Origin: Pseudomonadota bacterium
GTDB lineage: Bacteria; Pseudomonadota; Gammaproteobacteria; Steroidobacterales; MnTg04
Assembly (NCBI GenBank): GCA_022572885.1
Contig: JACZVC010000005.1
Location: forward strand, 1-64,000
Direction: 5' to 3'
DNA length: 64,000 bases
Below are positions 1 to 64,000 of this stretch, in pieces. Within the stretch, counting starts at the first letter, position 1. Each line of letters begins with the position of its first letter. The translations under genes and the position numbers were made by a program. The notes under the pieces were generated by a model. The model searched no databases and was not told the origin of the DNA. It saw nothing but the letters and a program-made list of their open reading frames with translations.

Positions 1-18
1 TATCGTCGCTTCGCTCAT
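1..18 (-). CDS. Start of an unidentified gene running off the left edge
   Basis: On the minus strand an ATG at 18-16 follows a GGGAGC ribosome-binding site five bases upstream and opens a frame reading MSEATI to the window edge. Only six codons are visible, so the product cannot be named. It would be divergent from the SnoaL-like gene starting at 111. Confidence 0.35.
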
Positions 19-110
19 GTCTTGCTCCCGTTAGACAAATGAGGAGCTTCAACGATCCCGCCTCTTCCGGCCCTTAGAACGGCTGAGATCGACAACTAGG
101 AGGATGACCC

Positions 111-539
111 ATGTCCACTACCGATAGCGAGAAGACCCGACGCAGAGCCCTGCTTAAAACCCACTATGACGTTGAGAACAGCCACGACATGAATGGTATT
201 ATGGCGACCTTTTCACCCGACGCTGAGGTGCTTTTCAACCGAATCCCGTTCACGGACCCGCAAAGCATTCGTGATGCGCACGGCCTTTTGGGTTTTTCCG
301 GCACGGGCGGCGCTTTTGAAGACATTCACAACTATATCGACGACACACATTTCACAGACGACGAAATCATCGTCGAGGGACGCCTGTGCGGCAAACATGT
401 CGGTGAATTCCAAGGCATTAAAGCCACGGGCCGCAACGTCGAACTGCCGTTCGTCGCCTTTTATCACTTCGACAAGACCGACAAACTCATCTCCGAACGT
501 GTAGTCATGAACTTCGGGGTGCTTGTCGCTTCGGGGTAG
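111..539 (+). CDS. SnoaL-like / NTF2-fold protein
   Basis: A 142-residue soluble protein with the features of the SnoaL-like (NTF2/ketosteroid isomerase superfamily) fold: an N-terminal helix with YDVENSHD, an early FSPDAEV segment, and a C-terminal strand with FYHFDKTDKLISER, the usual way such proteins line the cone-shaped pocket. The start is supported by AGGAGG seven bases upstream. Members include polyketide cyclases, small isomerases and many proteins of unknown ligand, so the substrate cannot be given. It stands alone, divergent from a gene cut by the left edge and convergent with the next gene. Confidence 0.75.
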   Translation: MSTTDSEKTRRRALLKTHYDVENSHDMNGIMATFSPDAEVLFNRIPFTDPQSIRDAHGLLGFSGTGGAFEDIHNYIDDTHFTDDEIIVEGRLCGKHVGEFQGIKATGRNVELPFVAFYHFDKTDKLISERVVMNFGVLVASG

Positions 540-614
540 TCAATTGTTGTCAACATCGCAGAGATTAACAAAAGTTAAATGTTGAAATGGCCGCTTTGGG
601 TCGGAAGCAGACCG

Positions 615-1250
615 TTAGTTTCTGTTTTGTTGACGATGTAATCTAGTGCGTGTTACAGGACGCCCATCCTCAATGAATACCGAGCTTCCCCACATTTCGA
701 ATTCACTCCAAGGCTGTTGACGCAGGTCATAAATAATTCGATGCCATGTAGGACCTGTACTTTCATCGTAGCCAATGACCTGTATGTTACATACGGTGGT
801 CCTACAATCGATATAAGAGATATCGAACTGAGTTATCGCAGGGTGGCTAGTCAGGAATTGTAGTATCGCCTGCTCCATGTAATACGCCCAACCATCGTCT
901 TTCGGCTCGACCTCCAGCTCCGTGCGGCGGCCTGCCAGCAAGCCGGAACTCCGGTCGGGAATGTCGCTGTCGGCAATAGGCTGATCGTGGGCCTCGGTAG
1001 CCGGAGTTTGCCGGGCCTCGCTTTGTTTGCTCGAGGTCACTCTATCAGTGGATTGCATGGTAGGCGATGAATCGGCTGTCCGTTCCTCTTTTGCAACGGG
1101 CAATCCCACGTTTGGGGCGGTTGTTGGTGTAGCTTCCGAACTGGGTGCCTCGGGCAGTCCATTTTCTTGGTCAGCGTCCCGAACCCAGCTTACTGCGGCG
1201 AAAACTAACACTCCACTGGCCGCCCCGATTAAGAATGACTTAGTGTCCAT
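615..1250 (-). CDS. Membrane-anchored hypothetical protein with a C-x5-C motif
   Basis: 211 residues from the ATG at 1250; an in-frame start at 1307 adds 19 unlikely residues. The N-terminus (MDTKSFLIGAASGVLVF) is a single membrane anchor or uncleaved signal. Residues of about 25-115 are a Pro/Thr/Ser/Glu-rich linker without predicted fold. The C-terminal 90 residues form a compact domain containing DGWAYYMEQ and DCRTTVCNI, whose two cysteines could form a disulfide in the periplasm. I do not recognise a named family. It is convergent with the SnoaL-like gene. Confidence 0.55.
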   Translation of the reverse strand: MDTKSFLIGAASGVLVFAAVSWVRDADQENGLPEAPSSEATPTTAPNVGLPVAKEERTADSSPTMQSTDRVTSSKQSEARQTPATEAHDQPIADSDIPDRSSGLLAGRRTELEVEPKDDGWAYYMEQAILQFLTSHPAITQFDISYIDCRTTVCNIQVIGYDESTGPTWHRIIYDLRQQPWSEFEMWGSSVFIEDGRPVTRTRLHRQQNRN

Positions 1251-1494
1251 TTCTGCATCATATATCGGCTGCCGTGGAAACTCCTGCAGGCGTCCGCTTC
1301 GGATCATTAGCGGACATAGGTAATCACAGCCCTTTTGTCAGTTTTGGCAGTGAGTGGTCTGGGGATCTAAAAACATCGTTTTTGAGCAGATTTCTGTCCT
1401 ATTGCTACCCACAGTGCTACCCAGAGAGGAAATGGATGCCCATGAATTCAGGTAACTATTTGATTATTATGATTTATCTTGAGAAGCAGGAGTT

Positions 1495-2514
1495 CTAGTC
1501 TTCCTGCCAGCGGAACAGCCAGGCGCCGATGGCGAGCAATACAATAGTCATTGCCGCAAGCTGAGTGACCTGCGGCATCACCTCGGCCAGGCCTGCGCCA
1601 TCCAGCATGATATGCCGGGCCGCATCGAGCAGCGGGGTTAGCGGGAATAAGCCGGCAATATCCTGCACATACTGCGGCGTTCCTTCCAGCGAAAACCAGA
1701 CTCCCGATAACAGCATCATCGGCCAACTGATCATATTGAGCAGACCGCCGGCGAGTTCTTCGCTGGCCGTGCGCACCGCGACCAGCAGACCCGTGGAAAT
1801 CAGGCAGGTCGCGCCCAGCGTGGCAACCACGAACAGCGCCAGATAGCTGCCCGACATTTTGAAATCGATCAGGTAGCTGGTACCGGCGAAAACCATCGCG
1901 GTCAGACCCATTATCAGCACCAGGCGCGACAGCACTTGTGCGGTCAGAAATTCGAACGGCGTCAGCGGCGTCGCCTTCAGGCGCTTCAGAAAACCGTTCT
2001 TGCGATAGCGAACCACCACATAACCTACGCCAAACAGGCAACTGAACATCATGTTCATGCCGAGAATTCCCGGTAGCAGCCAGTCTACATAGCGAACCGC
2101 CGATCCGCTGACCGTGCCGCGAATGAAATCGCTACTGCCAGTGCCGGCGATCAGCTTCTCCAGCATGTAACCCTTCGGCGACGATTCGTTAACCCAGTAT
2201 TGTGGTGGTTGATCGGCGGGACTGATCAGCATATCCATCTGGTGGCGCGATAATTTGGCCAACGCATCATCGAGATCGCTGACCGCATAAAAATCGATAA
2301 ACCGGGTTTGCAGGAACGGGTGTGCGGCCAGGTCGATTACCTTGGACTGCTGAAGGACCGCGACCTTGAACATCGATCGCCCGTCGCCCGAAAAAATAAC
2401 GCCCATGCCGACAACCAGCAACACCGGCAACAGGATATTCCAGCCCAGCGCCGAACGATCCCTGAGGAATTCGATGTTCCGCGCATGCAGGATCGCCAAT
2501 ATTCGGGAAATCAT
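1495..2514 (-). CDS. ABC-2 type transporter permease
   Basis: 339-residue integral membrane subunit of an ABC exporter. An N-terminal helix (NILLPVLLVVGMGVIF) is followed by a large extracytoplasmic loop of about 110 residues and then five hydrophobic segments from about residue 145 to the end, the standard ABC-2 (DrrB/YadH-like) layout. Its start overlaps the stop of the ATPase gene by four bases, so the two subunits are translationally coupled. The substrate cannot be read from the sequence; lipids, drugs and polysaccharides are all exported by this family. Confidence 0.85.
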   Translation of the reverse strand: MISRILAILHARNIEFLRDRSALGWNILLPVLLVVGMGVIFSGDGRSMFKVAVLQQSKVIDLAAHPFLQTRFIDFYAVSDLDDALAKLSRHQMDMLISPADQPPQYWVNESSPKGYMLEKLIAGTGSSDFIRGTVSGSAVRYVDWLLPGILGMNMMFSCLFGVGYVVVRYRKNGFLKRLKATPLTPFEFLTAQVLSRLVLIMGLTAMVFAGTSYLIDFKMSGSYLALFVVATLGATCLISTGLLVAVRTASEELAGGLLNMISWPMMLLSGVWFSLEGTPQYVQDIAGLFPLTPLLDAARHIMLDGAGLAEVMPQVTQLAAMTIVLLAIGAWLFRWQED

Positions 2515-3395
2515 GCCCTGAGCTCCGTGCCGGTCAGTTCGAGGAAAAGGTCTTCCAGGTTCCGTGGCCGGATCTTTATCCGGTCGATACTGACGCCAAG
2601 TTCGAGCAATTTGGCCAAGGTCTCGCTGACGCTGGCAACCGATATTTCGACCGAATCGATTTTCTCATGAACCGTCCACGGCAGGCTTGCCGGTGAAACC
2701 GTAAAATCCTCGCGCGGCAGTTCGATAATGACATCGCTGAAGTGTTCCTTGAGCAGGGATTCCGGTGAACCGTGCGCGATGATCTTGCCGTGGTCCATGA
2801 TCGCGATGGTGTCGCAGAGGATGTAGGCTTCATCCATATAGTGGGTGGTGAGCAACACGGTCGTGCGGCGTTTCTTGATCTTTTCTATCAGGTCCCAGAA
2901 GTTACGCCTGGCCTGCGGATCCAGACCGGTTGTGGGCTCGTCAAGGAACAGGATTTTCGGATCGTTGACCAGCGCGATCGCCAGCAACAAGCGCTGACGC
3001 TGGCCGCCGGAAAGTTTGCGGTTATCCCTGTCCAGCAGTTGCTCCAGGGAGCAGGATTCGATCAGTTCGTCGAGATCCGCGCCATGTTTATAAAAGCCGC
3101 GAAACAACTGCAGTGATTCTCTTACGGTCAGGTGATCTTGCAGGGCCGTGGACTGAAATTGCATGCCCGCTTCGTTCCTGAAATCCGCGCCGATCGGCTT
3201 TCCCCGGTAAAGTATTTCCCCGCTACTGGCCGATCGGATGCCCTCCATGATTTCCACAGCCGTGGTTTTGCCGGCGCCGTTGGGGCCCAGCATGCCAAAA
3301 CAACTGCCTTCGTCTACGGAAAAACTGATCCCGGCGACCGCGGTGACGCCGGGATATTCTTTGACCAGGTTGTGAACTTCCAGGACTGCGCTCAT
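2511..3395 (-). CDS. ABC exporter ATP-binding protein (DrrA/CcmA-like class)
   Basis: 294-residue ATPase that powers the permease encoded immediately downstream. Walker A GPNGAGKTT, signature LSGGQRQRL, Walker B ILFLDEPTTGLD and the H-loop TTHYMDEA are all present and in order. About 80 C-terminal residues after the ATPase core form the accessory domain typical of DrrA-like exporters. It is the first gene of the pair and is divergent from the fadH-like gene, with about 240 bases of intergenic DNA between them. Confidence 0.9.
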   Translation of the reverse strand: MSAVLEVHNLVKEYPGVTAVAGISFSVDEGSCFGMLGPNGAGKTTAVEIMEGIRSASSGEILYRGKPIGADFRNEAGMQFQSTALQDHLTVRESLQLFRGFYKHGADLDELIESCSLEQLLDRDNRKLSGGQRQRLLLAIALVNDPKILFLDEPTTGLDPQARRNFWDLIEKIKKRRTTVLLTTHYMDEAYILCDTIAIMDHGKIIAHGSPESLLKEHFSDVIIELPREDFTVSPASLPWTVHEKIDSVEISVASVSETLAKLLELGVSIDRIKIRPRNLEDLFLELTGTELRA

Positions 3396-3604
3396 GGGTC
3401 GATAGGTTCTTTTTTGGGATCGGGCGAGCCGTGTGCCGCGACAGGCAGATGCATCTTCGTAGATTGCAATGGACAGTGAATCATGAGCGCTTTGGGAAAT
3501 CCGACTGATAAGTAGCGGACAGCTTAGGGGATTATGCTACCCATCGGCAACAGCCGATCCGGGCAACAGCGGGCTTGCATGCGAGCGCCAAAGGTGTCGT
3601 ATGA

Positions 3605-5674
<2,070 letters not shown>

Positions 5675-5708
5675 TGTTAACAATCAGTTATATGTAACAC
5701 TTAATGTC

Positions 5709-6479
5709 TTGACTAAATTGAAAACTCCCACCATACCGCCGTTCGACATGGGCCAGTCAGCGTTGTTGGAGCCTGCGGAAAAGGTTGCGAACTTCAGAAT
5801 CCGGCGGAGCAGCCGCGCCCGCCACTTGAGTATCCAGGTGCACCCGCCGGGGCTGGTCGAGATTGTCGTGCCCAGGCGCATGCCGGTACGGGAAGTGGAG
5901 TCATTTGTCAGAGCGCATGCGACCTGGATTCGGGAAACCTGTGTGGGAATGAACCGTCGTCACCTCGACCCGGGAACCGGGCCGCCGTCGCATATCAGGC
6001 TGGGCGTACTGGATCGGGAATGGTCGGTCAGCTACAACCCGAATCCGCGTGCCAGGCTGCGGGTGGCGGAATCAGACACCGGCCTTGAAGTATTTGGCGC
6101 CAATGACGATGTCGGCCGCCGGCGCGCATTGTTGAACTGGCTCAGACGAAAGGCGCGCGCGTTTATGGTACCGGCAGTTGGCGCGCTGGCATTGAAAACC
6201 GGTTTGCGCCCCCGCGCAATCCAGATTCGGGCGCAGCGTTCGCGCTGGGGTAGTTGCTCATCGAATAGAACACTCAGTTTGAATCTGTGCCTGCTGTTCC
6301 AGGAACCGGAACTGGTTCGCTACCTGCTGATCCATGAATTGTGCCACCTCAGGCACATGAACCACTCGCCGCGTTTTTGGGCACTCGTCGAACAATATTC
6401 CCCGGGGGGCAGGATACTCGACCAGCGCCTGAACGATGGCTGGACCCGCATCCCCGGCTGGCTGTTCGCAGAACTGTGA
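5709..6479 (+). CDS. YgjP-like (DUF45/WLM) metallopeptidase-fold protein
   Basis: 256 residues. The C-terminal half carries a zinc-binding HELCHLRHMNHSPRFW motif (HExxH plus a third His), preceded by the QRSRWGSCSSN segment characteristic of the YgjP/DUF45 family. These proteins resemble metalloproteases; E. coli YgjP has been associated with UTP pyrophosphatase activity. The frame opens at TTG 5709; the first ATG is 5748 and neither has a clear ribosome-binding site, so the start is uncertain. It follows the fadH-like gene by 34 bases and is convergent with the DUF2333 gene. Confidence 0.8.
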   Translation: MTKLKTPTIPPFDMGQSALLEPAEKVANFRIRRSSRARHLSIQVHPPGLVEIVVPRRMPVREVESFVRAHATWIRETCVGMNRRHLDPGTGPPSHIRLGVLDREWSVSYNPNPRARLRVAESDTGLEVFGANDDVGRRRALLNWLRRKARAFMVPAVGALALKTGLRPRAIQIRAQRSRWGSCSSNRTLSLNLCLLFQEPELVRYLLIHELCHLRHMNHSPRFWALVEQYSPGGRILDQRLNDGWTRIPGWLFAEL

Positions 6480-6500
6480 ACGCTTGTCGCTGCTTTCTGC

Positions 6501-7511
6501 TTAACCCTGGTCCAGCAATTCCCTGAGATTGATGACCGCCGAGTTGGCGCGCGACAGGTACGAGGCGAGCACCAGTGAGTGATTGGCAAAAATTCCATAG
6601 CCTGAGCCATTCAGAATCACCGGGCTTTTGATGGGACGCAGGCCGCCTTCGAGTTCACGGATGATCTGGCGCAGCGACACGATCGCGTTCTTGTCCTTGA
6701 GGACTTTCTCGAAATCAAACTGTGCGGCCCTGAGAAAATGGACCAGCGCCCAGGTCGTCCCTCTGGCCTCAAAAAATACGTTGTCGATTTTCAGCCATGG
6801 CGTTTCGACCGAAACGTAGTCCGGCAGAATATCGGTGTTTGCCGCGGCCCTTTCACCGGCCAGATCGGTGTTTACCCGGACCTGTCCGACACTGGCGCTG
6901 AGTCTTTGCGACAGACTGCCCAACCTTTTCTCAACCACCACCAGCCACTCCCGTAAATTATCCGCCCGCGCGTAAAATTGGGCATTGCGATTTTCCGGGT
7001 CGCTGAGTCGATCGCGATAAGCTTTGAGATAACGGATTCCCTTGCGGTACTGTCGCTCACTCGATGGCAACATCCATGAGTTGTGATCGTAATTCAATAC
7101 CGGTTCCGCGAGCGCCAGATCGGGATCTTCCAACGACTGGGACTGCGAGCGGCTGTAGTCATTGCGCAATACCCGGGCGAGATCTCGCACCTGCACCACG
7201 ACCCCAAATTCCCAGCTTGGAATGTTGTCCAGAAATATCCCGGGCGGGGCAATGTCGTTGCTCAGGTACCCGCCAGGCTTATCGAGGAGTATTTCGGTCA
7301 CTTCGATCAGTGTTTGGGTCGTGGAATAACCGATGGGTGCGCGTTGCCCGGATACATCGGAAGTCACCCAGAACGGGTTTGGCTCGCGTGACCACCAGAA
7401 TGCGAGAATCAAAATAATGACCAGCAAGACCGCGAGCACTACACCGGCGGCGATCAGCCGGGGATTCCACTGCGCATCGGGCTCCTGCCATTGCCATATG
7501 TTTTTCATCAT
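6501..7511 (-). CDS. DUF2333 family membrane protein
   Basis: 336 residues from the ATG at 7511, chosen because GGAGCG lies five bases upstream; a second ATG is adjacent. One transmembrane segment (residues of about 20-45, AAGVVLAVLLVIILILAFWW) anchors a periplasmic domain of about 290 residues. The sequence matches my memory of the DUF2333 family, found in gamma- and alphaproteobacteria and without a known function. It lies 23 bases downstream of the SDR gene on the same strand and may share its transcript. Confidence 0.75.
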   Translation of the reverse strand: MMKNIWQWQEPDAQWNPRLIAAGVVLAVLLVIILILAFWWSREPNPFWVTSDVSGQRAPIGYSTTQTLIEVTEILLDKPGGYLSNDIAPPGIFLDNIPSWEFGVVVQVRDLARVLRNDYSRSQSQSLEDPDLALAEPVLNYDHNSWMLPSSERQYRKGIRYLKAYRDRLSDPENRNAQFYARADNLREWLVVVEKRLGSLSQRLSASVGQVRVNTDLAGERAAANTDILPDYVSVETPWLKIDNVFFEARGTTWALVHFLRAAQFDFEKVLKDKNAIVSLRQIIRELEGGLRPIKSPVILNGSGYGIFANHSLVLASYLSRANSAVINLRELLDQG

Positions 7512-7534
7512 TTGCGCTCCTGCTCGCAGCAAAG

Positions 7535-8356
7535 CTAATCGAGAAACAGATCGGGCGCCAGTGCCGTACCGGGGCTGACCGCGTAGCGAGAGAAATCGCT
7601 AACGCCAGATTCCCTGAGTACATCCTCATCGATCAGGAACTGTCCGTTGTATCTTTGGTCCGCAGCCGACAAAATCAGGTGAGCCGCATCGGCAACGATC
7701 TCCGGATGACGGCATTGTTCGGGTTTTACGAGGTCACCCAGCATCTTGATCGCGGCCGTTGCGATCACCGTACGCGGCCACAACGCACTGACCGATAAGC
7801 CACTGTTGGCAAACTCCCGGGCCATGCCCAGCACACACAGGCTCATTCCGTACTTGGCGATGGTATATGCAACATGCTCCTTGAACCACTTAGGATCCAG
7901 GTTCGGAGGCGGCGCCAGATTGAGTATCTTCGCCTGCCCGGATTGCAAAAGATGCGGCAAACATGCCTGGGAACAAAGGTAGGTTCCCCGTACATTGACG
8001 TCAAACATCAGGTCAAAGCGTTTCATCGGTGTGCCCAGGGTGCCCGCCAGGTAAATTGCGCTGGCATTGTTGACCAGGATATCGATGCCGCCGAAATGAC
8101 CAACCGCCTGGTCGACCGCTGCGCTCACCTGTGCCTCGTCGCGGATATCGGTCCGGATCGGCAGGGCCTTGCCTCCGGCTTGCTCTATTTCCCGCGCAAC
8201 ACTGGATATGGTGCCGGGAAGCTGCGGATGCTCGTGTTCGGTTTTTGCGGCGATCACGATGTTTGCGCCGTCACGCGCTGCCCGGCAAGCGATCGCTCGG
8301 CCAATGCCTCGGCTCGCGCCGGTGATGAAAAGGGTTTTCCCGTTTAGTGTCGTCAT
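7535..8356 (-). CDS. SDR family oxidoreductase (HSDL2-like)
   Basis: 273 residues of the short-chain dehydrogenase/reductase family: the dinucleotide-binding TGASRGIG near residue 12, NNAS near 92, and the catalytic YTIAK (YxxxK) near 168. The LNLAPPPNLDPKWF stretch before the catalytic Tyr is typical of the hydroxysteroid dehydrogenase-like 2 subgroup, without the SCP2 domain found in the eukaryotic protein. It overlaps the sirtuin gene by four bases (ATGA), so the two are co-translated. The substrate is unknown. Confidence 0.85.
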   Translation of the reverse strand: MTTLNGKTLFITGASRGIGRAIACRAARDGANIVIAAKTEHEHPQLPGTISSVAREIEQAGGKALPIRTDIRDEAQVSAAVDQAVGHFGGIDILVNNASAIYLAGTLGTPMKRFDLMFDVNVRGTYLCSQACLPHLLQSGQAKILNLAPPPNLDPKWFKEHVAYTIAKYGMSLCVLGMAREFANSGLSVSALWPRTVIATAAIKMLGDLVKPEQCRHPEIVADAAHLILSAADQRYNGQFLIDEDVLRESGVSDFSRYAVSPGTALAPDLFLD

Positions 8357-9135
8357 GGCTTTCTCATTTCTGGCAAGTCATATTCACGCTCGCCCGGACT
8401 ATCGCGCAATGCCCGGACGAGCGCCGGCAGAAACTGAGCCGCGGTGCCGTGCAAGGCATAGTTGGCGCGGTCGCTTAGCGAAGTCTCCTGCGGATTTATC
8501 TCGACCAGGCAGGCGCCGGATTGCAGCGCAAGCTCAGCGAGCCCCGCGGCAGGCTGGACCAGCGCCGAGGTGCCGATGGCAAAAAACACATCGCAGGCGC
8601 CCGCGTATTCGATAGCCGCCGCCAGGGCATCGGGGTCTATTTGCTCGCCGAACCAGACTACGTCCGGACGTAAATAAGCGCCGCAGCGAGGGCAGGGTGG
8701 GGGCGACTTGCTGGCGTCATAATCTTCGACCACGCAGCCTTCTTCCGAGCACACCGTGCGCATGATATTGCCGTGAAATTCGATCATATTCCGGCTGCCC
8801 GCAGCCTGGTGCAGACCATCCACGTTCTGCGAGATCAGGCTGAATCGAGGGAACATCCGCTCCAGATCGACCAGCGCAGAATGAGCTGCGTTTGGCCTGG
8901 CCTGCCTTACCAGCTTCCGGCGCCATTGATACCATTCCCAGACCAGCGATGGATCGTGCTGGAACGCCTCCATGGTCGCCAGAGCTTCCGGCTTGAATTT
9001 CGCCCACAACCCGGTTTGCGCATCGCGAAAGGTCGGCACGCCGCTTTCCGCCGATACGCCGGAGCCGGTCAGAACGCAGACGCTTTCAGCGGCCGCCAGT
9101 CTTGCTGTCAGCCCGATAGGAACTTCGCCGCTCAC
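8353..9135 (-). CDS. cobB: Sir2-family NAD-dependent protein deacylase
   Basis: 260 residues with all sirtuin motifs: GSGVSAESGVPTFRD for NAD binding, SQNVDGLHQAAG with the catalytic His shortly after (IEFHGN), four zinc cysteines (TVCSEEGC and PPCPRCGAYL), and GTSALVQPA near the C-terminus. It removes acyl groups from lysines using NAD and commonly controls acyl-CoA synthetases. The gene sits between aconitase upstream and the SDR gene downstream on the same strand, with a four-base overlap to the latter. Confidence 0.88.
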   Translation of the reverse strand: MSGEVPIGLTARLAAAESVCVLTGSGVSAESGVPTFRDAQTGLWAKFKPEALATMEAFQHDPSLVWEWYQWRRKLVRQARPNAAHSALVDLERMFPRFSLISQNVDGLHQAAGSRNMIEFHGNIMRTVCSEEGCVVEDYDASKSPPPCPRCGAYLRPDVVWFGEQIDPDALAAAIEYAGACDVFFAIGTSALVQPAAGLAELALQSGACLVEINPQETSLSDRANYALHGTAAQFLPALVRALRDSPGEREYDLPEMRKP

Positions 9136-9189
9136 TGGGCGCCCACTGCGATCTTTCCGGAACCGCTGAATGGCCGGTTGCTAAGCAGA

Positions 9190-11868
9190 TCATGCCGCCT
9201 TTGCTCGCCCTGCCAACTGGCGCAAAACATAGTGGAGAATGCCGCCATTTCTGTAGTACTCGCGTTCTTTTGGCGTGTCGATGCGGACCCGCGCAGAAAA
9301 ATGAATCGCTTCGCCGGATTCAGGCATCGCGACCACCCTGACCGATTCCGCATTCGCGTCCTCCAGGCCATTGATCGTGAAGCTCTCCTGGCCGGTGATG
9401 CCCAGGTTTTCCGCATTGTCCCCATCCATGAACTCCAGCGGCAGTACGCCCATGCCGATCAGGTTGGAACGGTGGATGCGCTCGTAACTTTCTGCAATTA
9501 CCGCCTGTACGCCAAGCAGTTTAGTGCCCTTTGCCGCCCAGTCACGAGACGAACCGGTACCGTATTCCTTACCGGCAATAACCAGCAGCGGAGTCCCTTC
9601 GTCATGGTAACGCATGGCGGCTTCGTAGATGGACAGCTGTTCGCCGCCGGGCTGATGGCGGGTCCAGCCGCCTTCGGTACCCGGTGCCAGCTGGTTACGC
9701 AGGCGGATATTCGCAAAAGTACCGCGCATCATCACTTCGTGATTACCGCGCCTCGATCCGTAGGAATTGAAGTCAGCCGTTTTCACGCCCTCTGCCCGCA
9801 GGTAATCGGCGGCCGGGCTGTCGCTCGCAATGCTGCCCGCCGGTGAAATATGGTCGGTGGTCACCGAGTCGCCGAGCAAGACCAGTACCCGCGCGCCGGA
9901 TATATCGCCGACCGGCGCCGCCGCCATCGTCATACCGGCAAAATAAGGCGGATTCTTGACATAGGTCGAATCCGCTTGCCACTGGTAGAGTTCTCCTTCG
10001 GCAACCTGCAAGCCGTTCCAATTTTTGTCGCCATCGAATACCTTTGCGTACTCGTGCAGGAACATTTCACGGTTAACGCAGGCATCCATCTTTGCGTGAA
10101 TTTCCCGCTGGCTCGGCCAGATGTCCCGCAGATACACGGGCTCGCCATCGGCATCTATTCCCAGCGAACTGTTGATCAGGTCGACGTTCATATTGCCGGC
10201 CAACGCATAGGCCACCACCAGCGGCGGTGAAGCGAGAAAATTCATTCTGACCAACGGGTGAATGCGACCCTCGAAATTCCGGTTGCCCGAGAGCACGGCA
10301 CAACCTACCAGTTGGCTGTTTTCCACCGCTTCCCGGATTTCCGGTCGCAGCGGCCCGGAATTGCCGATGCATGTCGTGCAACCATAGCCGACCAGGTAAA
10401 AGCCCATTTTCTCCAGGTCATCCAGCAAATCCGCTTTCTCGAGATACTCGCTGACCACCCGCGACCCCGGCGCCAGGCTGCCCTTGACCCACGGTTTGGT
10501 CTTTAGCCCCTTTGCGGCAGCGTTTCTTGCCAGCAAACCGGCCGCTATCATCACGGCCGGGTTCGATGTATTCGTGCAACTGGTGATTGCCGCGATCAGC
10601 ACCGAGCCATCGCAAAGCTCAAAATCCTGGCCATCCATGCTGACATCGGCCCGGCCGTTACTGTCCCTGCCGCTGATTTCCTGCGCCAGGTGATCCTGGA
10701 ACACTCTGGCCGCCGATTTCAGGGTGATCCGGTCCTGCGGCCGTTTCGGCCCGGCGATGCAAGGCTCGACATTCGCTATGTCCAGTTCCAGAACGTCGCT
10801 GTAATCTGCATCGGATTGTCCATCATCACGCCAGAGACCCTGGACCCTGGCGTAGGCTTCGACCAGTTCGATGGTGTGCGCATCGCGGCCGCTCAGTTCG
10901 AGGTAGCGGAGGGTTTCACCGTCGATCGGGAATATTGCGCAAGTACTGCCGAACTCCGGCGCCATGTTGGCCAGCGTCGCACGATCGGCAAGCGGCAGTT
11001 TCGCCAGCCCATCGCCGTAGAACTCGACAAATTTTCCAACCACGCCTTTTTCACGAAGCATCTGGGTAACGGTGAGTACCAGGTCGGTCGCGGTGGCCCC
11101 CTCAGGCAAATTGCCGCTCAGTTTGAAGCCGATGACCTGTGGGATCAGCATCGTGATCGCCTGGCCCAGCATGGCTGCTTCGGCCTCGATGCCACCGACT
11201 CCCCAACCCAGGACCCCCAGTCCATTCACCATCGTCGTGTGGGAGTCGGTGCCGACCAGTGTGTCCGGGTAAGCCTGCAGCACACCATCCTTTTCAACCC
11301 CAAAGACAACTCGTGCAAGGTACTCCAGGTTGACCTGGTGAACGATTCCGGTGTTCGGAGGAACGACCAGGAAGTTGTCAAAGGCATTTTGTCCCCAGCG
11401 CAGGAATGAATAGCGCTCCTTATTGCGCTGGAATTCGATAATATTATTCAGATCCAGTGCGTCGGCGGAACCATAATTATCGACCTGAACCGAATGATCG
11501 ATAACCAGTTCGGCGGGTGACAGGGGATTGATGTCAGCGGCCTTTCCGCCGAGCCTGACAACGGCATCACGCATCGCCGCGAGATCAACGACTGCCGGCA
11601 CACCGGTAAAGTCCTGCAAAATAACGCGCGCCGGCGTGAAAGCAATCTCCTGGCTGGGTTCGGCCTTTGCGTCCCAGTTGGCCACTGCCTCGATATCGTC
11701 CCGCGTAATGTCTATGCCATTCTCGTGACGCAGGAGGTTTTCGAGCAGGATCTTCAACGAATAGGGCAGCCGCTGGTAGTGGGTGCCTTCAAGGGCATCC
11801 AACCGGTAAATCTGGTATTCCTTGTCGCCGACTTTTAGCATCGAGCGTGCGTCAAACGAGTCCGTCAT
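9190..11868 (-). CDS. acnA: Aconitate hydratase A
   Basis: 892 residues, the usual length for AcnA/IRP-type aconitases. It isomerises citrate to isocitrate in the TCA cycle. The cysteines that bind the 4Fe-4S cluster are visible in [11 protein letters not shown] and [11 protein letters not shown], and the C-terminal swivel domain includes [12 protein letters not shown] and [16 protein letters not shown]. The start at 11868 is preceded by GGAGACC; a further in-frame ATG at 11892 is less likely. It is followed by the sirtuin gene 54 bases on, which may link TCA flux and acylation control. Confidence 0.95.
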
Positions 11869-11900
11869 GAGGTCTCCGAAATGGCAGGGCAAGCCGTAAA

Positions 11901-13040
11901 TTATACGGCATCGCGTTGCCTGGCGCTAAGTGGCGCGTGTTTCGCGGCGAGCGGCAGAATCGCATCGATGACCCCTCCGCCCAGACACCGTTCACCATCA
12001 TAAACCACCGCAAACTGGCCGGGCGTCACTGCCCTTTGGGGGTAATCGAAAAACAGCGAAAAGTTCCCCTGGGCATCCAGGGTGATCGTGCAGGGCTGGT
12101 CCTTTTGCCGGTATCGTGTCTTGGCGGCCAGATGGGCTCCGCTTTCAGGTTGTGTACCGATCCAATGACTGTCGATCGCTCGCAGACCACTGCTGTACAG
12201 CAGGGGATGATCGTGCCCCTGTACAACCATCAGCGTGTTGCGCTCCAGATTCTTGCCGGCGACATACCACGGCGACTCGGCGTGCCCCTTGCGACCGCCG
12301 ATCCCCAGCCCTTGTCTCTGACCCAGCGTGTAATACATCAGTCCATCGTGCCGGCCCAGTATTTCGCCGTCCGGGTCGCGAATATCGCCCGGGGTTGCCG
12401 GTAGGTAGTTTTCCAGAAAACTGCGGAAATGGCGTTCGCCGATAAAACAGATGCCGGTGCTGTCCTTTTTCCCAAAATTATCAAACCCCTGCTTCCGGGC
12501 GATGGATCGGACTTCCGCTTTCTGCATTTCTCCGATCGGAAACAACGCATCCTCGAGAGCTTTTGCAGAAACCGCATTCAGGAAGTAGCTCTGGTCCTTG
12601 TCCTGATCCAGTCCTTTTAACAAACTGACACCGGCAGCCGAGCACTCGACCCTGACATAGTGCCCGGTGGCTATATAGCGGGCCCCGAGACGCAAGGCGT
12701 ATTCACGAAAGACGCCGAATTTGATTTCGCGATTACACAGCACATCCGGGTTTGGCGTTCTTCCGGCTTGAATTTCTTCCAGGAAATAGGCGAACACGCG
12801 TTCGCGATATTCCTCTGCGAAATCGACCTTGTGCAATGGAATACCGAGTTCAGCGCATACCTGCCGGGCATCCTGATAATCCTGGGCAGACTGGCAATAG
12901 CCGTCCTCATCGTCTTCCCAGTTGTTCATGAACAGGCCGTGCACTTCGTAACCGGCCTCCAACAGCACAAATGCGGCAACCGATGAATCAACGCCACCGG
13001 ACATTCCGACTATTACTCGATCTCGCCTGTTGGCAGGCAT
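11901..13040 (-). CDS. mnmA: tRNA-specific 2-thiouridylase MnmA
   Basis: 379 residues. MnmA adds the 2-thio group to U34 of the Lys, Glu and Gln tRNAs. The PP-loop [13 protein letters not shown] lies at the N-terminus, and the two catalytic cysteines are in [12 protein letters not shown] and [12 protein letters not shown]. The C-terminal beta-barrel domain is complete. The gene is 81 bases downstream of nudJ on the same strand, the same nudJ-mnmA order as in E. coli. Confidence 0.95.
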
Positions 13041-13121
13041 AACTGTGTAACCCTGGACAGATTGGAAGAGACCGTATTATAAGCGCAATGCTTTTTTTTG
13101 ACCGCCTTGGCGATCTGCGCC

Positions 13122-13598
13122 TCAGGAAACCTGGTCGCGATTTTTACGAGTCAGCGGCAGATGACTGACCAGGTCCAGAGGAAATCGTTGCCCCGCGAGA
13201 TAGTCATCGATGCAACGCATTACCATGGGGCTGCGCAGTTGGCCGGAACGAGCAAGCAACTGCCCTCTATCCAACCAGACCGCACGAATTATTCCGCGGT
13301 CCAGATTTCGACCCGGAAGATGTTCAAGAACATCGCCGGTAAACGCAAAACGGATAAAAGTCTTTTGCTTTTCAGGATGGGTCCACTGATAAATACCGAT
13401 CAGAGCTTTCGGTTCGAAATTCCAGGCGGTTTCTTCCAGTGTTTCACGAATGGCTGCCTCGACCAGGCTCTCGCCGGGCTCGAGATGACCGGCGGGCTGA
13501 TTCAAGACCTTGCGGCCATCGGCGAACTCTTCGACCAACAAAAAACGGTCATCCTTCTGGATGACCGCGGCAACTGTTACATGAGTGATCCATGACAT
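13122..13598 (-). CDS. nudJ: NUDIX hydrolase, NudJ type
   Basis: 158 residues with a perfect Nudix box (GHLEPGESLVEAAIRETLEE) starting near residue 37. NudJ hydrolyses thiamine pyrimidine pyrophosphate and nucleoside di/triphosphates. Identification rests on length, the start MSWITHVTVAAVI, and its position next to mnmA, the arrangement known in enterobacteria. It is divergent from the Slam-like gene. Confidence 0.88.
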   Translation of the reverse strand: MSWITHVTVAAVIQKDDRFLLVEEFADGRKVLNQPAGHLEPGESLVEAAIRETLEETAWNFEPKALIGIYQWTHPEKQKTFIRFAFTGDVLEHLPGRNLDRGIIRAVWLDRGQLLARSGQLRSPMVMRCIDDYLAGQRFPLDLVSHLPLTRKNRDQVS

Positions 13599-13661
13599 TC
13601 GGGAAGTATACCGTCAGCGAAACCGGGCGGCTGAAAAATCCGTCAATTCCTTCGCGCAAAA

Positions 13662-13677
13662 TGTGAATTCCTTCACG
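13662..13677. promoter_or_regulatory. CRP-like binding site upstream of the Slam-like gene
   Basis: TGTGA-ATTCCT-TCACG, flanked by AAA on the left and TTT on the right. Over the 22-base E. coli CRP consensus, both half sites match except one base. It lies about 97 bases before the ATG at 13774 and about 64 bases upstream of the divergent nudJ start. Confidence 0.6.
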
Positions 13678-13716
13678 TTTGCCGCCTGTCGAATTGTCTA
13701 TCCTGCAAAACAACTG

Positions 13717-13734
13717 CGATGTTATGTAACATCG
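13717..13734. promoter_or_regulatory. Perfect 18-base palindrome in the Slam-like gene leader
   Basis: CGATGTTA-TG-TAACATCG reads identically on both strands, 39 bases before the start codon at 13774. Its position suits an operator for a dimeric repressor. No T-run follows, so it is not a terminator. The binding protein is unknown. Confidence 0.45.
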
Positions 13735-13773
13735 GGTCCAGGGAGCATTGGCAGCCAGGGAGGTTAATTCTGC

Positions 13774-15096
13774 ATGACATCCAATTGTAAACGGATTTTC
13801 AAATCGCTGATCCCCATACTGGCCCTGGTGTATACGGGCGTGGCCATGGCCTCCGACGACGGTCTGCGAAAAGCACAGCATATGCTGAATCTGGGGCAGC
13901 CTGCTCAGGCGCTTGCAATTCTTTCGCCCATGGAACCGCAACTGGCCGGTGACAGCCGGTTCGACTATCTGTTCGGTTTGGCGTTGCTTGAAACCGGTCA
14001 TACCGGAAAAGCGATTTTCGCCTTGCAACGCACTGTCGATAATGACCCGTCGTTTGCGGCGGCGCGCCTGGATCTCGCCCGCGCTTTTTTTGTGGAAGAG
14101 AATATGGTGGAAGCAAGATTTCATTTACTGATACTTCGCGATCAGAATCCGCCACCGGTAGCGCAGCGGGAAATCCGCAATCTACTGGCGCGAATCGACA
14201 GCAGAAACAGGCCGGGGGAAAATCGCTATCAAGCTTACACCGAGTTTGCCGCGGGCTTTGACAGCAACGCCAATGGCGCAACGGACACCAGCAGCTTTCT
14301 CGGATTCGTGCTGGATCCGGAAAGCAGGGAAACCGACAGCCCCTATGCGTCCTATGCGATTGGCGGCGAGATTCAACGGCCTTTCGAAAAAGGGTTGATC
14401 TGGAGCACACGGGCGGATCTGGGGCAAAGAAATTATCCCGATGCTTCCTTTGTAAATACCACCCTGGGCAGTATTCGCTCACGCATCAGAAAGCTTGGCG
14501 ACACGACACAGTACTCCGGTGGCCTGATGGCTTACCGGCTGGATACCGACAGCAAGCTAAACAGCCAGGGCATCGGTCTGGCAGGGGATTACCAGCGCAA
14601 ACTGAACAGCAAAACCTATTTTTCTCTGCTGGGAAAACTGACCATGATCCGGTATGCGGACAATCAGGACATTCGGGATGTCGATCAGTTCCTGATCGGG
14701 TCAACGATCAGTCGGGTTTTTGGCGCTTCCGGGTTGGGCAATGCGAGTGCAACATTGTTGCTTGGCCGCGACGATGCCCGGTTGCCGAGCTCGAAATACA
14801 GCCGCTACATTACCGGCCTGCAGGTGTTTGTTGGCTGGAATTTCAATAGCAAAGTCCGCTTCCAGACGATGGCGGGCATAAGCCGGTCTGAATATGATGA
14901 AGTATTTTTCCCGCAACAGATCAATCAGGACCGCCGGGACACGCTGAGCCAAATCACGCTACGCATAACCTGGAAGATCAATCGGCACTGGTTGTTAAAT
15001 TACAGTTATGCGCACCAGAAAAATAACTCCAATGTCGAAATATTCGGCTTCGATCGAGACGTCGCCGGTCTGTCACTGAGACGAATCTGGCGCTAA
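13774..15096 (+). CDS. Slam-like outer-membrane protein (TPR plus barrel, DUF560)
   Basis: 440 residues. A signal peptide (MTSNCKRIFKSLIPILALVY... cleaved near VAMASDD) is followed by a TPR region at about 28-150, with repeat-like FDYLFGLALLETGHTGKAI and AAARLDLARAFF. The remaining 280 residues are amphipathic beta strands rich in Tyr/Arg/Ser ending in LSLRRIWR, as expected for an outer-membrane barrel. This is the architecture of surface lipoprotein assembly modulators (Slam, type XI secretion). AGGAGG-like GGGAGG precedes the ATG. The FecR-barrel and lipoprotein genes downstream are plausible cargo. An unrelated TPR-porin is the alternative. Confidence 0.75.
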   Translation: MTSNCKRIFKSLIPILALVYTGVAMASDDGLRKAQHMLNLGQPAQALAILSPMEPQLAGDSRFDYLFGLALLETGHTGKAIFALQRTVDNDPSFAAARLDLARAFFVEENMVEARFHLLILRDQNPPPVAQREIRNLLARIDSRNRPGENRYQAYTEFAAGFDSNANGATDTSSFLGFVLDPESRETDSPYASYAIGGEIQRPFEKGLIWSTRADLGQRNYPDASFVNTTLGSIRSRIRKLGDTTQYSGGLMAYRLDTDSKLNSQGIGLAGDYQRKLNSKTYFSLLGKLTMIRYADNQDIRDVDQFLIGSTISRVFGASGLGNASATLLLGRDDARLPSSKYSRYITGLQVFVGWNFNSKVRFQTMAGISRSEYDEVFFPQQINQDRRDTLSQITLRITWKINRHWLLNYSYAHQKNNSNVEIFGFDRDVAGLSLRRIWR

Positions 15097-15121
15097 AAAA
15101 CAGACCATTCCCGATCGGGAC

Positions 15122-15151
15122 CGCAAAGTGTGACGTGGGTCTCACTTTGCG
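15122..15151. promoter_or_regulatory. Inverted repeat with an embedded CRP-like site
   Basis: CGCAAAGTG at 15122-15130 pairs with CACTTTGCG at 15143-15151. Inside it, TGTGA-CGTGGG-TCTCA (15129-15144) is a one-mismatch CRP-type site. The stem could instead be a terminator of the Slam-like gene, but no T-run follows. It lies 141 bases upstream of the FecR gene. Confidence 0.4.
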
Positions 15152-15191
15152 CGCGCTCTATTGAACATATTTTTGGGAAGGTCTTACCAAG

Positions 15192-15207
15192 TGTGAAGCC
15201 GTTCACA
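15192..15207. promoter_or_regulatory. CRP-like binding site upstream of the FecR gene
   Basis: TGTGA-AGCCGT-TCACA has both five-base half sites perfect with the correct six-base spacer. It ends 77 bases before the ATG at 15285, compatible with class I/II activation. Confidence 0.6.
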
Positions 15208-15284
15208 GCGATTTTTCAGGAAATACCCTAATTTAGGCTTGCCGGAAATATTGGCCAAAACCAAGCGGGAAGGCAGGTACGACC

Positions 15285-16811
15285 ATGAATATACGATTCG
15301 CAGTAACCAAGGGGCTTCTCCTGACAGCCATGCTGATAATGCCGATGATTGCTTCGGCAGAGGCGGGGAAGGTTACGTTTGTTTTCGGACAGGCCTGGCT
15401 GGATAGTGCGGACGGGACACGCCAGGAAGTGGTCAAAGGCATGAGCTTCGAAAATGGAGATCATTTCAGCACCGCTGCAACCGGGCGAGTGCAGTTGCGG
15501 ATGGCGGATGGCGGACTAATCGCCCTGAGGCCGTCGACCGAGTTCGTGATCGAAGAATTTTCCTATGCCGGTTCGGATGCCGGCACTGCTGACAGCCAGG
15601 ATCGAAGTTTTTTTAGCCTGGTGAAAGGTGGATTTCGATCCATAACCGGCGCCGTCGGGAAAAAAGACAAGAGCGCATATCGCGTGCGTACCCCGGTCGC
15701 CACCATCGGTATACGCGGAACTGATTATGACGCGGTCTATTGTGAGGCTGCGTGTGAGCCAGGAGACACCGGCCTTTATGTAGGCGTAACGGAAGGCGGC
15801 GTCATTTTGACCAATGCGGCGGGGTCGCTTGAGCTTGGTCCTGGCCAGTATGGTTATGTTGCGGATGAGGACAGCGCACCGGAGATGTCTGCCGATGGCG
15901 TGGATGTGCTCGCCGCAGGCATTGCTTGGATCGGTGAGAACGAAGAATCCGACGCAGAGGTACAGGTTGTGGTTACCGGCACCGATGGCAGCGGTCAGCC
16001 AACCAGCCTGACTGAAGGCAACGATGTCCAGGCGTCCCAGCCAGGACAGGTAGGATTTGCGGCCGGTCCACTGGCGACAGTCGATCAGTTTAGCGGCGTT
16101 TCCTCCGGTCCCAGTGCATCGGTCCTAATGACCGGCAATGGTGACCTGGTCAAGTTTGGCGGACCCATCCCGACAGATTCTCAAGGCAATACCAGCGATG
16201 TTATCTACAGCGTTGGCAGTGCCGAAATTCTCGACCGCGGCGAGGACGCCGCATCGGGTATTCGGTGGGGCCGCTGGGCCAACGGATCGATTTCGGTTAT
16301 GGACAGCACCGGTGCCAGTACCGATCACGATCTCGGAAATTCGAGCCTGCACTGGGTAACCGGGTCGGTCGGCCAGCCGACGCCTGTGTTACCGACCACC
16401 GGCTCGGCCAATTTTACGCTGGTCGGCAATACCAACCCGACCGATAACGCGGGCAATGTGGGTACCCTGGGCTCCGCGAGCCTGAGCGCCGATTTTGATC
16501 GGCAGACGGTCGATGCGGATGTCTCGCTGTCTATGGATGCCAATAATGAAATCTGGAATGCATCGGCGACCGATATTGCGATTGACAACGCGGACGCGAC
16601 ATTCGGTGGATCATTCGATGACGTCACCGTTACCGACACCACGGATGGCTCTGTCAGCCAGGGTGACGGAAGCCTTAGCGGATTCTTCACCGGCGATGAA
16701 AATGGCAACATCTCAGGTGCGGGTTTCGGCTATTCACTGGAAGACGGTATGGGAACGTCGGTAACTGGCGCTGTGGCATTCGATGCCGATGAACCACCCG
16801 GCGGCGAATAA
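15285..16811 (+). CDS. FecR-domain secreted protein with C-terminal TbpB-like barrel
   Basis: 508 residues. A signal peptide (MNIRFAVTKGLLLTAMLIMP..., cleavage near ASAEAG) lacks a lipobox Cys. Residues of about 30-150 are a FecR domain (VQLRMADGGLIALRPST, then YRVRTPVATIGIRGTDY). After an acidic Ser/Thr/Gly-rich linker, the last 150 residues show repeated beta strands and the pattern GSLSGFFTGD...GFGYSLEDG...VTGAVAF, which resembles the small C-terminal barrel of TbpB-type lipoproteins and Slam/type XI cargo. No FecI sigma factor or TonB receptor is adjacent, so a FecR signalling role is unlikely. A strong terminator follows. Confidence 0.75.
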   Translation: MNIRFAVTKGLLLTAMLIMPMIASAEAGKVTFVFGQAWLDSADGTRQEVVKGMSFENGDHFSTAATGRVQLRMADGGLIALRPSTEFVIEEFSYAGSDAGTADSQDRSFFSLVKGGFRSITGAVGKKDKSAYRVRTPVATIGIRGTDYDAVYCEAACEPGDTGLYVGVTEGGVILTNAAGSLELGPGQYGYVADEDSAPEMSADGVDVLAAGIAWIGENEESDAEVQVVVTGTDGSGQPTSLTEGNDVQASQPGQVGFAAGPLATVDQFSGVSSGPSASVLMTGNGDLVKFGGPIPTDSQGNTSDVIYSVGSAEILDRGEDAASGIRWGRWANGSISVMDSTGASTDHDLGNSSLHWVTGSVGQPTPVLPTTGSANFTLVGNTNPTDNAGNVGTLGSASLSADFDRQTVDADVSLSMDANNEIWNASATDIAIDNADATFGGSFDDVTVTDTTDGSVSQGDGSLSGFFTGDENGNISGAGFGYSLEDGMGTSVTGAVAFDADEPPGGE

Positions 16812-16835
16812 ACAAGTTCGCGATAACGAAACCAA

Positions 16836-16875
16836 CAGGCGGCCATGACCAATAGTCCGGCCGCCTGATTTTTTT
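16836..16875 (+). terminator. Rho-independent terminator after the FecR gene
   Basis: CAGGCGGCC (16836-16844) pairs perfectly with GGCCGCCTG (16859-16867) over a 14-base loop, followed by A and seven Ts. It closes transcription from the FecR gene, so the lipoprotein gene at 16956 needs its own promoter. Confidence 0.9.
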
Positions 16876-16892
16876 GGCTGTGGTTTGTGTGA

Positions 16893-16908
16893 TGTGAGAC
16901 ACGTCATA
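16893..16908. promoter_or_regulatory. CRP-like binding site upstream of the lipoprotein gene
   Basis: TGTGA-GACACG-TCATA followed by TTT; one mismatch in the right half site compared with TCACA. It lies 47 bases before the ATG at 16956 and just after the preceding terminator. Confidence 0.45.
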
Positions 16909-16955
16909 TTTGAGCCAATAAGGACAAACTGCCGAAGCAGTTAGGACCGTGACCG

Positions 16956-19274
16956 ATGATGCAGCTACCGCATTCGACAATATTGCGCGCAGGCCTGGCC
17001 GGCCTTCTGCTGGCGATAGCCGGATGCGGTGGCGGTGAAGACAACGCCGGCAGCGTGACGGTCGAGAGCCTTGCGGTGCTAAGCATCGAAGGCGTGGCAT
17101 CCAAGGGGCCGCTGGCGGATGCGAACATCGATCTTTGGCCTGTCGATGCCGCGGGTGAACCGAGCGGCTCAGGTCCTTTACTAAGCACGGTCACCGACGG
17201 CACGGGTCACTGGTTCGCCACCCTCGATTCAAATGCGCAATTGTTGATAGCCACGAGCCGCGGCGGCAGCTACCTCGATGAATCCGATTCGACGCCGGAC
17301 CCGGCGCTAAAACGGGTCGTTCAACTGGCTGCCAGCGATGAATTGCAAGGCCTGGTATTGTCGGGGAGTTCCACGGCTGCGATCAACATGATCAGCCAGG
17401 CCATGCTGACGAGAGCCCGGGTCCGCACGGGTCCGGTCAGTTTCCCGGTCGCGGTCGATGAAGTCCGCAGCGAAGCGATTCAGGTTTTCGGGTTTGACAT
17501 TTTTACAGTTCTGCCGCAAGACCCGATCGCACCGGATCCGGTTTCACCGGAAGTGCAAAGACAATACGCCCTGTTGCTCGGCGGGCTCGCCAATGTCCTG
17601 AATGATATCGCCGTCAGAAACGGGATACCGGTTCCAACGTTCAGCATGGTTGAGGCAGTCAGCCAGGATTTGTCCGATTGTTTAATAAACGGCCGGGACT
17701 CGGCTGGCACCGTCTTTTTTTTCCTGAACGGCAGCTTTGTCGCCCTACCGAGCGACCTCGATCTGAACAGTCAGGTCATCAGGTTCCGCAACAACAACTT
17801 CGTGGTGTTTTCCGATACCGCGGTGCCGGTGGTTGACCCGACTGCGTGCTCCGCCATGCCACCGTCGGGTGACACCATCGCCCCGGTGTTTTTACAAGTA
17901 CCGCCACCTTTTATCGTCGCCGCAAGCGATGCGAATGGAACCCTGTCGTCGGACCCGGCTATTGCGGGAACGCTTTCCCTGGTCCAAGCGACCGATGACA
18001 GCGGTGATCCGGTGCGGATTATTCACGATGCGCCACCTATTTTCGCGCTCGGTGAAACCCTGGTCACCTTTATCGCTACCGACAGTTCCGGAAATACATC
18101 GCTGGCTACCACGCGGGTCACGGTGCAGGACCAGATGGCGCCAACCATACAAGCGCCCGCGGATATTACCCAGGTACGGAGCGGGGCGCTGACCGTGGTC
18201 AGCCTGGGACCAGCGGTGGTGGCGGACAACGTGACCACCGTAGGCCTGCTGGTCGTTGGCAACGACGCACCCGCCGCGGGCTTTCCCGTTGGCATACATA
18301 CGGTGATCTGGACGGTCCGGGACGAGGCCGGCCTGATTAGCACGGCCAGCCAGTTGCTGACGATTACCACGCCGAATGCGCCGCAATTGTTGCAAGCGGT
18401 GCCGGATTCAACAGCGATCGAGGGCCAGTTCTTTGCGATGGATCTGGCGGTCTTTTTTGGCGATAGCGATGGAGACGTGCTTTCGTTCGCCCTGCTTGGC
18501 TTGCCCGCAGGGAGCGGTCTGTTCTTTGACCCGGCCAGCGGGTTACTCAGCGGGTCGCCATCCGATGCCGATGCCAAGTCCGGGCCGCTCAATCTGACTG
18601 TCTGGGCCAGCGACCTTGCCGAGTCAGTCAGCGACAGCTTCGTATTGTCGATAACGGACGTCAATAACCCGCCGACATTTGGCGTTGCAGACTTATTGCT
18701 GGCGGAAGATTTCGCCGGTACCGCAGTCCTTGCCGTGGTTCCTGGCCCGGTGACCGCGGACGAGTCCGGACAGAGTGTCAGTTACGGCATCAACCCCGAT
18801 CCGGCTCTGATTGGCTTTGCAAATCTGGTTTTCGATTCTGCCAGCGGTACGCTGAGCGCGGTCGCCGTGGCAAACATGAATGGCAGCCAGATTTTTACTA
18901 TTACGGCTGACGATGGCCAGGTAATAAACAACACCTGGCAACAGAATTTTCTTTTTGCGGTATCGGCAATAAACGACGCGCCCGTTTTCAGTATTCCCGG
19001 TGATGTTGTATTGCCATTGAATTTCCCCGGTATCGTCAATTTCGATGTCACGCCCGCCGCGGTTAGCCCGGATGAAGCGGGGCAGACGGTTAGCTACACG
19101 ATCAGTCCGCCGATAGATTTCGCCGCTATCAACATCGATCCGAACACAGGTCAGGTCACGATTACGCGCCTGCCGGATCTGTTTGGCAGCCAGTTGATGA
19201 TCATCACCGCATTTGATGGCGGTGCTGAGAACCCCAGCCACAGTGAAGGATTTGTGCTGACAGTCGGCCCCTGA
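16956..19274 (+). CDS. Large lipoprotein with HYR and Ig/cadherin-like domains
   Basis: 772 residues. The N-terminus ends in the lipobox LAIAGC (Cys24), so it is lipidated. An N-terminal all-beta region (about 45-110) starts with the IEGVASKGPLADANIDLWP pattern seen in carboxypeptidase-regulatory-like domains. Two HYR-type segments follow (about 310-470), then a He_PIG/cadherin-like Ig domain (about 470-570, ending SITDVNNPP) and two more repeats with the related phrases TADESGQSVSY and SPDEAGQTVSY. Such proteins are surface adhesins or matrix components. It follows the Slam-like and FecR genes and could be displayed by the same machinery, although transport through Slam is unproven. Confidence 0.8.
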   Translation: MMQLPHSTILRAGLAGLLLAIAGCGGGEDNAGSVTVESLAVLSIEGVASKGPLADANIDLWPVDAAGEPSGSGPLLSTVTDGTGHWFATLDSNAQLLIATSRGGSYLDESDSTPDPALKRVVQLAASDELQGLVLSGSSTAAINMISQAMLTRARVRTGPVSFPVAVDEVRSEAIQVFGFDIFTVLPQDPIAPDPVSPEVQRQYALLLGGLANVLNDIAVRNGIPVPTFSMVEAVSQDLSDCLINGRDSAGTVFFFLNGSFVALPSDLDLNSQVIRFRNNNFVVFSDTAVPVVDPTACSAMPPSGDTIAPVFLQVPPPFIVAASDANGTLSSDPAIAGTLSLVQATDDSGDPVRIIHDAPPIFALGETLVTFIATDSSGNTSLATTRVTVQDQMAPTIQAPADITQVRSGALTVVSLGPAVVADNVTTVGLLVVGNDAPAAGFPVGIHTVIWTVRDEAGLISTASQLLTITTPNAPQLLQAVPDSTAIEGQFFAMDLAVFFGDSDGDVLSFALLGLPAGSGLFFDPASGLLSGSPSDADAKSGPLNLTVWASDLAESVSDSFVLSITDVNNPPTFGVADLLLAEDFAGTAVLAVVPGPVTADESGQSVSYGINPDPALIGFANLVFDSASGTLSAVAVANMNGSQIFTITADDGQVINNTWQQNFLFAVSAINDAPVFSIPGDVVLPLNFPGIVNFDVTPAAVSPDEAGQTVSYTISPPIDFAAINIDPNTGQVTITRLPDLFGSQLMIITAFDGGAENPSHSEGFVLTVGP

Positions 19275-19316
19275 CCTGGCCCGGATTATTCATCAACAAG
19301 ACAGGGTAGAGCGATT

Positions 19317-19805
19317 TTACAATCTTATTTCACGTAGCTCGGGGGTTTCGCTGGCATTTTCCCAGACGCTATCGAAGGTTTCCAGCCATTCCTTAATGCG
19401 AATCGGATCGGCGGTAATCAGCTGGCCATCCCAGCGTTCGAATGAAGGCCGATAGATCATCGAGTGCCGGTCACAGATGATAAGCGATGCAGTCAGGCTG
19501 GTGTCCCGCGGCGCTGCACGCATTTCAAAGTTGCTGCTCAGCTGTCGGGCCAGGGCAAGAAATCTTGGCCCATTGACGACTGCCTGGCGCGGTTGCCGGA
19601 TAAGAATCCTGATCAGCAAGCGTCTTCTTTGCAAAATTTTCTGGCGCAGAGATTCGGTCAGGGCGGCGTCATTGAACAATGCCGGATTCAGCCGGCAGCT
19701 CACAATATTCAATGCCGTCGTCGAAGCCAGTATCAGCTCCTCAAATGCAGCCGTAGCCTGGTCCCGGGTCTGGATTATCGCCGGCAGATTACTTTCGCCA
19801 GGCAT
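19317..19805 (-). CDS. Hypothetical protein, DUF7931/PLD-like
   Basis: 162 residues, no signal or membrane segment. The pattern ALNIVSCRLNPALFND, then RRRLLIRILIRQ, and a late LIICDRHSMIYRPSFERWDG resembles one half of a phospholipase D-like fold, but the HKD motif is absent, so no phosphodiesterase activity is claimed. Its start lies nine bases downstream of purB, suggesting one transcript with it. Confidence 0.6.
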   Translation of the reverse strand: MPGESNLPAIIQTRDQATAAFEELILASTTALNIVSCRLNPALFNDAALTESLRQKILQRRRLLIRILIRQPRQAVVNGPRFLALARQLSSNFEMRAAPRDTSLTASLIICDRHSMIYRPSFERWDGQLITADPIRIKEWLETFDSVWENASETPELREIRL

Positions 19806-19814
19806 TTTTAGCGA

Positions 19815-22694
<2,880 letters not shown>

Positions 22695-22782
22695 CCTGCC
22701 CAGCAATCGGCATATCAATGCCTCGACTTTCAATTACTTGCCCGCCGGCAGCCATGGCACTGGCGAAATATGTGCGCCGCTA

Positions 22783-23400
22783 ATGCGCGAGCGCATTCTG
22801 GCAGTCCTGAAAAATACCGCACCGGCATCCGACCCGGTCGAAGCCGCCTTGGCGGGCGACTTGCCGGAGCGCGCGCGCAAACTGATAAGGCCGGAAACCC
22901 TGGTTCCCGCCGCCGTCCTGATACCGTTGGTCGGAGCAACGGATACCGAGGTCATACTGACCCGCAGAGCGGGCCATCTGAAACACCACGCAGGGCAGAT
23001 CAGTTTTCCCGGTGGCAGGTTGGAAAAGCAGGATGCAGGGCCGCTTGCCGCGGCGTTAAGAGAGGCCGAGGAAGAAATAGGTCTGGATCCAGCCTGTGTC
23101 GAAATCGCCGGCTATCTCGCACCCTATATCACGATCACCGGTTTTGTCGTGACGCCGGTGGTCGGTTTCCTGCGTAGCGGGTACACGGTAGCGGCGGACC
23201 AAGTGGAAGTCGACGAGGTTTTCAAGGTGCCGATGGCTTTTTTGTTGAATCCGGATAACTGGGTCAGGCGAAATCGCGAGTTCATGGGCGTGCCAGTGAC
23301 TTACCATGAGATTCCCTGGCAGGACCGGAATATCTGGGGCGCCACCGCCGCGATGTTGATCGCTTTCTCTAAATTATTAAGTAAAAACAACATTTTATGA
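22783..23400 (+). CDS. NUDIX hydrolase, CoA pyrophosphatase type
   Basis: 205 residues from the ATG at 22783; the frame is open back to a GTG at 22678 inside fumC, but those residues do not look like the family. The Nudix box includes GGRLEKQD...ALREAEEEIGL, with the extended spacing and upstream PAAVLIPLV characteristic of the NudL/PCD1-like CoA pyrophosphatases. It probably hydrolyses CoA or acyl-CoA to phosphopantetheine and 3',5'-ADP. It overlaps mazG by four bases (ATGA), pairing two nucleotide-cleaning enzymes. Confidence 0.85.
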   Translation: MRERILAVLKNTAPASDPVEAALAGDLPERARKLIRPETLVPAAVLIPLVGATDTEVILTRRAGHLKHHAGQISFPGGRLEKQDAGPLAAALREAEEEIGLDPACVEIAGYLAPYITITGFVVTPVVGFLRSGYTVAADQVEVDEVFKVPMAFLLNPDNWVRRNREFMGVPVTYHEIPWQDRNIWGATAAMLIAFSKLLSKNNIL

Positions 23401-24182
23401 ATAACTTGGATAAGTTACTCGAAGTAATGGCTAGACTCAGGGACCCGAAGACCGGCTGCCCGTGGGACCTGGAACAGGATTTTGCCAGCATCGCACCACA
23501 TACCATCGAAGAAGCCTATGAAGTTGCGGATGCAATCGGCAAGGGCGATATGCGCGAGTTGCAGGAAGAACTCGGCGATTTGTTGTTCCAGGTCGTGTTT
23601 CACGCGCACCTGGCGGCGGAACAGGGCGAGTTCGATTTTTACGCTGTTGCGGGGTCCATCTCCAAAAAACTGACGCAAAGGCATCCGCACGTTTTTGGCG
23701 ATGCCGAATCCCGGGATTCCGCCGAACAGACCAGGCAATGGGAAGAGCACAAAGCCGGTGAGCGCCGGAGCAAAGGACAGCACTCGGTATTGGACGGGAT
23801 TCCAGTTGCGCTGCCTGCGCTCAGCAAAGCGCAAAAGCTTGGCCAAAGAGCGGCAACGGCAGGGTTCGACTGGCCGGATCGGGATGGCCCGCGGCGGAAA
23901 ATTGACGAGGAAATGGTGGAACTGGACAGCGAACTCGATAACGGCTCTGCAAGGAGACAGGCCGAGGAGATTGGCGATCTGCTGTTTTCCGTGGTGAACC
24001 TGGCCCGCCACCTGGATGTCGATGCTGAAACCGCGTTGCGCGAGGCGAACCGGCGGTTTGCAACGCGCTTTCAGAGCATGGAAACACGCCTGCAAGAGTC
24101 AGGGCAGAAATTGTCGGAACTCAGCCTCAGCCAGCTCGAACTTGCCTGGCAAAAAGCCAAGAAAAACCTCCGCGGTGGATAA
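23397..24182 (+). CDS. mazG: Nucleoside triphosphate pyrophosphohydrolase MazG
   Basis: 261 residues with two MazG domains. Metal-binding EExxD motifs appear as LQEELGDLLFQ near residue 60 and AEEIGDLLFSVVNLAR near 190, the two-domain layout of E. coli MazG. It hydrolyses (d)NTPs to monophosphates and pyrophosphate and lowers ppGpp in E. coli. Here no mazEF toxin-antitoxin genes or relA are adjacent. Translationally coupled to the NUDIX gene upstream. Confidence 0.93.
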   Translation: MNNLDKLLEVMARLRDPKTGCPWDLEQDFASIAPHTIEEAYEVADAIGKGDMRELQEELGDLLFQVVFHAHLAAEQGEFDFYAVAGSISKKLTQRHPHVFGDAESRDSAEQTRQWEEHKAGERRSKGQHSVLDGIPVALPALSKAQKLGQRAATAGFDWPDRDGPRRKIDEEMVELDSELDNGSARRQAEEIGDLLFSVVNLARHLDVDAETALREANRRFATRFQSMETRLQESGQKLSELSLSQLELAWQKAKKNLRGG

Positions 24183-24314
24183 CTCAGCATCCCATCAGGC
24201 CTTTATTTTCAAGCTTTTCAACTGATTCAGTTTAGGTTCAGGATAGTGCCTATATGCTGGTATCGAAGCTGCGAAGGACCGCGGCTTTGGAGCAGATGAA
24301 AACGGAGCACAATC

Positions 24315-24890
24315 ATGAAAAATCGTAACTTGCTACTGGGCATATGCGCACTGGCCCTGGTGCTACCTGGGCTGGCGGCAGCCGATCACGACGATGACCG
24401 GCGTACGGATCGGGGCAAAATTGTTTATGCCCGGGTCATCAAGGTACAGCCGATTATTCGTTACGTGACCGTCAAGGTTCCTGTACAGGAGTGCTGGGAC
24501 GAACGCCGGTATCGGTCCCGTTACCACTCCGCTTACCCCGATAGCGGTGGCGCGACGATAATAGGCGCCATTATCGGTGGGGTGATCGGCAATCAGTTTG
24601 GCAGTGGTCACGGCCGCAGGGCGACGACCGCGCTGGGCGCATTGCTTGGTGGTTCGCTGGCTCGCGATGCGGCGATCAGGCGTGCAGAGCGCGAGGGACG
24701 CTACGAGCCACACCAATCGTATGTTGTGCAACGCTGCGCGACCTCCTACGACTACCGTGAGGAAGAACGGGTCGATGGCTATGAAGTGACCTACAGATAC
24801 AAAGGCGATACCTACATGACCCGGATGCCCCGGGACCCGGGCAAACGTATCCGTCTGCGGGTCAGTATCACGCCGGTCGCTGATTACTGA
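24315..24890 (+). CDS. Glycine-zipper (17 kDa antigen-like) envelope protein
   Basis: 191 residues. A signal peptide (MKNRNLLLGICALALVLPGL, cleavage near AAADHD) precedes a basic segment and a glycine zipper at about 77-110 (IIGAIIGGVIGNQFGSG, then TTALGALLGGSLA), the RickA/17 kDa surface antigen type. The C-terminal part has YRYKGDTYMTRMP. The family is periplasmic or outer-membrane associated and often linked to envelope stress. It precedes the PepSY gene by 29 bases, so it may be part of the two-component operon. Confidence 0.82.
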   Translation: MKNRNLLLGICALALVLPGLAAADHDDDRRTDRGKIVYARVIKVQPIIRYVTVKVPVQECWDERRYRSRYHSAYPDSGGATIIGAIIGGVIGNQFGSGHGRRATTALGALLGGSLARDAAIRRAEREGRYEPHQSYVVQRCATSYDYREEERVDGYEVTYRYKGDTYMTRMPRDPGKRIRLRVSITPVADY

Positions 24891-24919
24891 ACTTGCCCCT
24901 TCGCCGGTTCGGTCGGACA

Positions 24920-25225
24920 ATGTCGCATATGACACTCAGGATACTCATCATATGTCTGGCATTGGCCGGGCCGGCGGAGGCTTTTGCCACGGCAGCGGCG
25001 CGCGATTATCAGACGCCCGGCATACCCATCCATCGGCTGGCCCAAAACCAAAGCTTCACGCTGGACCAGGCGGTGGACAAAGTCAGGGCGAGATATGGCG
25101 GAAAGGTTATCAAGGCCAGCACGCGACGACAGAAAGACCGTCCTGTTCACATCATAAAAATTCTTGGCGACGATGGCCGCGTCCGTACCGTGCGGGTTGA
25201 CGGGATCAACGGACGGATACTCTAG
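24920..25225 (+). CDS. Small secreted PepSY-domain protein
   Basis: 101 residues from the ATG at 24920; an ATG at 24929 is also possible and the frame is open to a TTG at 24893. A signal peptide (MTLRILIICLALAGPAEAFA) is followed by one PepSY repeat (SFTLDQAVDKVRARYGGKVI ... VRVDGINGRIL). PepSY domains often inhibit or bind proteases, and single-domain forms are frequently encoded next to sensor kinases. The response regulator starts three bases after the stop, so it is a likely periplasmic partner of the kinase. Confidence 0.8.
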   Translation: MSHMTLRILIICLALAGPAEAFATAAARDYQTPGIPIHRLAQNQSFTLDQAVDKVRARYGGKVIKASTRRQKDRPVHIIKILGDDGRVRTVRVDGINGRIL

Positions 25226-25228
25226 ACC

Positions 25229-25909
25229 ATGCGTTTGTTAATCGTAGAGGACGACCCCGTACTTCGAGGTAGCCTGGCCGAACAATTGAGAGAAGCGGGT
25301 CATGTTGTCGATACTGCGGGAGACGGCAAGGAAGGACTGTATTTCGCGGAGGAGTTCAAGCCGGACCTCGCAATTATCGATCTGGGCCTGCCAATCATGT
25401 CGGGGATGGATTTAATTGGCGCGATTCGCGAAAAAAAGCTCAGCTTCCCGATACTGATATTGACGGCAAGAGATCGCTGGCAGGAAAAAGTTGACGGATT
25501 GTCAGCGGGGGCCGACGATTATCTGACCAAACCTTTTCAGCTCGAAGAACTGATCGCCAGGGTAAACGCCCTGATCCGGCGTGCCGCGGGTTTTGCCAGC
25601 CCGGTGATTTCATGTGGCCGGGTCAGCATGGACACATCCGCGCAAAGCGTAACGGTTGCTGGCGGGGAAGTTGTGCTGACGGCGTTCGAATATCGTTTGC
25701 TCGAATGCCTGATGCTGAGGGCGGGCCGGGTGATATCGAAGGCCGAGCTCACCGATCGTCTGTACGACCAGGACTTCGAAAGGGACAGCAACGTCATCGA
25801 GGTTCTGGTCGGCCGCTTGCGGCGCAAGCTCGATCCGGAAAACAGCACCAATCCCATCGAAACTTTACGCGGGCGAGGATACCGCTTCAACCTCGAGACT
25901 ACCGACTGA
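25229..25909 (+). CDS. OmpR-family response regulator (PhoP/QseB-like)
   Basis: 226 residues. The receiver has the acidic pair VEDD, phosphoacceptor Asp51 (LAIIDLGLP) and the conserved Lys in DDYLTKPF. The C-terminal winged helix includes RAGRVISKAELTDRLYDQ and ETLRGRGYRFN. It is preceded by the PepSY gene and overlaps the kinase start by one base, giving a PepSY-regulator-kinase operon. By similarity of the kinase H-box it is PhoP/PhoQ-like; the signal is unknown. Confidence 0.93.
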   Translation: MRLLIVEDDPVLRGSLAEQLREAGHVVDTAGDGKEGLYFAEEFKPDLAIIDLGLPIMSGMDLIGAIREKKLSFPILILTARDRWQEKVDGLSAGADDYLTKPFQLEELIARVNALIRRAAGFASPVISCGRVSMDTSAQSVTVAGGEVVLTAFEYRLLECLMLRAGRVISKAELTDRLYDQDFERDSNVIEVLVGRLRRKLDPENSTNPIETLRGRGYRFNLETTD

Positions 25910-27261
25910 TGCAGTCGATGAGCCGGCGACTGCTGCTCTCCAGCACCTTGTTGCTGGTCGTGTTTCTCGGTGCCGCCGGCGTTATCCTGGATACCGCATT
26001 TCGCGAAGCGGGCAAGCAGGCGCTTGAAGATCTGCTGAAGGTGCAGATTCTGACCATGCTGAGCGCGGTGGTTGAAGTCGCGGGGCCGACGCTGGTGATG
26101 CCGGACGACCTTGCCGAGGCCCGGTTTCTCAGCCCCGGTTCCGGGCTCTATGGAGAAATTGTCGAACCCGGTGGCGAGCGCGTATGGCGTTCTCCGTCTT
26201 TGCTCGGGAGCCTCGATTTCGGTGGCTGGCTGGATCCGGGCGAGTCGTACACGCGGCGGCTGGCTGGTCCGAACGGCCAGCAACTGATGGCCTTGTCGAT
26301 GGGCATCGAATGGGAATTCGATAACCGCGAATCAAGGCAATACCGGCTGACGGTCGCCCACGACATGGAGAGCTATTTCTCACAGGTCCAGGCCTTTCGC
26401 AAAAAGCTGCTGACCTGGTTTAGCGGTCTGACTGTTTTGCTATTGATCGCCCAGGCGCTGGTCCTCAGGCGGGGTTTACAACCACTGCACCAGGTTGAAC
26501 GGGAAATTGCGGCCATCGAGTCCGGCGAACGCAGCGAACTCAGCAGCGACTACCCGCGGGAGCTAACCGGTGTAACCGGCAACCTGAATGCGCTGATCGA
26601 AAGCGAGCGCAGGCGCCTGAAAAGATATCGCGACACGCTCGACAACCTGGCACACAGCCTGAAAACGCCGCTTGCCGCCAGCACCAGCCTGCTCGAAGAG
26701 TCCGAGTCAGTGGATCGCGAAAAACTGGCAAGACAACTGGCCCGAATGCGCGATATTGTCGATTTCCAGTTGAAAAGAGCCAGCGTTTCGGGGGTCAGCG
26801 GTCTGGGTCAGGAGCCGGTCGACGTGCGCGCGGCGCTGCACCAGTTGCGTGAAGCGCTGGACAAGGTTTACCTGCACAAAGGCCTGCAGATCGAACTGGA
26901 AATCGCAGCGGGTGTGAAATTCTTTGGCGCCAGGGACGACCTCCTGGAAATGATGGGCAATTTGATGGATAACGCCTGCAAGTGGGCCCATTCGAAAGTC
27001 AGGGTGAGGGCTGATGTTCGCAGCGGGGGGAAAAGACCTGGGCTGGAACTGGGCGTGGAGGACGATGGCCCCGGCATCCCGGTTGACAAAAGGGAAGACG
27101 TCCTGGGCAAAGGGGTCAGGGGCGATGAGCGGATGCCCGGACAAGGAATCGGCCTGGCGGTCGTGCGCGAGATCACTGAACTGTACAGCGGCAGATTGAC
27201 GGTCACGGACAGCGATCTGGGCGGCGCCCGCATCTCCCTGCGGTTTGGCGATTTCAGGTAG
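25909..27261 (+). CDS. Sensor histidine kinase (PhoQ-like)
   Basis: 450 residues, starting at the ATG that overlaps the regulator's TGA by one base; the frame is open further upstream inside the regulator, but that is not coding. A transmembrane segment at 8-28 and another near 165-185 enclose a periplasmic sensor domain. The H-box is [11 protein letters not shown] with His249, the PhoQ-type variant, followed by the N-box [18 protein letters not shown] and GQGIGLAVV. It should phosphorylate the regulator encoded just upstream. Confidence 0.92.
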
Positions 27262-27291
27262 GACCAACCGCCATGACCGACGGGTCTGGTC

Positions 27292-28050
27292 TCAGTCGCC
27301 CTTGATTCTTTTCATTAGTGGCTCGATGAGATCCATCGGCAACGGGAACACGATGGTCGAACTCTTGTCGCCGGCGATATCGGTCAGCGTCTGCATGTAC
27401 CGCAACTGCATCGCGTTGGGTTCTTGCGACAAGGTAGCGGCTGCCTCGACCAGCGCAACGGCAGCCTGTTTTTCGCCTTCGGCATGGATCACCTTTGCCC
27501 GCCGGGTTCGTTCGGCTTCCGCCTGCTTGGCGATGGCCCGAATCATGCTTTCATCGATATCCACGTGCTTGATTTCGACATTGGCGACCTTGATCCCCCA
27601 TGAATCGGTGTTTTCGTCGAGTATCGCCTGAATATCGTGGTTGAGCTTGTCTCTCTCCGACAGCATCTCATCCAGTTCGTGCTGGCCAAGAACCGAGCGC
27701 AGCGTGGTCTGGGCAAGCTGGCTCGTTGCTTCAAAATAATTGGCAACCTGGATGATCGCTTTTTCAGGATCCACGACGCGGAAATAGATCACCGCATTAA
27801 CCTTGACCGACACATTGTCTTTTGAAATGACGTCCTGGGTCGGCACATCCATGACGATCAGCCGCAGATCGACCCGCACCATTTTCTGGATACCCGGGAT
27901 AATGATGATCAGTCCCGGCCCTTTGACCTTGTAAAAGCGCCCAAGCAGGAACACGACGCCACGCTCGTATTCCCTGAGAATCTTGAACGTCATAAAAAGA
28001 AGAAAAACGACGGCCAAGCCTATATAGAACATGATGTCAAACCCAAACAT
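27292..28050 (-). CDS. Slipin (SPFH/stomatin-like protein)
   Basis: 252 residues from the ATG at 28050, with AGGAG seven bases upstream. A short hydrophobic N-terminus ([15 protein letters not shown]) is followed by a complete SPFH domain: [20 protein letters not shown], then [19 protein letters not shown], and a coiled-coil tail with [17 protein letters not shown]. Slipins assemble on membranes and typically pair with NfeD proteins, whose gene lies directly upstream with two bases between stop and start. Confidence 0.9.
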
Positions 28051-28052
28051 GG

Positions 28053-29444
28053 TTAAGTCTCCTGTGTGCTGTTTACCGGTTCGACAGTCAGGTGCAAGCC
28101 ACTGATAGCAGTGACCCTGACTGGCTGTCCATCCATTATCAATTGACTGGAACTGGCCTGCCACAATTCGCTGTGGACAAAGACTGTGCCTTTCTTGTCG
28201 ATATCGCCCCGTGCGATTCCGGTCATACCGATCATTTGCTCACGGCCGCTGACTATCGGCTGCGTTCTCGCGCGATTGGCGAAATAAACAATGCCGACGA
28301 TCATGGCGCTGCTCAGTATAGCGACCGAAAAAATCAGATTGCGGGAAATCTCGTAACCGGGGATATCGGTATCCATGAGGATGATCGATCCGGTTACCAG
28401 TGCGATCACCCCGCCTATACCGAGCACGCCAAAGCTCGGCGCAAACACTTCCGCGATAATCAGAATAACGCCGAGTACGATCAGGGCGAGCCCCGCATAA
28501 TTGACCGGCAGAATCTGGAATGCATAAAGCGCCAGCAGAATCGAAATTGCGCCGACGACACCGGGTACAATTGCGCCCGGGTTGTAACCTTCGAAAATCA
28601 GCCCATAGATTCCGAGCATCAACAACATATAGGCAACCGTTGGGTTGGTAATCACCGATAACAAACGGTTTCGCCAATCGGGTTCGATCACTTTGATATC
28701 GAGCCCGGCCGTCGTCAGCGTTTGCTCGCTACCGTTAACCTCGACGCTCATGCCATCGATATCCTGCAGCAGTTGCGCCTGCGTTTTCGCAACTAGGTCG
28801 ATAATCCCGAGTTCGAGCGCTTCCGATGCCGTGACATTGACGGCCTCGCGAACCGCTTTTTCCGCCCAGTCGACGTTTCTGCCCCGCAATTCCGCCAGGC
28901 CGCGAATATAAGCGACGGCATCATTGATGGTCTTGCGCTCCATGGCAGTGGTGCCCGTATCCTTTGTTTTCGATTTTTTCTCGACTTCTTCGTCACCTGC
29001 CTCTTCATCCTCTGCGTCCTCTTCGTCCTCAGAGTCGGGCTTTCTCGGGCCATCGCCACCGATCTGCACCGGTGTCGCCGAACCAATATTGGTAGCCGGT
29101 GCCATCGCTGCTATATGGCTGGCGTACATGATATAGGTACCGGCGCTCGCGGCCCGGGATCCGGGGGGCGCGACATAACCGACCACCGGTACCGATGATT
29201 GCAAAATGGCATGAATGATATCCCGCATCGACGAATCCAGACCGCCTGGCGTATCCATCCGGATGATTACCACTGCGGCATCTTCGCTGGCGGCATCGGC
29301 GATGCCTTTGCTCAGATAGTCGCTGGTCGCCGGCCCGATGGCGCCATCTATCGTCAGCAGGTAGGCGACTTTATCTTCCTGGGCAATGGCGGGCATGGCC
29401 AGCAGACACGCGAGCAGCAGGAAATGGCGGACATATGCAAGCAT
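28053..29444 (-). CDS. Long NfeD membrane serine protease (ClpP class)
   Basis: 463 residues from the ATG at 29444, which follows GAGGGGG. A signal peptide precedes a ClpP-like protease domain with [11 protein letters not shown] and the nucleophile region [13 protein letters not shown]. An unusually acidic insert (about 138-165, almost all Asp/Glu then Lys) interrupts it. Four to five transmembrane helices follow (about 270-400), then a C-terminal OB-fold NfeD domain. Such proteases cleave stomatin C-termini in archaea; here the slipin is the next gene. Confidence 0.9.
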
Positions 29445-29567
29445 CGGTGACCCCCTCGTCATCACGATGATAACAGGAAGACACTGTAGCGAAGGAAGAT
29501 TTTAGCCCGGGCCAGTGGTATCCCGGGCTATACTCTGCGCCGATACCTGCGACCTCCAGGCGTTTTC

Positions 29568-30050
29568 ATGCACTTAAAGATTATTGCTACCGGCGGCACC
29601 ATCGACAAAATTTATTTCGACGCCAACAGTGAATTCGAAGTTGGCGAGCCGTTGATCGGCAAGGTGTTGCAAGACGGCGGTGCCGCCTTTGATTATGAGA
29701 TCATTCCATTGATGCGCAGGGACAGCCTGGACCTCACCGACGAAGACAGGAAGCTGATCCGTGACGCGGTCATGGCCGATGGTTTGCGTCACGTGCTGAT
29801 CACGCATGGGACCGATACCATGACGGAGACGGCTGCGGCGTTGGGAGATGTCGGTGAGCGGACGGTCATTTTAACCGGGGCGCTCAGCCCAGCCCGTTTC
29901 CAGATTACAGACGCTGTATTCAATGTCGGGCTGGCCGTCGGCGCGGTGCAGAGCAAACCGGCGGGCGTTTATATTGCAATGAATGGCAGAATTTTCGATG
30001 CCGATAAAGTACACAAGAACCGGGAACGGAATTGTTTCGAAGAAATCTGA
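29568..30050 (+). CDS. Single-domain asparaginase-like protein
   Basis: 160 residues, about half the length of a normal L-asparaginase. It covers only the N-terminal domain but keeps the catalytic set: Thr11 in ATGGTID, Thr82-Asp83 in HGTDTM, and Lys130 in a position that aligns with the catalytic Lys of type II enzymes. The C-terminal domain that helps form the dimer active site is absent, and the frame ends cleanly with a stop, not a decayed extension. Short asparaginase-domain proteins are found in several proteobacteria. The activity is uncertain. No signal peptide is present. Confidence 0.8.
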   Translation: MHLKIIATGGTIDKIYFDANSEFEVGEPLIGKVLQDGGAAFDYEIIPLMRRDSLDLTDEDRKLIRDAVMADGLRHVLITHGTDTMTETAAALGDVGERTVILTGALSPARFQITDAVFNVGLAVGAVQSKPAGVYIAMNGRIFDADKVHKNRERNCFEEI

Positions 30051-30073
30051 AATCAACAACACAGGGGATATGC

Positions 30074-30991
30074 ATGAAAAAAACAAGTTACTGGCTGAGC
30101 GCAGCGTTGCTGGTGTCCCCGGCGACTGCGTGGTCTCAGGAGGAAGTGGAAATCAAGGTCCAGCAGCTGACCGAGCATATTTATATGCTGGAAGGGCGGG
30201 GCGGCAATATCGGCCTTTCCATAGGCGACGATGGCGTGTTTATGATCGACGATCAATATGCACCGCTTACGCCGGCAATACTCGAAGCGATCGGCAATTT
30301 GACGGACCAGCCAGTCAAATTTGTACTTAACACGCATTGGCACGGGGATCACACAGGCGGCAACGAAAATCTCGGCAATGCGGGCGCAATCATCGTCGCT
30401 CACGACAAGGTACGGGAGAGAATGAGTACTGAACAATTCCGGAAACTGATCGGTGGCCGGATACCACCCGCAGCCGAAGCAGCATTGCCGACTGTCACCT
30501 TCAACGACCGGATCAGTTTTTTTATGAACGATGATGAAATCCAGGTATTTCATGTCGCTCCGGCCCATACAGACACAGATTCGATGGTTTATTTTTCCTC
30601 CGCCGATGTGCTGCATATGGGCGATGTCTTTTTTAACAAGCGGTTCCCGTTTATCGACGTCGATCTTGGCGGTTCCGTCGATGGCACCATCCACGCGGTC
30701 AACCTGGCCCTGGAGATGACGACCGAGAAAACCAGGATTATTCCCGGACACGGGCCGCTGGCGAGTCGCCAGGATCTGCAAGATTACCGCGACATCCTAC
30801 TCACCGTCAGGAACTCTGTGGCGGTACTGATCGCGCAGGAAAGCACGCTGGAACAAGTGCTGGCTGCGCAGCTCACGGAAAGCCTGAACGCAACCTGGAA
30901 CTGGAATTTTATCAATGGGGACAGGCTGGTAGAACTGATTTACGCCGATCTTTCACCGGGTACGGGCGCTGCCGATAGCGAGAGCGAATAA
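30074..30991 (+). CDS. Secreted metallo-beta-lactamase-fold hydrolase
   Basis: 305 residues from the ATG at 30074, preceded by AGGGG. A signal peptide (MKKTSYWLSAALLVSPATAWS) implies a periplasmic location. The zinc motif NTHWHGDHTGG (His88, His90, Asp92, His93) is complete; a later VAPAHTDTDSMVYF and IPGHGPL supply the other ligands. This resembles subclass B3-like or SoxH/quinoprotein-relay MBL proteins; a beta-lactamase role is not shown. It follows the asparaginase-like gene by 23 bases, so the two may be co-transcribed. Confidence 0.85.
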   Translation: MKKTSYWLSAALLVSPATAWSQEEVEIKVQQLTEHIYMLEGRGGNIGLSIGDDGVFMIDDQYAPLTPAILEAIGNLTDQPVKFVLNTHWHGDHTGGNENLGNAGAIIVAHDKVRERMSTEQFRKLIGGRIPPAAEAALPTVTFNDRISFFMNDDEIQVFHVAPAHTDTDSMVYFSSADVLHMGDVFFNKRFPFIDVDLGGSVDGTIHAVNLALEMTTEKTRIIPGHGPLASRQDLQDYRDILLTVRNSVAVLIAQESTLEQVLAAQLTESLNATWNWNFINGDRLVELIYADLSPGTGAADSESE

Positions 30992-31001
30992 GCGAAAAAA
31001 A

Positions 31002-31024
31002 CGGGTCTGATGGCCCGCTTTCTT
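31002..31024. terminator. Bidirectional terminator between MBL and ALDH genes
   Basis: CGGGTC (31002-31007) pairs with GGCCCG (31012-31017, one G-T pair) over a TGAT loop. A T-rich CTTTCTT follows on the plus strand and an A-run precedes it, giving a T-run on the minus strand. It separates two convergent genes. Confidence 0.65.
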
Positions 31025-31042
31025 CGCCGGGATTCGGCGTGC

Positions 31043-32566
31043 TTAGCCGAGATCGAACTTGATCCCCTGGGCCAGTGGTAATTCCTTGCTCCAGTTGATG
31101 GTGTTGGTCTGCCGGCGCATATAGGCTTTCCACGCATCCGATCCCGATTCGCGGCCGCCGCCGGTTTCCTTTTCGCCGCCGAAAGCGCCGCCAATCTCGG
31201 CGCCGGACGTGCCGATATTGACATTGGCAATCCCGCAATCGCTACCGATGACCGACAGGAAGGTTTCGGCGTTCTGCAGATTATCGGTAAAAATAGCCGA
31301 TGACAGACCCTGGTCGACGTCGTTGTGCATCGCCAGCGCCTGCGCAAATTTGGTGTACCTGATGATGTAAAGCAAAGGTGCAAAGGTTTCTTCCCGAACA
31401 ATATCCCAGTCATTTTGAGCGCGGGCGATTGCCGGTTCGACAAAGTTGCCAGGGCCGTCCAGCACCTTGCCGCCACACAGGATTTCGCCACCCGCGTCTT
31501 CCACCCGTTTAAGCGCAACCAAAAATCTGTCCACGGATTGCTCGTCAATCAACGGTCCCATCAGGGTGTCGGGTGCCAGCGGATCGCCAATCCTGACCTG
31601 TCGATAGGCATGCACGAGATGCCTTTCCAGTTCCTCCGCACGGCTTGCGTGGACGATGACCCGGCGGGTACTGGTGCAGCGCTGGCCCGCGGTGCCAACC
31701 GCGCCAAAGGCAATGGCAGGCACCGCCAGTTCCAGGTTTGCGTGTTGGTCTACGATGACGGCGTTATTGCCCCCCAGTTCCAGCAGAGAACGTCCCATGC
31801 GCTGTGCGACCCGATGGCCAACCTGGCGACCGATCTTGCAGGAACCGGTAAAGGACATGAGCGCAACCCGAGGGTCGTCGACGAAGCCATTTGCCAGTGA
31901 GTTATCGCCGTCTATAAAAGTCTGAAAAATGGCGGGGTACCCATGTTTACTCAGTACCCGATTGCAGATGTGCTGGACGGCAATCCCGCACAATGGCGTT
32001 TTTGGTGACGGTTTCCAGACACAGACATCACCGCAGATAGCGGCCAGAAAGGCATTCCAGGACCACACCGCGACCGGAAAATTGAATGCACTGATGATGC
32101 CGATGACACCGAACGGGTGCCATTGCTCGTACATCCTGTGCTGCGGCCGTTCCGAATGCATCGTGTAGCCATACAGCATTCTCGACTGGCCGACGGCAAA
32201 TTCCGCAATATCGATCATCTCCTGGACTTCACCGTCTCCCTCTGCCTTGATTTTTCCCATTTCCATCGAAACGAGGCTGCCCAGCGGGTCTTTGTATTTT
32301 CGCAATTCTTCGCCGATCAGGCGTACCGCTTCCCCGCGTTTCGGCGCGGGAACCGATCGCCATTCGAGAAATGCCTGCTGCGCCTGGCTCATGACTTTCT
32401 CATAGTCCTCGGCCGACGCCGACCCGACCCTGGCGATGACTTCCCCGGTTGCCGGGTTGATGGAATCCAGTACCTTCCGGTCTGCTCCGGGTAGCCAGCC
32501 GTCCTTTCCGGCCCAGGCGGCAGGATTCAATTCCTCCAGACCCAAAGCCTGCAATATTTCATTCAT
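31043..32566 (-). CDS. Aldehyde dehydrogenase, ALDH7 (aminoadipate semialdehyde dehydrogenase-like)
   Basis: 507 residues of the antiquitin/ALDH7 subfamily. The catalytic Cys is in [12 protein letters not shown] and the general-base Glu in [37 protein letters not shown] is typical of this group. ALDH7 enzymes oxidise alpha-aminoadipate semialdehyde to aminoadipate in lysine degradation. Pairing with a saccharopine-dehydrogenase-like gene, with a four-base overlap, strongly supports that role here. Confidence 0.88.
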
Positions 32567-33735
32567 TTGGCGTCTCCACTGAGTCGGTTTCCATGACCGG
32601 TTTCACCGGTCGCGATCGCCCGCATGGACACGGCGTTGCTGCCGCCATGCGCAAAATATTTGCCGAATCGGTTATCCAGAATATCTTTGAGACGAAAATC
32701 TTCCTGGCGGACCAAACCGCTGTACTGGATGCCATTGGATACCACCAGGTCAAGCACGCTGCAGATACCGGCAGCCGTGGTGACCTGGATAGCCGACCAC
32801 AGGCGCCCGGCGATCATTTCCGGAAACACCTTGTTGACGTAGTTTTCTTCGCGCAGTTGGCCATCCTGCATCCCGGTAACCGCCGCATAGATAATGACCA
32901 CGTCCTGCAGCGTGTGGGGAACAGCGTTTTCCAGAATTTTCTTCAAAGTGTCACGGTCTTCGTTGAGCTTGAGATCGTTCATCAGCAACCGCATCTGCGC
33001 GCAGTGCCCAGGATAGCGTATGGTCTTGTAATCCATTGTCACCGCCTGGCCGGCATAACTTTCCGCCAGCGAGCCCAATCCACCCGAAGTATTGAACGCT
33101 TCGTAGAGCGTGCCATCGAGTTCAATTTCTTCCAGACCCTCCAGCGGCAGCACATCCACCAGTTCGCCGTTGACGACGGCGTGACACAAATTGCCATATT
33201 CGTTGATGACCCCATCGGTGGACCAGGTCAGCGAATATTTCAGTGCATTGTTCGGATGCTGGGGCAACGCGCCCACCCTGAGTTTTACCGATCGCAGTTC
33301 GTCAAAATGGCTGATCAATTCCTTGGCCGCGATACTGATAAATCCGGGCGCCAGACCGCATTGCGGTACGAACGCGCGATCCGCCCCCTGCGCGATTTCC
33401 CGGATTGCCCTGCTCACGGAAACATCTTCGGTCAAGTCGAAATAATGTATCCCTTTGTCACGGGCGACCCGGGCAACCGCTTCGTTGCAGAAATAGGGCA
33501 AACCGGAAACTACGGCGGCCACCGGATGGTCATCGATGTACGCGGCCAGTTTGATCGCGTCGGTGGCGTCCAGCTCATGCGCCGTCACGTTATCCAGTCC
33601 GTGCGACTCGGTAACCGACCGGGCCGCGGCGCCGTCTATATCGGCGAGTTGAACCTGGTAGTCACCGGAATCGGCCAGCAAGCCGCTGATCAAAGCGCCT
33701 ATTTTCCCAGCCCCGAGTACGAGTATGCGATGCAT
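32563..33735 (-). CDS. Saccharopine dehydrogenase-like protein (or lysine 6-dehydrogenase)
   Basis: 390 residues from the ATG at 33735, chosen because GGAGCAGG precedes it; the frame stays open upstream but not as family sequence. The N-terminal Rossmann motif is [15 protein letters not shown] and the catalytic-domain [11 protein letters not shown] and [11 protein letters not shown] follow the saccharopine dehydrogenase pattern. It should yield aminoadipate semialdehyde, the substrate of the coupled ALDH7. No lysine-ketoglutarate reductase lies nearby, so direct oxidation of lysine by a LysDH-type enzyme of similar size is a serious alternative. Confidence 0.83.
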
Positions 33736-33893
33736 CTGCCTGCTCCAGTTGTGACGACCTGTTTGCCGGGCCGCGGAATTTGCGAAAACCCGGCTGCGGC
33801 GGGCTAACAGGAGGCGCATTGTGCCAATAGAACCCGTGATTTTCCATAGTCTTTTGGCTTTTGCCCGACCGGCAAAGCGACTAACATGCCCTG

Positions 33894-35267
33894 ATGAGCA
33901 GGAACCCCAGGCAATCAGACTGGCATCCGGCGAGCTGGCAGAATCGGCCAGCGAGCCAGATGCTGCCCTATCCCGACCAAAACAAGGTGGCGGACGTATT
34001 GTCGCGCCTGGGCCGTCTGCCGCCACTGGTTACTTCGTGGGAGGTCGAGCGCCTCAAATCGGAGCTGGCCGAAGCGCAGCGCGGCGAGCGATTTCTCCTG
34101 CAGGGCGGTGACTGCGCGGAGCGATTCGATGAATGCAATTCGGAGCTGATCGCAAAGAAACTGAAAATCCTGATGCAAATGAGCCTGGTCCTGTTGTATG
34201 GGCTGAAAAAGCCGCTGGTTCGGGTCGGGAGAATTGCAGGCCAGTACGCCAAGCCGCGTTCGACCGACACCGAGACGCGCGATGGGATTACCTTGCCCAC
34301 CTTTCGTGGCGATCTGATCAACAAGCCTGGGTTCACGCCGGAAGAGCGGACGCCGGACCCGGAATTGATGCTGGTAGGTTACCAAAGAGCTTCGCTGACG
34401 CTGAATTTTATTCGCGCGCTGGTCGACAGCGGATTTGCCGATTTGCATCATCCGGAATACTGGGATATGGATTTTGCCAGCCACTCGTCGCTGGAACAGG
34501 AATACCGGCGTATCGTCAGTTCGATCAGCGATTCGATGGACTTTTTCGAGTCCATTTCAGGCCGTTCCATTCATCAAACCACCCGCGTTGCCATGTTTAC
34601 CAGCCACGAAGGCCTGCATCTGCCGTACGAGCAGGCGCAGACCCGGTACATACCGCGCCGGGAGCGCTGGTATAACCTGGCAACCCATTTCCCATGGATT
34701 GGCGTGCGCACCGGCGATCTGGACGGCGCCCATGTCGAATACTTCAGGGGGATCTCCAACCCGCTGGGGATCAAGGTGGGACCCGGGATGACCGGCGAGT
34801 CGCTGCAGAAGCTGCTGGCGGTACTCAATCCGCTGAATGAGCCCGGTCGTATTACGCTGATTCACCGATTCGGAGTCAGCCAGATCAAGAAAAGGCTGCC
34901 GCCTTTGATTCGCGCGGTGCAGGCTACCGGTTCGCCGGTGCTGTGGTGCTGCGATCCCATGCACGGCAATACCGAAGTTACCGCGGACGGGGTCAAGACC
35001 CGGCGTTTCGACAAAATCCTGGATGAACTGGAAATGTCGTTCGAGATACACGGTCGCACAGACAGCCATCTCGGTGGCGTTCATTTCGAGATGACCGGCG
35101 AGGACGTGACCGAATGTACCGGTGGCGCTCGCGGTCTGACCGACGCAGATCTGGCCAGATCCTACAAGTCCCAGGTGGATCCGCGGCTAAATTATGAGCA
35201 GGCCCTGGAACTGGCCATGCGAATTACCGGCAAAAACTTCAGGTCAGACGCCAGCCAAGATTCCTGA
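33894..35267 (+). CDS. Class II 3-deoxy-7-phosphoheptulonate synthase
   Basis: 457 residues. It condenses phosphoenolpyruvate and erythrose-4-phosphate to start aromatic amino acid synthesis. The class II (plant/actinobacterial type) hallmarks are clear: LLQGGDCAERFDEC, VGRIAGQYAKPRS, SHEGLHLPYEQA, and WCCDPMHGNTE. This class is not related in sequence to the AroFGH enzymes of E. coli. Its 3' end overlaps the convergent pseudouridine synthase gene by 29 bases. Confidence 0.93.
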   Translation: MSRNPRQSDWHPASWQNRPASQMLPYPDQNKVADVLSRLGRLPPLVTSWEVERLKSELAEAQRGERFLLQGGDCAERFDECNSELIAKKLKILMQMSLVLLYGLKKPLVRVGRIAGQYAKPRSTDTETRDGITLPTFRGDLINKPGFTPEERTPDPELMLVGYQRASLTLNFIRALVDSGFADLHHPEYWDMDFASHSSLEQEYRRIVSSISDSMDFFESISGRSIHQTTRVAMFTSHEGLHLPYEQAQTRYIPRRERWYNLATHFPWIGVRTGDLDGAHVEYFRGISNPLGIKVGPGMTGESLQKLLAVLNPLNEPGRITLIHRFGVSQIKKRLPPLIRAVQATGSPVLWCCDPMHGNTEVTADGVKTRRFDKILDELEMSFEIHGRTDSHLGGVHFEMTGEDVTECTGGARGLTDADLARSYKSQVDPRLNYEQALELAMRITGKNFRSDASQDS

Positions 35268-35823
35268 AATCGCTCGCCATCCGGTCGCGTGATATTTCGC
35301 GCCATTGCCCGGGCATCAGCGTCCCCAGCGACCATGGCCCGATATCCGTCCGGATAAGGCGCAGGGTCGGCAGGCCCGCGGCGGCTGTCATTCGCCTTAC
35401 CTGGCGGTTCAGACCACGCTCAATCACCAATTCCACCCAGTGATCCGGTACCGATTTTCGAACGCGGATCGGTGGGGTTCGCGGCCATAGTCCGGCTGGT
35501 TCGGGTACAGTTCGCGCCGCGGCGGCGCGCACCAGCCTGCCCTTGAGGCGGACACCGGCGCAAAGGGCGGCCAGGGCATCCGGCGAAGGCCTGCCCTCGA
35601 CCTGAACCAGGTAGGTTTTCGCCAGCTGGTATATTGGATCGGATATTCTCGCCTGCAAACCACCGTGGTCAGTCAGCGCCAGCAGACCCTCGGAGTCAAA
35701 ATCCAGCCTCCCGGCTGGATAAACGCCTTTTTGATCCACCCAGCGGGCAAGCGTGGCGCGCCCGTCTGCGTCGCTAAACTGGGAAAGACATCGAAACGGT
35801 TTATTGAGCAGCAACAAGCGCAT
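35239..35823 (-). CDS. rluE: 23S rRNA pseudouridine synthase, RluE type
   Basis: 194 residues from the ATG at 35823; the frame is open further upstream but the protein starts MRLLLLNKPFRCLSQF as in RluE. There is no S4 domain, as in RluE. The catalytic Asp lies in PAGRLDFDSEGLLALTDHG, and GLNRQVRRMTAAAGLPTLRL is the conserved RsuA-family motif. RluE modifies U2457 of E. coli 23S rRNA. It is convergent with the DAHP synthase gene and divergent from the GacA-like regulator. Confidence 0.9.
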   Translation of the reverse strand: MRLLLLNKPFRCLSQFSDADGRATLARWVDQKGVYPAGRLDFDSEGLLALTDHGGLQARISDPIYQLAKTYLVQVEGRPSPDALAALCAGVRLKGRLVRAAAARTVPEPAGLWPRTPPIRVRKSVPDHWVELVIERGLNRQVRRMTAAAGLPTLRLIRTDIGPWSLGTLMPGQWREISRDRMASDFRNLGWRLT

Positions 35824-35923
35824 AACCCGACCATGCCAGATCAGGCGGCCGGTTGAAATATGCGGATTAATTGTCCGCAATCGACAGATTATTGGCTGTA
35901 GTCCGTCACGCCGCCTGCCTAGC

Positions 35924-36604
35924 ATGTATCCCATGCCTGCAAATCTCAATATCCTGCTGCTCGACCCGGAACCACTGACTCGCCTGGCGCTCGCAGAAAT
36001 GATTCCGCGCCTGGGCAAGATGCAGGTGATCTGCCAGACCCATAGCCTGGCGAACTGCATCCAGCAAACGGAGAGACTGTGGCCGGACATTGTACTGGTC
36101 CGGGAAAAGCATCCACTGGTAGATGCCCAGCAGCTCGCCAGCGCTTTTTCCGCACGGGGTTTCCGGAACCTGGTTTGCATCTCCGAAGAAAGCCGGCCGG
36201 TATATCTCAAACACCTGATCAACCTTGGGGTAGCGGGTCTGCTGACCGCTGAGTGTAGCCCCGCGGAGCTGAAATCCTCGCTGGAGTCGGTTGCCAGGGG
36301 CCACAGCTATGCCTCGCCCGCGGTCGCCAGGTCGTTGATGCGGGAGCCCGGCCAACCACAAGGTTCGCCGATCGAGAGCCTGTCCCGGCGCGAGTTCCAG
36401 GTGTTGCGCCTGATCTGTGCCGGCCTCAATGCCGGGGAAATTGCAAAAAAACTCGGGCTGAGCCCAAAAACCATCAGCACCTACCGCTACCGGATCCGGT
36501 TGAAACTCAATCTGAAGAATTCCGCGGAACTGATTGCCGCGGGCCTTCGCATGAGTGAAAAAGGCCTGCTTTCTGCAAACAGCGCTATCCCGGTAAGCAG
36601 CTAA
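35924..36604 (+). CDS. GacA/UvrY-like LuxR regulator with a degenerate receiver
   Basis: 226 residues (an ATG at 35933 is equally possible). The C-terminal LuxR helix-turn-helix, LSRREFQVLRLICAGLNAGEIAKKLGLSPKTIST then YRYRIRLKLNL, is close to UvrY/GacA, and the gene occupies the uvrY position before uvrC-pgsA-tRNA-Gly. The N-terminal half is receiver-like but the phosphoacceptor is Arg60 (DIVLVRE), the acidic pair is reduced to Asp14-Pro15, and the conserved Lys is Ala109 (GLLTAEC). Classical phosphorylation by a BarA/GacS kinase is therefore unlikely. DNA-binding function appears intact. Confidence 0.85.
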   Translation: MYPMPANLNILLLDPEPLTRLALAEMIPRLGKMQVICQTHSLANCIQQTERLWPDIVLVREKHPLVDAQQLASAFSARGFRNLVCISEESRPVYLKHLINLGVAGLLTAECSPAELKSSLESVARGHSYASPAVARSLMREPGQPQGSPIESLSRREFQVLRLICAGLNAGEIAKKLGLSPKTISTYRYRIRLKLNLKNSAELIAAGLRMSEKGLLSANSAIPVSS

Positions 36605-36664
36605 CCCTGCCATCCATTGGCAAGACATTGCCGATTCCCACGCACTCGCTTCATACTAGCCCCC

Positions 36665-37321
36665 ATGAGCGAGCAAGAGTTTTCCATCGACTGCAGGCGG
36701 TGCCCGAGGCTGGCTGGTTTCCTGGACGAGGTAGCAGAGCGTTATCCCGATTACCATGCCCGGCCGGTCGCACCTTTTGGCGACGATGGTGCGCGACTGC
36801 TGATTGTCGGCCTGGCTCCGGGGATGCATGGTGCAAACGCAACGGGCCGGCCGTTTACCGGCGATTACGCGGGCATATTGTTGTATCAAACCTTGTTCGA
36901 CCTGGGGCTTGCCAGCCAGCCGGATGCAACTGCGGTCGATGATGGCCTCGAACTCTATGGCTGCCGGATAACCAATGCCGTCAAGTGCCTGCCACCGGGG
37001 AACAAACCGACCGGCAGCGAAATCGATACCTGCAACGATTACCTCGCAGCCGAACTCGAGCGCCTTCCTGATGCGTCGGTCGTGTTTGCGCTGGGAACCA
37101 TCGCCCACCGCGCTATTCTCAAGACCCAAAAATGCAAATTATCGGCATTTCCTTTTGCGCATGGCGCGGAACACCGACTGGAGAAATTTCACCTGGTGGA
37201 CTCGTACCATTGCAGCCGTTACAACACCCAGACCCGCCGGCTGAACCAGGCCATGTTCCTGTCGGTACTCGGGCGGGCAAAGACGCTCGCCGGGCTAGGT
37301 GAGTCGACCCGCGTATTGTGA
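36665..37321 (+). CDS. Type 5 uracil-DNA glycosylase (UdgB)
   Basis: 218 residues from the ATG at 36665. The motif GLAPGMHGANATGRPFTGD is the family 5 signature (the type 4 enzymes have GEAPG). Four cysteines for an iron-sulfur cluster are in CRRC near the N-terminus and in NAVKCLPPGNKP and EIDTC. Family 5 enzymes remove uracil, hypoxanthine and related lesions. The stop codon overlaps the start of uvrC by one base (TGATG), joining base-excision and nucleotide-excision repair in one message, an arrangement absent from E. coli. Confidence 0.9.
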   Translation: MSEQEFSIDCRRCPRLAGFLDEVAERYPDYHARPVAPFGDDGARLLIVGLAPGMHGANATGRPFTGDYAGILLYQTLFDLGLASQPDATAVDDGLELYGCRITNAVKCLPPGNKPTGSEIDTCNDYLAAELERLPDASVVFALGTIAHRAILKTQKCKLSAFPFAHGAEHRLEKFHLVDSYHCSRYNTQTRRLNQAMFLSVLGRAKTLAGLGESTRVL

Positions 37322-39156
37322 TGGCAAGAAAATCAGCCAAACCCGTGTTTGATGCGCAGCCTTTCCTGGCCCGCCTGACCCGTAAACCCGGTGTTTACCG
37401 AATGCTGGGGGCCGATGACGAAGTGCTGTATGTCGGTAAAGCCAGAAACCTGAAACGTCGGCTAAGCAGTTATTTCCAGGGCAGGGCGCAAACGGCCAAG
37501 ACATCCAGGATGCTTGGCGAAGTTCGCAATGTCGATGTAACGGTCACAGCGACCGAAACAGAGGCATTGCTGCTCGAATACAATCTGATCAAAAAATTTC
37601 AGCCGCGGTTCAATGTGTTGCTGAGGGACGACAAGAGTTTTCCCTATATTTATGTCAGTACCGATCATGCGTTTCCAAGACTGAGTTTTTATCGCGGCGC
37701 CCGCAAGGGGGCAGGGAAATACTTCGGACCTTACCCGAGCGCCCATGCCGTCAGGGAGACATTGAGCTACCTGCAGAAATTGTTTTTGATCCGGTCATGC
37801 GATAACAGTTATTTTTCGAATCGCAGCCGACCCTGTTTGCAATACCAGATCAAGAGGTGTTCGGCGCCCTGTGTCGGATTGATCGGGCAAGAAGAGTACC
37901 GCAGCGATATTGCCGATGCGCTGCTGTTTCTCGAAGGCAAGAGCAACCTGGTCATCGATGGGCTGGTCGAGCGCATGGATGTTTCCGCGGAAGCCCGGGA
38001 CTATGAAAAAGCAGCGCATTACAGGGATCAGATAGCCAGCCTGAAAAAAGTCCAGGAACGGCAGTTTGTCTACGGGTGGACCGGGAATTTTGATGCGGTC
38101 AGCCTGGTCAGCGCAAAAAACACTTTTTGTATCAGTGTCATGTTCATTCGCTCCGGGCGCAGCCTGGGCAGCAAGTCGTATTTCCCGAAAACCGCGCCGG
38201 GCTCGATCGTCAAGGAAGTGATGTCGGCGTTCCTCGCCCAATATTACCTGGCGCGAGAGGCGCCGGATGAGGTGTTAATTTCCAGCCGGATCGATGACGC
38301 GGCTTTGCTCGAGGAAACGCTGGGCAAACGAGCCGGCAGAAAAGTTTCTATTCGCCATCGGGTCCGTGGTCAACGCGCGCGCTGGCTGGAGATGACCAGA
38401 ATCAATGCCGAGCACGCGCTCGGCCAGAGACTGGCTGGAAACGCTACCATGATGGCGCAACTGGAAGACATCAAGCAACAACTGGACCTTGCCGAAGTTC
38501 CGCGAAGGCTTGAATGTTTCGATATCAGCCATATCCAGGGCGAGGCAACGGTCGCTTCATGCGTGGTGTTCAACCACGAAGGCGCGGCGAAATCCGACTA
38601 CCGCCGTTTCAATATCAAAGGGCTAACTCCCGGCGACGACTATGCGGCGATGCACCAGGCGCTGACCCGCCGCTATCTGCGGGTCAAAAAAGGTGAAGTC
38701 CCGGTACCGGATATGGTCATTATCGATGGTGGTAAAGGGCAGCTTGCCGAAGCACAGAAAGTGATGCAAGAGTTACAATTGACCGATATTCCATTGTTGG
38801 CCGTCGCCAAGGGGGCGAGGCGTCGTGCCGGAAAAGAAAAGCTGTTCTTGTCGGGTCACCGGCAGCCATTTATACTCCCAGCCAGCTCCCCGGCACTGCA
38901 TCTGATTCAGCAGATTCGTGACGAAGCCCACCGTTTTGCCATCAGCGGACACCGCCAGCAGCGCGCCAGGTCGAGAAAGGTGTCGGTGCTGGAGGCGATA
39001 CGCGGCCTGGGGCCGAAAAGGCGACGCGAACTGTTGCGCCAGTTCGGTGGGCTACAGGGTGTAAAAGAGGCTCGGATCGGAGATTTGGCCAGGGTAAAAG
39101 GGATCAGCCGAAACCTGGCTGAAAAAATACACTCGGTATTCCATCCGGATCAGTAG
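37321..39156 (+). CDS. uvrC: Excinuclease ABC subunit C
   Basis: 611 residues, normal for UvrC. Domains in order: GIY-YIG nuclease (about 15-95, with KPGVYRMLG and LYVGKARNLKRRLSSYF), UVR motif (about 200-240), RNase H-like 5' nuclease (about 375-530, with CFDISHIQGEATVAS and VIIDGGKGQL), and C-terminal HhH repeats (LGPKRRRELLRQFGG). It makes both incisions in nucleotide-excision repair with UvrAB. The ATG at 37321 overlaps the UdgB stop. Confidence 0.96.
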   Translation: MARKSAKPVFDAQPFLARLTRKPGVYRMLGADDEVLYVGKARNLKRRLSSYFQGRAQTAKTSRMLGEVRNVDVTVTATETEALLLEYNLIKKFQPRFNVLLRDDKSFPYIYVSTDHAFPRLSFYRGARKGAGKYFGPYPSAHAVRETLSYLQKLFLIRSCDNSYFSNRSRPCLQYQIKRCSAPCVGLIGQEEYRSDIADALLFLEGKSNLVIDGLVERMDVSAEARDYEKAAHYRDQIASLKKVQERQFVYGWTGNFDAVSLVSAKNTFCISVMFIRSGRSLGSKSYFPKTAPGSIVKEVMSAFLAQYYLAREAPDEVLISSRIDDAALLEETLGKRAGRKVSIRHRVRGQRARWLEMTRINAEHALGQRLAGNATMMAQLEDIKQQLDLAEVPRRLECFDISHIQGEATVASCVVFNHEGAAKSDYRRFNIKGLTPGDDYAAMHQALTRRYLRVKKGEVPVPDMVIIDGGKGQLAEAQKVMQELQLTDIPLLAVAKGARRRAGKEKLFLSGHRQPFILPASSPALHLIQQIRDEAHRFAISGHRQQRARSRKVSVLEAIRGLGPKRRRELLRQFGGLQGVKEARIGDLARVKGISRNLAEKIHSVFHPDQ

Positions 39157-39177
39157 GCACAAAGGCATACAGACGAC

Positions 39178-39735
39178 ATGGTTTGGCACTTACCCAACAT
39201 TATGACCTTCTCCAGGCTCGCAATGCTGCCTGTGTTTGTGGTCGCATTTTATTTGCCGTTTGGCTGGGCCAGACCGGTGGCTTGTTTTATTTTTGCGGCG
39301 GCGGCGCTGACTGACTGGGCCGACGGTTTTTTTGCCCGTAGAATGGGCCTGGACTCCCGCTTTGGTGCGTTTATCGACCCCGTCGCCGATAAGCTGATTG
39401 TGGCAACCGCGCTGGTATTGATCGTGCAAACAGACGCGCGCTGGTTCGTCGCCCTGGCCGCCGCCGTGATCATCGGTCGCGAGCTGACGATTTCCGCGCT
39501 GCGTGAATGGCTGTCGGAAACCGGGATGCGGGCCAAGGTAAAGGTGTCACGGCTGGGCAAAACCAAAACGGCTTTTCAGATGACCGGCTTGAGTTTCATG
39601 ATCTACCAGCAAGACCTCTGGAGCCTTCCCGTCTACGATATTGGGCTGTTATTGATAGTCATCGCGGCTGGCCTGACGCTCTGGTCGATGTTCGACTACT
39701 GGCGTGCGGCCTGGCCGTTGCTGACCAGCGAGTGA
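39178..39735 (+). CDS. pgsA: CDP-diacylglycerol-glycerol-3-phosphate 3-phosphatidyltransferase
   Basis: 185 residues with four membrane segments. It commits CDP-diacylglycerol to phosphatidylglycerol synthesis. The CDP-alcohol phosphatidyltransferase motif (DG-x2-AR-x8-G-x3-D-x3-D) is present in full as DWADGFFARR followed by GAFIDPVADK. It follows uvrC by 21 bases and precedes tRNA-Gly, the conserved gammaproteobacterial order. Confidence 0.95.
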   Translation: MVWHLPNIMTFSRLAMLPVFVVAFYLPFGWARPVACFIFAAAALTDWADGFFARRMGLDSRFGAFIDPVADKLIVATALVLIVQTDARWFVALAAAVIIGRELTISALREWLSETGMRAKVKVSRLGKTKTAFQMTGLSFMIYQQDLWSLPVYDIGLLLIVIAAGLTLWSMFDYWRAAWPLLTSE

Positions 39736-39742
39736 GCCCTGC

Positions 39743-39770
39743 TTGACAGTCCACGGGCAGCGGCTAAAAT
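39743..39770 (+). promoter_or_regulatory. Sigma-70 promoter of tRNA-Gly
   Basis: TTGACA (39743-39748), 16-base spacer, TAAAAT (39765-39770), followed by a GC-rich discriminator, as usual for stringently controlled stable-RNA promoters. It lies 29 bases before the tRNA. Confidence 0.8.
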
Positions 39771-39799
39771 AGCACGCCGCTTCGAACCCGGAAGCGACT

Positions 39800-39874
39800 G
39801 CGGGTGTAGCTCAGGGGTAGAGCGAGACGTTGCCAACGTCTAGGTCGACGGTTCAATTCCGTTCACCCGCTCCA
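39800..39874 (+). tRNA. tRNA-Gly(GCC)
   Basis: GCGGGTG pairs with CACCCGC to form the acceptor stem; the anticodon loop TTGCCAA holds GCC at 39832-39834; the T-loop is GGTTCAATTCC; CCA is encoded at 39872-39874. It corresponds to glyW of the uvrC-pgsA-glyW-cysT-leuZ block. Confidence 0.97.
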
Positions 39875-39880
39875 GATCGG

Positions 39881-39918
39881 CAAGCAAACCCGGCCATTGG
39901 CCGGGCTTGTTTTTTATT
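39881..39918 (+). terminator. Terminator after tRNA-Gly
   Basis: CCCGGCC (39889-39895), loop ATT, GGCCGGG (39899-39905), then a T-rich tract (39907-39918). Its 3' part overlaps the stop of the convergent DUF885 gene, so tRNA-Gly is not cotranscribed with the other two tRNAs. Confidence 0.9.
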
Positions 39919-41650
39919 TGCCAGCGATCGAAATTGTCTTTTCAGCCATCTCGTCAAGGCGCTCTATTTCATCTGACCGATCCAGGTATTCCCAGCGCTG
40001 GAGCGCAATCGGTACGTTACCGTTTTGCATCAGGAAATCATGGAAATGCCGGAGGCTGAAATCGTCTTTGAGATCCAGCCTGGCATCGCTGAGAAATCGG
40101 TTAATTTGCAACGCGCCGATCTGGTAGCTGATCGCCTGTCCCGGGTTGAAAGCAAAAAATACAGCTTCCTGAGTCGCCGTTTCAAGATCCATCGGCACAG
40201 TCCGGGCCAGGTAGGCGCCGGCTTGCTCGATCGTAAAATCACCCGTTGCCAGGCGAATATCGACCTCGACCCGCAACGCCCGCAAGCGCATAAAGCTGTA
40301 GATGATTTCCCGGGTTTTCGGGCTGTCGTCGAACAACCCCGCCTGCAACAACATCTCTTCGACATAAAAACCGATGCCTTCGTTGGCGCCGGAATCTATA
40401 TATCGCCGGCGCACCGGGTCAGGATTTTTCCACGACTGTGCAAGTTGAAAATAATGACCCGGTACGCCTTCATGGACAATCAGCGGGCGCGGGTCCTGCG
40501 CCGAGGCCAAATGGAAATAGGGGAGGTCCGGCGAGGGATCGGGAATATAGCTGATGGCGTGTTCATCGAGCCGTGTTTCCGAGGTCAGATCGTCAGTGAC
40601 GCCCATAAACGCCAGCGGCGCAAGATAATCGGGCAGCGGGCGATTCAGGTAGTGTTTCAACCAGGCGGGTACCGTCATCAGCTGGTGTTTTTCGAGAAAC
40701 TGGCGAATTCGTCCTTCCATGCGCCGTGAGGTGTCGATTTGCGCTTGTATGTCGTCAAAAATCGTCAGCGATCCCAGGCTCGCGTTGCGATTCTTTTCCA
40801 GTACTTCAAAGGTCACCGCACGCTCCCATGCGAGCCTGCCCTGGGCAAGCAATTCCCCAGGCGTATGCGGAATCAAGGCCACATTGGCCAGGAAGAATGA
40901 GTAAGCGTCTATCCCCGGGCTGAATTCGTCGGTCATGATCGGATCGGCCGACCGAAGCCAGCGCGCATAAGCTTGCAAAGCTGAAACAGCCTCCCTTGTT
41001 GCCCGTTGCATGCGCTCCCGCAATTTTTCGGGGAAATACAGTTGCAGGGCCACCCGCATTTTCTTGAGGCGTTCGTCAATGTCTGCCAGCATCACAATCG
41101 CGGCGCGCGAAAAGGGCCGCACCGATTGATCGAGATTGGTATATGCCGCCTTGGTCAATTCGGGAAATGCCTCGAGACGCAGCACGATATTCTCTGCACG
41201 TTCGGGCGTGATCGGGGAGGAAATAATCAACAGCTCGAAAACGCTGCCCAAGGTCTGGTCGATATAAAACAACGGGTTTCGATGCGGCGATCTGAGTATA
41301 TCGAGTTCCCAGCGCACCCTTAGAATGGCGGCCCGCAACAGCCTGGCGTCCACCTGGTCCGCCTTGCTCCAGTCTGCATGATCGAGCTCGTCCAGCCGCG
41401 CAAGGAAATCCCGGTAGGCGGCACGGTAGCGGGTCAGTGCTGCGGGTGACCAGTCGGGAACCCAGCCATCCGGTCTTTCGACCCGCGGGATATCGTCCCC
41501 GGTGGCCGGTTGCTGAACCGCCCGCCAGCCAAAGAATTCCTGTGCAAGCGCCTGCAGCTCAGGATTCAGACTGTTGTCCGCTTCGATACCGTCGGCCGTT
41601 TCTATCGTCCACAGCCCCAGGCACAACAGCAGGACAAAAAAACGGCGCAT
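39914..41650 (-). CDS. DUF885 family secreted protein (metallopeptidase-like)
   Basis: 578 residues. A signal peptide (MRRFFVLLLCLGLWTIETADG) precedes a large alpha-helical DUF885 domain with the zinc-type motif VHEGVPGHYFQL near residue 400 (HExxxGH variant) and a downstream ESGANEGIGFYVEEML-like segment. DUF885 proteins resemble M32/M2-type peptidases; the substrate is unknown. It lies 14 bases downstream of a second DUF885 gene; the pair is oriented against, and inserted between, tRNA-Gly and tRNA-Cys. Confidence 0.88.
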   Translation of the reverse strand: MRRFFVLLLCLGLWTIETADGIEADNSLNPELQALAQEFFGWRAVQQPATGDDIPRVERPDGWVPDWSPAALTRYRAAYRDFLARLDELDHADWSKADQVDARLLRAAILRVRWELDILRSPHRNPLFYIDQTLGSVFELLIISSPITPERAENIVLRLEAFPELTKAAYTNLDQSVRPFSRAAIVMLADIDERLKKMRVALQLYFPEKLRERMQRATREAVSALQAYARWLRSADPIMTDEFSPGIDAYSFFLANVALIPHTPGELLAQGRLAWERAVTFEVLEKNRNASLGSLTIFDDIQAQIDTSRRMEGRIRQFLEKHQLMTVPAWLKHYLNRPLPDYLAPLAFMGVTDDLTSETRLDEHAISYIPDPSPDLPYFHLASAQDPRPLIVHEGVPGHYFQLAQSWKNPDPVRRRYIDSGANEGIGFYVEEMLLQAGLFDDSPKTREIIYSFMRLRALRVEVDIRLATGDFTIEQAGAYLARTVPMDLETATQEAVFFAFNPGQAISYQIGALQINRFLSDARLDLKDDFSLRHFHDFLMQNGNVPIALQRWEYLDRSDEIERLDEMAEKTISIAGK

Positions 41651-41664
41651 GCCTTTGGCCCGGA

Positions 41665-43419
41665 TCAGTATGGCAACAACGCCTTATCAGAAGACTCATC
41701 GCCAGCCAGCATGTCCGCTCGCACCAAGGGGATCGGCGGCGCGCCATAGGAAAGAAAAGTGTCGTGAAACTCCTTCCACGCGGCGCGTCCGCCGCGGCTC
41801 GCCGTCCAGTCGTCCCTGAGCTTTTTGATCATCAATTTACCCAGCGTGTAATTGAGGTAGCCCGGGTCGAATGTCCCGCGAAACGCCTGCTGGCTGGCGT
41901 TGCCAGAATCCTGCACACCCTTGTCGATAAACATCTGCCTCGATTCTGCAACCGTCATGCCCTCGGTATGCAGACCGATGGCGGACAGGAAACGAACGTT
42001 GCGCAGCAACGCATTCGATAGTTGTCCGATGCGCGAGTCGGGCGCTTGCCCATCCAGACCGGCGTCGAACATCATTTCTTCGGTGTAATGCGCCCAGCCC
42101 TCGGTATAGGAATAGGTAAAGAACGTTCTGCCAAACGCGGATTCCGATCGGTTGGCATGCAAGAAATTCAGAAAATGCCCCGGCCAGACTTCGTGTACCG
42201 AGACATACAGCAATTTCTTTGCGCCCGGGATATAGGCGAGTCGATCTTCTTCCGACCAGGCCGGGTCGGGCGGGGCGATATAGTAGGTCGATGGCAGGCC
42301 GTCCTCGTACGGCCCCGGTATACGGATATAAGCGAAATTCCAGCGGTTGTAGGGCGGGGCTTCGTCCACCAGTGCTTGTTCAGTGCCCGGAATCGAAACC
42401 AGGTCCTTTTCGATCAGGAACTGCTTCAAGTCGGCCAATTGCCTGCGCGCACCCTCGACCGGGCCGCCTGCCATCTTGATCCGGTCATTCTTGGCCGCGC
42501 ACTCGTGAATGGACAGGCCGGGGGCAAAGACGTCGCAGACTTCGACCAGCGCCGCAAGATTGCGCTCGAGGTCGGCCTGCCCGGCAGCCTTCAACTCCGC
42601 AATGCCGATGTCGACACCCTCGGCCATCCGCAACATCCTGAGAAATTTTTCCTCCCCCAGCGCGAAATCATCGCTGGCGGTTTCCAGTTCGCTGTCGAGC
42701 CAGGCGGTCATTTCTTTTAGTGCTTCGATAGCGCCCGCATTTGCGGCTGAAAAATCGGCTTGCAAACCGGCATCATCAACGGCCGAGAAAATCTGCGGAA
42801 CATCGTTGGCAAAAAATGTTGCATAACCCGCCAATATGGACCGGGAAACCACAATATGCGGTCTGGCCAGCGGGGTAACGAGATTGCTGCGCATCTGCGT
42901 GAGATACGCCGGAATCGCCGCTGCATGCCGGCTAAAGGCGGCCATCCGCTGGCGGAGCGGCGCATATTCGAGTGATAGATAAATACTTGGATCAATGGCA
43001 AAAGCGTAAACCACGACGTTGGCTTGCAGGAACCCCGAATGTTCGAGAAAAAACAGTTGTTTGTCGGCAGTCGCCATGAGGTAAGAGCGCTCGAACTTTT
43101 CGCGGCCAGCCAGCGCATCGTCCGCATAAGCCTCCGCTTGCGCTCTGCGCTCTTTGAGCCAGGCGATCTCGGCGGCAACCGCAGCCGGGCTGTAGTCATG
43201 CAACTGGCCATCGAATTCGTGCCGCCCGGCGCGAATCGCAGCAGCGGGGCTGTGTTCGAAATATTCCTCGATAAACGACTCCCGAAAATCCGCCCACGGC
43301 ATTTGCTGATTGGCCGGTTCGGCCAGACCCGCAAGATCTTTTTTATCGCCAGCAGGCTCGCAGGCGCCCAGCGTTGCCAGGATCAGGATGGCAATGAGAT
43401 AATGCGACTGAAATTTCAT
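41665..43419 (-). CDS. DUF885 family lipoprotein (metallopeptidase-like)
   Basis: 584 residues. The N-terminus ends in the lipobox TLGAC (Cys20), so it is a lipoprotein, in contrast with its soluble paralogue downstream. The conserved VHEVWPGHFLNFLHANRS motif lies near residue 410, followed by SYTEGWAHYTEEMM, the gluzincin-like second motif. The two genes are adjacent and probably one operon, arising by duplication. The cleavage specificity is unknown. Confidence 0.88.
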   Translation of the reverse strand: MKFQSHYLIAILILATLGACEPAGDKKDLAGLAEPANQQMPWADFRESFIEEYFEHSPAAAIRAGRHEFDGQLHDYSPAAVAAEIAWLKERRAQAEAYADDALAGREKFERSYLMATADKQLFFLEHSGFLQANVVVYAFAIDPSIYLSLEYAPLRQRMAAFSRHAAAIPAYLTQMRSNLVTPLARPHIVVSRSILAGYATFFANDVPQIFSAVDDAGLQADFSAANAGAIEALKEMTAWLDSELETASDDFALGEEKFLRMLRMAEGVDIGIAELKAAGQADLERNLAALVEVCDVFAPGLSIHECAAKNDRIKMAGGPVEGARRQLADLKQFLIEKDLVSIPGTEQALVDEAPPYNRWNFAYIRIPGPYEDGLPSTYYIAPPDPAWSEEDRLAYIPGAKKLLYVSVHEVWPGHFLNFLHANRSESAFGRTFFTYSYTEGWAHYTEEMMFDAGLDGQAPDSRIGQLSNALLRNVRFLSAIGLHTEGMTVAESRQMFIDKGVQDSGNASQQAFRGTFDPGYLNYTLGKLMIKKLRDDWTASRGGRAAWKEFHDTFLSYGAPPIPLVRADMLAGDESSDKALLPY

Positions 43420-43597
43420 TTTTTTCCTCTGTATCTAGTCTGATTGCCATGCTGGCGCTCCGGTGGAGTATAACCGCCGCTTTGCGAAGTGGCACATAGT
43501 GGTGGCTCATCGTCTTGGCAATCCGACTGCCGATAATTCATAATCCGCCGGTCCGAAAATCATATATCCCATTAGTTCTTTTTCAAGGCGATCGTTT

Positions 43598-44356
43598 ATG
43601 GCCAAACTGAAGGCATCGCTGATCCATCTCGTGCTGAGCAGCGTCGTGGTCGGCAGTATCTTTCTGATTATCTTTTTTGCCTGGTATCCCTATCCCTATT
43701 TTGAAATCCGGGGGGCAGGCGGTATCGTGCTGATTCTGATCGGCGTTGACCTGGTGCTCGGGCCGCTGCTGACTTTCATCGTCTACAAACCCATGAAGAA
43801 GTCTCTCGTATTCGACCTGTCGGTTATCGTCATGATCCAGCTTGCGGCATTGGTCTATGGCGTTAGTGCGATCTACGAGGAACGCCCGTATTTCATGGTT
43901 TACGCCGTTGACCGGTTCACTCTGCTGGCCGAAAAAGACATCGATTTTTCAGAAATTACTGGCCAGTCACTAAAAGAAAAGCCCGGCATTGGCCCGCTCA
44001 TGGTGCTGTCAAAAATGCCCGAGGATCCGCAGGAACGGCAAAAACTGATGACAGAAGTCGTGTTCGAGAACAAGCCGGACCTGGATCGCCGGCCGAAATA
44101 CTGGGTCCCGTACCGGGAGAACCTGGAGATCGTTTTTGCGAGAACCAAAACGCTGCGAGAACTAAGAGAGAAACGCGGGTCCGTTGCCGGTCTGGTGGAC
44201 AAAATAGTCGCTAGCCAAGGCGGGAAAATCGATGACCTGGTGTTTGCGCCGATGATCGGCAAGAACGGCGATTTCGCGATCGTGCTGGACAGAAAAACCG
44301 GCAGGCTGGTCGACGCCATTGCCGTCGACCCCTGGCTGGATGACGACCCGGCCTGA
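43598..44356 (+). CDS. TfpX/TfpZ-like type IV pilin accessory protein
   Basis: 252 residues. Three hydrophobic segments (about 10-30, 45-65, 75-95) contain the family pattern FAWYPYPYFEIRGAGGIVLILIG and VDLVLGPLLTF; the rest is a periplasmic domain with EERPYFMVYAVDRFTLL. TfpX/TfpZ proteins aid expression of particular type IV pilins, whose genes are usually adjacent. No pilin is present here, so it is an orphan. It is divergent from the DUF885 pair and ends 62 bases before tRNA-Cys. Confidence 0.82.
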   Translation: MAKLKASLIHLVLSSVVVGSIFLIIFFAWYPYPYFEIRGAGGIVLILIGVDLVLGPLLTFIVYKPMKKSLVFDLSVIVMIQLAALVYGVSAIYEERPYFMVYAVDRFTLLAEKDIDFSEITGQSLKEKPGIGPLMVLSKMPEDPQERQKLMTEVVFENKPDLDRRPKYWVPYRENLEIVFARTKTLRELREKRGSVAGLVDKIVASQGGKIDDLVFAPMIGKNGDFAIVLDRKTGRLVDAIAVDPWLDDDPA

Positions 44357-44393
44357 TTTCAGCTGAATGCCATACAAATCCGGCCGATTGTGG

Positions 44394-44399
44394 TAAATT
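44394..44399 (+). promoter_or_regulatory. Probable -10 element of tRNA-Cys
   Basis: TAAATT, followed by a GC-rich discriminator (GCGCCCCGC), 20 bases before the tRNA. The -35 region (CATACA at 17 bases) is weak. Confidence 0.4.
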
Positions 44400-44418
44400 T
44401 GCGCCCCGCTGACTCACT

Positions 44419-44492
44419 GGCTAGGTGGCAGAGTGGTTATGCAGCGGCCTGCAAAGCCGTGTACGTCGGTTCGATTCCGTCCCTAGCCTCCA
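44419..44492 (+). tRNA. tRNA-Cys(GCA)
   Basis: Acceptor stem GGCTAGG/CCTAGCC, anticodon GCA at 44451-44453 within CCTGCAAAG, T-arm GGTTCGATTCC, encoded CCA at 44490-44492. Equivalent to cysT. Confidence 0.96.
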
Positions 44493-44522
44493 TCATCGAC
44501 TTTTTCCAGTCATCCTGACGGC

Positions 44523-44528
44523 TATAAT
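44523..44528 (+). promoter_or_regulatory. -10 element of tRNA-Leu
   Basis: A perfect TATAAT between tRNA-Cys and tRNA-Leu, 44 bases before the tRNA; no good -35 is seen. tRNA-Leu may be read both from here and from the tRNA-Cys promoter. Confidence 0.4.
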
Positions 44529-44571
44529 GACCGGGACTCAGCGATATCCATGACCCACACCGCCCGGGTGG

Positions 44572-44649
44572 CGAAATTGGTAGACGCAAGGGACTTAAAA
44601 TCCCTCGATCAATGTGATCGTGCCGGTTCGATTCCGGCCCCGGGCACCA
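44572..44649 (+). tRNA. tRNA-Leu(UAA), integration site of the element
   Basis: Acceptor stem GCCCGGG/CCCGGGC, anticodon TAA at 44596-44598, long variable arm with stem CGATCA/TGATCG (44606-44620), T-arm GGTTCGATTCC and encoded CCA. From the anticodon stem onward it is partly repeated at 52702-52760 with a different variable arm, so its 3' half was probably delivered by the integrated element. Confidence 0.96.
44592..44649 (+). repeat. attL: 3' half of tRNA-Leu
   Basis: Two identical blocks are shared with 52702-52760: 16 bases from the anticodon arm (44592-44607) and 29 bases of the 3' end (44621-44649). They are separated by 13 non-matching bases of variable arm. Offset to the distal copy is 8110-8111 bases, giving the element size. 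Confidence 0.85.
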
Positions 44650-44771
44650 ATTAAATCAGTGAGTTATAGCTGATCGAACTTTCGCTGCTGACAAGGATTT
44701 GCCTTTTGGTCCACAAATGGTCCACAGTACGTCAGAACAGTTGGCGGACGGAGAGGACACGGAGAGGACCA

Positions 44772-45860
44772 GTGGCGACAATCACAAAGCGTGAATCAAC
44801 GGACGGCAAAACCGTTTATCGATGCCGCATTCGATTGAGTGGTTATCCCGATCAGAGCGCGACATTTAAATCCATAAAAAAAGCGAAGGACTGGGCCAAG
44901 ATCACCGAGGCGGCGATCATCGAGGGCCGACATTTTTCCAGCCAAAAAGCCAAGCGACGGACGCTGGCCGAGGCGATCGATCGTTACACTGACGACAATC
45001 TGCCGGCGCTCGCGGCCAGCGAGCAAAAGAGCCGAACGCGCCATCTTGAGTACTGGAAAAAGCGCCTGGGCAAAATGACGCTCGCGCACTTGTGCAACGA
45101 CGCCGAGCCGATTCGGGAGCTGAGAAAGAAACTCAGCCGAGGCAAGACGGTGCGCGGCACGATTCGCTCGCCGGCGACCGTGAATCGATACCATGCCAGC
45201 CTGTCAAAGCTGTTCACTACAGCGATGCGGTGGGGTTGGGCAAACTCCAATCCGATGAGACTAATCGAGAAGGGCAGGGAAGCAGCCGGCCGCGAGAGAT
45301 TCCTGGCTGACGACGAACTCGATCGACTACTAAAGGCGACCGCAAAGAGTAAGGATCCGTTTCTCGATATCACGGTCAAGCTCGCGTTGACGACCGGCGG
45401 ACGCTATTCCGAAATCCTGGGCCTTACCTGGTCAAACGTATCAATCGAGCGAGAGACCGTCACGTTTCGGAATACCAAGAACAAGGAATCGCGAACGGTA
45501 CCGCTCGTGGAGCCGGCGCTATCGGTCGTCACGAAATTGCATGAGACGCGACGCCAGGATACCGACTTGCTGTTTCCCTGGTCGAAGCCGGACCAGCCAA
45601 AGGATATTCGCAATGGCTGGCAGAACGCGCTCAAGGCCGCTGAGATCGAAAACTTTACGTTTCACGATCTCAGGCATACCTGCGCGAGCTATCTGGCGAT
45701 GAACGGCGCCAGCCCGTCCGAGCTGGCCGCTGTCCTCGGCCACAAGACTCTCGCAATGGTGAAGCGGTACAGCCACGTCAGCGAAGTCCATACGGCGGAC
45801 CTGGTTCGCGCGATGGCGGCGAAGCGGTTCGGATCGAAAGAGGCAACGAGCGATGAATAA
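44772..45860 (+). CDS. Tyrosine recombinase / integrase of the element
   Basis: 362 residues from the GTG at 44772, chosen because GGAGAGG lies four bases upstream; the frame is open to a TTG at 44706. An N-terminal arm-binding region and SAM-like core (about 65-165) precede the catalytic domain, with the Arg in TTGGRYSEILGL, HDLRHTCASYL, and LGHKTLAMVKRYSHVS containing the final His and nucleophile Tyr. It sits 122 bases from the tRNA-Leu 3' end and reads away from it, the standard position for a tRNA-targeting integrase. Confidence 0.93.
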   Translation: MATITKRESTDGKTVYRCRIRLSGYPDQSATFKSIKKAKDWAKITEAAIIEGRHFSSQKAKRRTLAEAIDRYTDDNLPALAASEQKSRTRHLEYWKKRLGKMTLAHLCNDAEPIRELRKKLSRGKTVRGTIRSPATVNRYHASLSKLFTTAMRWGWANSNPMRLIEKGREAAGRERFLADDELDRLLKATAKSKDPFLDITVKLALTTGGRYSEILGLTWSNVSIERETVTFRNTKNKESRTVPLVEPALSVVTKLHETRRQDTDLLFPWSKPDQPKDIRNGWQNALKAAEIENFTFHDLRHTCASYLAMNGASPSELAAVLGHKTLAMVKRYSHVSEVHTADLVRAMAAKRFGSKEATSDE

Positions 45861-46410
45861 TCTTGAGTGGTACGAGCTTGCCGTCGGCATTCGTCGGCGC
45901 ACCGCAATCATCATTGGTGCTAGAAAGATTCATTATTTTGCCGGCGTCGAACTGGATGCGAGCCAGACGAAGCACGTAGACGCTCGTGACTGGTCATTAG
46001 AGGACTTGCCAGCTGACTGCCGTTCCGCAATCGAAGATCTACTTGAGCGAATCCCGCAGATTGATTTGAAACGAGAGTTCGGCGAAATATTCCTGGCGGC
46101 CAAAGACATTGGATGGATCGAGGCTATGGCCAAGCAATCCGAATGGCGGAATCTTGAGCAGGCCCCATCTTTTCAAATTGGTCGCGAAGTGAATGCCGCC
46201 GAATATATAAAAACGAACAGGAGACTAGAGAAGCGATACCTGGAATTACTTGGGCCCTTGGCTCAGAGATTGCCGGGACCATTTGAAGACAATGCTGATA
46301 AGCCAATGCGAAAAATTCTCGAACAAGAATTTAATATGAAGCCACGAACAGTCAACAACCGACTTATTAAAATGAAATTGCGCAAATCGGTACCCAAAAA
46401 CAAGCGCTAG
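45853..46410 (+). CDS. Element hypothetical protein 1
   Basis: 185 residues, overlapping the integrase by eight bases, so it is co-translated. No signal or membrane helix. The charged C-terminal 40 residues (MRKILEQEFNMKPRTVNNRL then KMKLRKS) look like a helix-turn-helix, and the N-terminal half contains GIRRRTAIIIGARKIHYF. I do not recognise a family. Its place after the integrase suggests a regulatory or excision role. Confidence 0.65.
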   Translation: MNNLEWYELAVGIRRRTAIIIGARKIHYFAGVELDASQTKHVDARDWSLEDLPADCRSAIEDLLERIPQIDLKREFGEIFLAAKDIGWIEAMAKQSEWRNLEQAPSFQIGREVNAAEYIKTNRRLEKRYLELLGPLAQRLPGPFEDNADKPMRKILEQEFNMKPRTVNNRLIKMKLRKSVPKNKR

Positions 46411-46438
46411 ATTGGTAATGCTGATCTGAATTACCAAT
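46411..46438. promoter_or_regulatory. Inverted repeat upstream of the AlpA-like gene (candidate operator)
   Basis: ATTGGTAAT (46411-46419) and ATTACCAAT (46430-46438) are perfect inverted copies separated by 10 bases, starting directly after the TAG of the previous gene and 56 bases before the AlpA-like start. No T-run follows, so an operator for a dimeric protein fits better than a terminator. Confidence 0.5.
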
Positions 46439-46493
46439 ACGTTAGGGAAGCCAAACTCAGCCATGTAAACATGCTTCCAACTAGGAGGCCAAC

Positions 46494-46733
46494 ATGGCAA
46501 ATCAAGCAAACAAGCAGCGAACACCGGATACCCGTTACATTCCGGTCGCCCAATTCGATCAGTACCATCCCTGGCCGACGCCGCAGTCGATTCGCAATCG
46601 CATTCACGCAGCGAAGCGAGGCACCGACGCCGACTTTTTGAAGTGCATCAAATGGGCCGGCGGTCGAGTGCTGGTCGATGAGCAAGCGTTTCTTACCTGG
46701 CTCGAAGGACAGTCCGACACTGAGGTCGCGTAA
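46494..46733 (+). CDS. AlpA/excisionase-like DNA-binding protein
   Basis: 79 residues, with an ideal AGGAGG ribosome-binding site. The fold pattern is a MerR-like winged helix as in AlpA, Xis and phage Cox proteins: YIPVAQFDQYHPWPTPQSIRN, a variable wing, and the end VLVDEQAFLTWLEGQ. In satellites and P4-like elements AlpA proteins control integrase expression and excision. The short inverted repeat just upstream could be its operator. Confidence 0.7.
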   Translation: MANQANKQRTPDTRYIPVAQFDQYHPWPTPQSIRNRIHAAKRGTDADFLKCIKWAGGRVLVDEQAFLTWLEGQSDTEVA

Positions 46734-47102
46734 ATGGCTTCGGTCGAGGCGAAATCCGGCTGCCGCCGGACACTGCCGCCATATGGGCGACAGTATCTCG
46801 AAGATCCACCCAGCGCTGGCTTGTGGGTCGTTTTCGGCCCGGACGCATGGGACTTCGCGAGTAAACAGCCGTTTCCGGTCGTTGTGCTTCCGCCCGGCGC
46901 GAAGCCAACGGACTACGACTGGCCGGCTACGTCCGGTCCAGCCCTAATCTTCGAGACTGGTCCGCGAGCTGACGATCTGCTGCATGAACTAGCCAAGAGT
47001 CTAATGCTGGTCGGGGCACCGTCAGTCGTTGCGATTCGGGAGTCATTGCTCAGCTCGTCCAAGTGCTCTCTTTTCTTCGAGGCGGTACCTTATGGCGAGT
47101 AA
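46734..47102 (+). CDS. Element hypothetical protein 2
   Basis: 122 residues, starting on the base after the AlpA-like stop. The sequence is mixed alpha/beta (GLWVVFGPDAWDFASKQ, PVVVLPPGAKP, LLHELAKSLMLVGAPSVVAI). No family recognised. The end overlaps the RepA-like gene by 11 bases, implying translational coupling and possibly a partner of that ATPase. Confidence 0.6.
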   Translation: MASVEAKSGCRRTLPPYGRQYLEDPPSAGLWVVFGPDAWDFASKQPFPVVVLPPGAKPTDYDWPATSGPALIFETGPRADDLLHELAKSLMLVGAPSVVAIRESLLSSSKCSLFFEAVPYGE

Positions 47103-48147
47103 CGGTGAAACCGTCCAGATACCTATCAGAAGACCAAGAGCCGATCTAACCTGTTTCGCAGACATTCAGGAATCCCGGCTTGAGTGGTTGTGGCCGGGTC
47201 GAATTCCACTCGGCAAGTTGTCGGTCATTGCAGGGGATCCGGGACTCGGGAAATCACTGGTGACGATTGCTATCGCTGCTGCCGTTACCAGCGAAGCGAA
47301 ATGGCCCGATTGTCACGAGTATGCACCGCACGGCAGCGTAATCTTGCTCTCGGGTGAAGACGATGACAGCGACACGGTGAAGCCTCGATTGCGGGCTGCC
47401 GGCGCCGACCTGGACAACATCTATTCCATGAGCGCAGTGATCGAAAATGACGATGGCAGTCGCCGCGGACTAGCGTTGGACCGCGACATGGAATTGTTGC
47501 GCGACGCTATTCGCCGCATTCCAGATTGCCGACTTGTCGTCATAGATCCGCTTGCCGCGTTTCTCGGGTCTGTGGACTCACACAAGAATGCCGACGTTCG
47601 CGGGCTGCTCAGCGTGCTTGCCGAGATCGCCCAGGAGAGTCGAGTCGCGATCCTCTACGTGAGTCATCTCAACAAGGGAACCGGAGGACCGATGGCGCGC
47701 ATCACGGGCTCGGGTGCGTTTGTCGCTGCCGCTCGCAGCGGCATGATTGTTGGTCGTGATCCGGAAAACGCCGATCGGCGAATTATTTTCATGCCGAAAT
47801 GCAATTTATCAAAAGAGGTCGAGGGCGTCGCGTACCGAGTCAGGGAATCGTCTGAGGATAGTGAATTGCCAGTTGTTCAGTGGGAGCAGGGCTTCGTAGA
47901 CGTCGATGGCGAGACCTTGCTAAGTAGCGAGGGATCAAACAACTGTCGAGAGCGCACAGAGGCCGCTGAATGGCTTGTTGTTGAGCTATCGACCGGCCCG
48001 CAATTGACGACAGATCTACAGAGCAAGGCGAAGCAGGCAGGCCATGCTTGGCGCACAGTACGACGCGCAAAGGATGAACTTGGTGTAAGGCCAAGACACG
48101 ACGGTATCAGCGGCAAGTGGCGATGGGTGTTGCCGGGAAATGAATAA
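47092..48147 (+). CDS. RepA-like AAA ATPase (RecA-fold, replication type)
   Basis: 351 residues from the ATG at 47092. Walker A is GDPGLGKS (48-55), Walker B is CRLVVIDPLAAFLG, and YVSHLNKGTGG with RITGSGAFVAAARSG are typical of the RSF1010 RepA-like helicase group (AAA_25). The last 80 residues look like a winged helix (EAAEWLVVELSTGPQLTTDL). Such proteins act as hexameric helicases for plasmid or satellite replication. No primase domain is present in this protein. Confidence 0.82.
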   Translation: MASNGETVQIPIRRPRADLTCFADIQESRLEWLWPGRIPLGKLSVIAGDPGLGKSLVTIAIAAAVTSEAKWPDCHEYAPHGSVILLSGEDDDSDTVKPRLRAAGADLDNIYSMSAVIENDDGSRRGLALDRDMELLRDAIRRIPDCRLVVIDPLAAFLGSVDSHKNADVRGLLSVLAEIAQESRVAILYVSHLNKGTGGPMARITGSGAFVAAARSGMIVGRDPENADRRIIFMPKCNLSKEVEGVAYRVRESSEDSELPVVQWEQGFVDVDGETLLSSEGSNNCRERTEAAEWLVVELSTGPQLTTDLQSKAKQAGHAWRTVRRAKDELGVRPRHDGISGKWRWVLPGNE

Positions 48148-48175
48148 CAAGGCGGCCACGATTCCCCGCGCCAGA

Positions 48176-48252
48176 ATCTTGGACAAGTTGGCCACCTTCC
48201 CGCAACTTGGCCAACTTGGCCAACATTTCGGGACGGGTGTTTGTGGACAAGT
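48176..48252. repeat. Short repeats downstream of the RepA-like gene (possible origin)
   Basis: ACTTGGCCA occurs twice in direct tandem (48205-48222), with a related AGTTGGCCA at 48186-48194, and GGACAAGT near both edges (48181 and 48244). Clusters of short repeats beside a replication gene can be iterons. The number of copies is small and no AT-rich unwinding region is evident. Confidence 0.35.
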
Positions 48253-48263
48253 GGAGAGTAGAG

Positions 48264-48521
48264 ATGGACAAACCAGAAATGATGAACCCGCCGGCCGCCG
48301 AACAGATAAATGAAGTGGCCGCGGCGATGCGTAAAGCAATAGTGGTTTATTTCGACGCCGGCTACTCACCGGGAACAATTTCAGGCGGACTCATGGTCGC
48401 CATCTACAACCTGATGAAAGCCCAGGAGATGAGCGAGATGAAAATCTCAAACGAGCTGTATCGGATAGTGGACGGAGTTCGTGAACTAGCATTTCTTGCA
48501 TTTGAAAATTCTAACGAGTAA
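48264..48521 (+). CDS. Element hypothetical protein 3
   Basis: 85 residues from the ATG at 48264, which follows GGAG seven bases upstream; the frame is open to a TTG at 48207. The sequence is alpha-helical (EQINEVAAAMRKAIVVYFDA, LMVAIYNLMKAQEMSEM). No family recognised. It lies between the replication ATPase and the capsid gene. Confidence 0.5.
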   Translation: MDKPEMMNPPAAEQINEVAAAMRKAIVVYFDAGYSPGTISGGLMVAIYNLMKAQEMSEMKISNELYRIVDGVRELAFLAFENSNE

Positions 48522-48640
48522 CCTGTGCCTGCGTTAAGTCGCTCCATCATCGGTTATTGCTTCGCGCTAACCGATTGGCATGCAGCGACTGGAAGTGAAG
48601 TTATCCGCGAAAGCGATGCGACTCGCCGACACGCACAGGT

Positions 48641-48664
48641 GGCCCGGGAACGTTGTTCCGGGCC
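48641..48664 (+). terminator. Strong hairpin upstream of the capsid gene
   Basis: GGCCCGGGAAC (48641-48651) pairs with GTTCCGGGCC (48655-48664), with one bulged G, over a three-base loop. A T-run is found 20 bases further on, not immediately after. It may separate the replication and capsid transcripts or act in the capsid mRNA leader. Confidence 0.4.
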
Positions 48665-48715
48665 TTGCATGTGTTGCCGGCAGTCGTTTTTTTCTGCCTG
48701 TCGGCCGGAGAAGTC

Positions 48716-50599
48716 ATGAGGCTATCTGAGCAGGACAAGCGGAAGTTTGACGACTTCATTTCGTCGCCCCAGCGGCGTTCAGTTTCGCTCGATTCTCGAG
48801 AGGTCCATCTCGACGAAGACAAACGCACGATTCAAGTTGCGTTCTCGTCGGAAGCATCCATCCGACGTTGGTTCGGGATAGAAGTTCTCGGGCATGGCGC
48901 GGACGAAGTCAGCCTCGATCGTTTTCACGACGGCGCGGCGGTACTGGTTAACCACGAGTTGAATGAACACATCGGTGTTATCGAAAGAGCCTGGATCGAA
49001 GGCTCGACCGGTCGGGCGATTTTACGTTTCGGTAAAGGCGATCGTGCCGCCGAGGTTTTCGAAAACATTCTTGATGGAATTTTTCGCCACATAAGTGTCG
49101 GTTATATCATCCACGAGATGATCCTGGAGACTCAGGTCGATGACGGGCCCGATGTTTATCGCGTCACCGATTGGGAACCTTTTGAGATCTCACTCGTAGC
49201 CGTACCAGCGGATACATCAGTAGGTGTAGGCCGCAGCAATTTCGAATCAATTCACGAGGACATAACGATGAAAACAGAAACAACTTCCAGTTCGCGGTCA
49301 CAAAGGCGAACAGATAACCAGGTAACAGAGGCCGAGCGAGAACGCGTTACGGAGCTTCTAGCCACTGGAGAGGCGCACGAAGCCCAGGACCTCGCCCGAC
49401 AGTTAGTGAAAAGCGGCGGATCCGTCGCGGACTTGAATGCGATGATCTTGGACCGAGGCGGCTTCCCGGCAACGAAAGCCGAGGATCCGTCGATAGGACT
49501 CTCACAAAACGAGATCCAGAAATACAGCCTATGTAAGGCAATCGTGGCCGCTGCTTACCCGGCCGATCGCAAGCTGCAGGCGGCGGCGGCCCTCGAGATG
49601 GAATGTTCGGAGACGGCCCGCGGGCAGCTTACTACTCGCACCGTTAGAGGAAATCTGTTCATTCCTCCTGAAATCTTGAGTCAACCGCGGGGCCAGCGCA
49701 ACCTTACCGTTGGCGCAGACGGCGGCGACCTGGTTGCCACGAATCTGCTCTCGGGCTCATTCATTGACTTGCTGCGCAACGCCAGCGTTGTCCAGGCGGC
49801 GGGCGCTCTGGTACTGCACGGTTTAGTTGGGAACGTCTCCATTCCTCGTCAGACTGGCGACGAGAACGTGTTCTGGTTAGCCGAGAACGCAGCTCCGACA
49901 GAGAGCTCCGCAACGTTCGACCAGGTGCCGCTTACTCCGAAAACGTTAGCAGCGTACTCCGAGATCAGTCGCAAATTGCTACTTCAGGGAACTCCCGCAA
50001 TTGAGGGCCTTGTGATGAAGAGCCTCGCCGATACGATCGCTATAGAAGTCGATCGAGTGGCAATCGACGGCTCCGGCGCGGGAGAAGAGCCGACCGGCAT
50101 TTTGAACCAGGCGGGCGTGGGCGTAGTCGCCGGAGACGTTAACGGTCTCGCACCGACATTCGCCAACATCGTGGCCCTGGAATCGTCAGTTAGCGTACCG
50201 AATGCTCTCATCGGGAGGTTGGCATACGTCACCAATTCGAAGGCAGTCGGCGACCTCAAACAGATATCTGTCGACGCTGGCAGCGGGCGCTTCCTACTCG
50301 AGGGCCGAACCGATGGCGATCGACAAACGCTATCGATGAATGGGTATAAAACGATCATGTCGAACAATGTGCCGTCAGATTTAGTCAAGGGAACTTCCGG
50401 CGCAACTCTGTCCGCGATCATCTTCGGTAACTTCGCGGATCTGATCATCGGTATGTGGTCGGGCCTGGATCTCCAGGTCAATCCGTACAGCCTGGACACC
50501 AGCGGTCAGATACGCATCACGGCGTTCCAGGACCTGGACATTGCACTGAGGCATCCTCAGTCCTTCAGCGCCATCGTCGACGTGATCACGACCACGTAG
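48716..50599 (+). CDS. Fused HK97 prohead protease and major capsid protein
   Basis: 627 residues from the ATG at 48716, preceded by GGAG. Residues of about 1-185 are an S78 prohead protease, with likely catalytic His80 (LVNHE), Ser127 (HISVGY) and Glu in WEPFEISL. About 190-290 is a Gln/Glu/Arg-rich delta/scaffold region. From about 300 to the end is an HK97-fold major capsid protein (IPRQTGDENVFWLAENA, YSEISRKLLLQGTP, EPTGILNQAGVG, QIRITAFQDLDIALRHPQSF). It should assemble and self-process a small capsid. The gene lacks an adjacent portal and terminase. Frames are intact throughout. Confidence 0.92.
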   Translation: MRLSEQDKRKFDDFISSPQRRSVSLDSREVHLDEDKRTIQVAFSSEASIRRWFGIEVLGHGADEVSLDRFHDGAAVLVNHELNEHIGVIERAWIEGSTGRAILRFGKGDRAAEVFENILDGIFRHISVGYIIHEMILETQVDDGPDVYRVTDWEPFEISLVAVPADTSVGVGRSNFESIHEDITMKTETTSSSRSQRRTDNQVTEAERERVTELLATGEAHEAQDLARQLVKSGGSVADLNAMILDRGGFPATKAEDPSIGLSQNEIQKYSLCKAIVAAAYPADRKLQAAAALEMECSETARGQLTTRTVRGNLFIPPEILSQPRGQRNLTVGADGGDLVATNLLSGSFIDLLRNASVVQAAGALVLHGLVGNVSIPRQTGDENVFWLAENAAPTESSATFDQVPLTPKTLAAYSEISRKLLLQGTPAIEGLVMKSLADTIAIEVDRVAIDGSGAGEEPTGILNQAGVGVVAGDVNGLAPTFANIVALESSVSVPNALIGRLAYVTNSKAVGDLKQISVDAGSGRFLLEGRTDGDRQTLSMNGYKTIMSNNVPSDLVKGTSGATLSAIIFGNFADLIIGMWSGLDLQVNPYSLDTSGQIRITAFQDLDIALRHPQSFSAIVDVITTT

Positions 50600-51089
50600 G
50601 GAAACTGAGGGGGCCTGGCTTGCTGACATATCAACCAGGCTCCTCCGCTCGGGCAGCGAGCGCCTCGATAGCTTGCTGGAGGCATCTCCCGCGCCGTTCA
50701 CCCGGACGGCGTCACGGTGCACTTATACGATCGCGGGGCCACCCCCCGCCAGGGAGAAACTTTTTCCGTTCGGATTCCTGCCGGCAAAAGGTACTCCCTG
50801 GCGGGGGGGGTCTATGTGGGTACGCAGCTCCGCACGCTTTGGCGTTTTATTTTGCTGCGAGATCGCGATTGATGATGATCAACGAGCGTCAGATTCGTAC
50901 ATTAACTTTACGATATAACATCCTGTTTTATATAGAGAATAACTTAAAAAATCGCGCTCAATTGAATCCGTTAGTGTTGATCAGTCTACCCTCAGAACCG
51001 GTGCACTTGGATCGAGCGTGTCCGGAGCGGACAGTGGTACTGAGCTAAGATGGGGTCTTTTGGAGAAGGATATTCCCAAGGGAATTTCA
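50600..51089. other. 490-base region between capsid and trypsin-like genes
   Basis: The first half is GC-rich and holds an open frame without ATG at 50672-50870 (listed separately). From about 50890 to 50970 the composition becomes AT-rich (ATATAACATCC, TTTTATATAGAG), suggesting a promoter for the trypsin-like gene. No terminator with a T-run was found. Confidence 0.5.
50672..50870 (+). CDS. Possible small ORF, 66 codons or a gene remnant
   Basis: An open frame directly after a TAG reads ...VTVHLYDRGATPRQGE..., IPAGKRYSLAGGVYVG and ends LLRDRD-stop. The amino-acid pattern and GC-rich third positions look protein-like. There is no ATG; a GTG at 50717 could start a 51-residue protein. The frame crosses a run of eight Gs at 50803-50810, prone to slippage. 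It could be a decayed head protein gene. Weak call. Confidence 0.2.
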
Positions 51090-51827
51090 ATGTCCGGTCC
51101 GGTAGATAGGGCCACCATGGAAATGGTCGTATTCCCGATCATTAAGGTCCTATTTCTGTCTGATGGTACTGAGGTCCACAAGTTGGTTGGGACAGGGTTC
51201 TTCCTGAACGAGAATGGACTCTTTCTTTCTGCGCGGCACGTATTCCAGGGGAGGGAGTGCGCACTCGACCTTGAGGGAGCTGATGGCTTCGCGGTCTATT
51301 GCATACACGCCGTAAACCTTAATCGAAAAATGGTACTTCGCCACATTGACGTGCAATCCATCAAAACGCGAAACGACACTGATATTGCGGCAGGTTACGT
51401 CGAGAAAAATCAGTTCGGACGGGCCAATGCTGAAATAACAGAATCTGAATTGCAGAATACTGCACATATAAATTTTACGACGAAAGGCAACTTGCCGATC
51501 GGTACTGATATTTGGACAGTTGCGTATCCGCTTATGACATTGGGAAGCGTCGTTGATGGTGGCATTGCTATCAATTTCCAATCCGACATGTTTCGCGGAC
51601 GGATAACGGCGCACTACCAAGAGCGACGAGACGCGGGACTGCTTAACTGGCCATGCTATGAAACAGATATGCAGATATTGGGCGGCGCGAGCGGTGGGCC
51701 TGTATTTGTATCTGGGAGTAGCGGCGTCGTTTTTGCCGTCAACTGTTCTGGCACAACTCCGCACACAGTCTCGCATGTGTCCTCATTACGACCGGCTATC
51801 TTGGCCGGTGAAGTCAACGGACACTGA
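51090..51827 (+). CDS. Trypsin-like serine protease of the element
   Basis: 245 residues from the ATG at 51090, which follows AAGGGA; an upstream GTG at 51018 has no good ribosome-binding site. The S1 triad is visible: His50 (FLSARHVF), Asp98 (NDTDIAAG), Ser201 (GGASGGPVF). GTGFFLNENGLFLSA is the usual N-terminal barrel start. There is no signal peptide, so it probably acts in the cytoplasm, which is unusual for this family but common for trypsin-like peptidases in defence loci. It lies in the cargo position near attR, together with a small membrane protein. Confidence 0.85.
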   Translation: MSGPVDRATMEMVVFPIIKVLFLSDGTEVHKLVGTGFFLNENGLFLSARHVFQGRECALDLEGADGFAVYCIHAVNLNRKMVLRHIDVQSIKTRNDTDIAAGYVEKNQFGRANAEITESELQNTAHINFTTKGNLPIGTDIWTVAYPLMTLGSVVDGGIAINFQSDMFRGRITAHYQERRDAGLLNWPCYETDMQILGGASGGPVFVSGSSGVVFAVNCSGTTPHTVSHVSSLRPAILAGEVNGH

Positions 51828-52017
51828 CTGACATGGACACCGCCTAGCTGTGATAGTCGGGACCCAAAACTTACGTACACAATCAGATTCCATCACGACC
51901 GAATGTCTGCTTTGCAGCCATTAGCAGCCGTCCAGGTGATAAACTGGCGAACGACTGCAGTTGACCCCAAGCGGAAGATCGTTAACATGACTCGTTGGTG
52001 GGGTAGGGACCAGACAA

Positions 52018-52416
52018 ATGGCCAAAAGAAAAACATCTAAGACCGGGGGAGGAAGGTACATCAAACCTCACGAACGGAGTATTCAAGTTGAGGGAACAAC
52101 TGAGATGTCAATTGGAGAAATTGTCGACATGCAACAAGGTACTGTTTTTTCCGCCGCCGACAAGATCATCGGCGGGGCCCTGGTTCTAATTGTAATGACG
52201 TTTGCAGGCTCGATTTGGTCACTAAATGGCACATTAAGGACTGCTCTCAAGGACCAAAACGTTGCACTTGTCAACGCTCTAGCGGAACAGAACAAGACGA
52301 TGAGGGACGAACTGAAAGACATCCGTGACGTTGCACGTGAGGATCGTCAGCTATATCTTGATCGGCTAGAAAATAAGCTTGATGATTTTGAAGATAAGCT
52401 CGATGAATTAAACTAA
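52018..52416 (+). CDS. Small membrane protein with a C-terminal coiled coil
   Basis: 132 residues, with AGGGA before the ATG. A basic N-terminus (MAKRKTSKTGGG), one transmembrane helix at about 47-69 (IIGGALVLIVMTFAGSIW), and a long charged coiled coil at about 75-132 (NKTMRDELKDIRDVAREDRQ, LYLDRLENKLDDFEDKLDEL). No family recognised. It follows the trypsin-like gene by 190 bases and is the last gene before attR, so the two may form a module. Confidence 0.7.
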   Translation: MAKRKTSKTGGGRYIKPHERSIQVEGTTEMSIGEIVDMQQGTVFSAADKIIGGALVLIVMTFAGSIWSLNGTLRTALKDQNVALVNALAEQNKTMRDELKDIRDVAREDRQLYLDRLENKLDDFEDKLDELN

Positions 52417-52701
52417 CACGGCCGCTCCTAGCCGACTACCGCCTTCAATCCGATGTTAATGAACGGTCCGCTCTTGGCCGATAGCGGCTTTTCAGATTGT
52501 AGGATTTCTAGCGTTTCGAACGACCGGTCCCGGCGGAAGCAGCCAAACCGAAATGGTCCAATTTCGGGCCACGCTCGGCTAAAACGGGCCAGAAATCGTC
52601 AAAACGAACGGGCAATGAAGATTCAGTGAAAAGCGTTGCGGCTCAACGCTTTCGATAACAATTCACGTACACTGAAAAATACTGAAAAACAGCGCAGGAA
52701 C
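52417..52701. other. Gene-free segment before attR
   Basis: No coding frame is supported. It holds a perfect hairpin with stem AAAGCGTTG (52630-52638) and CAACGCTTT (52644-52652) over a five-base loop, and a tandem ACTGAAAAAT/ACTGAAAAAC (52671-52690) just before attR. The latter may be integrase arm-binding sites. Confidence 0.45.
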
Positions 52702-52760
52702 GACTTAAAATCCCTCGGAGATACATCTCCTTGCCGGTTCGATTCCGGCCCCGGGCACCA
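52702..52760 (+). repeat. attR: displaced 3' half of tRNA-Leu
   Basis: 16 bases of the anticodon arm (52702-52717) and 29 bases of the 3' end (52732-52760) match tRNA-Leu at 44572-44649. Between them the variable arm is GGAGA-TACA-TCTCC, itself able to pair, unlike that in attL. No acceptor 5' strand or D-arm lies upstream, so it is not a functional tRNA. Confidence 0.88.
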
Positions 52761-52825
52761 TACATGAGACCCGAGTGTGCCGGGCCGCTGCGCCTTGTGC
52801 TGTGGGACCCGTATGCCCGCTCGCC

Positions 52826-54805
52826 TCACACTGACAACGATGCCGGGGGCTCTCCTTTACGGTGGCGCTCCCACACCTGTTGGTAAAGCATCTCCAGGTG
52901 CCGCGAAAACCGGGCCGGGTCGAACAAACCGCTTGTCTCGCGAGCCTCGACCAACCGGCGGCGAAGCCTGTTCAACTCTTCGGGTTGGTTTGCCAACTCC
53001 ACGGCTCGCTCCTCGTAAGATTCCGGATTGGAACAAATGAGTTGCTCGAGCCCGAGGGCAGTGTTCAGCGATGCGCCCAGCCGCGATAGCATGTGCTCGC
53101 CTGCACAAGTCAGCACGGGCAGTCCGCTCGCCAGCGCACAGACCGCCGTGGTTCCGGCGTTGTAATGAAAGGTATCGAGGAAAAGATCCGCCTGGCGGAC
53201 TCGCGCCAGGTGCTCCGCCAACGGCACGCGTCCGGCAAACACCAATCGCTCCGGGCTGATGCCGCGGACCTTGGCTTCGCGGCCCAGGTTGTCCTCGGCG
53301 TCTGCGGAATCTTCAGCAAAAAGCCACAAGACCGACCCGGGTACGCGCTCCAGGATGCGCATCCAGGCGCTGAAAACGGCGGGACCGATTTTCAATGGAT
53401 TGTTGAAACTCGCGAATACGAAGGCATCGTCCGGGAGACCGAGTTCGGAGCGCTTGGGAACCCGGGGGCTCGCATCCAGCGGTGAGGCCACGATGAAACT
53501 GGCTGGCAGACGGAGAATTGCCTCGGTGAACTCGTGCCCTGAGTCGGGTGGTATCACCACGGGATCCGCGACGACATAGTCGATGAATTCCGCGGCCATG
53601 GTGTTGAGATAACCCAGATAAGCGATCTGCACCGGCGCCGGCCGCGCGGCAAAAATCTCGGGGCGGGCGCGGCCGGTATAACCGGCCAGGTCCACGAGGA
53701 TATCGATACGGTCATCCCGAATCCGGCGAACGGCCTCCTCGAGGGAGCGGCCGCTCAGGTCACGAAACCGATCCGCGCCTTCCTCTACCCGGCGGTAATA
53801 AGAATCCTCGTGGCGGCGCAGCGAATAGCAAAAGACCTCGAATCCTTCGCGGTCGTGTTGGCGAAACAGGTCGCAGACCAGGACGCCAACGGCGTGCTCG
53901 CCGAAATCCGGCGACACATAGCCGATTCGTATCCGGGATTCGTCAGGGTCGGCTCGTGGTTGCGGCGGTGCCGCTACCCGCATCGCCTGGCGCGCGAAGT
54001 ACCGGGCGTAGTGCGCGGCCACGGGCCGGTGGCAAACAGCCAGTTCGGGAATGTAGTTGATGGCCGCCGGCGACAAGACCTCCTCGCCACCCTGGGCCAG
54101 GAATCGCTCCAGGCCCGCGGCGATGAGGCTGCATTCCGAGTCCAGGTCCCGCCAGTCACACACTTCCAGCCGCGCCTGCAAGAGGGCATAGCGCGCCCCG
54201 ACGTGCTGGGGATCCACGGCGAGAGCATGCGCGAGAGCTTCCCGGGTACCGCTGCCGTCGCGAGCGACGCGCAGCGTCAAGGCGTAGTTGTAGAGCAACC
54301 GGACCTCGTCCGGGTTCGTGGCGAGTGCCTGGCGATAATGCTCGATCGCTTCCTGGGTATGGCCAAGGAAACCCAACGAGGCGGCCAGGTGGTGGTGGGT
54401 CTGGGCATGGTCCGGCCGCGCCGTCAGTATGCGTCGATAACAGTTGGCCGCATCGCCCCAGGCGCCGTTTTGGCGGTAGAGTTCGCCGGCGAGATTCAGC
54501 GCCACTGCATCGTCGGGCCGCAGCCGCAGCGCTTGCTCCACCGCTTGCAAGGCCGCATCGGGATGCCCGCTCTTCGCCAGGGCGAGGGCGAGCACGGCGT
54601 GGGCTTCCGCCAGCTCCGGCCGGCCGGAGAGAGCCTTCTGGAGGTAACCCACCGCCTCCTGGCTGCGACCGGTTTCATGACACAGCAGGCCCAGGTAATA
54701 CAGGACATCGGGATCGTCCGGCGACTGCTCCAGGCATTGCCGGTAAAGCGCTTCCGCTTCGTCGCGCTGGCCCGCGCGGTGCTTGGCGATAGCTTCTTTT
54801 TTCAC
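52826..54805 (-). CDS. TPR protein with O-GlcNAc transferase (GT41)-like domain
   Basis: 659 residues from the GTG at 54805, which overlaps the methyltransferase stop by four bases; an ATG at 54850 is the alternative. TPR repeats fill about 1-210 (AEALYRQCLEQSPDDPDVLY, then AVGYLQKALSGRPELAEAH). About 290-650 is the SPINDLY/OGT catalytic region, with RIGYVSPDFGEHAVG, QIAYLGYLNTMAAEFIDY, FASFNNPLKIGP and DTFHYNAGTTAVCALASGLP. It should transfer a sugar to protein or glycan acceptors. High GC and location beside attR raise the possibility of lateral gain. Confidence 0.9.
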   Translation of the reverse strand: MKKEAIAKHRAGQRDEAEALYRQCLEQSPDDPDVLYYLGLLCHETGRSQEAVGYLQKALSGRPELAEAHAVLALALAKSGHPDAALQAVEQALRLRPDDAVALNLAGELYRQNGAWGDAANCYRRILTARPDHAQTHHHLAASLGFLGHTQEAIEHYRQALATNPDEVRLLYNYALTLRVARDGSGTREALAHALAVDPQHVGARYALLQARLEVCDWRDLDSECSLIAAGLERFLAQGGEEVLSPAAINYIPELAVCHRPVAAHYARYFARQAMRVAAPPQPRADPDESRIRIGYVSPDFGEHAVGVLVCDLFRQHDREGFEVFCYSLRRHEDSYYRRVEEGADRFRDLSGRSLEEAVRRIRDDRIDILVDLAGYTGRARPEIFAARPAPVQIAYLGYLNTMAAEFIDYVVADPVVIPPDSGHEFTEAILRLPASFIVASPLDASPRVPKRSELGLPDDAFVFASFNNPLKIGPAVFSAWMRILERVPGSVLWLFAEDSADAEDNLGREAKVRGISPERLVFAGRVPLAEHLARVRQADLFLDTFHYNAGTTAVCALASGLPVLTCAGEHMLSRLGASLNTALGLEQLICSNPESYEERAVELANQPEELNRLRRRLVEARETSGLFDPARFSRHLEMLYQQVWERHRKGEPPASLSV

Positions 54806-55530
54806 GTCACTTTGGGTGGGCCAAAGCCGACCAGATCCTTCTTTTCCCACAGGGCCAGATGCCTGACCGGCATACCTTCGATCCAGTCATCGATCGTTAG
54901 AATCGGTTCGCAGAAACTGAAAGGCGGAAGTTCCAGGTTCAACAGACGAAAATGGCCGGTCGGTATATCGATGTTGCGGTCGCAATCCGGGTGCGTCGAG
55001 GTCAGCAGGTAGCGAATGTTGCTGTTGAGAAAATTGTCGATGACGGAAAATATGTCGTCATAAGACAAGTGGAACAGGCAATCCCGGCATAACCACAGAT
55101 CGGCATCGGGCAGCTTCCGGGTGATGATGTCGAGATGAAAAAAGCGAGTGTTTGCGTTGGCAAAATTCTCCTGGTTCGCCGCGATCAGCGGTTCGACGAT
55201 ATCCGCGCCGATATATTGTGTGTCCTGTGCTCTTTGGATGTGCTGAAACCAATGGTAGTCACCGCAAGGTGCATCGAGGATGGTCTTGAATCCGTAGCGC
55301 TCGATCAGGAGCGGAATTTCTTGCCTGATGTTGCGGGTGTATTCGAGTGTCGATCCTTCGCCTGAACGGCTTTCTTCATTCTTCCATTGGTTCTGCTTAT
55401 AGATTGCGGTAAACCGGTCTTCGGTATTCCCGGCATGCTCGAGCAGGCGGGACCTCCTGCGATAGGAGTGCTTTTCAGTAAGTTTTTTACCGCCCGGGAA
55501 AAGACCGATCAATAACTTCAGGATACTCAT
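54802..55530 (-). CDS. Class I SAM-dependent methyltransferase
   Basis: 242 residues. The SAM-binding motif I is ILDAPCGDYHWFQ near residue 88, followed by YIGADIVEPLIAAN and the motif IV region PDADLWLCRDCLFHLSYDD. The substrate is unknown. It overlaps the OGT-like gene by four bases, so methylation and glycosylation may act on the same surface protein or glycan. A basic N-terminus (FPGGKKLTEKHSYRRRSR) follows a short hydrophobic stretch. Confidence 0.87.
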   Translation of the reverse strand: MSILKLLIGLFPGGKKLTEKHSYRRRSRLLEHAGNTEDRFTAIYKQNQWKNEESRSGEGSTLEYTRNIRQEIPLLIERYGFKTILDAPCGDYHWFQHIQRAQDTQYIGADIVEPLIAANQENFANANTRFFHLDIITRKLPDADLWLCRDCLFHLSYDDIFSVIDNFLNSNIRYLLTSTHPDCDRNIDIPTGHFRLLNLELPPFSFCEPILTIDDWIEGMPVRHLALWEKKDLVGFGPPKVT

Positions 55531-55665
55531 AAAAGAAGGCTGCCCAGCCCCTGAGGAAATCAGTTTGCCAAGCCTAAATACTAGTGAAACGGTTGCATGC
55601 CCGCAATTTTTGCGCTGGCTATCCGCTTATCGTTCCGGGCCTATGCCAGCCAAACGGGCTCGGGT

Positions 55666-56097
55666 CTAATGAAAAACCACATCGACCAGTACATCGTGGA
55701 TGATTTGGGTGGCAACTTCGACGAGGATAATCTTGCCACCCACAATTATGCGCTCAAACCCTCTTGGCGCCGGTGGCAGCAAGTCGATCAAGCCGACCGG
55801 GAAATGCTGTTTGGCAATTCCTGGAGGCAGGGGCTTGCCGCGTTGCAGGTTTTTAGCGATGCCTGGCGGCAGACCGCGTGGTTTCCCTTTGCCTTTGCCT
55901 TTTTTGCCGGTTGAGTGGCCATGTTTGTGGAAGTATTCGGCAATGATTTGCCGCTCAACCTCACTAAACACAGCAATGGCGATTTTTTCGGCCGTCGAAG
56001 TCCTGCTGTCAGCCCTGGTGTATTTGTCATCGGCCCGGGTCGGCGCACAGGCCAGAATGCAGATCAACACTGCAACCATGAGAGTAATGCGTAGCAT
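55666..56097 (-). CDS. CigR/RcnB-like secreted protein
   Basis: 143 residues from the ATG at 56097, which follows AGGGG. A signal peptide (MLRITLMVAVLICILACAP) precedes a Lys/Gly-rich segment (STGKKGKGKGKPRG) and two repeats of the LPPGIAK motif (GLPPGIAKNLQRGKPLPPGI), then GFERIIVGGKIILVEVATQI. This matches the CigR/RcnB group; CigR is an anti-virulence factor in Salmonella. The Cys in ILACAP could be a lipobox. A perfect CRP-like site lies 70 bases upstream. Confidence 0.75.
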   Translation of the reverse strand: MLRITLMVAVLICILACAPTRADDKYTRADSRTSTAEKIAIAVFSEVERQIIAEYFHKHGHSTGKKGKGKGKPRGLPPGIAKNLQRGKPLPPGIAKQHFPVGLIDLLPPAPRGFERIIVGGKIILVEVATQIIHDVLVDVVFH

Positions 56098-56166
56098 TTT
56101 TTTGCCCCTGAGTTTCAATTCCTATAGAAAACAATGATTAACATAACCGCAGGGCATGGCTGCGGA

Positions 56167-56182
56167 TGTGACTGTGGTCACA
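56167..56182. promoter_or_regulatory. Perfect CRP-like site between CigR-like and TolB/TPR genes
   Basis: TGTGA-CTGTGG-TCACA, both half sites exact. It is 70 bases upstream of the CigR-like start (56097, minus) and 163 bases upstream of the plus-strand gene at 56345, so the former is the likelier target. Confidence 0.6.
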
Positions 56183-56344
56183 CAATCCGGTCCGCGTGAG
56201 CGCCATCGAGTAAAAATGAGGCAAAACAGTAGGCTGACAAAAAAGATATCCCGGAAACAATGATTACGTGACCGAGTAATGGTGGCAGCGGTATCAGCCT
56301 TCAACTACCATCGGTTACGCGGCAACGTGAGCAACGGATGACAA

Positions 56345-58402
56345 ATGGGGAAACCTGGCAATTTTCTGACTGAACTCAAGCGGCGAAACGTCGTTAGGGT
56401 CGCTCTGGTCTATGGCATCGTCGCCTGGCTGCTGCTGCAAGTTGTAGACATTGTCGTACCCTTGATGGGGCTGCCTGATTGGGTCGGCAAATTCTTCCTC
56501 CTGTTGATCGGTATCGGGTTCCCACTGGCGCTGATTTTCGCCTGGGCCTTCGAAATGACTCCGGATGGCCTGAAATTGGAAAAGCATGTCGATCGCAGCC
56601 AGTCGGTAACTGCTGAAACCGGCAGAAAACTCGATTTCATGATCATTGCCGTGCTGTTGTTCGCCATCGTATTGTTTGCGCTGGACAAGTTCGTCTGGGT
56701 CGATGATCAAGCGCCTGAGTCAGTCATGACCGCAGAGGAACCCGCGATTGCGAAACCGGTCAACCGCCGGTCGATCGCCGTGTTGCCTTTCGCCAGTCGC
56801 AGCGCCAACGAAGACGATCTGTATTTTGTCCAGGGCATGCATGACGATGTGTTGACCCACTTGGCGCGGATCGGCTCGCTAAAAGTGATTTCCAGGACTT
56901 CGGTCATGGAATACCGCGACACCACCAAGAATATGCGCACCATCGGCAAGGAGCTGGGGGTCGCGACGATCCTCGAAGGCGGCGTGCAAAGAGCGGGCGA
57001 CCGGGTGCGTATCAACATGCAGTTGATCGATGCCGTGACCGACGAACACCTGTGGGCCGACACCTATGACCGGCAATTGACCACGGCGAATATTTTTGCG
57101 ATCCAGAGCGAAATCGCCAGTGCGATTGCCGCTGCCCTGCATGCCACCTTGTCGCCGGCCGAGCAACAGGCGCTGGCTAGTGTCCCGACCGAGAATTTGC
57201 GGGCCTATGATTTTTTCCAGCGCGGTCGGGCCATCCAGCGGAATGCTGGCGGGAAAGCTCAGGAACAGCGGTTGCAACTGTTCGAACAGGCGGTGTTGCT
57301 GGATCCGGATTTTGCCCTGGCGCATGCAGCACTGGCCAGCGCGTACACGGACCGGTACTGGTTTTTTGGCCGCGACAAGTCTGACCTCGCGCTGGCCCGC
57401 ACGGCGATCGACAAAGCTTTCGAACTGAATCCCGGCATGCCGGAAGCACACATCGCGTTGTCAGATTTTTATTATCATGGCTTTTTGGACTATGACCGGG
57501 CGCTCGAGCAGCTTGATATCGCGATCCCGATGGTACCGGGGAATGCGGAGGCAATTGCGATTCGCTCATTTATCCTGAGGCGGCGCGGCAAATTCGACGA
57601 TTCCATTCCCGATCTGGAGCGCGCGATCGATCTGGATCCGCGTAACGCTTTGTGGTCTTTCGAAGTGGGAAACACTTATGGGCATCTGGGTCGATGGGAT
57701 CGAGCTATTAGCTATTACGACAGGGCAGTTCAATTATCGCCAAATGATCCATACAACAGGCTTCTTCGGGCCTATGCGCTGATCGCTCTGGACATCGATT
57801 CTACGGCGTTGCGGGATATGATGACCGACCCGACCTTGCCCGATTCGCCGAATTTGATCCTGTCCCGGTGGGAAACGGCCATGCAAAATCGCGATCATGA
57901 CCTGGCGATGGACGCGATCGAGCGCAGCGAGTCCGAGGTATTGGATATACAGAACGATTTTTTTCCTCTGGACCTCTTGCGGGGGCGGACAGAGTTTTAC
58001 CTGGGCGACCGGGACAAAGCGGCCGGGTATTTCGAGTCCGCCAAAGCCGTATTGGAAAGCAAGTCCAGGGATTCACCGAACGACCCGAGAATCTTCAGTG
58101 CGCTCGGTTTGGTGCACGCGGGTCTGGGTGAGAAGCATAAGGCGCTCGAAGCGGCGCAAACCGCCTATGAATTGCTCCCCGTGAGCGTAGACGCCATGGC
58201 CGGCCCGGTTTATGTCTTCCATTACGCAATTACCTACGCGATGCTCGATCAGCACGCCGCCGCGATTGCCAAGCTGGAAGAATTGCTTTCGCGACCGAAT
58301 GGCTGGAGCCTGAATCTCGTTCTGCTTTATCCGGAATTTGAAAAACTGCATGATGAACCGGCATTCGCAGCGCTCGTAGAAAAACATCGCGTCCGTGATT
58401 GA
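56345..58402 (+). CDS. TolB-N/TPR inner-membrane protein
   Basis: 685 residues. Three hydrophobic segments at about 18-35, 45-68 and 98-117 anchor it. After a short linker, about 140-260 matches the TolB amino-terminal/FlgO-like domain (SIAVLPFASRSANEDDLYFV, VISRTSVMEYRDT, ELGVATILEGGVQRAGDRVR). TPR repeats fill about 300-680 (FALAHAALASAYTDRYWFF, PNDPYNRLLRAYALIALD). The layout equals that of adenylate-cyclase-like proteins lacking the cyclase domain, common in marine gammaproteobacteria. Its function is unknown; a scaffold or regulatory role is inferred. Confidence 0.82.
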   Translation: MGKPGNFLTELKRRNVVRVALVYGIVAWLLLQVVDIVVPLMGLPDWVGKFFLLLIGIGFPLALIFAWAFEMTPDGLKLEKHVDRSQSVTAETGRKLDFMIIAVLLFAIVLFALDKFVWVDDQAPESVMTAEEPAIAKPVNRRSIAVLPFASRSANEDDLYFVQGMHDDVLTHLARIGSLKVISRTSVMEYRDTTKNMRTIGKELGVATILEGGVQRAGDRVRINMQLIDAVTDEHLWADTYDRQLTTANIFAIQSEIASAIAAALHATLSPAEQQALASVPTENLRAYDFFQRGRAIQRNAGGKAQEQRLQLFEQAVLLDPDFALAHAALASAYTDRYWFFGRDKSDLALARTAIDKAFELNPGMPEAHIALSDFYYHGFLDYDRALEQLDIAIPMVPGNAEAIAIRSFILRRRGKFDDSIPDLERAIDLDPRNALWSFEVGNTYGHLGRWDRAISYYDRAVQLSPNDPYNRLLRAYALIALDIDSTALRDMMTDPTLPDSPNLILSRWETAMQNRDHDLAMDAIERSESEVLDIQNDFFPLDLLRGRTEFYLGDRDKAAGYFESAKAVLESKSRDSPNDPRIFSALGLVHAGLGEKHKALEAAQTAYELLPVSVDAMAGPVYVFHYAITYAMLDQHAAAIAKLEELLSRPNGWSLNLVLLYPEFEKLHDEPAFAALVEKHRVRD

Positions 58403-58499
58403 CTGCTACCGGTCAATTACGATAGGAAACCGCCCTTCATAATACACCGGGTATTGACTAAGCTAGCGTACCGGCTCGCGCCACACTGATCATAAAACG

Positions 58500-59183
58500 A
58501 TGCCTGAAATTTACCTGGTGAGACACGGCGAAACCGCGATCAACAGTACACAGTATGACCGGCTGTCGGAGCTGGGACTCGAGCAGGCCAGGTCACTGGG
58601 CCGGTATTTCTCAAAACTGAACCCTGGCTTCGACCGTGTCGTGACCGGCAGCATGCAACGCCACGTACAGACCGCCAACGCCACCGTCGAGGCAATGGCA
58701 ATCAGCGTCGAAACCGAGCAACACCCGGGCCTTGATGAATATGATTTCATCGCACTATGCAGCGCGTTCGCCAGCCAGTATCCGGAAAAGGCCACCGGCC
58801 TGACCGAGACCGGCCATGTCGATGGGATCAAGGGTTTTTACAAAGTCTTGAAGCAGGCGTTGCTGGCATGGAGCAAGGATCGCCTGCAAGGGCCGTTGCC
58901 CGAATCCTGGCCGGAATTCGAGCAGCGGGTGGCCGATGCATTAAGTTTCCTGCGCCACGGCGAGCGGGTGCTCGTCATCAGTTCGGGTGGCCCGATCGCC
59001 GTGCTGACCGGCCAGGTGCTCGGCATCAGCAGCGCAATGAAAATACAGCTCAACATACAAGTAAGAAACTGCGCCTACAGCCGGTTTTTCTTCAATGACC
59101 AGACCGTGCTGCTGGATAGCTTCAACAATACCGCCCACCTGGAACCTGGTGCATTAATGCCGGTGCAGAGGACTGAAACGTGA
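58500..59183 (+). CDS. Histidine phosphatase superfamily protein
   Basis: 227 residues. The catalytic RHG motif is at the N-terminus ([11 protein letters not shown], His9), with a second Arg/His pair in [11 protein letters not shown] and the late His region expected near [11 protein letters not shown]; the usual GH is replaced by SG, so a catalytic His may be shifted or missing. Its stop overlaps the acyl-CoA dehydrogenase start (GTGA), placing it first in a three-gene operon with an ACAD and an APH-like kinase. Confidence 0.85.
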
Positions 59184-60388
59184 ATTTCCAAAACTCAGAC
59201 AAGGTCAGCAAGCTCACGGAGCGTCTCGAGAAGTTCATGGATGCGAATATTTACCCGGTCGAGCAAAGTTACCGGCAGGCGATCCAAGCATCGGAAAATC
59301 GCTGGGTCACGCCGGCATTGATGAATGAACTCAAGGGAAAGGCCAGGCAAGAAGAGCTGTGGAATCTTTTTCTGCCAGACGATGAGTATGGCGCCGGTCT
59401 GAGTAATCTCGAGTACGCACCGCTGGCTGAGCTCATGGGAAGGGTCCTGTGGTGTTCGGAGGTTTTTAATTGCAGCGCGCCAGACACCGGCAACATGGAG
59501 GTGCTGGCTCAATACGGTAGCCAGGCACAAAAAAAGCAATGGCTGACGCCGTTGCTGAACGGGGAGATTCGTTCGGCTTTCGCCATGACCGAGCCGGCGG
59601 TCGCCTCGTCCGATGCCACCAATATCGAGTGTTCGATCGTCGCCGACGGCGATGATTACCTCATCAATGGCCGCAAGTGGTTTATCACCGGCGCCATGCA
59701 CGAAAATTGCCGCATCCTGATCGTCATGGGCAAGACCGCGCCGGATAATCCGGACCGTCACCGGCAGCAATCGATGATCCTGGTGCCAATGGATACGCCC
59801 GGCGTTAAGGTGGAGCGACCGCTAACCACGCTGGGCTACGACGATCCGCCATTTGGTCACGCCGAACTGTCATTCACCGATGTGCGCGTACCGGCCGCCA
59901 ACCTGATCCTGGGCGAGGGCAGGGGCTTTGAAATAGCCCAGGGGCGTCTCGGCCCCGGCCGGATTCATCACTGCATGCGGCTGGTCGGGCTTGCGCAAAG
60001 AGGCCTCGAAGCGATGTGCCGCCGCGCCGAACAACGCGTAGCGTTTGGCAAGAAACTCAGTGAACAGGGTTCGGTTCGTGAGGACATAGCGAAATCCGCC
60101 TGCGAAATAGACCAGGCGCGCCTGTTGACGCTGAAAACGGCGGACACGATGGACCGTGACGGCAACAAGGCAGCCAGGAACGAGATCGCGATGATTAAAA
60201 TCATTGCGCCGGCGATGGCTTGCCGGGTACTCGACCGCGCCATCCAGATTCACGGCGCGGCCGGTCTGCACGACGACCTGTTCCTCTCGGAAGCCTATAC
60301 CTATGCCAGGCAGATTCGCCTGGCGGATGGCCCCGACCAGGTACACATGAACGCATTGGGACGCTGGCTGGTCCGGGAACATAATTAG
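59180..60388 (+). CDS. Acyl-CoA dehydrogenase (ACAD10/11-like)
   Basis: 402 residues, starting at a GTG overlapping the phosphatase stop. The FAD-binding [17 protein letters not shown] and the C-terminal [18 protein letters not shown] are typical of the ACAD10/11 subgroup. In mammals ACAD10/11 carry a fused APH kinase domain and process 4-hydroxyacyl-CoAs by phosphorylation and elimination. Here the kinase is a separate gene immediately downstream, which supports the same chemistry. Simple long/branched-chain dehydrogenation is the alternative. Confidence 0.9.
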
Positions 60389-60400
60389 GACAGCGAAAGC

Positions 60401-61432
60401 ATGGGCTACGAAAGAAAGCTGGTCGATGAGCAAAAACTGGCCGCTTACCTGGAAAGTCATCTCGATGGGTTCCGCGGGCCGTTGAACGCAGAAAAGTTTC
60501 CCGACGGCCAGTCAAACCCGACTTTTCGTATCGACGCCGCGTCCGGCGTTTACGTGCTGCGCCGAAAACCGCCGGGCAAACTGCTGAAATCTGCGCACGC
60601 GGTTGACCGTGAATACCGGGTTATTTCCGCCCTTGCCAACAGCGATGTTCCGGTCGCACGGGCTTATCATTTGTGCACCGACGAATCTGTTATCGGCAGC
60701 ATGTTCTACCTGATGGAGTACATGGAAGGGCGCATTTTCTGGGACCCCGCGTTACCCGGACTCGACCCGGATGAAAGAGGCGCGGTCTATGAAGAAATGA
60801 GCCGGGTACTCGCGCACATTCACGCGATCGATCCGGACGCGCACGGCCTCGCTGATTTTGGCAAGCCCGGCAATTACTTCGAGCGGCAATTCGACCGCTG
60901 GAGCGGACAGTATCGTGCGTCCGAGACCGAAGGCATAGAAGACATGGAAACGCTGATGGCCTGGCTGGCCGCAAACCTGCCGCCGGACGACGGCCAAGTC
61001 TCCCTGGTGCACGGGGATTTTCGCCTGGACAACCTGATCTTCGATCCGCTCGAAGCTCAGATTATTGCCGTCGTCGACTGGGAACTATCCACGCTGGGCC
61101 ACCCATTGGCGGATCTCGCTTACCAGTGCATGCAATGGCATTTCCCAAACACCGGAAAACTTCGCGGTCTGGCGGATGTCGATATCGTTACACTGGGGAT
61201 ACCGAACGAAGATGCGTATGTTGCTGCCTATCTCGAACAAGCAGGCATGCCGGTGGTGGAAAACTGGTCTTTTTACCTGGCGTTTTGTTTCTTCCGCCTG
61301 GCGGCGATCGTGCAGGGGGTGAAGAAAAGAGCGCTCGATGGCAACGCTTCGAACCAGGCCGCGCTGCAAATGGGCGAGTTGGTCTACCCACTGTCGGCCC
61401 TGGGTGTGAAAACCATAGCAAAGTCCCCTTGA
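60401..61432 (+). CDS. APH-family kinase (ACAD10/11 N-domain-like)
   Basis: 343 residues with the phosphotransferase fold: an N-lobe with SNPTFRIDAASGVYVLRRKP, the catalytic SLVHGDFRLDNLIFD (HGD) near residue 205, and the DFG-equivalent VVDWELSTLGHPLADLAY. This variant is characteristic of kinases fused to or next to acyl-CoA dehydrogenases, not of aminoglycoside resistance enzymes. Its start is 12 bases after the ACAD stop. Probable substrate: a 4-hydroxyacyl-CoA. Confidence 0.88.
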   Translation: MGYERKLVDEQKLAAYLESHLDGFRGPLNAEKFPDGQSNPTFRIDAASGVYVLRRKPPGKLLKSAHAVDREYRVISALANSDVPVARAYHLCTDESVIGSMFYLMEYMEGRIFWDPALPGLDPDERGAVYEEMSRVLAHIHAIDPDAHGLADFGKPGNYFERQFDRWSGQYRASETEGIEDMETLMAWLAANLPPDDGQVSLVHGDFRLDNLIFDPLEAQIIAVVDWELSTLGHPLADLAYQCMQWHFPNTGKLRGLADVDIVTLGIPNEDAYVAAYLEQAGMPVVENWSFYLAFCFFRLAAIVQGVKKRALDGNASNQAALQMGELVYPLSALGVKTIAKSP

Positions 61433-61500
61433 TCTGACGCAACTAAAGCAGGGGGCCGGCTGCTATAGTTAGACCGGTTCAAAAATGATGGAGCCAGGTG

Positions 61501-62181
61501 ATGCCGGGTGCATACGGCGCTGGTGGCGAAGGAATGCTTAGCAAAGATACACAGGAAATCCCGATGCAGGCCGAGGGCCTGGAACTGTGGCGCGGTGATC
61601 GTTGCCTGTTCAGGGATTTATCCTTTGCACTGCCCGAGGGAGCAGTGCTGCATGTGTCCGGAGCCAACGGTTGCGGCAAGACCAGCCTGTTACGCGTGTT
61701 GTGCGGTCTGACCGAGCCCGAGGAGGGCGAGATACGCTGGCGCGGCCGCAACATTCGCCGTTGTCGCGATGATTTTCAGCACGCATTCGCGTGGCTGGGC
61801 CATCTGAACGGGTTCAAAGCCGAACTCAGCGCCCGGGAGAACCTGGCGTTTTCCGTTTCCCTGAGACGCGAGACAGACCCGGATGTCCGGAACGATACAC
61901 TGGACCAGGTCGGTCTCGATGCTGTCGCGGATTTGCCGTGCCGGGTGCTTTCTGCGGGACAAAAAAGGCGGCTGTCGCTGGCGACGATCATGCTCAGCGC
62001 GGCACAACTCTGGATTCTCGACGAGCCATTCACCAACCTGGACGTCGAAGGGCGCGACATGATCTCCGGGATGCTCGATCGCCACTGTGCCGATGGCGGC
62101 ACGGCTATCGTCGCCGCACACCAGGAACTCGGTGTCGAGCAAAGCTATCTGCAACACCTCAACATGGAGGACACAGGGTGA
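61501..62181 (+). CDS. ccmA: Cytochrome c maturation ATPase CcmA
   Basis: 226 residues from the ATG at 61501 (GGAG seven bases upstream; the family-like part begins at a later ATG, 61564, which is an alternative start). Walker A is GANGCGKTSLL, signature LSAGQKRRLSLA, Walker B LWILDEPFTNLD. With CcmB, CcmC and CcmD it releases haem-loaded CcmE for cytochrome c assembly. It overlaps ccmB by four bases (GTGA). Confidence 0.93.
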   Translation: MPGAYGAGGEGMLSKDTQEIPMQAEGLELWRGDRCLFRDLSFALPEGAVLHVSGANGCGKTSLLRVLCGLTEPEEGEIRWRGRNIRRCRDDFQHAFAWLGHLNGFKAELSARENLAFSVSLRRETDPDVRNDTLDQVGLDAVADLPCRVLSAGQKRRLSLATIMLSAAQLWILDEPFTNLDVEGRDMISGMLDRHCADGGTAIVAAHQELGVEQSYLQHLNMEDTG

Positions 62182-62855
62182 GCGGTCCGCTAGCGGGGTT
62201 TGGCGTGGTTTTGGCGCGCGATCTGCGGCTGGCTTTCCACCGCCCCGGCGAAATGGCCAATCCGTTGTTGTTCTTCATTTTGATTACCGCGATATTTCCA
62301 CTCGGACTCAGCCCGGAACCAGAGCTGTTGCGGACGGTCGCGCCCGGCATCCTCTGGGGCGCCGCCTTGTTGTCATCGCTGCTGGCGCTCGACTTGTTGT
62401 TTAGAAGCGATTACGAAGACGGCAGCCTGGAGCAGCTGGTCCTGAGCGGCCACTCGCTGCCGGTACTGGTGCTGGCGAAAACGCTGGCCCACTGGATGGT
62501 CAGCGGGTTGCCGCTGGTACTGGTCGCTCCGTTGCTGGCCAGCGCTTTGTACCTCCCGGCGGAGGCCTGGGGAACGCTGATGCTCGGCTTGCTGCTTGGC
62601 ACACCCACCCTCAGCCTGCTGGGCGCCATGGGTGCGGCGCTAACCACCGGCCTCGGGACCGGCAGCGCTCTGCTATCATTGCTGGTCTTGCCGTTGGCCA
62701 CGCCGATACTGATTTTCGGCGCCAGGGGAGTCGACCTGGCGGTGCAGGGCATGGATCCGGTGGGTCCCCTGTACTTACTGGCTGCGATACTGTTTCTCGC
62801 GTTGAGTCTGTTGCCGCTGGCTATTGCCACGGCTGTGCGTATTAGTCTGGATTAA
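62178..62855 (+). CDS. ccmB: Haem exporter permease CcmB
   Basis: 225 residues from the GTG at 62178, overlapping the ccmA stop; the frame is open upstream but only as a shadow of ccmA. Six hydrophobic segments and the conserved pattern PLLFFILITAIFPLGLSPEP, then DYEDGSLEQLVLSG, identify CcmB. Membrane partner of CcmA. Confidence 0.93.
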   Translation: MSGPLAGFGVVLARDLRLAFHRPGEMANPLLFFILITAIFPLGLSPEPELLRTVAPGILWGAALLSSLLALDLLFRSDYEDGSLEQLVLSGHSLPVLVLAKTLAHWMVSGLPLVLVAPLLASALYLPAEAWGTLMLGLLLGTPTLSLLGAMGAALTTGLGTGSALLSLLVLPLATPILIFGARGVDLAVQGMDPVGPLYLLAAILFLALSLLPLAIATAVRISLD

Positions 62856-62860
62856 GCTTT

Positions 62861-63586
62861 ATGTGGAAAATATTTCATCAATTTGGCTCTCCACCCCACT
62901 TTTACCGTCTGGCGGGCTACCTGATACCGTGGTTCGGCGCCACGGCGCTGGTCCTGATCCTGGTCGCGACTTATGGCGGCCTGGTGCTGGCGCCGGCCGA
63001 CTACCAGCAAGGTGACGGTTTCCGGATCATTTATGTCCATGTTCCCAGCGCATCGATGTCGTTGTTCGCTTATACGCTGATGGCCGCCGCCGCCGGCATC
63101 GGGCTGATCTGGCGTATCAAGCTTGCCCATGCAATTGCCGCCGCGGCCGCACCGATCGGCGCCTCGTTTACGTTCCTGGCGCTGGCGACCGGCTCTATCT
63201 GGGGCAAGCCGATGTGGGGAACCTGGTGGGCCTGGGACGCTCGGCTGACCTCTGAACTGATCCTGCTGTTTCTGTTCCTGGGATATATGTCGCTCAGGGC
63301 GGCCTACGACGACACCGGCAAGGCAGACCGGGCCAGCGGCCTGCTCGCGGTGGTCGGCGTGGTCAACGTACCGATCATTCATTATTCGGTGGTCTGGTGG
63401 AATTCCCTGCACCAGGGGGCAACCATCATGAAGTTCGGCAAGCCCGCCATCACCGGTGACATGCTGTGGCCGTTGCTGATGATGCTCGCCGGTTTTGGCT
63501 GTTATTTCGCGACCGTCCTGATGATCCGGACGCGCAGCCAGGTATTGCAGCGCGAGCGAAATTCCCGCTGGCTTAGTGATTTATAA
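62861..63586 (+). CDS. ccmC: Haem-handling protein CcmC
   Basis: 241 residues with six transmembrane segments. The tryptophan-rich haem motif GTWWAWDARLTSELIL lies between helices, and IIYVHVPSASMSL contains the conserved His ligand. CcmC loads haem onto CcmE. The start is five bases after ccmB. Confidence 0.95.
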   Translation: MWKIFHQFGSPPHFYRLAGYLIPWFGATALVLILVATYGGLVLAPADYQQGDGFRIIYVHVPSASMSLFAYTLMAAAAGIGLIWRIKLAHAIAAAAAPIGASFTFLALATGSIWGKPMWGTWWAWDARLTSELILLFLFLGYMSLRAAYDDTGKADRASGLLAVVGVVNVPIIHYSVVWWNSLHQGATIMKFGKPAITGDMLWPLLMMLAGFGCYFATVLMIRTRSQVLQRERNSRWLSDL

Positions 63587-63602
63587 AGAGAGATATATCA
63601 AT

Positions 63603-63767
63603 ATGTTATCAGACTTTCTTCACATGGGAGGTTATGCGGGCTACGTCTGGAGCAGCTTTGGCCTGACCGCCGCGGTCCTCCTGATCAATCTGGCTGGCGC
63701 CAGGCGGCAGTTCAAACAAAGGCTGGCCTTCGTCCGGCGACGGGCGGCAGCCGAGGACCAGACATGA
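63603..63767 (+). CDS. ccmD: CcmD
   Basis: 54 residues, one transmembrane helix (GYVWSSFGLTAAVLLINLAG) and a basic tail. CcmD is needed to release holo-CcmE from CcmABC. The ATG at 63603 is chosen over the frame opening at 63576. It overlaps ccmE by four bases (ATGA). Confidence 0.9.
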   Translation: MLSDFLHMGGYAGYVWSSFGLTAAVLLINLAGARRQFKQRLAFVRRRAAAEDQT

Positions 63768-64000
63768 AAAAACGTTATCAAAGAGGCATCCAAGTAGCAT
63801 TGGTGCTCGCCGGCGTCGGCATCGCCGTGGCGCTCATGCTCAGGGCTTTCGATGAAAATATCCTGTATTTCTATACGCCCAAGCAGGTGGTGGCGGGCGA
63901 GGCGCCCGACGGCAGGCGTTTCCGCCTTGGTGGCCTGGTAACGCTCGGCAGCATCGAGCGAGAACCTGGTTCGCTGAAAGTCAGTTTCCTGGTAACCGAC
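63764..64000 (+). CDS. ccmE: CcmE, cut by the right edge
   Basis: 79 residues visible. A basic N-terminus and one helix (GIQVALVLAGVGIAVALML) precede the beta-barrel start FYTPKQVVAGEAPDGRRFR and GLVTLGSIEREPGSL, diagnostic of the haem chaperone CcmE. The haem-binding His lies beyond the window. The order ccmABCDE is that of E. coli and related species. Confidence 0.92.
   Translation, partial: MKKRYQRGIQVALVLAGVGIAVALMLRAFDENILYFYTPKQVVAGEAPDGRRFRLGGLVTLGSIEREPGSLKVSFLVTD

Follow-up and report, generated by a model that had tools for sequence, protein, structure and literature searches.

A probable PICI-like element at a tRNA-Leu gene with a fused protease-capsid protein as its one structural gene

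Lone capsid homologues in phage satellites are already known, and so are the full head modules of the cf-PICIs. SaPIbov5 encodes Ccm, a lone homologue of the HK97 fold that redirects capsid size (PMC5052747). Among the Gram-negative PICIs, PmCI172, which makes small capsids, has a gene for a major capsid homologue, and EcCICFT073 also encodes a capsid homologue (PMC6092414). Whole head modules are carried by the cf-PICIs, the Streptomyces satellites Mulch and Flayer and the cf-PISP (PMC10690885, PMC13230959), and the PISP satellite-plasmid TG93 has a capsid E, a protease and TerS (PMC13230959). The average size is 9.5 kb for a PICI and 14 kb for a cf-PICI (PMC10803314). A preliminary description of the locus studied here had assigned to known satellites either the full head set or no capsid, a division contradicted by SaPIbov5 Ccm, PmCI172 and PISP.

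The element described in this study occupies positions 44592-52760 of the window, that is, the whole stretch of 64,000 nucleotides that was analysed. Inserted at the 3' end of tRNA-Leu(taa), it is 8.1 kb long, near the PICI average and below that of the cf-PICIs. We think it probable that this is a PICI-like, helper-dependent satellite with one structural gene, which would supply its own, probably small, shell and borrow portal, terminase and tail. Its features are as follows.

44562..44649, + strand, intact tRNA-Leu(taa) (ARAGORN)
44592-44649, + strand, attL core (direct repeat with 52702-52760)
44772..45860, + strand, tyrosine integrase, GTG start likely (PF00589, 1.9e-33)
45853..46410, + strand, orf185, no assigned function (ORF list; overlaps the integrase end)
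46494..46733, + strand, 79-aa AlpA-like/excisionase-like candidate (homologues in the same position in G441 and G387)
46734..47102, + strand, orf122, no assigned function (homologue in the G441 element, 40% identity over 87 aa)
47092..48147, + strand, RepA-like AAA_25 ATPase (PF13481, 2.2e-34)
48149..48224, + strand, candidate replication origin with TTGGCCA iteron-like repeats, directly 3' of repA
48264..48521, + strand, 85-aa protein between repA and capsid (ORF list; 104 aa with TTG at 48207)
48716..50599, + strand, fused prohead protease (S78)-HK97 major capsid protein, 627 aa (Pfam/PHROG)
50742..50808, + strand, 67-nt imperfect palindrome 3' of the capsid gene (fold z-score -5.8)
51018..51827, + strand, trypsin-like serine protease, cargo (PF13365, 7.2e-10)
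52018..52416, + strand, 132-aa coiled-coil protein with a hydrophobic segment, cargo (weak PHROG matches only)
52702..52760, + strand, attR, second copy of the tRNA-Leu 3' end (direct repeat)

The direct repeat GACTTAAAATCCCTCG is found at 44592 and 52702 and a 29-bp perfect repeat at 44621 and 52732, with a spacing of about 8110, and both correspond to the 3' part of the intact tRNA-Leu(taa) at 44562-44649. In genome G388, a congener of the same genus, the site is empty. Because both flanks, 91.6% (left) and 86.8% (right) identical to those in the window, meet there in a single 59-bp att copy, the intervening stretch of the window is an insertion of about 8.1 kb. With its own integrase, 71% identical to that of the G441 element at the same tRNA-Leu site, and its att repeats, the element displays the site-specific integration of PICIs; unlike PICMIs, which integrate at fis and are without capsid genes, it lies at tRNA-Leu and carries one. 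The clear genes, namely integrase, RepA-like ATPase, fused protease-capsid and cargo, are all on the + strand. ARAGORN, the repeats, Pfam and PHROG thus agree with the preliminary description on the tRNA-Leu repeats, integrase, RepA-like ATPase, protease-capsid fusion and single coding strand. That description had also named an AlpA-like regulator. The gene is indeed present, but neither the Pfam nor the PHROG search returned a match for the 79-aa candidate, and its profile matches the AlpA/HTH genes of related elements weakly (hhalign probability 9%), so that the name follows from size, position and the homologues that G441 and G387 have in the corresponding position.

Replication of the element is predicted to depend on the RepA-like ATPase, 43% identical to RepA of the G111 element, and on iteron-like repeats common to both. 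The TTGGCCA motif occurs in three copies within 60 bp, which none of 500 simulated elements reached, and the region after repA is 77% identical over 57 nt to its counterpart in G111 (L015, reverse complement, ~6500-6660), which makes these shared repeats a candidate iteron origin. No primase domain was found in the element. As for the smaller genes, an ORF similar in size to orf185 comes after the integrase in several relatives, a likeness of size and position, and several relatives have ORFs of 82-97 aa in the region of the 85-aa protein, a likeness of position only. In four elements (L026, L062, L063 and L064) the 82-97 aa ORFs preceding the fused capsid gene show a CxxC...CxH-like pattern, and these ORFs could form a new small family. 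The cargo genes lie between capsid and attR. The trypsin-like protease shows a weak PADLOC RT-Protease match (4e-6) and is possibly a defence gene; the cargo part of the G453 element holds a Trypsin_2-like gene that falls below the Pfam cut-off.

The 627-aa fusion matches PF04586 (1.5e-5), PF05065 (2.6e-38) and PHROG 617, major head protein (7.6e-146). The protease residues H80, S127 and E157 are invariant in all 62 sequences compared, and the fused capsid ORFs of relatives remain open at 29-52% identity to the window capsid. The protein models as an HK97 fold in AlphaFold (mean pLDDT 75, pTM 0.51, the domain arrangement being unsure), and the nearest PDB match to the model is the R4C phage capsid (E 6e-19, 32% identity). 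Downstream, the 67-nt palindrome is single-copy in the host genome, and a 50-bp piece overlapping it (50785-50834) is 74% conserved in G453, so the region 50742-50834 may be a terminator or a packaging site. An ORF at 50717-50872 was considered as a phage-type small post-capsid gene and set aside; the link was unconvincing, and the conserved piece resembles DNA, not protein.

Beside this gene, Pfam and PHROGs detected no portal, terminase or tail gene in the element, and no unexplained ORF >250 aa is left for a portal or large terminase, which bears out the earlier claim of no other structural gene. Nor was a TerS, cos or pac site identified, and none of the ORFs tested matched the P4-like families Psu, Sid, delta or P4 primase. 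The head module of a cf-PICI comprises capsid, protease, portal, connectors, TerS and TerL, of which the element has capsid and protease only. In the host genome we found no portal of PF04860 or PF05136, the two main Pfam portal families, so the helper would not be a resident prophage with such a portal. A second, distantly related HK97 capsid gene lies near a contig end of this genome (G000 contig C3, 819-2063, L073).

The same plan is repeated elsewhere. The preliminary description had proposed looking for it in other genomes, and we identified 11 other att-bounded elements with integrase and capsid, ten in gammaproteobacterial genomes and one in a Nitrospira MAG, with sizes of 7.8-10.6 kb. 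Searching 369 genomes of the class for the capsid gave G111 and G363, and a profile search across 296 genomes of the order gave four elements with fused capsids (G453, G541, G450 and G496) and four with plain capsids (G441, G603, G494 and G387). Many of the host genomes appear to be draft assemblies or MAGs. The order- and class-search elements end in repeats of 15-56 bp derived from tRNA genes; in G363, G441 and G603 these measure 15-17 bp, and at such short lengths the ends are less certain. The capsid is similarly placed in these elements, behind a replication or regulatory module, and reading of gene lists and ORFs >250 aa revealed a recognised large terminase in none of the 11. The missing head and tail genes between capsid and attR of relatives would have refuted the satellite class of the preliminary description; a full set was not found, but some elements carry one or two further parts: a portal in G387, a small terminase in G603 and a tape measure in G111, G496 and G363. 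The G111 element, inside a 47-bp tRNA-derived repeat, has the order integrase, two AlpA/HTH genes, RepA, a 95-aa ORF and fused capsid (42%), followed by a short tape-measure-like protein and a Minor_tail_Z/neck protein. That of the Nitrospira MAG, bounded by 49-bp tRNA-Gln repeats, encodes an integrase, a replication initiator-like protein (weak match), DnaB, an 87-aa ORF, the fused capsid and a PADLOC candidate defence pair. Just inside both of its ends (L026 5131 and 14800) is a 22-bp repeat, ACAGTCTACACAGAGTCTACAT, resembling integrase arm sites, and G450 has a similar inner repeat. The G453 capsid, within a 56-bp att, is 52% identical to that of the window. The G441 element, the most informative of them, shares with the window the tRNA-Leu and homologues of the AlpA-like gene and orf122; it differs in its replication region and carries defence-type cargo, a methyltransferase and a DndB-like gene.

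Several other loci deserve mention in their own right. In G843 (L205), positions 5685-14076 beside a tRNA-Arg hold a tape measure, capsid, protease-like gene, portal and integrase, with no recognised large terminase in the cluster. Plasmid pPL62-4 of Planctomyces sp. SH-PL62 (L024), circular and 12.5 kb, carries a P4-family primase and a lone HK97 capsid gene with no annotated terminase or portal, and is possibly a plasmid form of the same plan. Ruegeria sp. R13_0 (L029) has at 9947-11296 a lone capsid gene adjoining an integrase-like gene; its fused protease is cut short and its delta region is nearly gone (32 residues versus about 150-260).

The absence of packaging genes was compared with phages having fused capsids of 37-44% identity. 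With a tblastn panel for terL and portal, most of 80 such IMG/VR contigs showed terL and/or portal, usually upstream of the capsid, and those with no match were mostly truncated at a contig end; the portal directly precedes the capsid in most annotated phages examined. Since the panel detects these genes in phages, their absence lies with the elements themselves and not with the queries. The panel is made up of lambda-type sequences. It did not pick up the PF04860 portals in G387 and G843, and reading of ORFs >250 aa and of gene lists therefore settled the absence. Single-protein pattern scans of genome and viral contigs gave no matches, alignments being needed, and RepA-based matches in IMG/VR were mostly phages.

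These data bear on the alternative offered in the preliminary description, a tightly deleted prophage, in which integrase, replication gene and capsid would have survived by chance. Its capsid family is that of ordinary tailed phages. A tree of 27 capsids gave a satellite clade (support 94/93), with a separate origin of G496 (AU p 6e-11); with more phages, in a tree of 62 sequences, the satellites are placed among phages in no resolved clade, and no single origin is therefore claimed for their capsids. The window and G453 capsids are firm sisters. Between the att sites, however, neither portal, large terminase and tail genes nor remains of them are present, and the same absences recur in 12 att-bounded elements of similar size, one of them in another phylum, with the capsid similarly placed. 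Capsid ORFs and protease residues are intact, and random decay would not repeatedly spare the largest structural gene. A one-off, private deletion is at odds with a plan repeated in many genomes, including 11 other tRNA-bounded elements, and we regard a deleted prophage as unlikely. A shorter delta (scaffold) region was also tried as a signature of size and rejected: it differed from 19 phages (p 0.001), but against 56 the ranges overlap (p 0.01). Because of this overlap and of the unresolved clade, small-shell specialisation is not visible in the capsid sequence.

Another explanation, which we hold equally improbable, is that the capsid serves only as a weapon of interference, co-assembling with the helper capsid to resize or poison it with no shell of its own. 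Ccm offers a precedent, as it has the HK97 fold, is unable to form capsids alone and blocks its helper (PMC5052747), and the G441 capsid at the same site belongs to PHROG 617, as does the window's, but is without the protease part. The window capsid nevertheless has its full length and an intact protease, like those of complete phages, and a poison would need neither; relatives, moreover, add a tape measure and a neck protein. A domesticated encapsulin-like nanocompartment on a genomic island would account for an HK97 fold with no packaging genes, and encapsulins are among the structure matches, but it is very improbable, as phage and GTA capsids rank ahead of them in structure and sequence matches, a prohead protease is fused, the carrier is att-bounded with integrase and replication gene, and no conserved cargo enzyme adjoins the capsid gene.

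The recurrence of the plan, the empty site in G388, the open capsid ORFs and the invariant protease residues together favour a satellite, as do the G441 capsid at the same tRNA-Leu, the repeats shared with G111 and the defence-type cargo of the Nitrospira and G441 elements. Against it count the failure to identify a TerS, cos or pac site and a capsid with no clear difference from those of phages. From the favourable evidence we infer helper dependence, shell formation, small size and packaging. The simplest use of the capsid gene would be for the element to provide shell and protease and an infecting phage the portal, motor and tail. The element would remain silent at tRNA-Leu until a helper phage infects, when the integrase would excise it and RepA would replicate it from the iteron-like repeats behind repA. 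The fused protein may then assemble and mature a shell suited to a genome of about 8 kb, by itself or in a mixture with the helper's capsid protein; the particle would be completed with a portal, large terminase and tail from the helper. The helper would come from outside, as an infecting phage rather than a resident one with a Pfam-type portal, and relatives would substitute further parts case by case, such as tape measure, neck, TerS or portal.

The comparable elements suggest that phage parasites of this type recur, building the shell themselves and borrowing everything else. The self-shelled satellite class of the preliminary description thus stands in that its plan recurs; the borrowing of terminase, portal and tail is predicted, and the class is less distinct than proposed, capsid-bearing satellites being already known. 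More tentatively, we speculate that there could be a widespread, unnamed satellite group encoding only the parts that set virion geometry (shell and protease, in some a tape measure), with helper portal, motor and tail built into a smaller, satellite-specified particle. The element fills a gap: some satellites only reshape the capsids of their helper, others bring a whole head. It raises the question of which virion parts can be exchanged singly, as a foreign shell must accept the helper's portal and terminase; if the proposal is true, portal-shell compatibility becomes testable in a natural minimal case. Satellite searches that require terminase or portal genes would probably overlook such elements. 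The open-access papers searched contained no description of this element set, and "undescribed" is provisional, subscription papers and preprints being mostly outside the search.

Compared with known systems, the element resembles SaPIbov5, a cos SaPI, as a satellite with a lone HK97-fold capsid homologue, whereas Ccm has no protease part and replication gene and hosts also differ. It is like the Gram-negative PICIs PmCI172 and EcCICFT073 in being integrative, in belonging to the class of about 10 kb and in the capsid homologue that some of them carry; their capsid genes are not described as protease fusions in PMC6092414, and the element differs from them in the candidate status of its AlpA and in the primase domain not found in it. 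With the cf-PICIs, Mulch and Flayer and the cf-PISP it shares the supply of its own capsid, tails being borrowed by those satellites (PMC10690885, PMC13230959), but they add portal, connectors and both terminase subunits to what is here only capsid and protease. PISP (TG93) likewise has a capsid and head maturation protease, with portal and large terminase not reported (PMC13230959), yet its capsid is of the capsid E family, its protease is separate, and it has TerS and is a plasmid without integrase. Phages of the VP882, PPpW-3 and S-CBS type have the same fused capsid type (34-41% identical), but they are complete phages of 30-44 kb, with the portal gene directly upstream of the capsid where shown. 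The present elements are set apart from those known by a protease-capsid fusion of full length, replication of the RepA/DnaB type, their spread to Nitrospirota and the tape measure that some relatives add.
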